This document shows, in pieces, positions 1 to 64,000 of a stretch of 64,000 nucleotides of DNA. The notes beneath the pieces are model-generated. The model was not told the origin of the DNA. It ran no database searches and saw nothing but the letters and a program-made list of their open reading frames with translations. The translations under genes and the position numbers were made by a program. Source of the DNA: Salminus brasiliensis (lineage: Eukaryota > Chordata > Actinopteri > Characiformes > Bryconidae); the NCBI RefSeq assembly GCF_030463535.1, contig NC_132879.1:39524597-39588596 (forward strand). The letters are read 5' to 3'. Numbering within the stretch: position 1 is the stretch's first letter; every line of letters begins with the position of its first letter.

Positions 1-2088
1 TTGTGTGTAAAGTGCATTTCATTCTATTGGCAATGTTCTTCCATGGACAATATGCAGGCTGCATGTGTGTGCAACTGAAAACCTGTGTTTTATGAATGTG
101 GCTTCCCATGTACTTTTGGACATTTTCTATCCATGTGTTTAGAATGTTAGATATGTAATCAGGATCATAGCTCTCCTGTCATGATACTCTCAGTTCTTCT
201 CAGTTCAATTGTGGCACATAGAACAATCAAGAGCCCTTAAACAACCTTATAATATTCTCTCTCTTTCTTGCTCTCCCCCTCTTCCTCCCTAATGACATGT
301 GGAGCCGGTTTGGAGCAGGAAGAGAAAAGGCTGCGCTCATTTTCTGGCCGTTGGCATGTGAGAACAGTTTCCCTTTCAGAGCAAGGGGGAGGGAAAGAAA
401 AAAAAAAAATACACACAGCACTCAGGCAGGAAGCACAGTCTGCCCACTCAGGAAATTCCTGAGGATGAGAGTGGCTTCCAGGCGCAGGAAATTTCCCCTC
501 TGAAAAGAGTGTGCTCATATAAACACACACACACATGCGTGAGCACACAAAGACAGAGAATGAGACATAGGCAGGCAGATACATTCATACTCATGCCCTA
601 TTCAAAATACCCTTCAATATCTAGAATTAGATAGAATCTTTCATACATTAAAACATCTCAATTACAATCTTAATTGTAACAGTGACTGGAATCAAACTAA
701 CTCCACTTATAATACTGAGTACTGTATGGGAGTGTACTGTGTTCTGTGCAGAGCACACAGACAACATCTTACATTTCTCATCACTGCTGTAACAAAATCT
801 GGAATTCTGGAAACTCTGAAAATCTGGAAACAGAAACTTCACAGGAACAAGAAAACATCAACAAGTCCTGGCTAGCTGTACAACAAGATCTCAAAAGTTG
901 CACATATACGATTAAAGTGTATTCCAATAATTGTTACATTTGCACAAAAGATATTCCATACATATTTTACAACTCATCCACCAACTCCCATTCACTAATT
1001 TAGCCAAATACACACATTCTATCTGAAAACATTGTCGCTACAGGTATATTCATGCTACTTTTCTGCAGAAAACTGTAAGAACTTTACATTCTACAATGGT
1101 TCAGTTAGGCTTAGGGCGAATGTCCAGTTATGTTTAGGTTAGGTTAAGGTAGGTTAAGTTTAGGTTTAGGCTGAGGTAATACTATTACACAGGCTAGGGT
1201 AAGGTTTAGAATAGGTTTGGGCTAGGTTAAGGGAGGTTAAGGTTTAGGCTGTAAAGACAGAGCTGCTGTACATTCCGGGAACTGCAGGACTTCACAAAAA
1301 AATCTTACCATTTACAGTATTTACATTTACATTAATGAAATGAGCTTCACTTTTACTGGTCCATTCATCATTAAATGTCCACACAACAAGTAAATAAAGA
1401 ATTGCATAAATAATTGCAATTAAAAATGCTTGCAAAGGTGCTGACCAAGCCTACTGTCCGAACACTGGCCTCTTACAGTACTGCATTTGGGCCCTAGAAA
1501 TTGTGTTATTTTAGTCCATGCTGATGACTTTAGCTGTCTTTTATGGCTCTTAAATTTTTTCCCCCCGTTTAGTCATTTTCCTTTTTAGCATTAGCATTTA
1601 GCTTTTAGCATTAGCATTTTATATGGATTCAAAGACAAAGACACCACAATTACCATTTCTGTAAATAAGTACAAATTAGCAGTGCATTGCAGATGGCATT
1701 TTAGGCTAAAACAGCTTGCCATATATAGGAAGTGTTGTTCTGTTAGCACTAGACTACTCTAATTTTTAAGGATGTCACATTACTAACTTTATAAAGCTGA
1801 AACAAAAGTTATTTGTCCACTGTAGCTGTGTATGTGTGTGTCTCAGCGTACAGAGGGTGCTGTAGTGTGGTTGTGGAGGGGTTAAGAGTGAGTGGCATTC
1901 TTTTAGAGTGAGGAACAAACTGCTGCTCTCCTCTCATCTAATCCACTTCCTCTCCAGGAAGCCAAGCAGGCCCACTTCTGCCCACTCTGCAATTTCCTTT
2001 CTCTTTCTATCTTTTTTCAACCTTCCTTCCTTTCCTTCCCCCAACAAAATTCCTCCTGACCGGTGGATTGATGGGAGTTTGCACTTAG

Positions 2089-2089
<1 letters not shown>
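1..2089. other. Non-coding AT-rich DNA, no gene seen
   Basis: No open frame here has convincing protein character. The short frames at 237-584 and 746-1003 are unsupported by splice sites or recognisable motifs. The stretch contains a degenerate TTAGG-like repeat patch (about 1100-1260) and a short TTAGCAT-type repeat near 1587-1620. It is probably intron or intergenic DNA of a neighbouring gene. Confidence 0.6.
1100..1260 (+). repeat. Degenerate GGTTAAGGTTTAGG-like simple repeat
   Basis: Many irregular copies of TTAGG, GGTTA and TTTAGG words occur on the + strand. They resemble decayed telomere-like or simple-repeat DNA, but no perfect TTAGGG array is present. A similar short patch lies at about 25970-26030 in intron 6 of gene A. 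Confidence 0.5.

Positions 2090-2140
<51 letters not shown>
2090..2140. repeat. (CA)n microsatellite
   Basis: About 25 uninterrupted CA units. They adjoin a long pyrimidine-rich tract, and together these produce long spurious reading frames on both strands. Confidence 0.97.
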
Positions 2141-2143
<3 letters not shown>

Positions 2144-2271
2144 CTCTCTTTTGCTCTCTTCCTTTCTTACCCTCCCTCTCCTTCTCCCTCCCCCCCCCCC
2201 TCTCTTTCCCTCTCTTTCCCTCTCTCCTTCCCTCTCTCTGTCTCCATCTCCATCTCCATCTCTCTCTCTCA
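2141..2271. repeat. Polypyrimidine (CT-rich) tract
   Basis: About 130 bases are nearly all C or T on the + strand, including a run of about ten C and repeats of CTCTTTCC and CTCCAT. Such strand asymmetry can form triplex (H-DNA) structures; that is general knowledge, not shown here. Confidence 0.9.
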
Positions 2272-4095
2272 CACACAAACTTTGAATTTTCTCAAAAAGG
2301 AGATTTGCACATGAGCAATTTGATCAAATTTTGTGGGCATCACACACACACACACATACATTCGTACACAACAGTCACTGGTGACTGACATGTTTTCAGT
2401 TGAAATTCGTGCAGAAGCCTGCCGAGAAAAAGAAGAAAAAAAAATTCTATTGGTGTCAGGAAGGGAGATGGCCTACAGCCAAAATAGCTTCTCAACATCT
2501 CGCACTTCTTGCCCCCCCTCCTTACTTTCTCTCTATTTCTTACTGTTTCTCTCCCTCTGGGTAAAGCCTGGAGGTAACACAGGTGAAGGTGGAGTGGTAA
2601 AAAAGGATCAAATAGATGAAATGGATGGGAAAATGCTGAATGGCATAAAACAGTCCACATCAACACACCTGTGACAGCGGTGCATGGAGGAGGTCTTACA
2701 TAGACGAGCGTTTTATTGAGAAGGCTGGTCTTTTACCCCTTGAAATCAATCAGTTAGTAATTTTGTCAACCACAATTTCATTACACTTATTATACAGAGT
2801 TGCATATAATATCTGAGGTAACTGCACACTGACTTACACTTACATTTAATTAGTGTTCTGCGGTTATGTGAAACAACCACTTCTACTAGCAAACACCTAA
2901 AAGTGTAGAAAGTTTTGAATCCACACATTACATTAATTTCTCTGCTTGTTCTTAGAAGTCATAGTTAAAAAATCATTCATATTGATTTACATTATGTGAT
3001 TATTCACTCATCACTGAAAAATAAACACATAATATAGCTATATCAATTACAATTAATTACTTTTTAATTCTATCATTCCAAAATACTCTTTCAGATTGGT
3101 GCATTTTCACATCTCTACAAAAAAATAAATGCAATCAATGTTGTATTAATATTTCTTTAAAGAATTACAGCAGAAATCAACATATTACCAGTGGGGAACC
3201 CTCTCAGCCTTCTAGAGCTTCAGAGAAAGTACAAAAGATATGTGTATGTAAACTTAGTAAGTATTACAGTAGTAGTCTTATTCTATTGTTTACTTTAAAC
3301 TTATATTAGAATATTGTTCAATAACAATTATGTTTTTGGGGTTACCTGGGGTAGAACACATAGGGCTTCAGTTTTACCACTGCGTTCTTAATGTTATAAA
3401 TAAGTGACATTAATTAACCAATAACATTCTCATTTCCAGTGAGTGGGAGAAATTTCATGAGAAAATGTTGCTTTGGGTCTTTTGGCAGTCTTAAAGAAAT
3501 GTCACTGGCTGTGGCTACAAGTGGTAGTCTAACCAGGATTCAGCCAGTTTATGCTAAAATACAACTAGGACACAAATTAGCATTATTCGAGAGGTGCTTC
3601 AAAATAATCCACATTTTTTCTGAGCATTCATCAATAAAAAGGCAGAAGTGATTATTGAGGATTTCCCTCTTCCTTTCACTGTGATGCTGTCTTACCGTAA
3701 AGTTAAACACACATAGGTTCTGCTTCCTTTACTTATTAACTTGGCAAAAACACAGATATGTCTCTTTTACACAATTGGGATGCTTTCCCCTTTCCATGTC
3801 TAAAATCTTGACACTTGGGTTGTACTGAGTCTCCTTTCAAAGTCAAAGTTTGATGATCTAGATGATCTGGTTCTTTTTTACCAGCCCTCTTTTCTCCCTG
3901 ATTGTGCCGGTTGATGGGTGCTGTGGGTTCTTCGGGGACAGGTTAAAGTGACGGGAAAAAAATATTTTGAATAATCCCCCCACACTAATTCCCTTATAAC
4001 TTCCCTTCTAACTAGAAATTTGATGGTATACCTTCAAAACCTTGCTATACACACAGAACTTTATAATGGTCTAAAGAGCTAGGCCATAAAATTTG

Positions 4096-4096
<1 letters not shown>

Positions 4097-4132
<36 letters not shown>
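4097..4132. repeat. (CA)n microsatellite
   Basis: About 18 AC units, uninterrupted. Confidence 0.95.
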
Positions 4133-4133
<1 letters not shown>

Positions 4134-5257
4134 AGATACTTTCTCTGATACTACTGTACAGATGACAGGTATAACAAACACACTTGGTTAAATATTGATG
4201 AGGTTTAGGGCAAGACACACACTTCAGTACACTTTCACCACAGAACGCTTTCCTGGCTCTCAGCCAGCTCCACCCTTTCTTTTATTGGCTCTGTCAAGGG
4301 CTGGTTCAGACCTGCACTCCAATTCCAACACAGACACACACTTCCTCTATATCGCTAACCTATGAACTGTGCGCTGACACACTGCTGAATGCTGCAAACA
4401 CACAAAAACGCACAAACATGCATATGTGCACAGACATATACACACACGCACACATACAGAGCACCAGAAGGACTGTCTCAAGGTGGTCTCCAACCAAGTC
4501 TGTTTCAGTGACGTCAAGACTGAACGAAGGCCTACTAAGGTACATCATCCACAGCTCAAAAGCCATGGGAAGCAATGTGCTTGTGTACACCTCCGTGCAC
4601 CTGTGTATGTGTGTGTTTTTGCTAAAACCCTGCTGGATATGTGTAGTTTCTGTAGCTGCTATATTACTCACTCTTTTTGCGTAAGCTGTGTCTGTGAGAT
4701 GGCACTGCACCGTGACAGTTGATGAGAAAAGGTGTGTGAGGGACTTGTGTGACGGCGAACATGGGTGTGACTGTGTATAAGGAGTACTGTGTGTCAACAC
4801 ATAAAAAGAATCAGTGGAATCAGAGTTGATAAGAGACAATTTAACCACACACACGCACACACAAACACAGTGCAATGTGAAAGTCTTCGACACCAAATCA
4901 AAATGCTATAAAAGACATCTGGTCAATAAAGGTGTTTTTTCTTGTAACAAAACATACAGCCGTGAACTGAATCCAGAGAAACATTCTTATAGAAGGAAGT
5001 ATGAAGGACATCTTGATTGTGACATATTAGTTGCACCAAATTAATAATTATTTACATGTGCAGATTGGCAGTAGGTATGCAAATGAATGCAGTAGGTAAT
5101 AATAATGTGTTGTTTTTAGTAAAAAAAAACAAAAAAAAAACAGATTTGGTGCCAGATTTCTCTTCAACACCTCTAGCCATCCCAATACCATGCTTGACTT
5201 GAGTAAAAGTACTGTGATTAAATCACATATTTACCTGCTGTTTCTAGGTCAGTGGAC

Positions 5258-5281
5258 GAGAGAGAGAGAGAGAGAGAGAGC
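5258..5281. repeat. (GA)n microsatellite
   Basis: Twelve GA units. Confidence 0.95.
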
Positions 5282-5922
5282 AAAAATACCACCTTACTCA
5301 TGCAGAAATGTATTGTCTATTTTTAACAATACGCATTTTAGTTTATTCTGCCTTAGTATGCAACATATTTAAAGAAAATAGGATACTGAACCCCATATTA
5401 GGGCTTAGACGTTGTGACAGTCAGGAATTTCCACAGACAATCCTCTCAGATGCATCCAGGATTTGCTGGCCTTTTGTGGAATCCATTTTTCTCCCATTGC
5501 CAATGCTACTGGCAGCAACACATCGATCCCCATGTTTTACAGTTGGCAAGGCGTTCTTATCAAGAAGTGCAATAACAGTGCAAGTAAACGGTGCATCACC
5601 ACTAATCTATGAATCTTCCTGCAGAGTTTTGGCAGTCCTACAGTGCTTTTGTTGTATTTTTTTTTCCCCAGCATACAAGCTCTCAGTGGTCTTTGAGACG
5701 TCATCTTGACCTACACAGTTCCCCTGAACTGCTTTCAGACAGTTCCTTGGTAGGAGTTAGCACAAGGTTTGAAGAGTAAGAGAATTTGAAGACAGTGTCA
5801 TAGAATTGCTTACAATGTCCAGAATGTTATTTATTTATACTGTTGTGTGAGAAAATGACAAATCAAAAATAACACGTGACAGACAGAGAAAAATAACAAG
5901 TGACAGACAGAGAAAAACAGAG

Positions 5923-5925
<3 letters not shown>

Positions 5926-5955
<30 letters not shown>
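5926..5955. repeat. (GT)n microsatellite
   Basis: About 15 GT units. It lies directly downstream, on the minus strand, of the candidate exon at 5963-6092. Confidence 0.95.
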
Positions 5956-5959
<4 letters not shown>

Positions 5960-5962
5960 CAC

Positions 5963-6092
5963 GCAGGTGTCCAGGCAGTCTGCTTGGCTCTTCGTCTGTC
6001 CTAGCGTTAGCCACTGGGGGAGGGGCATGGGCAGGAGAGGAAGTGGAGTTTGGCAGTGGACTGGCAGAGGGACTAAACGCACTCCTCTCATG
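5963..6092 (-). CDS. Candidate internal exon of an unidentified minus-strand gene
   Basis: On the minus strand a 130-base open segment is bounded by a pyrimidine-rich acceptor ending TTCAG and a consensus GTGAGT donor. It is open in one frame for 43 codons and reads as Ser/Pro-rich followed by an acidic stretch (for example SAFSPSASPLPNSTSSPA then DEEPSRLPGHL). Such composition is common in disordered parts of regulatory proteins. I do not recognise the protein and see no second exon to join it to. If real, the left end of the window is intronic DNA of a gene on the opposite strand to the PARP12-like array. It could also be chance, because the + strand of the same segment is also open. Confidence 0.35.
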
Positions 6093-6099
6093 CTGAACA

Positions 6100-8455
6100 C
6101 AAACAGACACACACAGGATAATGTACACACATAAATACAGACAAATGAATGAATTACAGACACAGACTTACTACCAAACCCTGACTCAACAAACCAAAGC
6201 CAAACTTTTATGATGACCTCTGTTTTAATAAATTAAACAAAGGTAAGACACATCTCTATCATGACATCAAGGTAAAACTGATCCCGTGGTGCCACGCTGG
6301 GATGTGCCTACAAGAGATGAACACGTTTCAGAACAAGTCTGAGTAAAAGTGTGAGGAAAAGGCCCATGTCTTATACAGCCTTATTTGTAATGCAGAGGCA
6401 GGTTTACAAAACACTGATTTAGCTAATATCTGCTGTGCTGATTAGTGAGAGCGTTACTGTTAGCGTCTTGCTATTGCTTACTTTCCTGGCAATGACAACA
6501 AGCAGGCTTCGCCTTCTAGGAACCCAGATTACTCTCCAACAGCTCAGGAGTCACACAGGGGTCAAAGGACACATGGCACTGTATAAGCAGTGTGGAAAGA
6601 CCTAAAAGGACATTTCTGGTGGACAGTTATGCTACAGGGCTCCTGCTGTTGGGATTAGTGTTTGAGCATGCATCATGGAAAAACATTAAGCAGGAAAGCA
6701 TGGCCTCCTCCCAACACAGGCAGCAATGACAGATAAAGTTCAAGAGTGATCAGAGTACTGTGGTCACATGCATGCAAACTGAATGGTGAGCAAAATGTCA
6801 AAACTAGTGACTATAATACTAACAACAATGGACAAATTAATTTTTACATATAATATTGTGGTAATTATGTGAGCATACCACCACAGCCCTGTAGCTACAG
6901 TAGATGTTGTATGTATTCTCGCCCCCCCCACCACCACCACAAGATGCTGGTGGGGATTAATTTCTGCTAAGCAAGGCTTTGAGGTAAGCCAGTTTTCACT
7001 AGGCTCTTTAACACTTTTTCTACAGTAGTCTTTTAAAGGTTCCTAAATGGTTTTTGGTTTGGACATTTAGCTCTAGGAGCTTTTATTGGCCTTTACAGAA
7101 AATACAATACACTGCCCTTGTAATTAATCTTTCCCCCAAGGTCCATGACATTTATGTGGGCATATGTAGTGAAGGCTAGCTCATTTAGTCCAATCAAACA
7201 GAAGTGCTACCATAACTCAAACTGCTTAAAAAAACAAAAAACTTAATGGCTGGCTATGTAGAGCCCATGTCCCAATGGGTTGATGGAACCTTGACAGTAT
7301 TAGGCAGGTGGTTTAATTGGTGTGTGTATATGCAATGGTTTTAGTTACATGAGATGCTGATTTTACAGCTTACTTTATGTCTGCGGACTGTTTGCGCTGT
7401 GAAATGAATGGTAAATTTTGAAACTTTGACATATTTGTGAGCCGTTTTTAAACTAAGCACTTTTCATAAGATAAGCATCTAAACTGATCAGAGAATTACC
7501 ACCTCTCCCAAACACACAAGGCAGACAGAGGTCTATTCAAATTCTGTTCAATTTCCACCAGCTCTTTGGAGCATTTATGCAAAATCAAAGCATGCAAAAT
7601 CAAAACCAAGAAAACCACTTTTCTATGAAAGCAATTTGACTGCACTCTTGTAGCTAGACAGGTGGTCTAGCTCTCATCTCCGCTGTGCACTACTCTTACC
7701 TAACAATCAATAACACAATAACAATAGCAATAACAACAGTGGTAAATATGGGAAAAACCTATATCGCATGATCATCTGGCGGGTGTCCATTTTAATGTAC
7801 TTTGTCAAGAATTGTCCTATGCATGTTGAACTGTTATTGCTTCTTTCATCCTCATCTGTTTAGTTTTATTACACTTATATATTTGCCTATCTGCTCATCT
7901 CATGCAGTACTTTAAGGAATGGTGGATTTTAAATGTGCCCTAGAGGGATGTAGTCATATCAGTATCCTACTAGTACAAAGAAAATGTATACTGCCTTGAA
8001 ACAAGGGTTTGAAACTGATTTGCTATGATACAATAGTGTATCTAATACAGCATAAATGAGTGCCTGAGTCATTGTGTTCAAGTGATGGTGTTGAAATGGT
8101 AATATTCTTACCATTTGCACTTTTTGCATACTTGCGCACTATATAGTTAAATATGAAACATTTAAGCAAGGTTAATGTATTATGTTTGTTCTGTACAATT
8201 TTAGAATTAAATGGAAAGGTGCACCATGCAAAACCTTGGATCTCAGACCTTAATTAGCTTGTTAGGGCAACGTCTTGTTTAAGATTATTATAGGAAAGGC
8301 CAGGTAATGCAAATTGCAAAGCCTAATAAATATTCCACAAACCACTCAGCAGTCTTGGGTTCCTCTAAGCAGTTGTGTTTCACTCTGAAAATGAAAATAA
8401 TCAACATCTACAAAGTACAAGAAGGTACATTAAGGTTTTTGGGTAGCTAATTCCT
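6100..8455. other. Non-coding DNA, no gene seen
   Basis: AT-rich sequence without supported exons. A TTAGGCAGGTGGTTT-like word near 7300 resembles the end of a Tc1-type relic, but too little is preserved to call it. Confidence 0.5.
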
Positions 8456-8460
8456 CAGTT

Positions 8461-8601
8461 GGGGCAGCGGTGGCTCAGCGGTTAGAGCGCCGGGATATTG
8501 ATAACAGGGTTGTGGGTTCAATTCCCGGGCTCGGCAAGCTGCCACTGTTGGGCCCTTGAGCAAGGCCCTTTACCCTCTCTGCTGGAGTTGGCTGCCCACC
8601 G

Positions 8602-8642
<41 letters not shown>

Positions 8643-8766
8643 CACTGCCCCTAACACATGTGTGTGTGTGAGTGTGTGTTCACTACCAGATGGGTTAAAT
8701 GCGGAGGACACATTTTGCTGTACAGTGTACACTGTACAGTGTCAAATACGTGCACCTTTACCTTTA
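8461..8766 (+). mobile_element. tRNA-derived SINE, copy 1
   Basis: The head matches RNA polymerase III promoter boxes: TGGCTCAGCGGTTAGAGCGC (box A type) and GGTTGTGGGTTCAATTCC (box B type). The body then contains a GT microsatellite and ends in GTGCACCTTTACCTTT. The same unit recurs at about 36105-36387 and 36704-37000 and, inverted and partial, at 59807-59958. It is not a tRNA gene: no cloverleaf acceptor stem is present and the tail is shared between copies. Confidence 0.85.
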
Positions 8767-9159
8767 GTTGGTAGTGTAAGGATGGTTACAGAAACCTACA
8801 CAAGCAGAATAAGTGAAAAACAAATGTGAGAAAACTGTAGAATCTAGGTCCTTTAATGCATTTGACAAAAACAAAGACACCTGGTATGCCCATCTGCTCC
8901 ACAGTTTAAAATTTTAAATCAAACCAATCAGACATGATTAAAATCCACATTCCAGACTCTAATGTACGGGTATTTGCATATGTCTCCATTTCAGCATGTG
9001 GACACTTCGAACCCTTTATAACACAGCTCTCCTCATTTCAGGACACTATAATGATTTGGACATAGCAATGATAGGTAAAGCAGTCTTGTATAGTACTCTG
9101 TTGAAGGTAGTGAGTATACTTCTTTGCTGATGCTCTGCCCAGACTAATGCACTCATCTT

Positions 9160-9720
9160 CAGCTTGTGGGACCTTGTTTCCTTAGGTTTTCTCTTCAGCA
9201 TATGGAACGCAAATTGAGTGACCGGCAAGAACTTTTTAGAGGTTTCAGTTTGCACAGTAAGGCGCAAACTAAACTCTTTAGGTTACCATGCCTGCGCACC
9301 TCTACTGACCCAAAAGCACAAGAAAATGTGTTCAAACACATTACAATAAGCCACAGGCATTTTTGGGATTTTGTTCTGTGGAGTAATGAAACAAATGGAA
9401 CTTTTCAGGTCTTTAGATCAGTGGTATGTCTGGAGGAGGACGAATGAAGCATGCCCTGCCTAAAGTGAACAATAATGGTGATGCTATGGAGCTGCTTTGC
9501 GTCATCTGGCACTGGAAATGTGCAGCATGATAAATTTTAATCAAGTATCCGGAAATCTTAAGAGAAAATGTCATGGTGTGTTCCTTCTGCGAGGAAGTTG
9601 GAGTTTGGGACAGTGATCCCAAGCATACATCAAAGACCACCAAAGCTTGGTTTCAGAAGTCCTGGAAGATTCTGGAGTTGCCGACACAGCCGAGTACCCC
9701 ATTAATAAAATGGGTGGGAT
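9160..9720 (+). mobile_element. Decayed Tc1-like transposon
   Basis: Frame-broken pieces of a Tc1-type transposase are readable on the + strand: a WSNETNGTFQVF-like segment near 9385 and SDPKHTSKTTKAWFQ near 9610, the latter matching the second catalytic Asp block. Frameshifts and stops make it inactive. A related relic lies at about 52740-53180; both share words such as TGACCCAAAAGCACAAG. Confidence 0.75.
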
Positions 9721-9869
9721 TTGATGAAGGTGGTTGCAGCACACAAAACAAAGAACAGAATTATTGTAGCACTTTGCAGTCCCTTAAATTACAAATGATT
9801 TGTTTCTCTGCATACTTTGTTTGGCTTCTTTCACCCTCTTCTTCAATGCTCAGGGCCACCACAGAGCAG

Positions 9870-10200
9870 ATATTATTTGGGTGGTGTGTTAGTGTGTGTG
9901 TGCTGGTACTACTGGATCAGACACAGCAGTGCTGCTGGAGTTTTTGAACATCTCAGCATCACTGCTGGACTAAAAACAGTCCACCAACCATACCCTGCCA
10001 ATAAAGTCCTGTCAAAGGTGTCCTGTAACCACTGATGAATGACTAGAGGATTACCAGGATCAATAGTGCAGCTACAGATGAGCTTCTTTCTAATTTTACA
10101 TCTACAATGCAGTGCTGAGAATGACCAAATAATACCTTCTCTGTGGTGGTCCTGTGGGGTCCTGACCATAATAGAAAGACAGTGGTAGCAATGCAGTATT
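9870..10200 (+). repeat. Interspersed repeat (probable non-autonomous DNA element)
   Basis: The segment with CTGGTACTACTGGATCAG followed by a CAGCAGTGCTGCTGGAG hairpin-like stretch resembles a family I associate with otophysan fish genomes. That is recollection, not a search. A weaker relative may lie at 33860-34120. Confidence 0.45.
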
Positions 10201-11400
10201 TCATGTCAGTAAGTAAACATCAAATGTTACCTGCAGTTGTGTCTAGTAACAGGTGTAGGGTGTGAAATGTACTCAGATGTTTTTGATGGTATTATTTTAA
10301 TAGTCTTATTAGATGTCAGAATAAATCAATATTATGACAAACTCCTGAATTATCATGATATATATTTTGTCCTACGTGAGCAATATTGTACATTTACAGT
10401 ACTTTAATGGTACATAACTGCCAGTAACTTGCTGTAGGCATTTCGCTTTACAAAATTCAACTCTAAGTCAAAAGGAGCGTTTCAGCCGGGACTGAGATGA
10501 GAGACATTTCTGACTGAGATGCAGAACAGAACAGAACAGAGCTCTATGTAAGGGTGAAGTGTCACAGGAACTTAACTGGCCGCTTGCATTCTAAGAGATA
10601 AAGAGAAACCTTTCCATTTTTGGTACAAAAGGCCACAAAAACATCAAGAAATATAAGAAAACTTAAAAACGTGGGCCCTTTAAACCTAGGGGTTCGCAAT
10701 CCCCTGTCCTGGAACCACCACCCACATTGATGTGCTGTACTATATCCAGTTCACAAATAACACACTGCAAAATGTACAGTAAAATGTATGTTATTGCAGT
10801 GTTTTACAAGTGAAGCATGATGGGATCCCCAGAACTGACTTTGGAGGCCAGTGGCTTAATTTTGTTGTTTTTTTAAGCCATTAAAATGGGGGAACCAAAT
10901 ACAATGATTAAGTTAGCTCTTACGCTCAGTTCCTCAACCGTCCCTACATGTCGACTAGTTCTGCTGCTTAACCGAGATAGACCCTAATATGCAATGCAGT
11001 GCGTAGGAAGAAGTGTGTATCTGCGGCTGCTGCACAGGACGCAAACCTTCACTGTACCCGAATGAATGGGAACCTAAGCCTTTCGGCTTTAACCAGGTGG
11101 TATCTTTCCCTCGCACACAAGTAAAAGGCCCGCACTGTGACAGGAAAGCCTAGGTTAACTAGTGCTACCACAACAGACTACGGCACTCAGGACTCGCCAC
11201 AGTGCTCTCAGCAACAGATGATGAGCCGAAAAGCAGCGAGTTTCTGTTGGTGACCAACGTGACAATAACAACAACAACAACACAGCCTGCCCTTCATATC
11301 TACCACTACACTCAACTTTAACAGCACGGTGGTGGAAGAAAAAGGCATAAATACCTTAACATTGACCTGCGAAGGGGAACTGGACATGTCTCGTTCAAAT
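10200..11400. other. Non-coding DNA, no gene seen
   Basis: No supported exon. GC content rises toward the right end, leading into the promoter-like patch at about 11.4 kb. Confidence 0.5.
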
Positions 11401-11760
11401 TCAGGAAGTTCTCCCGTTTCCACTTTCCTTTTCCCCCCTCCTCCTTTCTTTATTTTCCGCGAAACAGAGCTGTGAAGAAGCAGAGAGCATCCGACCTCAG
11501 TGTTTGTAGACCCGCCAGCGCGCCGCTGCTCATCACTCGGCCTCTGAATCCATCGTTGGCGCCGGTCCCGAAAATTACTACTAATAAAGGTTTCGTCCAA
11601 CTTCGCTGTTCTGCTGTCCTTCTGCAGCAGCGCTACATTTTGGCGAGGCGATGGTTAACACCTTCCTGGAAGACTTGCGCTGCGCTCATTGATTCGGTCG
11701 TGTTTGGTGGCGAAATGACGTGAATTCCTAGCAGTGAGGCGCAGCCCCCTTAAAGGGAAA
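11400..11760. promoter_or_regulatory. Promoter-like GC-rich patch
   Basis: GC and CpG content rise above the surrounding AT-rich DNA, with GCCAGCGCGCCGCTG at about 11514 and an ATGACGTGA (CRE-like) word at about 11715. It could be the 5' end of the unidentified minus-strand neighbour. No start codon or first exon can be assigned with confidence. Confidence 0.35.
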
Positions 11761-12054
11761 CCCGACTCAGGAAATAAGACTGTTTGTGTTTGAGCTGCTG
11801 TGTTGTTTTTTCTACCTGTATTGAGACAGGTCCCGCCTCCTGCGCCTGAATTGGCCAACTGACCATAGTAATATGTGCGGACCATAGTAATATGGCTATA
11901 TGTGCGGTCACTAAAGTGTACTTTCAGCTCCAAACATCCAAATTGAGCAAGCTTACAATGTGAGATACTATGCTCAGACATTCATTTTTGCACAGTTTAG
12001 CTGTACTTTTTTATTATTATTATTTTATTTTTTTACATAAAGTGAATCTGCCAG

Positions 12055-12300
12055 TGTTTTACATGTCCATATGGTTCCCGTATGGGTAGCCCAACTGGGA
12101 AACAGAATGTTTTGTCCTCTGCTTCCATGTTGGTCCCACATATAACTGCCCACCAGAGTCAGTGATGGGACCAGGGGGGTTAGGCATGGGCCTCATCTGG
12201 GATGTACACTGCACATGGGGCCTAAATGTGACCCATGGGAGATTAAGGTGGGCTGTAACAATAAGGTCCCATATATGTCTCAGTGCCAGTACCACCCATT
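12055..12300. repeat. Probable interspersed repeat
   Basis: Imperfect internal repeats of words such as CCCATATGG, CCCACATATAACTGCCC and TGGGACC suggest a mobile-element remnant rather than unique sequence. Family not identified. Confidence 0.35.
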
Positions 12301-12649
12301 AATTACCCTCCCACTCTGACTATACTACATAGACATTAATTTATTATTTACCGTACAGTGAGTCTGTTCAAATGTAAATAAATTTTTCTTCCAAAGTTAA
12401 AAGCTTGTAAATGCAAATGTCGTTGTGTAAACGAAAGCTGTTTTGTTACTTACATGTAGCCACTAAAGAAAACAAGAAGAAACAAAAACTAAAACCTACA
12501 AACGGAAAAAGTGATAAGATAAAGACCCACTCCTGCTTAATTTAGAATTTCTTTATGCTACATGAGTTTAAAATAAGATTTTTAATACTTGAGTCATTAT
12601 TTCACAGTAGTAACACTTACTTTTGTATAGTTTCAGACTCCTCTCCCCA

Positions 12650-12830
12650 CCTCTGCAGGCTCGTAGTGCCTCGTCTCCTGCGCTGCGATTGGCTGTTGAT
12701 TGACATTCACAAGCAGTTGGCCAATCCTAGCGCATGGGGGCGGGCCTTGTCGCAATACGGGTGGGGGAAAGTTACGCGTCGTGTGCAGCGTTTGTGGGCG
12801 TGGTTAAGTCAGTAGCCTCTTTAAAGCTGT
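12650..12830. promoter_or_regulatory. CCAAT/GC-box promoter-like region
   Basis: Within 180 bases there are two inverted CCAAT boxes (CGATTGGCTG and GTTGATTGAC-like), one forward CCAAT (TTGGCCAATCC), a GC box (GGGGGCGGGCC) and a GTGGGCGTGG Sp/KLF-type word, with several CpGs. This clustering is typical of a housekeeping promoter. No exon is seen next to it on either strand, so its target is unknown. Confidence 0.4.
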
Positions 12831-12839
12831 ATCTGGATC

Positions 12840-15400
12840 AGCCTGATGGTTCACACGGCGTATTACCATGCTGTACTGCACCCACAACACTGCTCCCAGG
12901 CCAGCATTTACCCACAAATATCTTGTCTTCCCAGCATGTATGGAAAAGAAACTGGGAATTCAAGCCGTTGCACACTCTTGACACTCTAGAGTGAAAGGTT
13001 GCTTAATCGACTTTTTTAAAACAGTAAAAACCTGAAAACGGTGCATTGTTGCTAGAAAGCCACTTTTACACTATCACTGATGGCAGCTCAGGAGAAATGA
13101 TGATCATATTATTAGTAGTAAGGCGGTGGTAAGGGCAGCTGTTCATTAGCGTCCTGGTGACAGTAAGCCAAAAGTAATAGTACACAGTCTTCAAGAGAAC
13201 ACTGACTATTAAGACATTTAAATAAGCTTTGGTATGGCGACATGTTCAATACTGTTAAGAAAATGTTGTATAAACCAAAGAAAATACTTTATTATTAAAA
13301 ATTGACATCAGAGATCTGGCATTTTGTTTCAGCAAAAAGTGGTTGCCTTCTCTCTTGGCCACTGAGAGAAGAAAGAGTGGTTAAATATGTAATTCAGCAT
13401 TTTCTATTCTTTGATAATCTTATGTTCCGTTGGATTGAGATCACAGTGTGACAATAACATCCTACTAGTAGTCATTTTGAAAGGATTTATACTCACATAT
13501 TGTAATAGCAGGCATAGGGTACACTATTTTAAGGTATACATCTTAACATTTAGGAATTCTTTTATGAAACTGAGTTTCTGTCTTATTAAAAAAGAAATTC
13601 TACAGGAAATGAATTCAATGCTGGTGGAAGCTGGTTTATGCTGGTCTGATGCTAGTGCTGGTTGACCAGCATACCAGTGTCGAAAAGTTGCTAGTGATCA
13701 CTATACCAGTGTTCAAAACACAGTATAGTTTCAACATAAGAAAAGCAATTCAAGAATGCGTGTCAGCAGATTCCAAAAAAAAAAAAAAAAACATGTGTTA
13801 CATAACTGGAATGATTACAGTCTATGTTTAGAAATTGTTTAGTTTTGGTGAAGTTAATCTGATTATAAAATCTGGGCAAGCAAGTGCAACATTTGTGATC
13901 TTGTGAACTTTCTTGGACTTCCAACCACAGATGGTATTGGGGACCTAACTCACAGTATCCAAATGATGAGAGCAACACTTGGGAGTCACAAAATAAAATT
14001 CCAAATGTCTTGAAAAACAATAAAAGAATTTTCTAATTAAATAAACTTAAAAATAATGAATTTGACTTGCATGTACCATACGGATCTTTAAATACTTTTG
14101 TAATAGCTACTTTGCAACGTCCAGGACTCCAAGCTCTCTATTGAAAAATAGATTGGTTCGAAAGGTTTATAAATGGAGCCCTCTAGTGGCCTGGGGTCCG
14201 AAAGAGGGCAAAACGTATGCAGCCCATAAGGTGCAAACAAGAAGCTCTGTTTGTTAGCAATAACTAGTCATTAATAATGCCTGTCAGGATGTGTCTGTGT
14301 ACATTTGGCATAAGTGATTACACCTGCTTCAGTATGACGAAGTGGAAACAGCCTTAATGTGGGTCTTCCTCATGCCTTACATTCTGTTTCAGGTGTTGTT
14401 AAACAGGTCTTGGGTATTTTTATCACTGTCGAGTCATTTTGGGGCATTTCTATTGCTCCACTCTTTAAGACATTCTAACACAATATCAAGAACAACTTGA
14501 AGATTGTCAAAAAGTTAAAAATCGATACAGGGTTTGGCATGACTCTTTTTTGGCCAACAATCAAATCAAATCATAATCAGAGAGTAAAGTCAAGTGAAAA
14601 GTGTTAGCTGATTTATTAGTGTGGTAGGGCCATTCATTCACATTGATTTATCAACGTTCAACAACATATTATTATGGGCATTTTCCTAGATTTTAGGGGC
14701 AAAACATATTTAATATTTGAGGCATTTTTGAATGATGAACCTGTTTGCTGCTTACAACAGCTGCAATAAACACAGGGTGAGCATTATTATAAACTACATA
14801 CATACATAAATTACATCCTTACTTTCTCCGTATATCATGATCCTCCATCCCTCGCATCAACAGTGCTGCAGCCAATACATGCAATTGACTGGAACGGAAA
14901 TTCAGACACCGGTCAAATTCCCGTAAAGCAAGAAACCTTTATTATTTTTATTATTTTTATGATGATGATGATGATGATTATTATTATTATTATTATTATT
15001 ATTGTTGTTGTTGTTGTTGTTGTTATACTATCATCCACCTGCTGGTTACAACTGGTAGTGTATGTGCAATAAGAACATAAAATGATCATATAAAATAAAA
15101 TAAATAGCGGTAAATACATACTGAATTTTGGCAACATTACGCATGACTTAGACGATCCAAAGAACCATAGACACTTGTGATTTTTTCACAAAATCGCAGT
15201 ATATATATATATTAATATTACTTTTCATATTGTATTTCATTTGACATTAGCTACTGATACTGAATAAAAATATTACTCTTTTCCTTTATGTCACATTAAG
15301 ACAAAAAAACAACAACAACAACAACAACAAAAAAACAATTCTACAATTCACCCGAAAATGAGGGATTTTGCCAACATGGCAACAGCGCTGTTTACCCTTC
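12840..15400. other. Non-coding DNA upstream of gene A
   Basis: AT-rich with no supported exon. Contains a triplet microsatellite block at 14961-15025. Confidence 0.55.
14961..15025. repeat. Compound triplet microsatellite
   Basis: GAT units pass into TTA units and then TTG units without a gap. Confidence 0.95.
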
Positions 15401-15418
15401 CCAGTCCTCATGGTTAGG

Positions 15419-15428
15419 TTTCGTTTTC
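15419..15428 (+). promoter_or_regulatory. ISRE-like element of gene A
   Basis: TTTCGTTTTC matches the interferon-stimulated response element core TTTCNNTTTC exactly. A further TTTC at 15430-15433 extends it. It ends 70 bases before the gene A start codon. The same ten bases occur upstream of gene B. Binding by IRF/ISGF3 factors is inferred from the family of sites. Confidence 0.7.
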
Positions 15429-15497
15429 CTTTCGTCAGTAGTGCTCTTGTACTCCATGTAAGTCTGAAAGCAACCAGATCTAACTTCAACTTCCAAC

Positions 15498-15787
15498 ATG
15501 ACGGAGTCTGACTGTATGAAGCTGATATGTGCTCGAAACGGAGCTATGAGCTACGACGAGCTGATACCCCAGTTCAGAAACAATCCCGTTTCTCTGATGT
15601 TCGGCGACAGCGTTGAGAGCATTATAGAAGACAGTGAATCGCTGGTTACCGTTTTTCTCAACGGACAGAAAACCGTCGTCGCTAAAAGCCCAGTGAAGCT
15701 GTGCAGAGCAAAGGACTGCTGTGGCTGCACGAATTTACACCTGTGTAAATTTTTCCTGTTTGGGGACTGTCCTTTCAGCAGAGGAAG
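15498..15787 (+). CDS. parp12: Gene A exon 1: N-terminal domain and first zinc finger
   Basis: Encodes residues 1-97. The start [15 protein letters not shown] aligns with the N-terminus of genes B and C and with the ILCAHGGRM-type start of ZAP. Finger 1 reads C-x4-C-x2-C-x3-H, and finger 2 begins at [12 protein letters not shown]. The donor is GGAAG/GTAAGG, leaving phase 2. Confidence 0.9.
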
Positions 15788-18700
15788 GTAAGGACACGGT
15801 GAGATACAGTCGAGGTTAGCGTCCGTGAACGAGGAACGTGTTCCTGTTTGTAAAAGGCTCGTCTCTGTGTTCATGGTGAGATTAGACTAGGTATCAGGCC
15901 ATAGGTCTACCGTCTTCGGCCTACATTTCAGATAGGAAGTTCAATATGTTCAATAAAGCTTTGGTTTTCTGTTAAGGATCTATTGAAACTGAGAATTATT
16001 CACAATTTAACCCATTTAACCACATTATTGAATACTACTACTACTGACTACTTCTGACATTACTTGTTTTCACTGTACAAATCCTACTTGTTATTTTACA
16101 GTAATGCAGAAGTCTGACCACCCCTGTTCATATGACGTTTGTCCTCTACAGAGAACACACTTATGCACATTTAGTGCACAATTACTGTTTATTTGCTTAA
16201 TTGACCATATTGAATGAAAACAATAATACACATGAAATCAGATGAGGCATAAACAATGGTTATGACACTTTTCATATACATTTAAATATGTTTAATTCAG
16301 AAGAAAAATAAAAACTGCTTGAGGTTGAGGATGTGTAACTTTGTAATTTGTTTTACTTAGAAACAAGACTTTTTAACAGGTTTAGGGTTCCAGACATTTG
16401 CATATTACTGTATATGCACAGACAAATGCAAAGATTTTTGTAAACTAGCCATAGTACTGCCCTACTCGAGCTTCATTTGCTGGAGCAGGTTGTGAAAGTT
16501 GATATATGGCATATGAGTGATATATTTGACAGTGATTCCTAAAACCTGTGGAATCACCACTCAAAAACCATGAACAGAATTGAAGTTCTTCTGTTGCGTC
16601 AGAGAAATGCTCTAAATGATCTCCAGTCCTATGTTCACAGGGCTCGTGAATAACTGTGAACCACATGTTCATGATTTCACTGCTGGTTCTTTCATCAAGA
16701 TCAGCTGGACTGTTGAGATAAAGGTGGATAAAGTGTGCCAGAGACCGTGTTATAATGTACGTGTCTTGTCGCTGTGGCATGTTCTCTGGTCTAAACTTTA
16801 TTTTTATTTGAAAACTTGTTAGTCTTATTCTTATACTCTTATTACTCTTAAGAGTAGACTAATGCCAGGTGGAATAAAAACACTTTCAAATTATGGTTAT
16901 TTGTCTTAGCTTAGCTTATTGTATTTACTCAGTTGCATGCTCCTCCACTTCTCAATCTGACATGCTATAAACTTAATATCTCTACCTACCATGTCACATG
17001 ACAAAGTTTCCACACCCCACCACCACTCTCTCTTGCCCTTAATTTACTCTTATCTCAGGCACGGCTCCATTTATTATGTGTGTGTGGTTGGGGGGGGGGG
17101 CATAGTAGCAGAACTCCAGTCTAAGTTCCCTCCCTCTTACAGTCGTTCTTTGTGTCTGCTGTACCATGTCCTCACTCTTACAGCCATACTTTCTTCTCCC
17201 ATCATATGACATCCCATCGTAAACCTTTCAGAATGTTTTCTCCTTCTGCAAAGCAACCAGTCTGGAGATACAACAGTGACATCTTTCAAAATTAAACACT
17301 GTCAAAATAACTCCTAAAATAACTTGTATTGCTCTGCAGGCGAAGATGCCGATTTTGCCATGACCTGCACTCAGAACAGAACAGCCACGTCCTGCTGAAT
17401 AACGGCTTGAGCCAGTTGGACAAGAGAGAGCTTTGCATCCTTCTTCTCCAGAGTGACACCAGCCTCCTACCTCCTGTAAACATCATACACCTTCACTTCA
17501 ATCATACTTCTCAGTCATAATTAGCTTTCTTTAAATGTTCAGCTTGGGGTACACTTTTTGAACAGCCATTCTGAACTGTTCTAACTTGCATGTTGTATGC
17601 TTCTAAGGAAGTGATTTGGCATGGGAAAAAGCCCCAGCAACAAGGTGGAAATGATTATTGCTTTTAAAACTAATACACTACAACTCAGTATACCGTTAAA
17701 AATATGTAATACGTTTGGCATTTCTGCTGTTCCACTGTTCGTGGTCTGCAGCAAAAAAAGCACAGAACATGTCCAAAATGTCTTGGTACACTGAAGCATT
17801 AAGAGTTCCCCTCACTAAAACTAAGAGGCCTATAGGCCAGCCCTTGAAAAATAAAGTTAGACTTCATAGCTGGCACAGTTCATTCAAACATTTTCCTGAC
17901 ATTCTTTAAACCCAGACTCGTCCACTGTAACTTTACGTGTTCTGAGTTGTTGTGGTACCTAAGCGCCTCCACTCTTTAATAATACGACTTACAGTTGAAG
18001 GGAAGAAATTTCATAGAGTTACTTGTTGCCACGGTGGCATCCTATTACAACACCGAGCTGAAATTCAGTGAGCTCTTTAGAAATACCCAATCTTTAGGAC
18101 ACAACATGGGTTACTGTGAAAGGTAAAAATGAACAAAACTTCACTGTGTGGCCAGTAGCAGCCATTTTAGACATTTAGTATTTTACTGAATTTCTTTTTG
18201 TGAGCATGGATGTCACACAGGCATATGCACTTATACACTGTGTGCAGAATTATTAGGCAAATGAGTATTTTGATCACATCATCCTTTTTATACATGTTGT
18301 CCTACTCCAAGCTCTATAGGCTTGAAAGCCAACTATCAATCAAGTAAATCAGGTGATGTGCATCTCTGTAATGATAAGGGGTGTGGTCTAATGACATCAA
18401 CACCCTATATAAGGTGTGCTTAATTATTAGGCAACTTCCTTTCCTTTCGGCAAAATGGGTCAGAAGAGAGATTTGACGGACTCTGAAAAGTCAAAAATTG
18501 TGAGATGTCTTGCAGAGGGATGCAGCAGTCTTGAAATTGCCAAACTTTTGAAGCGCGATCGCCAAACAATCAAGCGTTTAATGGCAAATAGCCAACAGGG
18601 TCGCAAGAAATGTGTTGGAAAAAAAAGCTGCAAAATAAGTGCCCATGAATTGAGGAAAATCAAGTGTGAAGCTGCGAAGATGCCATTTGCCACCAGTTTT

Positions 18701-21015
18701 GCCATATTTCAGAGCTGCAACGTTACTGGAGTATCAAAAAGCACAAGGTGTGCGATACTCAGGGACATGGCCAAGGTAAGGAAGGCTGAAAAACGACCAC
18801 CTTTGAACAAGAAACATAAGATAAAATGTCAAGACTGGGCCAAGAAATATCTTAAGACTGATTTTTCTAAGGTTTTATGGACTGATGAAATGCGAGTGAC
18901 TCTTGATGGGCCAGATGGATGGGCCCGAGGCTGGATCAGTAAAGGGAAGAGAGCTCCACTCCGACTCAGACGCCAGCAAGGTGGAGGTGGGGTACTGGTA
19001 TGGGCTGGTATCATCAAAGATGAACTTGTGGGACCTTTTCGGGTTGAGGATGGAGTGAAGCTCAACTCCCAGACCTACTGCCAGTTTCTGGAAGACACCT
19101 TCTTCAAGCAGTGGTACAGAAAGAAGTCGGTATCGTTCAAGAAAAACATGATTTTCATGCAGGACAATGCTCCATCACATGCATCCAAATACTCCACAGC
19201 GTGGCTGGCCAGTAAGGGTCTAATAGAAGAAACAATGATGACATGGCCCCCTTGTTTACCTGATCTGAACCCCATAGAGAACCTGTGGTCCCTCATAAAA
19301 TGTGAGATCTACAGGGAGGAAAAACAGTACACCTCTCTGAGTGTCTGGGAGGCTGTGGTGTCTGCTGCACGCAATGTTGATCGTAAACAGATCAAGCAGC
19401 TGACAGTATCTATGGATGGAAGGCTTTTGAGTGTCATTGTAAAGAAAGGTGGCTATATTGGTCACTGATTTGTTTTTGGTTTTGTTTTTGAATGTCAGAA
19501 ATGTTTATTTCTAAATTTTGTGTTATATTGGTTTACCTGGTGAAAATAAACAAGTGAGATGGGTATATACAGTGGGGAAAAAAGTATTTAGTCAGTCACC
19601 AATTGTCCAAAAGTTCTCCCACTTAAAAAATGAGAGAGGCCTGCAATTGACATCATAGGTAGACCTCTACTATGAGAGACAAAATCAGAAAAAAAATCAG
19701 AAAACCACATTGTCTGATTTTTAAAGAATTTATTTGGAAATAATGGTGGAAAATAAGTATTTGGTCACCTACAAACAAGCAAGATTTCTGGCTGTCACAG
19801 ACCTGTAACTTCTTCTTTAAGAGGCTTCTCTGTCCTCCACTCATTACCTGTATTAATGGCACCTGTTTGAACTCGTTAACAGTATAAAAGACACCTGCCC
19901 ACAACCTCAAACAGTCACACTCCAAACTCCACTATGGGGAAGACCAAAGAGCTGTCGAAGGACTCCAGAAACAAAATTGTAGACCTGCACCAGGCTGGGA
20001 AGACTGAATCTGCAATAGGCAAGCAGCTTGTGTGAAGAAATCTACTGTGGGAGCAATAATCAGAAAATGGGAGACCTACAAGACCACTGCTAATCTCCCT
20101 TGATCAGGGGCTCCACGCAAGATCTCAGCCCGTTGGGTCAAAATGATCACAAGAACAGTGAGCAAAAATCCCAGAACCACACGGGGGGGACCTAATGAAT
20201 GACCTGCAGAAAGCTGGGACCAACGTTACAAAGGCTACCGTCAGTAACACACTACGCCGTCAGGGACTCAGATCTTGCAGTGCCAGACGTGTTCCCCTGC
20301 TTAAGCCAGTACATATCCGGGCGTGTCTGAAGTTTGCTAGAGAGCATTTGGATGTTCCGAAGAGAATGTCTTATGGTCAGATGAAACCAAAGTAGAACTG
20401 TTTGGTACAAACACAACTCGTTGTGTTTGGAGGAGAGCGAATGCTGAGTTGCATCCAAAGAACACCATACCAACTGTGAAGCATGCTTTGGGGCTGTTTC
20501 TCTGCAAAGGGACCAGGGCGACAGGTCAGTGTACATGAAAGAATGAATGTGGCTATGTATTGTGAGATTTTGAGTGCAAACCTCCTTCCATCAGCAAGGG
20601 CATTGAAGATGAAACATGGCTGGGTCTTTTAGCATGACAATGATCCCAAGCACAATGCCAGGGCAACAAAGAAGTGGCTTCGTAAGAAGCATTTTAAGGT
20701 CCTGGAGTGGCCTAGCCAGTCTCCAGATCTCAACCCCATAGAAAACCTTTGGAGGGAGTTGAAAGTCCGTGTTGCCCGCCGACAGCCCCAAAACATCACT
20801 GCTCTAGAGGAGATCTGCATGGAGGAATGGGCCAACCAGCATTGTGGATGACTCCACCCACCCTTCACACAGACTGTTCTCCCTCCTGCCATCAGGAAGA
20901 AGGTACCACAGCATCCGGTCCAACACGACCAGACTCTGCAACGGCTTCTTCCCCCAAGCCATCAGACTCCTCAACACAACTCAACTTCTGAACTGATATC
21001 TTTCTGGTACATGTA

Positions 21016-21057
<42 letters not shown>

Positions 21058-24000
21058 ATTTACCCCAGGAAAAAAGGGGAAGCATTTTTGCACAAAGCAT
21101 TGCACTAATAACTTTACTACCTCACTGGACTCTATTTATTACACATTGCACAATTTGCACACTACCGGCAATTATTTATTATTCTCTGGTCTGTACTGTG
21201 TTGTGTTGTCTGTCCGCACTTGTTTGTTTGTGTTGCACTTGTGTCTTGTATGCACTGTCTATGTTGCACCATGGTCCTGGAGGAACGTTGTTTCATTTCA
21301 CTGTGTACTCTGTATGTAGTTGAAATGACAATAAAACCCACTTGACTTGACTTACCAGCAACGGTGTGTGCCAACCTTGTGAAGACTTACAGAAAACGTT
21401 TGACCTCTGTCATTGCCAACAAAGGATATATAACAACATATTGAGATGAACTTTGAGATGAATTTTCCACTATTATTTGCTAATAAATTCTTTAAAAATC
21501 AGACAATGTGATTTTCTGATTTTTTCCCCTTATTCTGATTATTTTTCCCCTCTCATAGTTGAGGTCTACCTATGATGTCAATTACAGGCCTCTATCATCT
21601 TTTTAAGTGGGAGAACTTGCACAATTGGTGACTGACTAAATATTTTTTTTCCCCACTGTATTTGTTTTTTATTAAGTTGCCTAATAATTCTGCACAGTAA
21701 TAGTTACCTGCACAAATAGATATCCTCCTAAGATAGCCAAATCTAAAAAAAAAACCCACTCCAACTTCCAAAAATATTAAGCTTTGATGTGAGTCTTTTG
21801 GGTTGATTGAGAACATAGTTGTTCAATAATAAAAAGAATCCTCTCAAATACAACTTGCCTAATAATTCTGCACACACTGTAAACAGATTACATTAGACGC
21901 TTCATTTCAAAACACATTTCACACGACACGAAGGGGCTCCAAAGTCAGCACCACGTTGATCTAAAATGCTAGCCACTGTAAAGTGCATTTTTATAGCCCA
22001 CAGTACATCATATTGTATCCTAAACCACACTGACTAGTCTGCACAACGGTAATGATGACCTGGATCTGGTTTGAGTGGGCTAAGAAAAGTCTTTAACAAT
22101 TTGAGTGACTATTGACATCTAGTGTTTGTCACCTATAATAGCCTAATAGCTCCAGTGCTGTCTCCAAGATGCCAATTTTCTGTCTTGTCTGGTCGACTAC
22201 ATCTGTGTTAGAGACCTTTTTGCAAGTTTTAACTCCAACTCAAATATAACATTTCCCATTCAGCCAATCAAGACTAGTAAATTGATGTATCAGGTGGGGT
22301 TGGATCTAAGGTCTGTGGGAATGTAGCTCTCTAGGAGCACTGATGTAAACTCTCAGGTGTTATCATCTCTCTGTTTCTTTCTCACTCAGGTGTGCCATTC
22401 CTACAACAATGGCACAGGTCCGTACGGGCGATGTCAGGATGGTGACAACTGTAAGAGGCTGCACATCTGTGAGAAATACCTCAGAGAGCCGTGCCAGTGT
22501 CCACGCTCACACGACTTCTATGAGCCTCATCCTCTGAGAACACTGCAGGAGAGGGGTGTGCCCCATGAGCTCCTGCCATGTATGAAGGATGTGTACGCTC
22601 ACATTGAAGTCTTAAGGAGCCAGAACAAAAACAGACCACCTCGAAACAGTTGGCAGAGAACCAACAAAGGCTCTAGCCAACCACAGCAGGCATCAGCCAA
22701 TGCTAATATTAACGCAGAGCAGAGAGCCAGTGTGAGTTCAAACTCCAGAGCTCCTCAGTACTCAGCAGGTAAAGTTACAGTCTATTTATTAGCTTCCATC
22801 TTATTAAATTATGAGGCTGTTCCTAAACAAGTGGGAGCCAGGATGGGCTCTGTAATATTCACAAGTTTGGCATCAAGTGTAAATGTTGATACAGTGAGCT
22901 ATGTAGTGTAGCATATCGCACATGAGTTTGCATCCTGAAAAAGCAAGTATACCAAGGCTCTTAGAGCAACGGCAAAAAAAACCTGACTATTTGCCTTTTT
23001 CTGCAAGCTCCCTAGAGCACATACTGCTGGCAGATTAGAAATTGACTGGAAATTGACAGAATATTTTCTTACTGGTTTAAACGCTGCCAGAGGTGCAACA
23101 TTGCATGCATGTTTACACTGCACATAGTAAAATTTGTAAAATTGTTCATGAGTGAGCATGCAAGCTGTTTCTGAGTGCACTCTGAATCAGTAAGCCCTTA
23201 TTATTCTGTATTTTAATTAGAGTACCCTTAAAACATTTTTATTAATGTGTTTTCATATTCAACCTAAGAGTTTCTGACAGGTTATTAATAGTGGAAAGTA
23301 GATTCAAATGCAGAAATAGTGGTGAGACAAAACAGCGAGACTGACCAGCTATGTGTGACAACCTAAACCCAACAGGCACTTTACCCAACATCCTTTACTA
23401 AATGCATGTGTCCACTGACAACAGGAACAACTTTCGCCAAGTGAAGACTACTAACGGCATCCAAATAGAACAGTGAAGTTTTGGAAAAACAACAAAAAAA
23501 GCTTAAACTCAAAAAATCTCAGCCTAACAGGCTAGCTACTGCCATGGTAGGCAAGTGACATAACTACAATAGCTCTAACTTTCATTCCCAGTGATGAGAC
23601 TTCTAATGTTAATATCTGTTTTTAGTAGTTAAGTTTAAGTAAGTTTGTGACATAGCCCCACTTCTGTTTATTTATTTATTTGTTTAATTACTGTGTATGC
23701 ATTAGTTATTTCCGTATTCTATGCTTTTGCTGATATTTGTTTTGTTGTCCGGTGTCGATCAGGAAAGGATCCCCTTTGGAGTCTTGGTTCCTCTTAAGCT
23801 TTCTTCTTCTCGTTCTGAGGAAGTTTTTTCTTGCCACTGTCACCAACTTATTGACAGTAACCAACCTATTTTATCTGTAGTATTACCAAATTTAAGAGCT
23901 TTGTGTCCTTATGTGCCAGTCTGTATGATGAACCTGGCATGATAATCAGTTTGCTTTCCAGTGAGTTTTTAGATTTCAAAGTAAACAGTGCCTATGTAAA

Positions 24001-27000
24001 GTGCATCATGCATGCAAAACAAGCTTTTTGCTTGAATGGGAATTCTACATACTAATTTAACTAAATATCCAAAATAATGAAATGGTTAAGATGTCAACAA
24101 AGTCAATAAAAGTGTTTTCCAGTGTGAAAGATTTTGATCTAGAGAAACCTCAAAGTACCGCCTGATGTCTAAGACATGATTCTACAAAAAGATTTTAGAC
24201 ATAATGTATTTTTAAGTGAATGCATGTCAGAAAGGACAGTAAGGTTAATATTATTAAAACTCATCACTTGTAGGTTCACTAGTGGATGTGAATTGTGAGT
24301 AAAATACACTTGCTTTGAAGACACAGAGACCCCAAGGTCCTATCATCATCACTGTATTTTCTCTCTAAAAACAAAAAAACACATTTCACATCAAATCAGT
24401 CACAATGACTTTGTTAACATCTCACTGATTTATTTATGTACAGGTTTTGAAAACATGATAAATATGAGGATTTTTTGTAGCAGCTATATTGAATACCATC
24501 TCTATGGAATATGTCATACAGGAATCACTGCCCTTTTTATATGATTATAGAGAGGGTAGTTTCCCAGTTAAGCTCTAGATTTTGGAATGTAGCTGACCTT
24601 TACATGATTCTAGGTTTAATCTCATTGAATGAAAAATTACACCTCTTTCTGTTTCCCCAGAAAAAAAAGAGATCTGCATGTACTTTGTCAAAGGAAGCTG
24701 CAAGCATAGTGGTAAGTCCAACATCTATTTTTTAAATTATGGTCTGAATAGAATGTAAACTTTTTTTTAAAAAGTTCATGTTTGAATTCAAAATGGATGA
24801 TAAAATCTCTCAAAAAATAAGTTCATAATCAGATCTTAATATTTACTTTCCTGCAGATAGGTGTATAAGGGAGCACTCAAAACTGCCCTACAAGTGGGAG
24901 TTTAAAAATGGGGATGCCTGGGCAGCTCTTCCTAACAATGAAGAGATTGAAAAAGATTACTGCAACCCAGCAAAGACATACAGGTAGGATGCGTTTGGAC
25001 TGTTAAACCTCACACAATACTTTAAAGGAATAGTTTGGGGGAAAATCTGATTTATTACTATTACTTACTCCAAATGCTGTTGATCAGCCACAACATGTTA
25101 GTGTGTTAGTATAGTATAGAAAGGGAGATGCTAAGGTAACGTGGCTAACCAATACTGGACTTATCTATCTCATACCAATCTAATTTCCATAACTACACCG
25201 CCTAAACGTCTCTCTCCCGTTTAACACACAATAGTAGCATTGGTTAGACTCATTCTCAGCCAGTTAACCGACACAACGGTGATAATACTTGTGTTGGGAG
25301 TCCACAAGCTTGAGTATAAAATATGTAAAAGTGTATCCACCTTTCCATTCTCTGTGTGTTTTGCAACCTGTACTTATATTACTCAGCTATGCTGTTACTG
25401 TACCTTTAAGATTTAAAACATGCTGCAAAATTGCTGAGAAATCAATTTATCCTATACATTTTCAAGACTCAGACCCTGAGGTAAAAAAAATCATAATTTG
25501 CTCTTTGTTAAAGCTCTGGCCCTGATCCAGTGTATTTCGATACAATGACCCGTGGATCTTACACCGTGAGGCGTCTCTCTACAGTCTCCTCAGTTGTCCA
25601 ACCCCACTTCATCCTCACCACCACCTGGACCTGGTATTGGGAGGATGAGTTTGGGAACTGGATCCAGTACGCATCAGCAGTAAGTTACAGTGTTAAGATA
25701 TTAATTGGGGTTCAGTGCCAGCAAAAGATAGCAATAAATAACAACATTGTCTCACATAGAAATATGATCATATAGGTTGATTGTTTCAGTTCAAAAATAC
25801 AGCCTATTTGGTCCTATTTCTGTCCATCCTCTAGTAGCGAACACAAACACATGGATGAAGAACAAGTGATAAAACAGGAGATTGTGTCGAAGAAATTCCT
25901 GCTATTTATGAATGTTTTAATGGACCAAACGTACTAGAGAAATAGTATGGATTCATCAGTTGAGTGTGGTTAAGGTTAGAATAAAGGTTTAGAATAAGTG
26001 TTAAGATTAGGTTCAGATTAAGTGTAGGTGTGGACATATAGATGTGAGTCCCTTGTAATTTTTTCTTTGTTGCCAGAGGTCACGTTTCCCCTTAACGTAA
26101 ACATGGGTCATTTTACAAGATGAAACAAACGATTAATGTGGACATACATAGTACTGTGCGAAAGTCTTGGGCAATGACAACAATTGTAAAAACTGCTGTG
26201 TTAGCAGTTTTGACTGTAAAAATACCATTACAGTAAATGTCAACATTAGAAAAACACAGTTAGAAGAGTTTGGTTGCTGCCTTATCTGTTCACTTAGTAC
26301 TATTTATTGGATGGTAACTGGAGAAAACTTGAACAAAATAGTTAAGCTCACACATTAAATCACTTTGGATTGTTTGTGTTCTTTTGTGTTTACTCTAAGG
26401 CTTTTCTTACATATAAATACTTTCCATATAGTAGCTTTACATATCATGTATCAGTTTCTTAGAAGACCCTAAAGAAATGTCAACAATGCTGTTAGAGTGC
26501 AACCAATGGGGGTGTAAGCATATATAATGAAGGTGTTTTATAGAATGGAGTTCAGAATCACCTGTTCCATCATATGTCTTTGCTTTTCAGAGTGGAGGCC
26601 ACAACACAGCTTCCATCACCAGTGAGGACCTGGAGCAGAAATATATACAAGACAACAAAGCAGTAGTGGACTTTACTGCTGGCTCACAATCATATACGCT
26701 CAGCTTCCGAGGTACCATAAAACACTGTTTATCAGAATGTAAATAATCTTTACAGTTAATGAAGCTAGTCTGTATTTACTCCATGATGATGCATACACAA
26801 TTGCTTATAATTCTTAGATGCAGTATTTCTGGTAACACAGTATACAGATATACAGTATATATCATGAGGCATGGGAAACATTGTTAATTGCCACAAAGTA
26901 TAACAGTAACAGTATAATAATACATAGTTTGTAGCTCACTCTGACACATGGATGTTCTTGCACAGTTGTTTCTTTACCTAAAGAGTTGATCACCATGTTA

Positions 27001-29665
27001 CCACATACAGCATGTTCATACAGAGATCATTTGCAAAATAATGTTCTCTTCAGCAGTCATTGCTGGTTAAGATCAATGCAACAGTAACAGCAACATATGT
27101 GCAGAAAAGCTGACAAATAAAGCAAATGCTTATAGCATAGGTGTTTATGGTTGAAATTAAGAAAGATATGATATGGTTCAGATATGATACAGACCAACAA
27201 GAACTATGGGACCAAGAAGCTTGTGAGGCGCCGGCCTGTATTTGTGTCATCGGTAGATGCGCAAACAATCAAAACAAGGTAAGAAGATTGAAGATGTTTT
27301 GACATTTAAAAGAGAATTTTGACAATAAAGTGATGTAAGTCCCTTTAGCCCAAAGTGAATCAAACTGGTAAACACTGGAAATGTGTCGTTCTTGTTCTCA
27401 GCAAGAGGCAGATCAGTTTTAAAACTCTACCAAGCCACTGGGATAAGGCACTGACACCTGAGACTGGCTACAAGGTGTGTTTGTGTTAAGCACATCAGCA
27501 AAAATGGTTTATATCTCAGTTTTGTTCATTTGCTTCTTTTTTTATATAGTCTTTCGTTTGAGCATTAAGTTTTACGTAAATAAAGTAACACTTTTCTAAG
27601 CTACTGTGCCTTCATTAACTTAACTACTACTACTACTAAGTAGTACTACTAAACTCATTAATTTCCTGTTTTTACACAGAGAGTGCAGCTGCAGAGCACT
27701 TCTGTAGAATACAAGGAGATCCAGAACATGTTCAGTGCCACCTTGCATGGTTTTACCATTCTCCAGATAGAGAGAATTCAAAACAAAGCCCTGTGGGAAG
27801 TTTTTCAGTGGTATGTTTCCATGCTCTCTGTTGCAGTACATGTTACTGTGCTGTGAGAATGCTGACAAATCACAGCTGTATTACACACAAGTGTATTTCT
27901 GGGTGTTTCGATGAGGTTATTTGAGTACTCCAACAAAAGTCAACTATTTTGGTTCAAATCCTGTTCACCAGTGTGAAAGTTATTTCAGTAGAAATTGTGC
28001 TCATTCTATTGTGGTGCATTTGGTTTGGGTTGTCCTTACAGGCAGAAAGATGTTATGAAGAAAAACAATGCGGGGAGAAATGTTGGAGAGAGAAAATTGT
28101 TTCATGGAACAGATCCCAAGCACATAGATGCCATCTGCCTAAATAACTTTGACTGGAGAATCTGTGGAACACATGGCACAGCCTATGGGAAAGGTTTGCC
28201 AAAATATATTTATATAGTTATATATATTTATATAATGTACTTAACCTTTTACAGATTTAATAGTAACAGTGACGTTTTTATAGTCAATTACAGCATGTGC
28301 TGTGCAACTGATTACATTGTTTACATCTGTTATATGTAATATAGAGTGATACACTGGTAGTAAGAGATAATAGATAGGTATATTATTGGGGACTAAATGT
28401 ATGTTTTATGTGTTGATGTGCAGTAAATTTAGATCTCATCTCATGACACATTTTAGTAAAAATGTAAATGGAACCCATGCAAACTGATGCAGATTTAATC
28501 TAGACATAAAGCACATCATAATGCAAAGTGTGAACAGCTTCTTCATTTTTCAGATGTTTGTAAAGTTGGAACAGCATTGTGACATTGTGCTTTGACTATT
28601 CATGTTGTTGAAATTGGAGCCTGAAAAATTGGTCAGAAATTTCTGGTCAATATTGACGGTCCATGGTGATTGGATTTTGAAGAGAAATAGGCTGATAATG
28701 CATAACTATTAACAGTCTGTTTGGTTGTGCCATTAACAGGATTTAAATACCCCATGTTACAGCAAGAGAGATTCATTAGGCAGTTGTTCCACCTGGGATG
28801 TATATATACTTGTGGTGGGATGTTTACATGGACTCATAATGGACATGAATGCTGTATTTATGCTTCATTCTATCTTTATTTCCTTTTAATACATTCATTC
28901 TGCCCCAGAAAATAACAATTCAAAGCAATCACTGAAAGCTTGATATTGCAATGACATTCATGTCCATGATGAGTGTATATAAACGTCTGATTACAACTGT
29001 ACATTGTATACTGCAGTTTTAAAATGTTGCCCAATACATTCTAAACCAAGATCAACATTTCTCTTACCTCAGGAAGTTATTTCGCCAAGGATGCAAAGTA
29101 CTCCCACAGCTACACTGGAGACTCCACAGTTCGAAACATGTTTGTCTGTCAGATTCTGGTGGGAGACTACACTGTCGGCAACTCCAGCTATGTCCGGCCT
29201 CCTTCCAAAGATGGAGGAGATACCGTCTTCTATGACAGCTGTGTGAATGATATCCGTAACCCATCCATATTTGTAGTGTTTGAGAAGCATCAGATCTATC
29301 CGGAGTATCTGATTCAGTACAGAGAGGCACATACATCTTACTCTAGTTCACCAACTTACCATTACCCTGCTGCAGTTAACAGAGCATCTTATACTCAAAC
29401 AGCTCGGCCATCTGCAGCTGCAACAACAGCTACTTCTGTCTGGCCCACAACTGCACCAGCGTCTACATACCAGTACACAACTGCAGCAACATCTACATAC
29501 AAGCCCACCCCCACACCAAGATCTGTACATCAGACCACACCTGCAGCAACATATACACCTAAGACCACAGCAGCATCAATGTCATATTATGCACCCACAT
29601 ATGCATCTACCAGACCTTCTACCCCAAATCGTTCCAAATCAGAGTCGTCCTGCATTATCTGCTGA
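15498..29665 (+). CDS. parp12: PARP12-like mono-ADP-ribosyltransferase, gene A
   Basis: Twelve exons: 15498-15787, 17340-17475, 22390-22768, 24661-24711, 24857-24983, 25514-25679, 26591-26711, 27182-27278, 27402-27474, 27680-27810, 28042-28193 and 29073-29665, joining in frame to ~771 residues (human PARP12 is about 700). Residues 1-65 resemble the N-terminal domain of ZAP/PARP12. Five CCCH fingers follow (about 68-110, 143-190 and 274-292), then a WWE region (about 295-435) and a PARP catalytic domain (about 540-660). His545, Tyr577 and Ile640 form the H-Y-I triad of mono-ADP-ribosyltransferases; ZAP itself has lost this triad. The family binds RNA through its fingers, poly-ADP-ribose through WWE, and acts in antiviral and stress responses. 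The Thr/Pro/Ala/Tyr-rich tail ends in CIIC, a possible prenylation box. Odd points are a shortened fourth finger and a weak GTTTGC donor after exon 11. The start is the first ATG and aligns with B and C. Confidence 0.9.
18455..19468 (+). CDS. Tc1-like transposase, DD37E type, apparently intact
   Basis: An unbroken 337-residue frame. The N-terminus has a helix-turn-helix DNA-binding region (about residues 6-50: [16 protein letters not shown] then [17 protein letters not shown]). The catalytic core has WTDE (first Asp), QDNAPSH (second Asp) and PIENLW (Glu). I count 37 residues between the second Asp and the Glu, so it is DD37E rather than the usual Tc1 DD34E. Transposases of this group cut and paste DNA at TA sites in the nucleus. 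The reading frame, inverted repeats and TA duplication are all preserved, so the source element was active recently. This copy is interrupted downstream of the ORF, so its own 3' end is displaced. Confidence 0.9.
   Translation: MGQKRDLTDSEKSKIVRCLAEGCSSLEIAKLLKRDRQTIKRLMANSQQGRKKCVGKKSCKISAHELRKIKCEAAKMPFATSFAIFQSCNVTGVSKSTRCAILRDMAKVRKAEKRPPLNKKHKIKCQDWAKKYLKTDFSKVLWTDEMRVTLDGPDGWARGWISKGKRAPLRLRRQQGGGGVLVWAGIIKDELVGPFRVEDGVKLNSQTYCQFLEDTFFKQWYRKKSVSFKKNMIFMQDNAPSHASKYSTAWLASKGLIEETMMTWPPCLPDLNPIENLWSLIKCEIYREEKQYTSLSVWEAVVSAARNVDRKQIKQLTVSMDGRLLSVIVKKGGYIGH
19570..21658 (+). mobile_element. Degenerate Tc1-like element nested in the DD37E element
   Basis: Inverted ends CAGTGGGGAAAAAAGTATTTA and the complementary TTCCCCACTG are flanked by TA on both sides. 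Fragments of transposase are readable on the + strand ([21 protein letters not shown] near 20200, [11 protein letters not shown] near 20740), but frameshifts break the frame. It is itself interrupted by an L2-like fragment at 20842-21353. Confidence 0.85.
20842..21353 (+). mobile_element. 5'-truncated LINE (L2-like) 3' end
   Basis: A short 3' fragment ends in a GACTTGACTT-type tail after AATGACAATAAAACCC, as in fish L2-like non-LTR elements. Both sides carry the 7-base target duplication ACCAGCA (20835-20841 and 21354-21360). It contains a (TC)n run at about 21024-21052. Assignment to the L2 clade is from recollection. Confidence 0.7.
22390..22768 (+). CDS. parp12: Gene A exon 3: zinc fingers 3 and 4
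   Basis: Encodes residues 143-268. Finger 3 (C-x12-C-x5-C-x3-H) is intact. Finger 4 reads [15 protein letters not shown], giving C-x7-C-x1-C-x3-H; genes B and C have C-x7-C-x5-C-x3-H at the same place. The four-residue loss may weaken zinc binding in this finger. The rest is a low-complexity Asn/Gln/Ser-rich linker. Confidence 0.88.
23757..23860 (-). repeat. Common teleost interspersed repeat, fragment
   Basis: The segment around GGAAAGGATCCCCTTTGG through TTCTTGCCACTGTCACC is the reverse complement of a repeat I recognise as widespread in otophysan genomes. A forward relative lies at 39478-39640. It is in intron 3 of gene A. Confidence 0.5.
26145..26560 (+). mobile_element. Possible Tc1-like or MITE remnant in intron 6 of gene A
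   Basis: TACTGTGCGAAAGTCTTGGGCA at about 26152 (here given in part) resembles a Tc1-type terminal repeat. No transposase frame and no clear opposite end were found. Confidence 0.35.
29073..29665 (+). CDS. parp12: Gene A exon 12: catalytic C-terminus, Thr/Pro tail and CaaX box
   Basis: Encodes residues 575-771. [12 protein letters not shown] holds the catalytic Tyr and NPSIFVVF holds the third triad residue, Ile. From about residue 660 the tail is rich in Thr, Pro, Ala, Ser and Tyr with loose repeats such as [14 protein letters not shown] and TYTPKTT. The last four residues are CIIC before TGA, which fits C-a-a-X with X = Cys. Confidence 0.9.
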
Positions 29666-30001
29666 AGCTGTAGCAGAAATAGGCTGTCTTAAATGTTAAC
29701 TATTTTAATTGCACAAAGATTTACACTGTGTAGCACTTTAGCTGAACATTGTGACGTTATTATGATGACATTTAAATCTTGATGCAGTTAACATGAGTTT
29801 TTCATGTACTGTATGCCACTGTTGTTATACTGCTTTATAAACAGGACACTCAGGTTTCTATGCAGGACTTTATTATAATATATTATTGAATACATATTAT
29901 AGATCATGGGGGTCTTATTATTCAAAGTAAGAATTGTGTACCTGAACTTGTGATCCACAGCTTTCCACATCAAGGATAATAAAAAAAATTGTTGAAAATT
30001 A

Positions 30002-30007
30002 AATAAA
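30002..30007 (+). promoter_or_regulatory. Polyadenylation signal of gene A
   Basis: AATAAA 337 bases after the stop codon, in an AT-rich 3' region. Confidence 0.55.
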
Positions 30008-30329
30008 TGTTTTTTGTGATCAATTTCACAAATTCATTTTCACATTAAATATTAATACCATATTCATTATTTTGCATGCTTATAATCACTTGTGAATCTT
30101 CTATACACACACAACACCTTATGCAGTATACTCATCTTGAAGATGCTGTGTGCCAGACACCATACCCTTCAGAACCGATCATGCATGTCACCGCTGGAAA
30201 CTGTAAAGGAAAATATTTATTACAAATCCTTTGTAACATTTCTATGGGTCCATTCATCATTTTTGCCACAATGTAAAAAAAGCAACTGGAAGATGAAGAA
30301 AGTCAAAAATTGAAAAAAATAATTACAAT

Positions 30330-32221
30330 TGTCACGCCCGCGCTGCCGCGCCCGCCCCAGGGGCGGTCTTGGGCCGCGGCTCACAGGCGATCAAGAACTC
30401 CTCCTTCAAAGTCATGTCATGTTTAGTTATGCTCTGGACTTTTATGTTGAAAAGGACTCTTGTGTTGACACCCATCGTCGCCATCTTGGTTTTAGGTTGT
30501 GTTTGTCATGTGTCTGTTCATCGTTTGGTTAATGTGTTACACCTGTGGGTGTGTATCTGGTGTATTTAAGTAGGGCTAGTGTCAGCTGCCGGTAGCTGAG
30601 AATTACTCTTAGTAAATCCAATGCACTCAGGCTACTCAGCTAATCTTGGGTACTCAGGGTTCACCGGTCTAGTCTGTAAGTCCGTCTGTATCTAGAGGAC
30701 TCTTCTGGCCGTAGCTAGTTGAGCATAGCAAGCTAACTAGCTAGGCAGTATTATTCTCAGGGTCTGTTTGGGGGCTACTGCAGGTCTGCGGCGATCTCGC
30801 CAGGCTTCACGGGTTTAGCGTGCTCAGGTTCTGGAGCTCCGGTAGTGAGCAACTCGTACGCTCGATTTGGCAAGTAGCTTCCCCTCCGTCGGACCGGTTC
30901 GGTCGTCTAGGTTTGGCGGCTGACTCCCCACTTCCATGAGTCGTGTAAGTTCAGCGCGCCTGACTAGCGCACCTCTTTTGTCTCAGTTAAGAGTTTTTCC
31001 CAGGCTCTGCTTGGTGGTTTATGTTTCCGTATAGCGGTTCAGGCTCAGCCCCGGCAGCTAGCACAGCCCTAGTGCCTCGCCAGCCCCAGGTGTGTTCTTT
31101 TGTTTTGCCCCTCTTGGTTGTCACGGTTGTTTATGTTCCTCTTTGCCCCACGTAATTCTTGCTGCTTTTTCTATTCTGTCCCACAATAAACTTCTCGCTT
31201 TGGTCCATCCCCTGCGAGTGTTCACCCATTCTTGTCAGACCGTGTGGATCATGACAGAATTCTCAGCCGAATACCCCCGAACAGCGGGGATGGTTGTCAG
31301 AGATCTGGCTGCTCGCGCCCAAGGACAAGTCTTGGGGCAGTAGCACCACTCTCTACAGAGTTTCTGAGGCCGTTGGTCGCCTGAGGCAGCATCAGGCGTA
31401 CCAACGGCAGCTAGTCGCCCAACTAGTGGGTGACACCAAGAGGCTCACGAAGCCAGTGGTTTCTCCCAGCCAAGTCACTAGTCCGTATCTGATGGACATT
31501 TCGGATACGTATTCAGGCGATCCAGAGCTTTGCGAGGGGTTCTTGTTTCAGTGCTCGGTGTATTTATGTAGTCGAGGAACCAGCACTGACCAGGCAATGG
31601 TCACCTTTCTTTCTCGCTGGAGAAGCTCTGGATTGGGCCATGACCACCTGGGAAGAGCTTAGCGTGGAGCCCTTCTCGGAGTACCTGAAGCACTTCAAGG
31701 CGGTGTTTCAGCGTCATCGAGGGGGGCCTCACGTCGGGCGACCTGTTGCTGTGACTGGAGCAGGGCAGCAGGTCGGTGGCCCACTATGTGCTGGAGTTCC
31801 GCTCCTTGGCTGCGCGTAGTGAGTGGAGTCACGCTGTGCTTGCTGCCCAGTTCCGCAACGGGCTTGCCCCCCGTTTGCAGCAGGAGTTGGCGTGCCGAGG
31901 TGAGTCGCTTGAGCTGGATGAGCTCATAATGCTCGCCATCAGGCTCGACCAGCTCCCAGGTCGTCCTACCCCACCATGTCACAGCCAAAGTCACAGAGAG
32001 CTGGGGGTTTAGCTGCCGGGCCTGGAAGGCAGACCGGTCCGGTTACGCAGCGTCGAGGTGGGTTTACGGGTCCAGAGTCGTCTGCGGTACCTGTCAGCGA
32101 GCCCATGGAGGTGGGCGTGTGCCACCTCAAGCCGACGTCTGCTCCCGAGGTTGTTTCTGTTCCTCTGGCCCATCCCCTGCGAGTGTTCACCCGTTCTTGT
32201 CAGACCGTGTGGATCATGACA
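30330..32221 (+). mobile_element. Internally deleted Ty3/gypsy-type LTR retrotransposon
   Basis: A full 5' LTR (30330-31256, TGTCACGCCC to GATCATGACA) is followed by gag-like sequence and only the last ~55 bases of the 3' LTR (to 32221). A 5-base target duplication ACAAT flanks it (30325-30329 and 32222-32226). pol is missing, so the element is non-autonomous. It fills most of the space between genes A and B. Confidence 0.9.
31294..32012 (+). pseudogene. Broken gag fragment of the LTR retrotransposon
   Basis: Two frames carry Ty3/gypsy gag-like text: SGDPELCEGFLFQCSVYL near 31515 and HYVLEFRSLAARSEW then LDELIMLAIRLDQLPGR near 31780-31960. The frame shifts between them, so no intact Gag can be made. 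Confidence 0.75.
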
Positions 32222-32226
32222 ACAAT

Positions 32227-32960
32227 ATGCAGTTGCATATGTATATCAAATTATAAACAAAATCGAAGACCTTTTTAACAGATTTAATGAACTTGTTTAA
32301 CTTACTCATTTAACTAGGATAAAATGCATTTGATTTTTCAATCCTTGAAAAGCCCCATGCCAAACACCCCATACGCCTTTTCCGAACGTTTTTGTTCTCT
32401 CTGTGACAAGTAGGAAACTAATGCCCTCATTCATACCATACATTGTATATTAAATATATAAACTTTTTTACATAAATATTGATTTGAAGAAATAAAAAAA
32501 TGAGAATTTATAGAAAACTGATACAGTCGACGTACCTATGTAATGGTGTGACTTAGTTTGACACAGTAATAACTCATGACTTTCTGTGAGCATGACCGAA
32601 GTGCCACGATATTAAAACTTATCTAGATATGAAAAGTAAACTACATATTCCTAAATCTTATCTACATATTCAGATGCTTAAAAGGTTCATTGTCTGATTA
32701 AAGCGTTCTTTGGTTGATAATAGAACAATGATGCGTGAGCCATTTTCAATGCTTTCCAGTATTTAGTTACCATCAAATACGTAGGTTATTTAGAGTTCTC
32801 AACACGTGGAAATCACATGACTGCAATCACATTTTTACTAATGTACTATTTTGTATAATGTAACTAGTTTTACGTAATTTACCGGATAACTACAACCTGA
32901 ACAACGTTTTAGCCGAGGGAAATGGGGAGTTCCCGATTATTTGGCAACCGCTTTAAAATC
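32227..32960. other. AT-rich intergenic DNA upstream of gene B
   Basis: No gene or recognisable repeat seen. It leads into the gene B promoter. Confidence 0.5.
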
Positions 32961-32970
32961 ACTCGCTAAG

Positions 32971-32980
32971 TTTCGTTTTC
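32971..32980 (+). promoter_or_regulatory. ISRE of gene B
   Basis: AGTTTCGTTTTCCC fits the full ISRE consensus (AGTTTCNNTTTCNC). It ends 104 bases before the first ATG. The ten-base core is identical to that in front of gene A, in the same orientation. Confidence 0.75.
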
Positions 32981-33083
32981 CCTCTAAACGCTGCTTCATG
33001 ATTGGCGAAAGGCGCGCGCGTGAGTGTGTGTGTTTCTAACCAAAACCCAACTCCCAAATTGTCGTGAACATCGGTAGAAGGTT

Positions 33084-33371
33084 ATGATGGCTTTGGAGGC
33101 AGTTCTTAAATCAGTGTGTGACAACAGCGGGGCAGTGGAGTATGAGCGCCTTCTGGACATCAGCATACCAGGAACAGACAGGGAGGAATTCGACACTGTG
33201 GTCGGGAACAGCGACTACTTCACTGTTATTCAGCGAAACAACGCCAAACACGTTGTTCTGCGAACCAGTCTTAAGCTCTGCAGTCCAAATGAGTGTGACA
33301 AAACCTGCAAAGACTTACACTTGTGCAGATTTGACCTCCTGGGAGAGTGTAGAAGGTAGGTGTACTGTCTG

Positions 33372-33451
<80 letters not shown>

Positions 33452-34227
33452 GACATTTTACCTCAAGGTTGTCCCAGACACACCTATCCTTACTAGCTAG
33501 CCATATTAGGTTATGTCCTAAAAGCTTGACATTTTTTGCTTGACAAACAGACGAAGATGCAACTACGGACACAGCCTGGACACAGAGCACAACTCTGGAG
33601 TCTTACGTGAACGCAACTTGAATGGACTCAACAAATGCCAACTGCGCATTCTCCTGCTGCAGAGTGATCGCTCTCTGCTTCCGCATGTAAGATAAACATG
33701 ACACTGCGTATTAAACTGGCCTACTGTAGTCATGTGCACTAGAGAGCTTTTTTTTATCAAAGCCTACATGCCATAGGAGAGCAAGAATCAGCGTATAATA
33801 CAATACTTACCTTCAGATCACACGTCTCATGTAAGTTACTTAATCCTTGGCAACATAACACAGCTGCCAATTTATTAGGTTCTTTGTACTTAAACTTCTT
33901 GGTCACTCTATCAGGTACAACTACCAGTACTGGAAACTGGGTCCACCATAAGATGACCACTGACCAAATTCTCAGAATACCTGCAACGTTTACATTGTAG
34001 TAGAAGTAGGGGGCATACAAGTGTATGGCCTCCCTCAAATGATCTGGTCAGTGGTGGTCCTGCGGTGGTCATTTTCCATTGAAGGACAGGGCTGAGTGTG
34101 ATTAACAGCAATTGATGGACTAGTAATTCTAAACCTGTGAAGTACAGCTACGTGATAGTTATAATTAATAATGTATGCAGTGTTTGTAGGTAGAAGGTGG
34201 GTGTAGCTAAGAATAACCTCTAATGTA

Positions 34228-34285
<58 letters not shown>

Positions 34286-37200
34286 TTATCATACAGACTT
34301 ATTCCAACAAGCGTCAGTTGTTAACTTTTAATTGGTGAGGTTAGTTGTTATCAGCATTGACAAAATCAGCCACTATAATGACTTATGATTGGCTAAATAA
34401 GAAAAAATAAAACAAGGCACTCTTCTTTCCAAAAACTTTATTGTTTAAACAGAAAAGTTTAAAACAAGGACAAGGAGACCGACTAATAATGGCCTACAGC
34501 CTGGATGTCCGTTTCTTTCTCTCATCCCTTTCCAAAGGGCACCTTTGTTATTATTTTCTGTTGGAACTTATACATATGCTGATTTAGGTTCATCAGTTGT
34601 CATATACATTGTATATCGGTGTCATGTTGCTTTAGAAATCCTGCCCTTAAATAAATTTTTACCTTCTGCTGTAACTGGTTAGACAGTTATTTTAAAATTT
34701 GTCCTATAGGGGGTGACACATACTGCCCAAAATAAGTGGCACCTCTAATGACGAAGCTGCATACCTTTACTATATTTAGTGAAGTATAAATAAGTAACAT
34801 AATCTGTATTGAAGGTGGACAGTTTCTACAATTGTATTGCAATTTCTCATTAGGTAACAATTTACTTATTTACAATCTTTACTTACTGACCACAGGTGTG
34901 TGTCTCATATAACAAAGGCAATAGTGCATATGGGAACTGTCCTGATAAAGAGGCCTGTGTTAGACTCCATTTGTGTGAGAACTACATCAGAGGAACCTGT
35001 GACGGCAGCGCTGAGTGCAATCGATGCCACGACTTCTATGAGCCTCATCCAGTGAAAACCCTCATGGCCAAAGGAGTTCCAAGTCAGCTGATAGGATCGC
35101 TTTTGTTGATCTATCAAAACATTTTGGCTCTAAAGGATTGCAGTTATGCCAGGGGTGAAACTGGTGCCAAAAGAAAAGTGGACACTAAGTTCAGCAACAA
35201 GGGCAGAGTGCCTGAGTCCTTACAGAAGAAAGCAGGTAACTACTCATTACCTAAGCTGCTTTCATTAGGCTTTAGGCATTAACATGTTGTTCGACCAAGA
35301 TATTTTTATCTTTTTTTACTCTATACACATTGTACATTTAAACATGAATACTATTCCTAAATAAGCAGATTATTGTTACTCTAAGTAAAGCCATAACACT
35401 TTGTGCTTTGCCTCTCTGTTCTTTTATTACAGATAATGTGATTTGCCTCTCCTTTGTTAAAGGATTCTGCAAATATGGAGGTATATTTATCTAAATAATT
35501 ACTGAACACACATCAGCAAAACGCTGTGTCTGAACTTTGTTTATTTACCTTGGTGGTAACTGATATCAATAATACTATTATTCACCTGTTATCACGTTAT
35601 CATTCGGTTCAGTTGGTTTGACATTGCAATTTCTAAAGTACACCAAATAATGCACACCCGTGTTTGGGTGTTCTTTGACTGGCATAGATCTGTTACATGT
35701 ATATATATTTATTCGGGTTCTACATTCTGTGATCTGTTTGACAATGTTAAATGTCTGCTGTTATTAGCATCAACTCGAGCTGAAGGATGCTAGAAGCATC
35801 TGTACAGGAGTCAAATACCAGCCAAGTTTAAGTACAGTGATGGCATACACAGAGAAAATTATGCTCTGATGTTGAATTTCCTTGTTTTATTCTAATTGAC
35901 ATATGGTGCAGGCCTTGGTTTTTGCAATGCTTACATTAAAGTGTTGTCCGTTTTTGGTATGTTTTGATTAAAGCAACATTTGGTAGCCTTTTTTCCTTAA
36001 AATAGGAGCTTCCAAATTATGTTGATGCTCCGCTTATCCGCAATAGGGTGAATAGCGTCTTTGTCGTTGCTATTGTGAGCTCAGCATGCTACTAACCACA
36101 CTATGGGGCAGTGGTGGCTCAGCGGTTAGAGCGCCAGGCTATCAATAACAGGGTTGTGGGTTCGATTCCTGGGCTCGGCAAACTGCCACTGTTGGGCCCT
36201 TGAGCAAGGCCCCTCACCCTCTCTGCTCCCCGGGCGCTGGAGTTGGCTGCCCATTGCTCTGGGTGTGTGTGTACTTGCTGCCCCTAGTTCACTAGTGTGT
36301 GTGTTTGTTCACTACCACAGATGGGTTAAATGCGGACACATTTTGCTGTACATAGTACAATAACAAATACGTGCACCTTTACCTTTATGTAACTTTAGTA
36401 AAGCAGGCAGGACCATGCTCGCTAGAACTGCGTAATGCTGTGTAACCAGACTCATATTTGTGTAAAATCCTGTAATATTACAGTGTCAGTCAACATTCAT
36501 CTTTCACTACAGATGCCGGTGTCTGTATCTGTCCAGAAATGCATGTCCATAAGAGGTGTCTCAAAGCGCAAATTACACTGCTGGGGGAGCCCAGGAGCAA
36601 GAAATGACAATTTTCGCACAAGTCTGCTTTAATTTTTAATTAGTGCCTGCCTTACACTTGCTGGCCAGAGTACTGTAATTAAACCTAGCTATTTACTCAT
36701 TATGGGGCAGTGGGGGCTCAGCGGTTAGAGCGCCGGGATATCGATAACAGGGTTGTGGGTTCGATTCCCGGGCTCTGCAAGCTGCCACTGTTGGGCCCTT
36801 GAGCAAGGCCCTTTACCCTCTCTGCTCCCCGGGCGCTGGAGTTGGCTGCCCACCGCTCTGGGTGTGTGTGTACTCACTGCCCCTAACACGTGTGTGTGTG
36901 TGTGTGTGTGAGTGTGTGTTCACTACCAGATGGGTTAAATGCGGAGGACACATTTCGCTGTACAGTGTACACTGTGCAGTGACAAATACGTGCACCTTTT
37001 GATGCCTACGTAACATGCCCCGAGCTAATTATTATTATTATTATTATTTCAGATAAATGTTGGCGAGTCCACTTTGATATGCCCTACAAATGGGAGGTGA
37101 AAGTGGACCACATGTGGATGAACTTACTAGACAACGAGGCAATAGAGCGAGATTACTGCGACCCAGCTAAGATGCACAGGTGGGTACACACTAAACACCT

Positions 37201-40200
37201 GGGTTCAGTGTGAGAAAGCACCTGTGCCTTTAAAATTGTTTAAAAGTTTTAAAAGTACCTGAAACAAAAAAGGTATTACATTAGCAGACAATTATTTATG
37301 TTTATTGAAACAAATGTGCAGACATTTTCACTAACCCTCTTTCTTGGTAGTGAGGGGACAGAGCCTGTGTGCTTTGACACAATGTTCCAGGGGCTTCACA
37401 GAGTGCGGCGTCTCTCTACAGAGTCTTCGGTGCTTGAACCTACCTTTGTCCTCACCACAAAGTGGCACTGGTACTGGGAGAATGTGTACAGGAATTGGAT
37501 ACAGTATGCGTCAATTGTAAGTTAGAAACCAGTAAAGCCCTCCTGATAATTTTTTTATCCACTGTATTCTTTGTTTTTAAATTCACACTGCATTCCCCTC
37601 TTTTCCAATCACAGAAGGAGATGCACAGATTGTCCTCCATCACCAGCGATGAGCTTGAGCAAAAATATCTACAATTTCTGAAAGACGATAACAATGCTGT
37701 GGCCACATTTACCACTGACAAGCAGTTTTACGAGCTGAATTTTAGAGGTATGATATCCAATTTGTATCACTGACTGTTTTTATTTGTATTTGTGATTTAT
37801 TTTACCCCTGTTTTTATTCCTTAAATCCCATTTTCAGTGTCATTGAATCTATCCTTGGTTTATTTGCAGAAGATCTTGTGAAGCACTTTGAGCTACATTT
37901 TGATGTATGAAGGAAACTACTACTTCTAGGACCCTCTATTATATATACTACTATTGCTACTACTACTAATAATAATAATAATAATATTGATAATAATAAT
38001 AATCATCATTTTAATTATACAAATAATAATTAAGGTGGTTTAAAGTTAAAAATGTGTTGTTTGTTTTTGTTTTTTTGTTTTTTTTTGTTTTGTTTTTTTT
38101 ACATTTTCCTAGTTTGACCCTTCAAACTGTCTGCAGTAGATTGTGTAGCTGTATACTGCTATGGTATAATCCGCAATTGTAGCCTACTCTTTCAAATACA
38201 ACTTTTAATAATTTTTCTTTCTCAAAAAGAATAAAGCATGGGTGTTCTTTAATATATACATACATACATTGAACAAATTAAAATTATTATGTGACTTTTT
38301 TATCAAAGACATGAAGCAGAGAAATGAAATGAGTGGCACAGAGAGAATGGTCAGACGACGGCCACAGTTTCTTTCCTCCTTGGATGTCCAAAGAGCCAGA
38401 ACTAGGTAAAAGAATCCACAAACCATAGTCATTATACCATGCATTACTTATGTGACACTTAACTGTTCACTGTTAACTTTTTAAAGAAATAACAATGTAA
38501 AAGAACACTGCTTCTGACTATGAAGTAACTTTTTTTTTTTACTTTTTCCTTTAGTAGAAGAGGTGCACAGTCCAGCTCTTATAAAGGTGTCCCTGGCTTT
38601 TGGGACAAGACTGCAACTCCAGCCTCTGGATTTCAGGTATAGCATCTAGTTAGTGTTCCAAGCCTATTTTTCATTCTTACCCACCTGTTTCATAGCCTTA
38701 ATTTTGAATTTTACATATCTGCTCTCCTCCATGCGATTACAGAGGGTCTTCCTTAGTCCTTCTGACAAGGATTATGCCAGAGTGCACGTACATTTTCACA
38801 AGACCATGAAGAACTTTAGCATCCTGAAAATCGAAAGAGTCCAGAACAAGAAACTGTGGGAAGATTTTCAGACGTGAGTACCAGATATCAGCACCATTAA
38901 ATTCAAGACTGAACTGACAGAGCAGCTGTTGGACAAGCCTTAGAAATATTTAAATGTAATGATAGTCAAGGGAGAAATGTGTTACAAAACACAGTGCAAT
39001 GCACCTGCTGTGTATGGGCTGCATAGTTGCAAACCTCTCATAGTGCCCACGCTGACCCCTGTCCACCTGCCAAAGAGCCTACAATGGACGAGCAAGGGTC
39101 GAAACACCTTGGACCTTGGAGCAATGTAAGGTCACATGGACGTTCGGGTACAAAAAGTCCAATTTGCAGCAGCACCACCTTCCAGTTTTGTGGACTTGGG
39201 GGATCTGCTGCCAACATCTTGGCGCCAGATACCACAAGGCTGTTAGAGTAAGCTGTTGGCTCTGTTGCCAACAGAATAATAGGCAGATAGTGTATATTTT
39301 CTGGGTCAGTAGCATCCTGCAGAAGGTTTTCTTTCATCAGTGTAAAAACTGAAGTTTTACTTTTGACCGACAGCAGTGTCAAGGACTTCTGGTGTTGGTG
39401 TAGTTATGACCTGGAGTGTTAAACACCCCAAAATGAAGAATACTAGTGTGTTCTTTTTTCAACTCATTCGTTCATATTAAGTCAAGTCAAGTCGAATAGC
39501 GCTTTTTACAACTGTTGTCGTCACAAAGCAGCTTTACATAATTAGTACTTAATAAAGGACAGAGACAGAGAAGAAAGAAGAAATAACATGAAGGATCAAA
39601 GACCCCCGTGAGCAAGCCAACTGCGACATTCACGGCTCCAAAAGTGTTAATTCACCACTGCTGCCTTTTGTTTATAGAAAAAGAGAGCAAATGAAAAAAG
39701 TGAAAAAGGACAAGAAATATGCTGAGGGGGAGCGGTTTTTATTTCATGGCACCAGATCCATGCTCATTGATGATATATGCCTCCAGAACTTTGACATGAA
39801 AGTATCCGGAGCCAATGGGACAGTGTACGGGCAAGGTAAGACAGTAAATGTGCTATTTAATCCAAAATGTCTCTTGGATTAGTAGTTTAACAAATTTATA
39901 TGCTCATACATTTTTCCTTCTGATTTCTTGCAGGAAGTTACTTTGCAAAGGATGCAAAATACTCCCATGATCACACTGATAATTTGGACAGGAGATTTAT
40001 GTTCATGTGCAGGGTACTGGTTGGGCAGTACACTAGAGGTGCGTCCCATTACAGCTGCCCCCCAGCTAAAGATTCCACAGGCACTCTTTATGACAGCTGT
40101 GTGAATGACGTCCGAGAGCCCACCATTTATGTTGTGTTCAATAAAACCCAAGTCTACCCAGAGTTCCTGATCACATACGAAGAGAACAAATACCCACAGT

Positions 40201-41021
40201 CTGTAGTAAATTCTTTCCAGCATAGCGTAGGTACTCTTGCTCAAAGTTTAGCTCAGTCAGCAGTAACAGATATCACCCCAACCTCTACACCCACAGCCCT
40301 TGCAGTTACCAGCCAAACATCTGATGTCTCTGAATCTCAGAACCAAACAGCAGAAACTAAAGCTTCACCTAAGACCAGCTTACCAGGTTACACCAATCAG
40401 TTGGAGAATGCTAAAATTCAGACAGCATCTGGGTCATCTTGCAGCTCTGACGTGATTCAGGATTCATGGAAACCAGTAACTCTCAGCAGCCTAGACTCAG
40501 ATTTTTCTGATTTGGAAACTAATGTTTTGTATTCATTTATTACACTAAGCTCTCCAACTAACACAAACACGGTTCCCTTTAATCATTCCCTCCCAAGTTC
40601 CTCAGCAATGTCCAGAAATGTCAAAAATTATTTGTCAGGGAACACTCTTCACTCAGACAGGACAAAAATACAAATAGCAACTCTGTCATCTTATGCTTCT
40701 GACATTACTGAGCCAACAACTCTGAATGTCCTTCAAGATTCTCAACAATCAGTGCATCTTAGCAGCTCCCCAGAGGTGTCATATTTGCAGAAAGATATTT
40801 TGGATGAATTTACAGTTGAACAAAGATTTTCAACCCAAACCAAACCTGCTGTCTTCGACCAGTCTCCTGCCTCCTCTTTCTTAGCAAAGGAGAGTAGTTC
40901 CCCTTCAGCTCATAAACAGTCTTGCTCTCATTGTTCCTTCTTAGACTCCTCAGACATTGTTCGCCAGTCTCCACCCCAAACACCCCAAGAAAAGCCAAAA
41001 TCAGACTGTACTGTGCAATGA
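33084..41021 (+). CDS. parp12: PARP12-like mono-ADP-ribosyltransferase with long tail, gene B
   Basis: Twelve exons: 33084-33355, 33551-33686, 34896-35235, 35433-35480, 37053-37179, 37351-37516, 37615-37747, 38309-38405, 38555-38636, 38743-38873, 39678-39835 and 39934-41021, giving ~925 residues. The N-terminal domain and five CCCH fingers all keep their Cys and His residues. WWE and catalytic domains follow, with His534, Tyr566 and Ile628 (H-Y-I). The catalytic domain is more diverged than in A and C: VYGQGSYFA replaces AYGKGSYFA, and NKTQVYPEFLITY replaces EKHQ-type sequence. After residue ~643 a Ser/Thr-rich tail of about 280 residues contains an internal repeat and ends in CTVQ, a possible CaaX box. 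A second ATG at 33087 has a better context (A at -3, G at +4); either start changes one residue only. Role is inferred from the family: RNA-binding, interferon-linked ADP-ribosylation. Confidence 0.88.
33375..33444. repeat. (TA)n(GA)n compound microsatellite
   Basis: About 15 TA units run directly into about 19 GA units inside the short first intron of gene B. Confidence 0.95.
34229..34283. repeat. (TA)n microsatellite
   Basis: About 27 TA units in intron 2 of gene B. Confidence 0.95.
34896..35235 (+). CDS. parp12: Gene B exon 3: zinc fingers 3 and 4
   Basis: Encodes VCVSYNKGNSAYGNCPDKEA and then [11 protein letters not shown] with C-x7-C-x5-C-x3-H spacing. Much of the exon is nearly the same as exon 3 of gene C, in DNA as well as protein, while the catalytic domains of B and C are far less alike. 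Confidence 0.88.
36105..36387 (+). mobile_element. tRNA-derived SINE, copy 2
   Basis: Box A and box B words as in copy 1, a variable GT-rich middle and the GTGCACCTTTACCTTT end. It lies in intron 4 of gene B. Confidence 0.85.
36704..37000 (+). mobile_element. tRNA-derived SINE, copy 3
   Basis: Same structure and orientation as copy 2, starting about 600 bases downstream in the same intron. Its right end lies only about 50 bases before exon 5 of gene B. Confidence 0.85.
39030..39330 (+). mobile_element. Tc1-like relic in intron 10 of gene B
   Basis: GATCTGCTGCCAACATCTTG and GGCGCCAGATACCACAAGG match the 3' coding part of a fish Tc1-type transposase as I recall it. No open frame survives. Confidence 0.55.
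39478..39640 (+). repeat. Common teleost interspersed repeat
   Basis: GTCAAGTCAAGTCGAATAGC followed by CACAAAGCAGCTTTACATAA and GTGAGCAAGCCAACTGCGAC. Related in reverse to 23757-23860. It lies in intron 10 of gene B, 40 bases before exon 11. Confidence 0.55.
39934..41021 (+). CDS. parp12: Gene B exon 12: catalytic C-terminus and repeat-bearing tail
   Basis: A single 1088-base exon. The first ~80 residues complete the PARP fold ([20 protein letters not shown]). The remaining ~280 residues are Ser/Thr/Gln-rich and probably disordered. Two related blocks start at AKIQTASGSSCSSDV (about residue 723) and TKIQIATLSSYASDI (about 807). Each runs on to a DS..PV/SV-LSS-S motif and an acidic hydrophobic end (LETNVLYSF and LQKDILDEF). 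A Cys-His cluster (SCSHCSF) lies near the end. The last residues are CTVQ. Confidence 0.88.
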
Positions 41022-41159
41022 TTTATATGCACATGTTCAATGTGATTATTACCCAACTTTGGCAGGCACTAAACTAAAGTGCTGATGCTTCTAAATTGTA
41101 TTTATGTTTTTGCTGCTTTTGTTGGAAGCACTTTCTGATGTACAGGGAAGGCTTTTGTT

Positions 41160-41165
41160 AATAAA
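41160..41165 (+). promoter_or_regulatory. Polyadenylation signal of gene B
   Basis: AATAAA 139 bases after the stop codon. Confidence 0.6.
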
Positions 41166-41169
41166 TTTT

Positions 41170-42500
41170 AGGGGAGCATTGCTGTGAAGATTTGATTGCC
41201 TTCAGCAACGAGCGATAGTGAGTCACCAGCCAACCTCATTCCCAACTCCCCAACTTATCCCAGAAGTACTGGGTGTAACACTATAATTCCAAAGAACACA
41301 GTTCTAATGCTCCACAGCTCAATCCTTTATACCACTTTAGCCTATGCTTGGCACAAGGCACAATGCCAACAAGGCACAATACATGTTTTTCTGCCTCAGA
41401 GAGCTCTCTTCTACTGGCAATACTTCTCTACAGGCTGTGTGTGAGCATTTGCACATTTGTGTCAGCAGTGGGTGCAACTTAAAGTAGATGCATTCATTAG
41501 AAGGGGTATTCACAAACATTTTTGACATATGACCTAGAAATGTGATTGGCTGGGATTACTCTGCCAGTGTTTTACCTTATTTGTCTAAAACAACAATTAT
41601 CAGCCATAAAAACAGTTGAAATCGACAGTTAATGAGCATGTGAAGGAATAATATATGTAATAAATGACACTGAGTTCAGGCAACAAGCAATGCAAGCAAT
41701 CAGCAGTGACGCTCTAGTTACAAAAAAACTAAACATTGTTTTTTAAGCATAGCATGAAGCCAGACATCCTTTCATTTAAACATTCAAATTAGCTACAAAC
41801 AGACGAGGAGCAGCAAAATCATATGATACAGACTAGAGAGCTGTGTGACTCTTCCTTGGTGTTTAAATGCAGTAGCGCTTGCTTAAATATCACAGCTATA
41901 TTTCTTTGCAAACGTAAGTCAATCTTCTTGTCAATGAGTGTTTTGTGTCATCATAGCATCACATTTCAATAATAAATATCACGATCAGAACTGAATCAGG
42001 GTAGTGTCATACCTTGAAAAACTGGCACTAGTGTGCTAGTAGTAGCTTTGTACCTTCTGCCTTGTATCTCAGGGTATAGCCCTCCCTCTCATGTGTTATT
42101 GCTTGAATCTGATATTCGTTATTTTCCTTCTACACATGTAGAAGCAGTGTTGTGGAAAAACTTAAGTCAACCTCAGAAGGTTTGTAATCCGCAGAAGAGA
42201 GCTCTTAATTTTTGTGTTGTCAAAAGAGAAATTCACAACTATGTGATTTAAGAACTTTAAGATCTTTTTTCTAAGCTAAATCAAAGAGTCTTCAGTTTCA
42301 AAAAAGTGAATTAATATATAAATCTTGGGTGACATGGTGGTACAGCAGAAAAGTGGCTTATTTTTTAAAGTTGTAATAAATAATAATTGAATGATTAATA
42401 TCTACAAATGACTTATGTTGCTTACAACAGTGTGGTAGAAGGGGTGGTGTTTCGGACAGTGTCAGAGCTGATACGGCAAACTGGCTTCTTTCAACTACAA
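41170..42500. other. Intergenic DNA between gene B and the solo LTR
   Basis: No gene seen. Short open frames here (41196-41444, 42033-42251) have no splice sites or motifs. Confidence 0.5.
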
Positions 42501-42533
42501 CTGACATGTCAGAGGAGGTATTTGTATACATAT

Positions 42534-43138
42534 TGTCCGGTCCGTGTCGCCGCGCCCACCCCGAGGGCGGTCCCGAACCGCGGCCCACAGGCTTCAAGTT
42601 CAAGGACTTTTATATGTTCACGTATATGTATCATGTTTTGATTTGGATCACCTGAGTGCTGGGTTATAAAGGGAGCAAACGCCATCTTCTCGTTGCCGAG
42701 ATTTATCCTTGCTACGCCAAGCGGTATGTTGGCTTCGCTGGTCGAGAGGCTCTAGGTCTGTTTCTGGTGTTCTCTGGAGTTCGCTCTGTAAGAGCCGATT
42801 CATGTTCAGGAGGAGTTCGCTTCTTGGTTGACCGGTTGGTCGCCTGGAGGATTCGGCGACCGATTCCCTAGTGTTCGAGTCACGTAAGTTTAGTTGCGCC
42901 TGACAAGCGCGGTTTTGGGTTTTTATTTAGCTTCCCTATCCCGCCTGGCTCCCTGGCTACCAACCAGCCTCAGGTGGCCTTCAGGTTTAGCCCATGTTAG
43001 TTTGTCTTTTGTCTTGTTTATCCGTTATCCCTGGATATTGCTGCACTCTTGTGTTTTCCCCTGTTTTGTTAATAAATCATGCATCGCACCGTCCCTGCGA
43101 GTGTTCACCCGTCATTGTCTAGCCTAGCCAGCCTGACA
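42534..43138 (+). mobile_element. Solo LTR
   Basis: A TG...CA unit of about 605 bases. GC-rich 5' end (GTGTCGCCGCGCCCACCCCG), an AATAAA near the 3' end and CCTGCGAGTGTTCACCCG match the LTR of the element at 30330. Flanks CATAT and CATAG give an imperfect 5-base target duplication. Confidence 0.75.
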
Positions 43139-43329
43139 CATAGCCTTGTTTAACATGTTTTTGTGCTGTTTCTAGAGCATAATATTAATTTTTCACTACC
43201 ATTTGTTTTTACTTCACTCATCTTTAATGTTATGGCATCAACATAAGGCCAGATGTTAAAAGCCAAAAAGCAGAATCATAACTGTTATAAATGAGACTAC
43301 TGCCAATAAAAGGCAATTTTTATTACTTT

Positions 43330-44280
43330 CTTCAAAGTCAAAAGTTTACATATACTAAGATTATTATGCCTTTAAACAATTTGGGACAGCCAATATAATA
43401 TAATGATGTCTTTAGAACCTTCTGATCTGCTCTGATTTCTGGTTTATTGTCAATATCTGAGTTAATTAGAGACACACCTGTGGATGTATTTAAAGGCACA
43501 CCTGGAATGCACTGCTTCTTTGTGTAACATCATGGGGAAGTTGAAAGAAATCAGCCAAGATATCAGGAAGATATTTGTGGACTTGCACATGTCTGGCTCA
43601 TCCTTGGGTGCAATTTCCAGGTGTCTGAAGGTGCCTTGTACATCTGTACAAACAATTATACGCAAGTACAAACAAGATGGAAATGTCCAGCCATCATACC
43701 ACTCAGGAAGGAGACAGGTTCTGTGTCCCAGAGATTTGGTCCGAAATGTGCATCAAACCAAGAACAAAAGCAAAAGACCTTGTGAAGATGCTGGCTGAAG
43801 CTGGTAAGAGTGTGTCATTATCCACAGTGAAACAAGTTCTGTCTCGACATGGGCTGAAAGGCCACTCTGCCAGGAAGAAGCTCAAGAATTACTCATAAAG
43901 AAACATCAAAAAGACAGATTAATGCAAATGCACACAGGGACAAAGATCTTAATTTTTGGAGACATGTCCTGTGGTCTGGTGAAACTAAAATTGAATTGTT
44001 TGGCCATAATAACCATTGTTGCGTTTGGGGGAAAAAGAGGGAAGCTTACAAGCCTAAGACCACCATCCCAACTGTGAAACACGGGAGTGGCAGCATCATG
44101 TTGTGGGGTTGTTTTGCTTCAGGAGGGACTGGTGCACTTCAGAAAATAGATGGCATCACGAGGAAAAAACATTATGTGGAAATACTGAAGCAACATCTCA
44201 GTACATCAGCCAGGAAGTTAAAGCTTGGGTGCAAATGGGTCTTTCCAAATGTATAATGACAAGGCGGCCAAACAGGATCT
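43330..44280 (+). pseudogene. Broken Sleeping Beauty-like transposon, copy 1
   Basis: The left terminal repeat (AAGTTTACATATACTAAG), the PAIRED-like N-terminus (MGKLKEISQDIRKIFVDLHM, GAISRCLKVPCTSVQTI) and the first catalytic block are readable on +. Frameshifts break the frame. The text stops near KWVF at about 44250, so the last third with the second Asp and Glu is missing. Confidence 0.85.
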
Positions 44281-45950
44281 AGGAGACCTTATTATGGTCT
44301 CCATGTTGACTTTTGTTTAGTATCTAAGCTAAGGTGTCTTTGGATTCTAGTCTATACAAACTAGCTAAGGGTATTTTTCTGAGTAAACAGTGAATCACTT
44401 GTATGTTGCTCTGGATAAGAGTGTCTGCGAAATGCCTTAAATGTCAATGTAAATGAAGACCTGCCCACTGAAAAGACCCTTCACCCAGAAAGTGGTTCAA
44501 ACTCCGAACAAGCTGGCAAGCATGTACTGTAGTTAGCAGCTGGCTACGTGTAGCAGCTCTTTGTATTACACACACCAGTGATTTTTGTAATATTGATGCT
44601 ATTATAATATTGATTTAAAAATATTAATGTATTATAGTCAGAATATTTATTATTTTGTTAATAAATCATTTTATTGTAAATTTGTAAATTATGTAAATTT
44701 TATTTGAGGCTCCCGGGGGGATATATTAAATTCTATCATAATATTTATGTTTTCACATTTTCAAAATACTAAAAATCATTATTTTTTTAGTGGTAGTTAC
44801 ACACTAAAGAAAATATAACACCGTGTGATATTCCATTACCATGACCTAGGTTTGGGCTGCATTGTTTTTTTTTTTTTTGTATTCTAATTACATTGACAAA
44901 TAACAGTCAGTTTGTAAATTATTATATGCAGGACTGTGCAGAAAGTTTACACACTTTTGAAAATTAGACTAGAAAAGCTCATCTGGGCACTAACGTGAAC
45001 AAACAGAAAAAACATTTATATAAAGCGTAGTGGTTTTACAGCAGTGTTTATTAACACAAAACCTCCCTTCATGGGAGTCTAGTGTTATTAATACACCTGG
45101 TTTGGTAGATCAGGTGAGCTGGTGATGGAATTGAACACATACATGTGTTAGCTGGGGGCTTCTGGGAGAAATCTTTGTTCTTCAAACTAGCTATCAATAT
45201 ATCAACTACTTTCTTCAAAATGAAAACTTCTAGTTACTTTTGACTGCATTTATATTTACCTGCATCTGCTCTAATGTGATGTGATGTTTTTACAAAAAAC
45301 AAACAAACAAAAAAACACTTATTGCCATTGCTTGTGTGTTCATGGGTCATGTCTTGGCTTATGTAGGTCATATGTGTCTGCCTACTTTTGCCTGGTGCAA
45401 GAAACGCCCTAGTTTAGTACTGTCATCTCAGACAAGCTGAGGATTTCCACTCCTCCCACAACAACATGACTGTGATATCCTTCTCTATGAACTATGATTT
45501 TGTAATGTCCATAGGTGTATTTATTATGTAAAAATGTTCACAAAAACATTTTGTTAATATTCCATTTTATTTGGAATCGGAGGCTTTCCACTTCTCTCAC
45601 TGGCATTTAGTGTTCACCCGCATGTTTATATTAGACTAGCTGTTTGGATCGCAATAATTATTTCATTTCAAGAATCACCCAAACAAGAAATAAACACTCT
45701 TAACTGCCCATACTTTTGCAAGTTACTGTGTATGTGGTGCAGGTGTTCCAAAGTTCATAACCTCGCCCAATAAGCCTGTTTTTTTTTTTTTTTTTTTTCC
45801 CAACACCTGCTCACAGTCACCTGTCCTTAACAAGCCTTGTTGACATGTGGCAGTTTCATTTCCTTATAAGCTCTGTACACACGTCATCAGTCCCGTGTCT
45901 CATTCAGACTGCAATATCCCCTTCCTTCAAGGGATCTTTTCACTGGTACA
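43358..45950 (+). repeat. Tandem duplication unit 1 (~2.59 kb)
   Basis: The whole unit, including the broken Sleeping Beauty-like element and 1.7 kb of AT-rich DNA, is repeated directly after itself at 45951-48540. By eye I found one substitution (A at ~44010 versus G at ~46602) and two homopolymer-length differences. Confidence 0.93.
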
Positions 45951-46870
45951 GATTATTATGCCTTTAAACAATTTGGGACAGCCAATATAATATAATGATG
46001 TCTTTAGAACCTTCTGATCTGCTCTGATTTCTGGTTTATTGTCAATATCTGAGTTAATTAGAGACACACCTGTGGATGTATTTAAAGGCACACCTGGAAT
46101 GCACTGCTTCTTTGTGTAACATCATGGGGAAGTTGAAAGAAATCAGCCAAGATATCAGGAAGATATTTGTGGACTTGCACATGTCTGGCTCATCCTTGGG
46201 TGCAATTTCCAGGTGTCTGAAGGTGCCTTGTACATCTGTACAAACAATTATACGCAAGTACAAACAAGATGGAAATGTCCAGCCATCATACCACTCAGGA
46301 AGGAGACAGGTTCTGTGTCCCAGAGATTTGGTCCGAAATGTGCATCAAACCAAGAACAAAAGCAAAAGACCTTGTGAAGATGCTGGCTGAAGCTGGTAAG
46401 AGTGTGTCATTATCCACAGTGAAACAAGTTCTGTCTCGACATGGGCTGAAAGGCCACTCTGCCAGGAAGAAGCTCAAGAATTACTCATAAAGAAACATCA
46501 AAAAGACAGATTAATGCAAATGCACACAGGGACAAAGATCTTAATTTTTGGAGACATGTCCTGTGGTCTGGTGAAACTAAAATTGAATTGTTTGGCCATA
46601 ATGACCATTGTTGCGTTTGGGGGAAAAAGAGGGAAGCTTACAAGCCTAAGACCACCATCCCAACTGTGAAACACGGGAGTGGCAGCATCATGTTGTGGGG
46701 TTGTTTTGCTTCAGGAGGGACTGGTGCACTTCAGAAAATAGATGGCATCACGAGGAAAAAACATTATGTGGAAATACTGAAGCAACATCTCAGTACATCA
46801 GCCAGGAAGTTAAAGCTTGGGTGCAAATGGGTCTTTCCAAATGTATAATGACAAGGCGGCCAAACAGGAT
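45951..46870 (+). pseudogene. Broken Sleeping Beauty-like transposon, copy 2
   Basis: Same frameshifts and truncation as copy 1; one residue differs (HND in place of HNN at the GHN block). Confidence 0.85.
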
Positions 46871-48540
46871 CTAGGAGACCTTATTATGGTCTCCATGTTG
46901 ACTTTTGTTTAGTATCTAAGCTAAGGTGTCTTTGGATTCTAGTCTATACAAACTAGCTAAGGGTATTTTTCTGAGTAAACAGTGAATCACTTGTATGTTG
47001 CTCTGGATAAGAGTGTCTGCGAAATGCCTTAAATGTCAATGTAAATGAAGACCTGCCCACTGAAAAGACCCTTCACCCAGAAAGTGGTTCAAACTCCGAA
47101 CAAGCTGGCAAGCATGTACTGTAGTTAGCAGCTGGCTACGTGTAGCAGCTCTTTGTATTACACACACCAGTGATTTTTGTAATATTGATGCTATTATAAT
47201 ATTGATTTAAAAATATTAATGTATTATAGTCAGAATATTTATTATTTTGTTAATAAATCATTTTATTGTAAATTTGTAAATTATGTAAATTTTATTTGAG
47301 GCTCCCGGGGGGATATATTAAATTCTATCATAATATTTATGTTTTCACATTTTCAAAATACTAAAAATCATTATTTTTTTAGTGGTAGTTACACACTAAA
47401 GAAAATATAACACCGTGTGATATTCCATTACCATGACCTAGGTTTGGGCTGCATTGTTTTTTTTTTTTTGTATTCTAATTACATTGACAAATAACAGTCA
47501 GTTTGTAAATTATTATATGCAGGACTGTGCAGAAAGTTTACACACTTTTGAAAATTAGACTAGAAAAGCTCATCTGGGCACTAACGTGAACAAACAGAAA
47601 AAACATTTATATAAAGCGTAGTGGTTTTACAGCAGTGTTTATTAACACAAAACCTCCCTTCATGGGAGTCTAGTGTTATTAATACACCTGGTTTGGTAGA
47701 TCAGGTGAGCTGGTGATGGAATTGAACACATACATGTGTTAGCTGGGGGCTTCTGGGAGAAATCTTTGTTCTTCAAACTAGCTATCAATATATCAACTAC
47801 TTTCTTCAAAATGAAAACTTCTAGTTACTTTTGACTGCATTTATATTTACCTGCATCTGCTCTAATGTGATGTGATGTTTTTACAAAAAACAAACAAACA
47901 AAAAAACACTTATTGCCATTGCTTGTGTGTTCATGGGTCATGTCTTGGCTTATGTAGGTCATATGTGTCTGCCTACTTTTGCCTGGTGCAAGAAACGCCC
48001 TAGTTTAGTACTGTCATCTCAGACAAGCTGAGGATTTCCACTCCTCCCACAACAACATGACTGTGATATCCTTCTCTATGAACTATGATTTTGTAATGTC
48101 CATAGGTGTATTTATTATGTAAAAATGTTCACAAAAACATTTTGTTAATATTCCATTTTATTTGGAATCGGAGGCTTTCCACTTCTCTCACTGGCATTTA
48201 GTGTTCACCCGCATGTTTATATTAGACTAGCTGTTTGGATCGCAATAATTATTTCATTTCAAGAATCACCCAAACAAGAAATAAACACTCTTAACTGCCC
48301 ATACTTTTGCAAGTTACTGTGTATGTGGTGCAGGTGTTCCAAAGTTCATAACCTCGCCCAATAAGCCTGTTTTTTTTTTTTTTTTTTTCCCAACACCTGC
48401 TCACAGTCACCTGTCCTTAACAAGCCTTGTTGACATGTGGCAGTTTCATTTCCTTATAAGCTCTGTACACACGTCATCAGTCCCGTGTCTCATTCAGACT
48501 GCAATATCCCCTTCCTTCAAGGGATCTTTTCACTGGTACA
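45951..48540 (+). repeat. Tandem duplication unit 2 (~2.59 kb)
   Basis: Head-to-tail copy of 43358-45950. It starts inside the terminal repeat of the Sleeping Beauty-like element, so this copy lacks the outer end of that repeat. Confidence 0.93.
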
Positions 48541-49030
48541 GCAGTGACTGAGACCCTCAGCTAGCTTAATTTTTATGCGGATTTTTTTCAAACAAATTAA
48601 ATCTTTTTACTGTGTACTTATATATTATTGACTAAGTTTAAATACGTTCACTTTTTGACATTTGATCTCACACCAACCTGACTGTAAGGGAAAGGGTGGG
48701 GAGGGAAGGGTTTACTAGGTAAAATTTCCCATTGGTTTAAGGTAGCACAGATAAATTTAACAGAACATAATTAATTTTACATAATAAATGTGCGTCTTGT
48801 CAGACCCATTTATTTTCTGTTAACCCATTGTCCATTTGAGGTGGGAATATAGCAGTGATTAGTGATTTGTGTGATTTGCCCTACCTTAAGCTGCCACCAT
48901 TTTCACAGGACTACTCCCTGGGGGCAAAGTAACATGTACACCCAGCAAGAGCAGTACAAGTGAAATGGGACACAGCCCTAGTTTTGTATGTCAGCATTTC
49001 ACTCAGTTACAAAAAATAGGCTACACAGAG
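48541..49030. other. Upstream region of gene C
   Basis: AT-rich with a G-rich patch at 48687-48712. No TATA box or ISRE with full consensus was found here. Confidence 0.45.
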
Positions 49031-49037
49031 ACAGAGG

Positions 49038-49047
49038 CAAAACGAAA
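49038..49047 (-). promoter_or_regulatory. Weak ISRE/IRF-like site of gene C
   Basis: CAAAACGAAA is one base from GAAANNGAAA and contains the IRF core AANNGAAA. On the minus strand it reads TTTCGTTTTG, nine of ten bases equal to the A and B sites. It lies 11 bases before the chosen ATG, so it would be in the 5' UTR or at the start site. Confidence 0.4.
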
Positions 49048-49057
49048 CTTAGCAGTC

Positions 49058-52000
49058 ATGCAAACCGCAGCTCTGGTTAATCGACTTTTATGTACCCACG
49101 ATGGGCGAATGGAACTTGAGGACTTGTATGGGCAACTATCTGGACTGGCATTAAAGGATGAAGTAGAAAATTTACTTAAAGACACAGACATGTTTGTGAC
49201 CACGGGTGAAGAAAACGAAGTGGTGGTTGCCAAAACCAGGCTGAGGCTGTGTAGAGCCAGGGAGTGTCAAGGCTGCAGCCACCTCCACCTGTGTAAAATG
49301 TACCTGTTGGGAGACTGTCCTTATGGTAAAGGAAGGTAAGGCAGTTTCATTTGCCAGGCATGTTTATGTCTATCATAGCCATATCCATGTTTAAACAAAG
49401 AGTAATAGAGTAAGAAAATGTTTGGCAACATTGGTAGAAATCAATATTCTCCCAAACAGGCGAGGGTGCCGCTTCTGCCATGATCTTTACACAGGACATA
49501 ATGTCAGTGTGCGACGCCAACACAATCTGCTGGAACTGGATCGCAGCGAGCTGTGTGTTATACTTCTTCAAAATGACAACAGCCTATTGCCTCAAGTAAG
49601 ACTCTTCTTTAATGTACTATTTCTATGTGGATAACCTGCAACCAAATCAGATTTCACCAACGTCTAGTAAAATGATTGTTGCTATATTGTTGCTATTAAC
49701 TTTGTAGTTATATACTGACTGTATATGCAATATTTATCAGCAATGCTCTACCACCTTTAAACAGCCTGGCAGCACACACCTGGACATGGTAGAGCCATTA
49801 TAGAATCAGGTCTGCCAATTTGGGCAACTCCTGGCAAGGGGGCTGATGCCTTCCTCTTATTAAATTCTTAGTGTTTTTTTTGTTTTTTTCTCAGTTTACA
49901 GTTCACAAGTCCAACAGTGCCAACAGGCCTATTTGGGAAGGCCACAAACTCATGTGCTGTTTAGCAATTGATCCTGAATAATAAATGAGTTGAACCATAC
50001 GATGGTCTCCAAACAACCTTGAGACAAGGAGAATTTCCTGATCAATTAAGTCAATAATTAGAAGACTGTATCTTCTAAACAGAAGGGCTAATTAATGGGC
50101 TATTGCTTTATGGTTGACTTTGCTCAGGGATTTGGCCTCAGAGTAAACAGACAGTTACACTGTACAATGTAATTCTCACTTTGCTACTTTTCCACTAACA
50201 CACTACTATTAAGACATAAGTATAAAAAAAAAAAAAAAAAGAAAGCAATACATAAGTAAAAATAAATAAATAAATAACTATATAGACACTAAAGGCAAAA
50301 CTGAACTAGAGGCAAAATATATGTAAAAAAAGAACTACAGACATATAAAGAGGTAGACATCAATAATTAAACTTATAAAAATGGCATAAAAGCCTAGTTA
50401 TAACATGCACTGTGCACTATTGCAAATAGTAGTAAGACATCAGTGAATGGACGAGTTTACATTTAGTTGAGTAAAGTTAAATAACTATATTTTTGTGTGT
50501 TGGCAGGAGGTTAATCAGCTAGAGTGATAGGAAAAGCGGCAGTGTTTTGATGGGGTCGTTCACACCTAAAGCCACACCTGATGGCCTGTGGGTAGAAACT
50601 GTTTGTGAGACTTGTTGGACTTCACAAGCCTGTAATGTTTGCTTGATGGTAAAAGTGTAAAGAGGCTTGTTTAGGGTGGCAATCTCATCCACCTTGACGG
50701 GTGGAGCTATGTTGACAGACATTTTGATGCTCTGATGCCAATGAAATCTATCCGAGGTGTTTTATAACCTAGGTAGCCACTTAAAGGCCAGAGTACACCA
50801 ACCAAACATATGTAAACAAGCATGAGTAAACACAGGTACCTGGTTGCCGTGCCATGCTTATGTTTGTGTTAGATACTAGGACATTCTCTCTCAATTCCCT
50901 TTTTAATCTGTCTTGTCTGTGTAATTGGGTGTTATCGGTGAGTGTGTTCCAGATGCGTTACAGCATTAATCTTTGAGTAGGGTAGCACAAAAAGTATGCA
51001 AGCCTGTGGCAAACATAAGTGCCGTTACTTTAAAAGTCTTTATTCCCTATAAATAGTGTTTTTAACATGATGTGGAAGGGGTTTAGAACACTATGATTCT
51101 GTTTACACTTGCCATTAAAATGAATCCACAGTGTGACCAGTTGATTTTCCTTTCTCGCATAAAAAAAGAAAACCAATCATTTCCCTTTTAAAACAAAATC
51201 CACGGTAATTTTCTCATATTAATGTTTTTGTCATATTAATTGTTTACCGCTTGCCTGACGGAATCCCAACACACCTCCAAATGTGGTTTCAGTGATCAAA
51301 TCATAATACGATTACACCTGGCTTTTCATGTAGACAGGTGAAATTCAAACATGATTCCACCACCATCTTAATGCCAGGTGTAAACAAAACACCAAAGCAT
51401 CTGATGAATAAAGTTTATGCTTATAGTTTACAGCAAATTGACCCGGCCATGTACGTACGCAAATGATTTGTTGGACTACTGTTTTTTAGTGTTTTAGTGT
51501 TTTTTTACAGTTTTAGCTTTGTAGAAGTTGCACTATACCAAAACACTGTACCTAAGATTACAGGAAAAATGCTGTATATTTAAATTTGAATAAATTGTCT
51601 CTGAGATTACAGACTGACCAGTTGTAGAGCTGTACTGAAAATGACATTAGTAACCAATGGCACAATGTGCACTCAGGTGTGTTTTACATATAACAAAGGC
51701 AGCGGTGATTATGGGCACTGTCCTGATAAAGAGGCTTGTAGAAGACTTCATGTCTGTGAGAACTACATCAGAGGAACCTGTGATGGCAGCACTGGATGCA
51801 GCCGATGCCACGACCTCTACGAGCCTCATCCAATGAAAACCCTCCAGGCCAAAGGAGTTCCTAGCCAGCTGATGGGATCTGTGCTGACAGCATACAAGAA
51901 TATACTTTCAATCTGGGATTCTAATAGAGCTAAGAGCATGAGCACTCCAATCAACACATCAGGTATTATATGCAATAATTAATCAGTGTTATAGTCTAAG

Positions 52001-55000
52001 ATGTTGAGGTCATATACTATCAAATAATAATGATGATAATGATGGTAATAATGATAATAAGCACAGCACAGGGGTTGGGTCCCAAAGAACCAGGTTCTTG
52101 CCAGGTTTTGTTATTTTCCTGAAAAAGCACACCAAATTAAAGTTTCCCATGAATTGAGAAGTTTTGTATGTTAATGCAACCCTCATTTAACACATCACAT
52201 TTTCTGTTGGTTTTATATTACAGAGAAATCAGAGATATGCCCGTTCCACCTCAAAGGATTCTGCAAACAAGGAAGTAAGTTGTGCTTCTCATTGACTATA
52301 ACAGCATTTTTGTAATAGACACAGAGTCATTTTTAATCCTGCTATTGTTCATGTTTTTTGTTTTTTTACAGACAGATGTCGGCAGGTTCATTTCTATTTG
52401 CCTTATAAGTGGGAAGGCAGAGAAAGACACGGTTGGAAGGTTCTGCCAGATAATGAAGAGATAGAACGAGCATTCTGTGACCCTACTAAGAAATACAGGT
52501 GTTTACTGCAAAGCTTTTTATTCTACATAACATATTACAGCTACAATCAAAAGCATTCACCAAGTTCAACACAAAATGACACTAGTAATGACTACTGCAG
52601 TCTTAGAATTATTCAATCCCTCCTAAGAGCACACATTTGCAAAGCAGGTAGCAAATCAGGGGCTTCATTTGCATCAGGTGTGCTTATGACTAAACAAATA
52701 CAAGTAACTTGGACTGGCTAGGGATTTGTTGACTGACATTTGAGTGCATGGTAGATATGTTACGAGAGTTGTCTAGAAAGTGCGGAGAAATAATTGTTGC
52801 CTTGCACAAACAAGGAAAAGGATGCAAAAAGAGAGCAAAGCACTAAAATGTTCCTAGAGTTAGAGTTGGAGTAGCTGTTGGAGGCCCACTAAACGCTGAA
52901 GGTCTCCATGCCTATACACCTCTCCTGACCCAAAAGCACAAGAAAAGTCAGCTCCAATCTGCTCAAAACCAAATGAGTAAGCTTTGCTCTGTGGAGCGAT
53001 GGAACAAATGGATCAGCTGTATGTCTGAAGGAGGAAGAATAAAGCATACCCTGAAAAGAACATCCTGCTTACAGTGAAGAATGGCTGTGTTTCTAGGGCT
53101 GCTTTGCTTCTTCTGGAACTGGAAACCTTCAGCATGTGGAGGGCAGGATTGATTCAATGATGTATCAGGCAAAAAAAAAATGGGACAGAAATTATACATT
53201 AGACATGATGAATTAAAACTGATGAAAGATTGCAATTCCAGTTTCTTCTAAAGTCAAAACCTCTCTTGTTTTGTGCATTCTCAGTGATGGTACCGCACAG
53301 GTATACTTTGACACTATGACTCAAGGTTTCACAGAAGTCCGTCGTCTCTCCACTTTTTCGTCAGTGCTTAATCCCACCTTCATCCTCACCACCACTTGGA
53401 TCTGGTACTGGGAGGATGAGAATGGGAACTGGATCAAGTATGGATCATCTGTAAGTGTCACTCCAGAGAACTTTTAAAATACAAAATTTGCGTAGAGCAG
53501 ATGTAGTGTCACTCACTGACAATTACAATTCTAAAAGATGCCAAAGAAACTGGATGTTATTAATTCATGTAGATCCAAAATGCCATTACTTATATTTATG
53601 TTCTTTTATTGCTACTAGAATGGGGCACACCATTCATCTTCCATTAGCAGTGAGGACCTGGAAAGGAAATACCAAGAAGATAGCAGCGCTACGATCGAGT
53701 TCACAGCAGGCCAACATTTTTATGAGCTCAACATGCAAGGTTGGCTAAATAGTCTTTTGTTGTTGTTTTACCTGCTACATTTATCAGAACATGCTGTACA
53801 CTGCATTTTAGGAATTTTAGACTTGGTAAGAACTCTTCTTGGTAAGAAGAATGTATGTATGTATGTTGACGAATGTATCAGACGAATGTATATGAATATG
53901 TTGACGAATGTATCAGAAGAATGTATATGATGACCAGATTGAAGATAATGTTTCTTTTACATTTTCTAGATTTCAACAACTTGGTTTTATGTTACTTTTC
54001 CAGAAATGATTCAGTCTAACAAAAACATTGGCACTAAAAGGCTGGTAAGGAGGAGACCTTTGTTTCTCACAGCAGAAGATGCACAAAGGATCAAAACAAG
54101 GTACACAAATCCAACAAAGGTTTATTTAAACACATATTGCATATGTCAGCTTACTGAAACTGTACTGTAAAACCTCACTGACAGTATCTGAAAGGGAATC
54201 CTTTAAATATATAAACGTGCATTCATTTAAGTCAACAAAATGCATTTTGAAGTAATAATGTGCATTTACATACTTATTTAATATTCAGGTCATATTAAAT
54301 GTGAATATTGAAAAGTATTTTTTTTCTTAGTCAAAGGGAGTTCAGTGGCCGTTTACAAAATTTGCCTCGTCACTGGGATAAAACCAAAATGCCTGAAACT
54401 GGTTTCCAGGTAAATCAAGCCTTCATTACCAGGGTTTGAAACATTAAGACATTTGATTCAAATGTATAATGAAATGAATATTCAATAGAAAACTAATACA
54501 ATTCATTAAAATGCATTTTGTTGTTTTCTCAGTTCTGCCAAAATTCTTTGTTTTTCCCCAGACAGTTCTAGTATAATATTCCAGCATAATATTCTATCCA
54601 ACAACAGTGTCAAAACGAAGCCTATAAGGCGTCATGAGCTGCGTTTTAATGCATGTTTTTCTTTCCAGAGAGTTCTCCTGAGGAAACCATCTGAGGAGTA
54701 TAAGAAGGTTATTGAGCTCTTTAATCAGACAATGTCAGGATTCAATGTGAAGAGCATTGAGAGGGTGCAGAACCAGGACTTATGGAACGTTTTTCAATGG
54801 TAGATGATGTGGTCTTAAAATCATGGATCCCTTGAAAATGTTGTTACTTTTTCTGTTTCATGACACTGGATTGGTCCGTTTCTGCCTGTTACAATTTTAT
54901 ATAAGCTCATCAAGCTGATGGTGAGCTAAATCATTAGGACAGGAGAGACACTAAACCGTATAGTGCATGAGACAGAATGGGACAAGTCCTATAGCATGAT

Positions 55001-58000
55001 GTAGACAGTCATTGTCTATGAGCTCAAACAAGCTTTGACTTTAAAGGTCTTTTGTGTGTCTCATACAGGCAAGGTGACATCCTGAGTAAGAAAACTGCGG
55101 GAAAGGAAAACACAAAACTTCTGTTCCATGGCACGAAGTCTAAGCATGTCGATGCCATCTGCCAGCAGAACTTTGATTGGAGAATATGTGGAGTTCATGG
55201 AACAGCATATGGAAAAGGTGGGTTACAGATATACACACGTGGACAAAATTGTTGGTGCCCCTCGGTTAAAGAAAAAGAAACAATGGTCACAAAAATGAAT
55301 CTGACAAAAGTAATAATAAATAAAAATGCTATGAAAATGAATCAATGAAAGTCAAACATTGCTTTTCATCCATGCTTCAACAGAATTATTTAAAAAAAAT
55401 AAACTCATGAAACAGGCCTGGACAGAAATGATGGTACCCTTAATATTTTTTTGCACAACCTTTTGAGGCAATCACTGCAATCAAACGATTCCTGTACCTG
55501 TCAATGAGACTTCTGCACCTCTCAGACAGGTATTTTGGCCCACTCCTCATGAGCAAACTGCTACAGTTGTCTCAGGTTTGAAGGGTGCCTTTTCCAGACG
55601 GCATATTTCAGCTCCTTCCAAAGATGCTCAATAGGATTTAGGTCACGGCTCATAGAAGGCCACTTCAGAACAGTTTTCCACAGCACATTTCTCTCTAGAA
55701 TCCCTTGATAGTCTTGAGATTTTATTGTACTCTGCAAAGATTAAAGACACCCTGTGCCAGATGCAGCAAAGCAGCCCCAGAACATAACAGAGCCTCCTCC
55801 ATGTTTCACAGTAGGGGCAGATATCCTTCATTTTTCCGCCTGTGAACATAGAGTTGATGTGCCTTGGCTTCCATTTTTGTCTCATCATTTGCATCAACAT
55901 GTAGTTTGGCAAATTCCAGTCTGGCTTTTTTATGAATTGTTTTCAACAATGGTGTCCTCCTTGGTCATCTCCCATGAAGTCCACTTTGGCTTAAACAACA
56001 ACGGATGGTGTGATCTGACACTGATGTTCCTTGAGCTTGAAGTTCCCCTTTAATCTCTTTAGAAGTTTTTTTGGGCTCTTTAGTTAACAATTGTATTATC
56101 CATCTGTTTGATTTGTCAATTTTCCTCCTGTGGCCACATCCAGGGAGGTTGGTACAGTGCCATGGATCTTAAATTTCTGAATAATATGTGCAACTTTAGT
56201 CACAGGAACATCAAGCTGCTTGGAGATGGTCTTATAACCTTTACCTTTAACATGCTTGTCTATCAGTTTCTTTCTAATCTCCTGAGACAACTCGTTCCTT
56301 CACTTCTTCTGGTCCATGTTAAGTGTGGTACACACCATGTCACCAAACAGCACAGTGACTACCTATAACCCTATATATAGGCCCACTGACTGACCGACAC
56401 CTGTGTCGCTAATTAGTGGACACACCTTGATTTAACATATCCCTTTTGTCACATCATTTTTGTCCAGGCCTGTTTAATGAGTTTATTTTTTTTAAATAAT
56501 TCTGTTGATGCATGGTTCAAAATCAATGTCGGATTTTCATTTGTTCATTTTCATAGAATTTTTATTTATTAGTACTTTTGTAGTAAGTTATTTCTGTGAC
56601 CATTGTGGGATTCAATTACCCCAGTCTAAAACATGCCTCAATCTGCTGTGTTTTCTTTTCCTTTAAGAAGCATTTAGCAAGAATTGGTATATTCTCCTAC
56701 AGTTAAGGAGAATAATCCATTCTTATACAGTTGCCATTGATATAACTCTGAGTACTATGAAAACTATAAATATGAAAACAATGTGGTAAAAATAGCTCAT
56801 TTTGAGTTTATTGATTACTTCATGAGAACCCACTCATTTATATATGTCCACCAATTCAGCCTACTACAGTAAGCCATTCAATTTAGTCTATTTTTAGTTC
56901 TCATTTAGCTGTCTTGTATACTGTGTAAATGATTCTGAATGAATAGACCAACAGAAATGCTCTAAATAATTTGGAATAAACTAATTTACACTTGCATTCA
57001 AAGTTAAGAACATTCTTGCATTCTCCTGTAAAGTCATTATTTTGGAGATACGTTTTTCATTGGACAGCAACTTTATATTTAATTATAATATTTAATTTAA
57101 TCATCCTAGAAAAATATTTAGAACATTTTGACATAAACCTTTTGATCAACATGTCTTTAACATGCAAAAAGTATTATTTTGTCAGTAGTTTTTCACTGGC
57201 ACTACATATTAGTACTCTGAGAACTAATTGTCCTTTATCTAATTTAAACTTATTATTTAATGTTAACTATTATTGTACTATTATAAACTCTTTCAAGGCA
57301 TTTTTAGAAGCTTTTTTTTGCATCATTAGTGCATTAATTTGTACAGGAATATTAAATCTCAGAAAATGCACAGAATTAATATTGAATATTGTATTCTTAC
57401 AGGGAGTTATTTTGCCAGGGATGCCAGCTACTCCCACAGATACACTGATGATTCTGGAACTCGGTGCATGTTTGCTTGCCTGGTACTGGTAGGAGAATAC
57501 ATCAACGGACATTCCAGCTATGTACGTCCTCCCTTGAAGGATGGAGAGGATACCGTTTTCTATGACAGCTGTGTAGATGACATCAACAACCCCTCCATAT
57601 TTGTTGTGTTTGAGAAGCATCAGGTTTATCCTGAGTACTTAATTCAGTATGATGATCAGCATGCAGTTATCCCTCCGATTATCCAAAACCCCCCAAAAGT
57701 GGCCCCTCCTGCCCGCACTCTCCACTCAGCCCACCTGTTGCCATTCAATCAGCTATCCAAACCCATTACAACCAGAGGTTCCGCCAGAACCTCACAGCCA
57801 AAAATGCAAACTTTGACCAGATCATCTCGAGCATTTGGTTCAATGACATCTTTAGCAAACCTTTCCATTAATGCCAGTGACTCATTTGAACAACAGAATC
57901 CCAGACCACAAAGGTCCAATCTGACACATGCAACTAGACAGTTTGGTTCTTTAACAAATTTGTCAATGCATGCTGGTGCTTTGCCCACACTCAGCCTGCA

Positions 58001-58082
58001 TTCCAGACCTCAAGCTAGGTTTCCAAGGGCCAGGCCTGACACTAAGAGCTCTACAGTGAATCATCAGTCTTGGGTGGTCTAG
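49058..58082 (+). CDS. parp12: PARP12-like mono-ADP-ribosyltransferase, gene C
   Basis: Twelve exons: 49058-49335, 49460-49595, 51677-51962, 52224-52274, 52372-52498, 53285-53450, 53619-53739, 54004-54100, 54331-54409, 54669-54799, 55069-55217 and 57403-58082, giving ~766 residues. An upstream in-frame ATG at 48965 would add 31 residues. I prefer 49058 because [20 protein letters not shown] lines up with the starts of A, B and ZAP. All five CCCH fingers are intact (finger 5: C-x7-C-x5-C-x3-H across exons 4-5). WWE text includes [15 protein letters not shown]. His511, Tyr543 and Ile606 form the H-Y-I triad. The catalytic domain is close to gene A ([19 protein letters not shown]). The tail is basic and Ser-rich with a repeated FGS motif, and ends in SWVV with no CaaX box. 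Intron 11 is long and holds a Tc1 relic. Confidence 0.9.
50219..50280. repeat. A-rich and AAAT-type simple repeat
   Basis: A run of about 17 A at 50224-50240 is followed by TAAA/AAAT units, in intron 2 of gene C. Confidence 0.7.
50500..50740. repeat. Probable interspersed repeat remnant
   Basis: GATGGCCTGTGGGTAGAAAC and CCTGTAATGTTTGCTTGATG resemble a repeat common in teleost genomes. Family not identified. In intron 2 of gene C. Confidence 0.4.
51677..51962 (+). CDS. parp12: Gene C exon 3: zinc fingers 3 and 4
   Basis: [20 protein letters not shown] and [20 protein letters not shown] keep all zinc ligands. DNA similarity to gene B exon 3 is high, including silent sites. The linker after the fingers is shorter than in A and B. 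Confidence 0.88.
52740..53180 (+). mobile_element. Decayed Tc1-like transposon in intron 5 of gene C
   Basis: Shares TGACCCAAAAGCACAAGAAAA and the CTGTGGAG...GAACAAATGGA block with the relic at 9160-9720. Heavily broken. Confidence 0.65.
53864..53932 (+). repeat. Two-copy 35-bp tandem repeat
   Basis: TGTTGACGAATGTATCAGA followed by a GAATGTATATGA end occurs twice with a period of 35, in intron 7 of gene C. Confidence 0.8.
55225..56630 (-). mobile_element. Degenerate Tc1-like element in intron 11 of gene C
   Basis: The end at 55233 (GTGGACAAAATTGTTGGTGC) is a Tc1-type terminal repeat. On the minus strand an N-terminal transposase piece is open at 56096-56290 ([20 protein letters not shown]). 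The opposite terminal repeat is lost. A related copy is at 60990-62180. Confidence 0.8.
57403..58082 (+). CDS. parp12: Gene C exon 12: catalytic C-terminus and basic tail
   Basis: Starts with [12 protein letters not shown] and contains [18 protein letters not shown]. The tail from about residue 625 is Pro-rich, then Arg/Ser-rich. Two related stretches, [17 protein letters not shown] and [15 protein letters not shown], about 40 residues apart, look like an internal repeat. Confidence 0.9.
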
Positions 58083-58115
58083 TAACACGGTCAAAGAAAG
58101 ACTACTTGACCAACC

Positions 58116-58121
58116 AATAAA
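58116..58121 (+). promoter_or_regulatory. Possible polyadenylation signal of gene C
   Basis: AATAAA only 33 bases after the stop. A second AATAAA at 58315-58320 is an alternative. Confidence 0.45.
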
Positions 58122-58400
58122 ATGGTAAATATTAAAACTATTGGGCCATGTGAAGCCACAAAAGAAGTCACAATCCAATGAGAATACAGACATCAACACT
58201 ACACTAAGTTTTTTTTCAAACTTGACATGGCAAGATGCTAAAACATTAAAGAATGGAAGGTCATTCAGGACATTCTATTTATAATAACTTTTATTTAATA
58301 TATATATATATATAAATAAAAAACATATATTATGTTTCTTATTGCTAAGGCCATATACTTTTCCCATATACTCTCAGTTCTCCAGGCTTTTCTGTCTCAG

Positions 58401-59001
58401 TGTCAGGCCCTCGTATCACGCTCTCCCCTGGGCGATCCCAGGACTCCACCCACAGGCCCATATGAGGACTTACCCCTCTTTTCGTGATTTACGGCACCTG
58501 AGACTGCGGCTTATTAAACCCAGTCCATGACTAGAGGGTGCCATGAATTAGCTGTGCTGCAACCTCTGTACTGCTGCAGTCCATGGGCAGTTCAAGGGGA
58601 AAGTATTCTGATCCTGGCATTTCCTGTCTGGTCTAATGTCTGGTAATCTTGTTTGTCATGGTAATTTGATTCTGTTTTTGTTTATCTTGCCCCCCCACCC
58701 CTTTTCGTCGAAGACCTGCTTCAAGATTTGGTTCATTGTTTTTACAAAGCTTGTTTTGTGTTTGGTTTACCACCACGTCCAAGCCCCTGCCTAGCAATTA
58801 GCTTTTCTTGTATGTTTTCTTTTTTCCCCTATATCTTGCTCAGCTTCCTCCCAGTCCCAGGTGTGTTTTTGCTGCACCCCTAGTTAAATTCTGTTTTCTG
58901 GTTATTGCTTGTTACATGGCCCTGTTTTTATTAAAGTCTTGCATCATTCATCCCTGCAAGTGTTTCCTTGTTTTCACTGCCACGCCTGACTCAGCATGAC
59001 A
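58401..59001 (+). mobile_element. Solo LTR
   Basis: A TGTCAGGCCC...CATGACA unit of about 600 bases with CCTGCAAGTGTTTCC near the end, as in the other LTRs. Flanks CTCAG and CTCAC give an imperfect target duplication. Confidence 0.7.
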
Positions 59002-59800
59002 CTCACAGTTTGAGGAGTAGGAGTCATGCCAGTGTTTTGAGTTTATTACATTGTCATGATTTGCTCAGAATTTTTTTTCAGACACCAACCAGATATACAT
59101 ATTTAAGCATGTGCTCTAAGGCCTCAAACAAGTATATTTACACATACATAACTTTTGCATATTTTCTCTGATGTCTGAGCAGTCCAACACTTAATTTGTA
59201 CAGGCCTTCCTAATAATCATTCAAACAATTATCTAATCAGTTAATTTTGTTGCAGCATTAAATACATTAATGCAGATACTGGTCAGCGGCATCATGTTAT
59301 ATTCATATCACCCCTCAAAATAGGGAAAATGTGATCTTGGTGATTTTAAGCATGGTGCAAGTGTTGATGCCATAAGGGCTCCTCTAAGCAGCTGCCTAGC
59401 TCTGTAAATTTAAATAATTTAGGTCCACAAAGCAGGGGAAGGCTATAGGAATATGGGGTTTAACTGTTCTAATCAGCAGTAACACATGTACAGATATCTT
59501 CAAGTCATCCAAAGAAACACTCAACAATATTCAGCATCAGAATTTTTAAAAGAACATCTAAAGTCTGTTGAGTCATGTGTACTGATAAATGTAAAAATAT
59601 GTTTTTGGCTACAATATGCAAAGGTATGTTTGGAGAAAAAAGGGTGCTGAACTTCATGAAAACAAAACCCCAACTGTTACGCATCACAAGACAACCACAT
59701 TCACTATTAGTGTTGGACACAGCTGGAATTTGGCCTATGCCTTTTACCCCATACACATATGCATACTAGTGAACAAAACACACACAGTAATACAGTGAGC
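59002..59800. other. Intergenic DNA, no gene seen
   Basis: No exon or clear repeat recognised. Confidence 0.5.
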
Positions 59801-59806
59801 ATGCAT

Positions 59807-59958
59807 CCTCAGAGGAGTAGGCAGACACTGCTGCAGCACCCAGGGATCAGAGAGGGTTAAAGGCCTCGCTCAAGGGCCCAACAGTGGCAACTTAGCAAAC
59901 CAGGGTATCAAACCCACAACTCTGTCATCAATAACCTTGTCATCAACCACTGCCCCAT
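59807..59958 (-). mobile_element. tRNA-derived SINE fragment, inverted
   Basis: GCTCAAGGGCCCAACAGTGG is the reverse complement of the middle of the SINE copies on the + strand; the box B region is diverged. Confidence 0.7.
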
Positions 59959-60119
59959 GGGATCATGTGATCATGCTTTTCACTTGTGTTACAGCCAGTG
60001 GTACAAGCAAGAATGGATTTAATTAAATAAAATTCAGGAAGCAAACAAATCATCTAATTAAAAAAAAGGATAAAAATACTAAACAAACTACACTGACCTA
60101 GTGTACACCAAGAAGCACA

Positions 60120-60980
60120 AGCTGGGCTGTTTTGTGCATAAATGCATAAACATGCAACCATTAATGAAATGTGTGGGCTAAGAGACCATAAAGGTGTTTT
60201 AAAAAATTGTCTTACTTGTCCTACTAAGCAATCCAAAGAAGGGTGCAACAAACATACTCACATAATGAATCAAAATCACCAACAATTAGTTATTAGAAGC
60301 AAGCAAGGGCATTCAAGAACTTCAAGGAGAGAGGTTCAGCTGCAGTCAATAAGGCTTCAGGATGCTTAAAAAGTACAGCAAGCGCTAGAATCTCCTAAAA
60401 AAGGATGCAGCTATGGAATCGGGTCACCACCAGTGCAGAGCTCAGAAATGACAGAATGCAGGTGCGAGGGCTTCTGCACGCAGTTAGGCGAAAGCTTTTG
60501 GAGGATAGCTTGATGTCAAGAAGGGCAGCAAAGAAGCCACTTCTCTTGAAGGAAAGCATTAAGGACAGACAGACATTCTGCAGGACGTTTAGGAATTGGA
60601 CTGCAGAAGCCTGGGGTGAAGTTATTTTCTCTGATTAAGTTTGGGACTTCTGGAAAATTGATTCTCCGGAGAAGAAAGATAACCACTACTATGAGTCTTA
60701 TCATACCAACAGTGAAGCATCCTGAGATTATTTATGTGTGGGTTTGCTTTGCATCCAAGGGAGTGGGAAAATCTTGCCTAAGGACACTGCCATGAATAAG
60801 GCGTGGTCTCAAAACATCCTCCAAAAACAATTTCTCCTAATGATCCAGGAGCAATTTGGTGAGAAACAAAGTTTTTCCAGCATGACTGAGCAACATGTTA
60901 CAAGACATAAAAACCTGTGGTCAATCCTCAAAATGACAAACAAAAACACAGAAACTGTGATCAGCTCCAAGCACTAATTA
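60120..60980 (+). mobile_element. Decayed Tc1-like transposon
   Basis: A readable piece at 60405-60638 (RRAAKKPLLLKESIKDRQTF, then EAWGEVIFSD) corresponds to the region around the first catalytic Asp. Stops and frameshifts follow. Confidence 0.7.
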
Positions 60981-60989
60981 GGCAAGAAT

Positions 60990-62180
60990 GGGTCAATGAG
61001 ACTTCTGCGCCTCTCAGCAGGTATTTTGGCCCACTCCTCATGAGCAAACTTAGTCCAATGTTTTCCTCTTCCTCTATATTCTTGGGTGTTTTTAGGATGT
61101 GTTTTGGGTCATTATCCTGTTGCCAAAACCCATGACCTGCGACTGAGACCAAGCTTTCTGACACTGGGCAGCACATTTCTCTCTAGAATCCCTTGATAGT
61201 CTTGAGATTTCATTGTACTCTGCTCAGATTCAAGAAACCCTCCTCCATTTTTCACAGTAGGAACAGTGTCCTTTTCTTGATATGCTTAATTTTTCCATCT
61301 GTAAACATAAAACTGATGTGCCTTGGCAAAAAGCTCCATTTTTGTCTCATCTGTCCATAGGACATTCTCCCAGAAGCTTTGGGGCTTGTGAACATGTAGT
61401 TTGGTAAATTCCAGTCTGGCTTTTTGATTTGTTTTCAACAATAGTGTTCTCCTTGGTCGTCTCCCATGAAGTCCACTTGGCTCAATAAACGACGGATGGT
61501 GGACCTTTAATCTCTTTAGAAGTTTTTCTGGGCTCTTTTGTTACCATTCATATTCTCCGTCTCTGATTTGTCATAAATTTTCCTCCTATGGCCACATCCA
61601 GGGAGGTTGGCTACAGTCCCATGGATCTTACATTTCTGAATGATAAGAAAAGATAATCCTTTATTAGTCCCACAGTGGGGAAATTCTCAATATATGTGCA
61701 ACTGTAGTCACAGGACCATCAAGCTACTTGGAGATGGTCTTATAACCTTTACCTTTAACATGCTTGTCTATAATTTTCTTTCTAATATCCTGAGACAACT
61801 CTTTCCTTCACTTCCTCTGGTTCAGGTTGAGTGTGGTACACACCATGTCACCAAACAGCACAGTGACTACCTGTAGCCCTATATATAGGCCCACTAACTG
61901 ATTACAAGATTGTAGTAACATGTTTCTTTGGTCACATTATTTTCAGGGGTACCATCATTTTTGTCCAGGCCTGTTTAATGAGTTTACTTTTTAAAATAAT
62001 TCTGTTGAAGCAAGGTTCAAAATCAATGTCGGATTTTCATTTGTTCATTTTCATAGAATAATTTTTATTTATTTTTATTTATTAGTACTTTTAGCAGACT
62101 CAAGTTATTTCTGTGACCATTGTGGGTTTTTCTTTCATTAACCGAGGGGTACCAACAATTTTGTTCACATGTGTACAGGC
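60990..62180 (-). mobile_element. Degenerate Tc1-like element related to the intron 11 copy
   Basis: Long similarity to 55500-56630 in the same orientation. The terminal repeat at about 62145-62177 (ACCAACAATTTTGTTCACAT) is kept at this end, while the other end is truncated. A ~45-base insert at about 61640-61690 (TTTATTAGTCCCACAGTGGG) is absent from the intron 11 copy. Confidence 0.75.
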
Positions 62181-62199
62181 TCATAAAATATGAAAACAC

Positions 62200-63126
62200 A
62201 ACATATACATAACTTTATGGCCTCTCAAGAAAAGCAACCACATGACACTTTTTTTATAATGCACTTATTTTTTTAAATGGATGAAGTATGTTTGTGCTAA
62301 GCTTGGGACATTTACTTGGCTGTTCTACATTAAACGTGGACATGTAAAGCTTATAAAAAATGTTGCAAATGGTTTATTTGAAGCTTGTAACAAATTTTAA
62401 CACATATTATACTTTAACAGTTTCACAAAGACTCTTTCAAGAAAGTGTCCTGTCACAATGATGCTTCAGGTGTTTTCCAACGAAATCCTGCCTACACTAC
62501 CACTCAAATTTACAGTCCATGATGCTTTCAGAAGGTCCAGAGGTGGCCAGGATGGTGGCTAATTTGGCCCATTTGGCCTTTAGTTATGCTTAAACATGTC
62601 AGAACAAAAGGAATACCACAGAAAAAACTATATTCTGCTTAGTGTTTTAAAGAATTTTGCCCTTTTAACAAATCCAAATAATAAAATAATAACAGTACTG
62701 CAAGACTGGCAGCATTTCAGGGCAATAAAAATGAACAATAACAGATGTATACTCCAGGCCAATGGCAAATCACATTGTATTCTGCCTTTGCTTGTAAAGT
62801 AAACAGAACATATTAGAACATATGTGAATAAACATAAATACAAGAATTTCTTAACTGGAAGAAATTGGAATTTTCCTGGATGCCCACTTGATTGTCAAAT
62901 TTTATTACCAGCACACCTGATTTAACATAACTAAATAGCAATGACATGTCAAACCAGGTTATAAATGATAACTATAAATAATACTAGACTGGTAAAGGGA
63001 TATTTAAGCAATTACTTTTTGGATTCATATTATTTCTATTTATTGTAATATTGTTTTACTGAGCAAACACTTACTGCCCAGACAAGGAGCTTAATTGGAA
63101 ATTTAACAGGTAACTAAAACATTTGG
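62200..63126. other. AT-rich non-coding DNA
   Basis: No gene or identified repeat. Confidence 0.5.
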
Positions 63127-63131
63127 ACAGT

Positions 63132-63947
63132 TGTCATGGAGGGTTAGGCCAGACACAGAGGGATGAACACTCGAAGAGATGGGTCCAATGAAAGTAATTT
63201 ATTAACAGAACTCAGGAAAACACAAAGGGGCAAGGTAAGCAAAAAGGCAGCAACTACAGGGCACAAAGACAAACTAAATACAAACGTGACAAATCAAAGG
63301 GCCAACATAAAACACCTGAGACTGGGGGGACTCTGGGAGCTGAGCTTTAACGAAGGGCAGGAAACGGGTAGGGAAAACTAACAAAAACCAGCAGGAAGGG
63401 CCTGGGGTGAACAGGGGAGAACAAAAGCTGCACTCGCCTGACGCTGAGTCTTCTAAAATAAGAGGAAACGAGAGCTGGGCGACAAGCTGCAGAACCAAAA
63501 CGGCAAGGCCTACCAAACCTGGCACTGCTACGTGAATGTGGGTAGTCGAGCTGGAACGAGAGTCGTGGTTAAATCTTAGCAGATAGTGAGCGAAACTCAA
63601 GCGAGTACTTGAACTGCCGAGTGGCGTACTTGCAAACGAGGAAGTCGAGCCAAAGCTGGCCTAAACACACCGTGGTCAGAGATGGGAACCTCTCGGGCAA
63701 CCTCAAGGTTCCAAACCATTTAGTTCTCGTGTGTCGAACCCCCTTAAGTAGCCCCAGTCTCAGGTGAAACACATTAACTAAACATGACGTGATGAGCCTG
63801 AATCAAACACTGAACCAAATCAAGACACTGAACTGAACATACATGAACGTATATGAACAAGAACCGAATCCATGAATCAAAACCAGAATGGAAACACAAC
63901 AAAAGTCATTTTGTGAGCCTGTGGGCGGCGATACAGAGGGGTTGACA
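63132..63947 (-). mobile_element. Solo LTR, inverted
   Basis: A TG...CA unit of 816 bases with a perfect 5-base target duplication ACAGT (63127-63131 and 63948-63952). The minus strand reads in LTR order, with GGTTCGACACACGAGAAC in the middle and GTGTTCATCCCTCTGTGTC at its 3' end. Confidence 0.8.
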
Positions 63948-64000
63948 ACAGTACACTAAAAAATAAAGCATTAGGCCAACAAAGAATTAAGGCAACATTT

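Follow-up and report, generated by a model that had tools for sequence, protein, structure and literature searches.

ZAP-L (ZC3HAV1/PARP13) of mammals and birds, PARP12, and the teleost protein ZC3HDC1L are the described systems closest to the genes reported here. ZAP-L has a CCCH RNA-binding N terminus, WWE and ART-like domains and a terminal CaaX box, CVIS, which comes after the PARP domain, with no long tail. The box leads to farnesylation, to raised association with intracellular membranes and to activity, and the farnesyl anchor is required for full activity; human PARP12 is described as lacking a CaaX box, the addition of one gave it no anti-HIV-1 activity, and partial activity was seen in a PARP12 chimera carrying both the box and the RNA-binding domain of ZAP (Kmiec 2021). 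This account agrees with a preliminary description of the present locus, which had taken ZAP-L to be farnesylated at its CaaX and human PARP12 to be without a box. Human PARP12 is located in the Golgi, and its MARylation substrates include golgin-97, Rab14, and viral proteins (PMC12377720), making membranes a plausible site for a PARP12-type enzyme.

Teleosts have PARP12a, PARP12b, and ZC3HDC1L. The last is ZAP/PARP12-related, restricted to teleosts, and described as the only one of the three that carries a further domain beyond the PARP-like one; the passages that describe it do not mention a CaaX box, a term counted zero times in that paper (Gonçalves-Carneiro 2021, PMC8102003). Where CAAX boxes have been predicted over PARP12/ZAP sequences, they are reported for a few amphibian ZAPs and for all mammal, reptile, and bird ZAPs, and the conclusion drawn is that the box was acquired in tetrapods as the last step in the stepwise evolution of ZAP (MBE 2025). 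Among the literature matches listed (titles and abstract openings of open-licence PMC papers), none reports a CaaX box in a fish PARP12 or ZC3HDC1L, which is weak evidence of absence.

Here we describe a tandem array of three PARP12-type genes, A, B, and C, in the ray-finned fish Salminus brasiliensis. Judging from the sequence, the reading that we prefer, with moderate confidence, is that the tails of A and B, which end in CaaX motifs, are lipidated and tether a predicted-active ART domain to membranes.

A tandem array of PARP12-type genes

The window, meaning the whole stretch of 64,000 nucleotides that was analysed, is C2:39524597-39588596, and the genome searched around it comprises 1.07 Gb in 103 contigs. 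We located exons with tblastn and used a script to splice them at GT/AG sites, giving models computed from genomic DNA. All three genes gave models of 12 exons without an internal stop (Table 1), a property that is partly built in, since the script demanded stop-free junctions. One donor, that of exon 2 in gene A, is weak (score 4, compared to 6-8 for the remaining donors of A, B, and C) and lies far from the C terminus.

Table 1. Features of the three-gene array (positions count from the first nucleotide of the window)
Feature	Position	Strand	Remarks
Gene A, PARP12/ZC3HDC1L-type, 12 exons, 771 aa model	15498..29665	+	spliced model; Pfam zf-CCCH_PARP12, WWE_4, WWE, PARP
Gene A exon 12: ART end, 114-residue T/A/S/P/Y-rich tail, CaaX	29073..29665	+	
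Gene A C-terminal box CIIC	29651..29662	+	stop at 29663-29665
Gene B, PARP12/ZC3HDC1L-type, 12 exons, 898 aa model	33084..41021	+	spliced model; Pfam
Gene B exon 12: ART end, 280-residue tail, CaaX	39934..41021	+	
Gene B C-terminal box CTVQ	41007..41018	+	stop at 41019-41021
Gene C, PARP12/ZC3HDC1L-type, 12 exons, 797 aa model, without box	48965..58082	+	spliced model; Pfam
Gene C exon 12: ART end, 143-residue tail ending SWVV	57403..58082	+	
Gene C terminal SWVV	58068-58079	+	stop at 58080-58082

The Pfam families PF25261, PF23466, PF02825, and PF00644 score above cut-off in all three genes, in the order typical of the PARP12/ZAP family: a PARP12-type tandem CCCH region, two WWE domains, and the PARP (ART) domain. 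The ART domain is closer to that of PARP12, with 196 bits for gene A against human PARP12, compared to 103 bits against human ZAP; for a further copy on contig C13 (L009) the scores are 190 and 106 bits. These scores, against PDB entries for PARP12 and ZAP, were obtained for these two genes. All five models that we built, namely, A, B, C, and the two C13 genes L009 and L010, retain the catalytic His (LFHGT), whereas ZAP, having lost it, has a Tyr at that position (LFYAT). The N terminus of gene A matches the solved RNA-binding domain of ZAP at 106-108 bits; by eye, several aligned positions of the CpG-binding pocket differ, gene A having F, R, and F against Y, K, and Y in the ZAP fingers. A, B, and C are PARP12-type genes with a catalytic His and a predicted-active ART domain. 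They share with human PARP12 and with teleost PARP12a/PARP12b the domains, the closest ART sequence, and the catalytic His, and differ from human PARP12 in their long extensions after the ART domain and, for A and B, in the CaaX motif. An extra C-terminal region is the feature by which ZC3HDC1L is described, and A, B, and C fit that type, an assignment made by the description alone.

The tails are encoded by exon 12 together with the end of the ART domain. In that exon, no donor-like site scoring at least 7 was found in A or in C, and the single one in B, at 40039, lies inside the ART domain; this cut-off is above the 4-6 scored by some of the model donors themselves. An alternative last exon giving another C terminus, which the preliminary description had named as an observation that would overturn the boxes, is unlikely on the anatomy of the computed models, since any replacement of exon 12 would take away part of the ART domain. 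AATAAA signals start 313 bases past the stop codon in A, 139 in B, 34 in C, and 91 in L010; within 857 bases after the stop of L009 there is neither AATAAA nor ATTAAA. The open tails of A, B, and C exceed most open runs from random positions in the window, of which 1.9% reach at least 114 codons, 0.23% at least 280, and 1.1% at least 143. In the tail of gene A a second frame is open as well, so that openness by itself is weak evidence for A.

A Tc1-type transposase, like the long C-terminal extensions of the PARP12-type genes, suggests a teleost genome.

The C-terminal boxes

Gene A ends in CIIC and gene B in KPKSD-CTVQ (terminal stretch ...EKPKSDCTVQ), in stop-to-stop reading and in the spliced models alike, and gene C ends ...NHQSWVV, without a box. 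All three ends are in the frame of the ART domain in the computed twelve-exon models with GT/AG splice sites. The codons lie where the preliminary description had placed boxes, in A and B and not in C; the boxes are a real feature of these genes, and they are probably functional, lipidation being what their motifs suggest.

That both boxes suit farnesyltransferase, as had also been proposed, is borne out by published rules (PMC10320760, PMC1175975). CIIC, CTVQ, and the CLIS that ends L009 all have Cys at -4 and permitted residues at a2 and X. A yeast CXXX screen found restriction chiefly at a2 (D, E, K, R) and at X (K, P, R), with Q at X favorable (PMC10320760), and none of the three boxes violates these rules; the exact motifs are not named in PMC10320760 or PMC11152559. 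CIIC is the C terminus of the farnesylated yeast Ras1 (PMC6517510) and is among the twelve motifs with measured FT or GGT1 affinity in the PrePS paper (PMC1175975). Of five open-licence papers listed for these boxes together with CaaX, two contain CIIC and none contains CTVQ or CLIS. CTVQ resembles prenylated CNIQ (RAP2A, 15C), CCVQ (PTP4A2, 15C/20C), and CVVQ (RAP2C, 20C), from a table that also lists CRIS (TIMAP, 15C) as prenylated (PMC7674641). The CNIQ structure has been solved in human FTase.

Buried-helix patterns ahead of the Cys are penalised in the PrePS paper. Under our own coding of this rule, A and B have no such pattern in the 20-residue stretch leading up to the Cys, of which the last 11 residues are mostly hydrophilic, giving the flexible hydrophilic linker expected of a substrate; gene B has an acidic residue at -1 to the box Cys. 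By the same rule, L009 does not have such a linker: its linker is short, and three buried-helix pattern starts fall in the 20 residues before the Cys, inside the end of the ART domain.

We considered whether the boxes could be chance ends of fast-drifting disordered tails, CaaX-looking, not conserved, and of little importance. The tails do differ in length (114, 280, and 143 residues) and in composition, and gene C and L010 manage without a box. Furthermore, similarity between the ends is slight. Between A and B the resemblance is weak and varies with the length compared, since 0.07-8.9% of window pairs and 0.2-3.8% of 2000 shuffles score as high; for A and C the result is mixed, with no window pair as high at lengths 18-30, 49-55% as high at 10-14, and 2.6-49% of shuffles; for B and C, a common origin is not supported. 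At the DNA level, none of the six pairs compared matches beyond the best of 60 shuffles, and C/L011 ties. A common origin of the ends has weak support for A and B, and this from the protein sequence.

Against chance ends stands the number of boxes. In 11,259 six-frame stop contexts, taken from the window and from L009-L016, Cys occurs at -4 in 480; the strict pattern C-x-[ILVM]-[MSQACT], which CIIC, CTVQ, and CLIS all fit, occurs in 34 (0.30%), a looser a2 set in 65 (0.58%), and the loosest set, in which X may also be F or L, in 121 (1.07%). For comparison, Cys stands at -4 in 1.7% of database proteins according to the PrePS paper, whose general false-positive rate for farnesylation is 0.11% (PMC1175975). 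With the genes treated as independent and the choice made post hoc, the probability of at least two boxes in three genes is 2.7e-5 (strict), 1.0e-4 (looser), or 3.4e-4 (loosest), and that of at least three in five is 2.7e-7, 1.9e-6, or 1.2e-5. With a box in three of the five intact genes against a chance rate of 0.3-0.6% per stop, and in none of the 12 other ART ends described below, chance ends are an unlikely explanation.

Further copies in the genome and the age of the box

A search of the genome with the exon-12 peptide of gene A gave 19 matches. Besides A, B, and C, the PARP12-type matches comprise a copy at C2:39.711 Mb (L011/L020/L034), which accounts for two matches, and the contig C13 pair at 5.68-5.70 Mb (L009 and L010). 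The L009 gene ends EYGPEESR-CLIS (...EFIIEYGPEESRCLIS), with a ten-residue tail after the ART domain, and L010 ends ...EYIIEYS, without a box. A short stretch just past the L010 stop resembles, by eye, the start of the L009 extension (GGTTCAGAG compared to GGTCCAGAG). Neither C13 model has a start codon; that of L010, with 11 exons, misses an internal exon, and one of its donors is weak. We count the L011 copy as broken, since its last exon contains an in-frame stop and a frame change; the continuing frame has no Cys at -4. A box is thus present in three of five intact PARP12-type genes (A, B, and L009, not C or L010), or in three of six with L011 included. In all 12 other ART last exons of the 19 matches (L023-L033 and L035), which are open-frame ends rather than spliced models, Cys is absent at -4. 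A separate Pfam search gave 38 ART matches; the box comparison covers the 19 exon-12 peptide matches. No relatives were confirmed in viral contigs or in other genome contigs, where 53 and 61 stretches, respectively, fit a pattern.

In a tree of the five models without their tails, L009 and L010 group together with support of 1.000. An ART tree that includes human PARP12 and ZAP unites A, B, and C (0.977) as well as L009 and L010 (0.878), and places human PARP12 next to the A-C group (0.761); the two trees disagree on the branching order within A-C. Both A-C and the C13 pair include at least one gene with a box and one without.

This distribution bears on a second alternative, that the box is an old trait of the PARP12/ZAP family, older than the divergence of fish and tetrapods, which ZAP and some fish copies retained and other members, mammalian PARP12 included, lost. 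CLIS of L009 lies at about the position of the ZAP-L box, and the early stop of L010 followed by an L009-like stretch is what would be expected if the extension were gained or lost by stop change. Furthermore, the C13 pair is 247 kb from a KIAA1549-family gene at 5.95 Mb on the same contig, and KIAA1549 is a neighbor of human ZAP. The same family, however, also gives matches at 0.5 Mb on C13, at 47.2 Mb on C2, and at 4.5 Mb on C19, plus a weak one on C20. Other synteny markers are scattered, with MKRN1_C on C2 at 51.0 Mb, UBN_AB on C3, C7, and C15, and LUC7 on C5, C12, and C15. Of all these matches, the 5.95-Mb gene beside the C13 pair alone is suggestive. Also against an old trait, the L009 ART domain is nearer to PARP12 than to ZAP, and in the published survey, as far as its account goes, the box is found in ZAP only (MBE 2025), and human PARP12 is without one (Kmiec 2021). 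Separate gains explain the data of this one genome equally well. We consider the old trait a rather improbable account.

Possible membrane tethering of the enzymes

Our preferred reading is that A and B are tethered enzymes. In this scheme, the CCCH fingers of A, B, and C would bind RNA and their two WWE domains ADP-ribose, ahead of a mono-ADP-ribosyltransferase domain and a long flexible tail. Farnesyltransferase, and perhaps also geranylgeranyltransferase-I, would lipidate the box Cys of A and B, after which Rce1 would trim and ICMT would methylate the lipidated ends. The flexible tail would then tie a catalytically active, RNA-binding ART domain to internal membranes, the replication sites of positive-strand RNA viruses, and the product of gene C would act untethered. 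In the third copy with a box, L009, CLIS would serve soon after the ART domain, much like CVIS of ZAP-L. Lipid, membrane, any endolysosomal targeting, catalysis, and antiviral use are all predictions from motifs and domains. Against the anchor reading it can be said that two of five intact PARP12-type genes are box-less, that the tails are not clearly alike, that the residue at -1 in gene B is acidic, that L009 shows buried-helix starts before its Cys and no polyadenylation signal in the sequence covered, and that a CaaX box conferred no anti-HIV-1 activity on human PARP12 (Kmiec 2021).

That the boxes are prenylated and serve protein-protein contact or turnover, not membrane anchoring, would suit the long A and B tails, which put the lipid far from the protein body, but is very unlikely given that the ZAP-L CaaX box raises association with intracellular membranes (Kmiec 2021). 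Among possible second membrane signals, upstream cysteines were the kind looked for.

If tethering is correct, a ray-finned fish would add to a known type of protein a PARP12-type enzyme that is probably active and anchored to membranes; CAAX boxes have so far been reported for tetrapod ZAP in the literature covered above. Tentatively, it is quite possible that the PARP12-type antiviral enzymes of ray-finned fishes include prenylated and catalytically active members, one with a ZAP-like CLIS soon after the ART domain. Anchoring in this family would then not be an invention of tetrapod ZAP; it would either predate the fish/tetrapod split or have several origins, among active enzymes and in inactive ZAP alike. 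If orthologues confirm the boxes, the published sequence of steps leading to the ZAP anchor would change, with the anchor dated earlier or the same membrane targeting shown to have evolved several times. Such fish enzymes would naturally unite mono-ADP-ribosylation with a lipid anchor and, with catalysis retained, would test whether the key step for ZAP was membrane placement or the loss of catalysis.

The preliminary description had called A and B PARP12-like enzymes with a ZAP-like anchor, a combination not found in the mammalian pair. The first part is supported, the catalytic His being kept, and the mammalian pair, as described, is without such a combination (Kmiec 2021). The likeness of the anchor to that of ZAP is less close for A and B, in which tails of 114 and 280 residues separate the box from the ART domain, unlike ZAP-L. 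The nearer parallel to ZAP is the L009 gene on C13, outside the window, with its ten-residue tail ending in a CLIS that resembles CVIS.

Further PARP12-type genes and the end of gene C

Additional PARP12-type genes are found outside the window on two contigs (positions are collected in the table). On contig C13, one gene of a second tandem pair, in stretch L009, has the C-terminus CLIS shortly past the ART domain, and its partner in L010 has a stop at the end of this domain, immediately followed by a short stretch that looks related. The copy in L011, on the same contig as the window, has a last exon with an in-frame stop and a frame change. Short RRFGSL-like stretches appear by eye to be common to its tail and gene C, the third gene of the tandem array; comparison of the two at the DNA level gave no support for the likeness. 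Gene C itself ends in SWVV, a candidate class II PDZ-binding motif.

Features in and around the tandem array and on contig C13
Feature	Stretch	Position	Remark
Tc1/mariner-type transposase, 345-aa open frame	window	18431-19468	Pfam DDE_3 and HTH_38 over cut-off
gag-like open frame (by eye)	window	31255-31662	between genes A and B
Direct duplication	window	43358-45165 and 45950-47756	between genes B and C
Gene C C-terminus SWVV	window	58068-58079	
Further copy	L011	7700-8540	C2, ~39.711 Mb; ~123 kb downstream of window
Second PARP12-type tandem pair	L009	8860-9143	C13, ~5.689 Mb
	L010	8597-8850	C13, ~5.699 Mb

Duplication and mobile-element-like open frames

The copies of the direct duplication are spaced 2591-2592 bases apart and are 100% identical over both 300-base stretches reported. 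Each contains a 132-aa open frame, transposase-like by eye; Pfam scans of the first copy's frame and of the gag-like frame gave no match. In the gene A model, the Tc1/mariner-type frame falls within intron 2.
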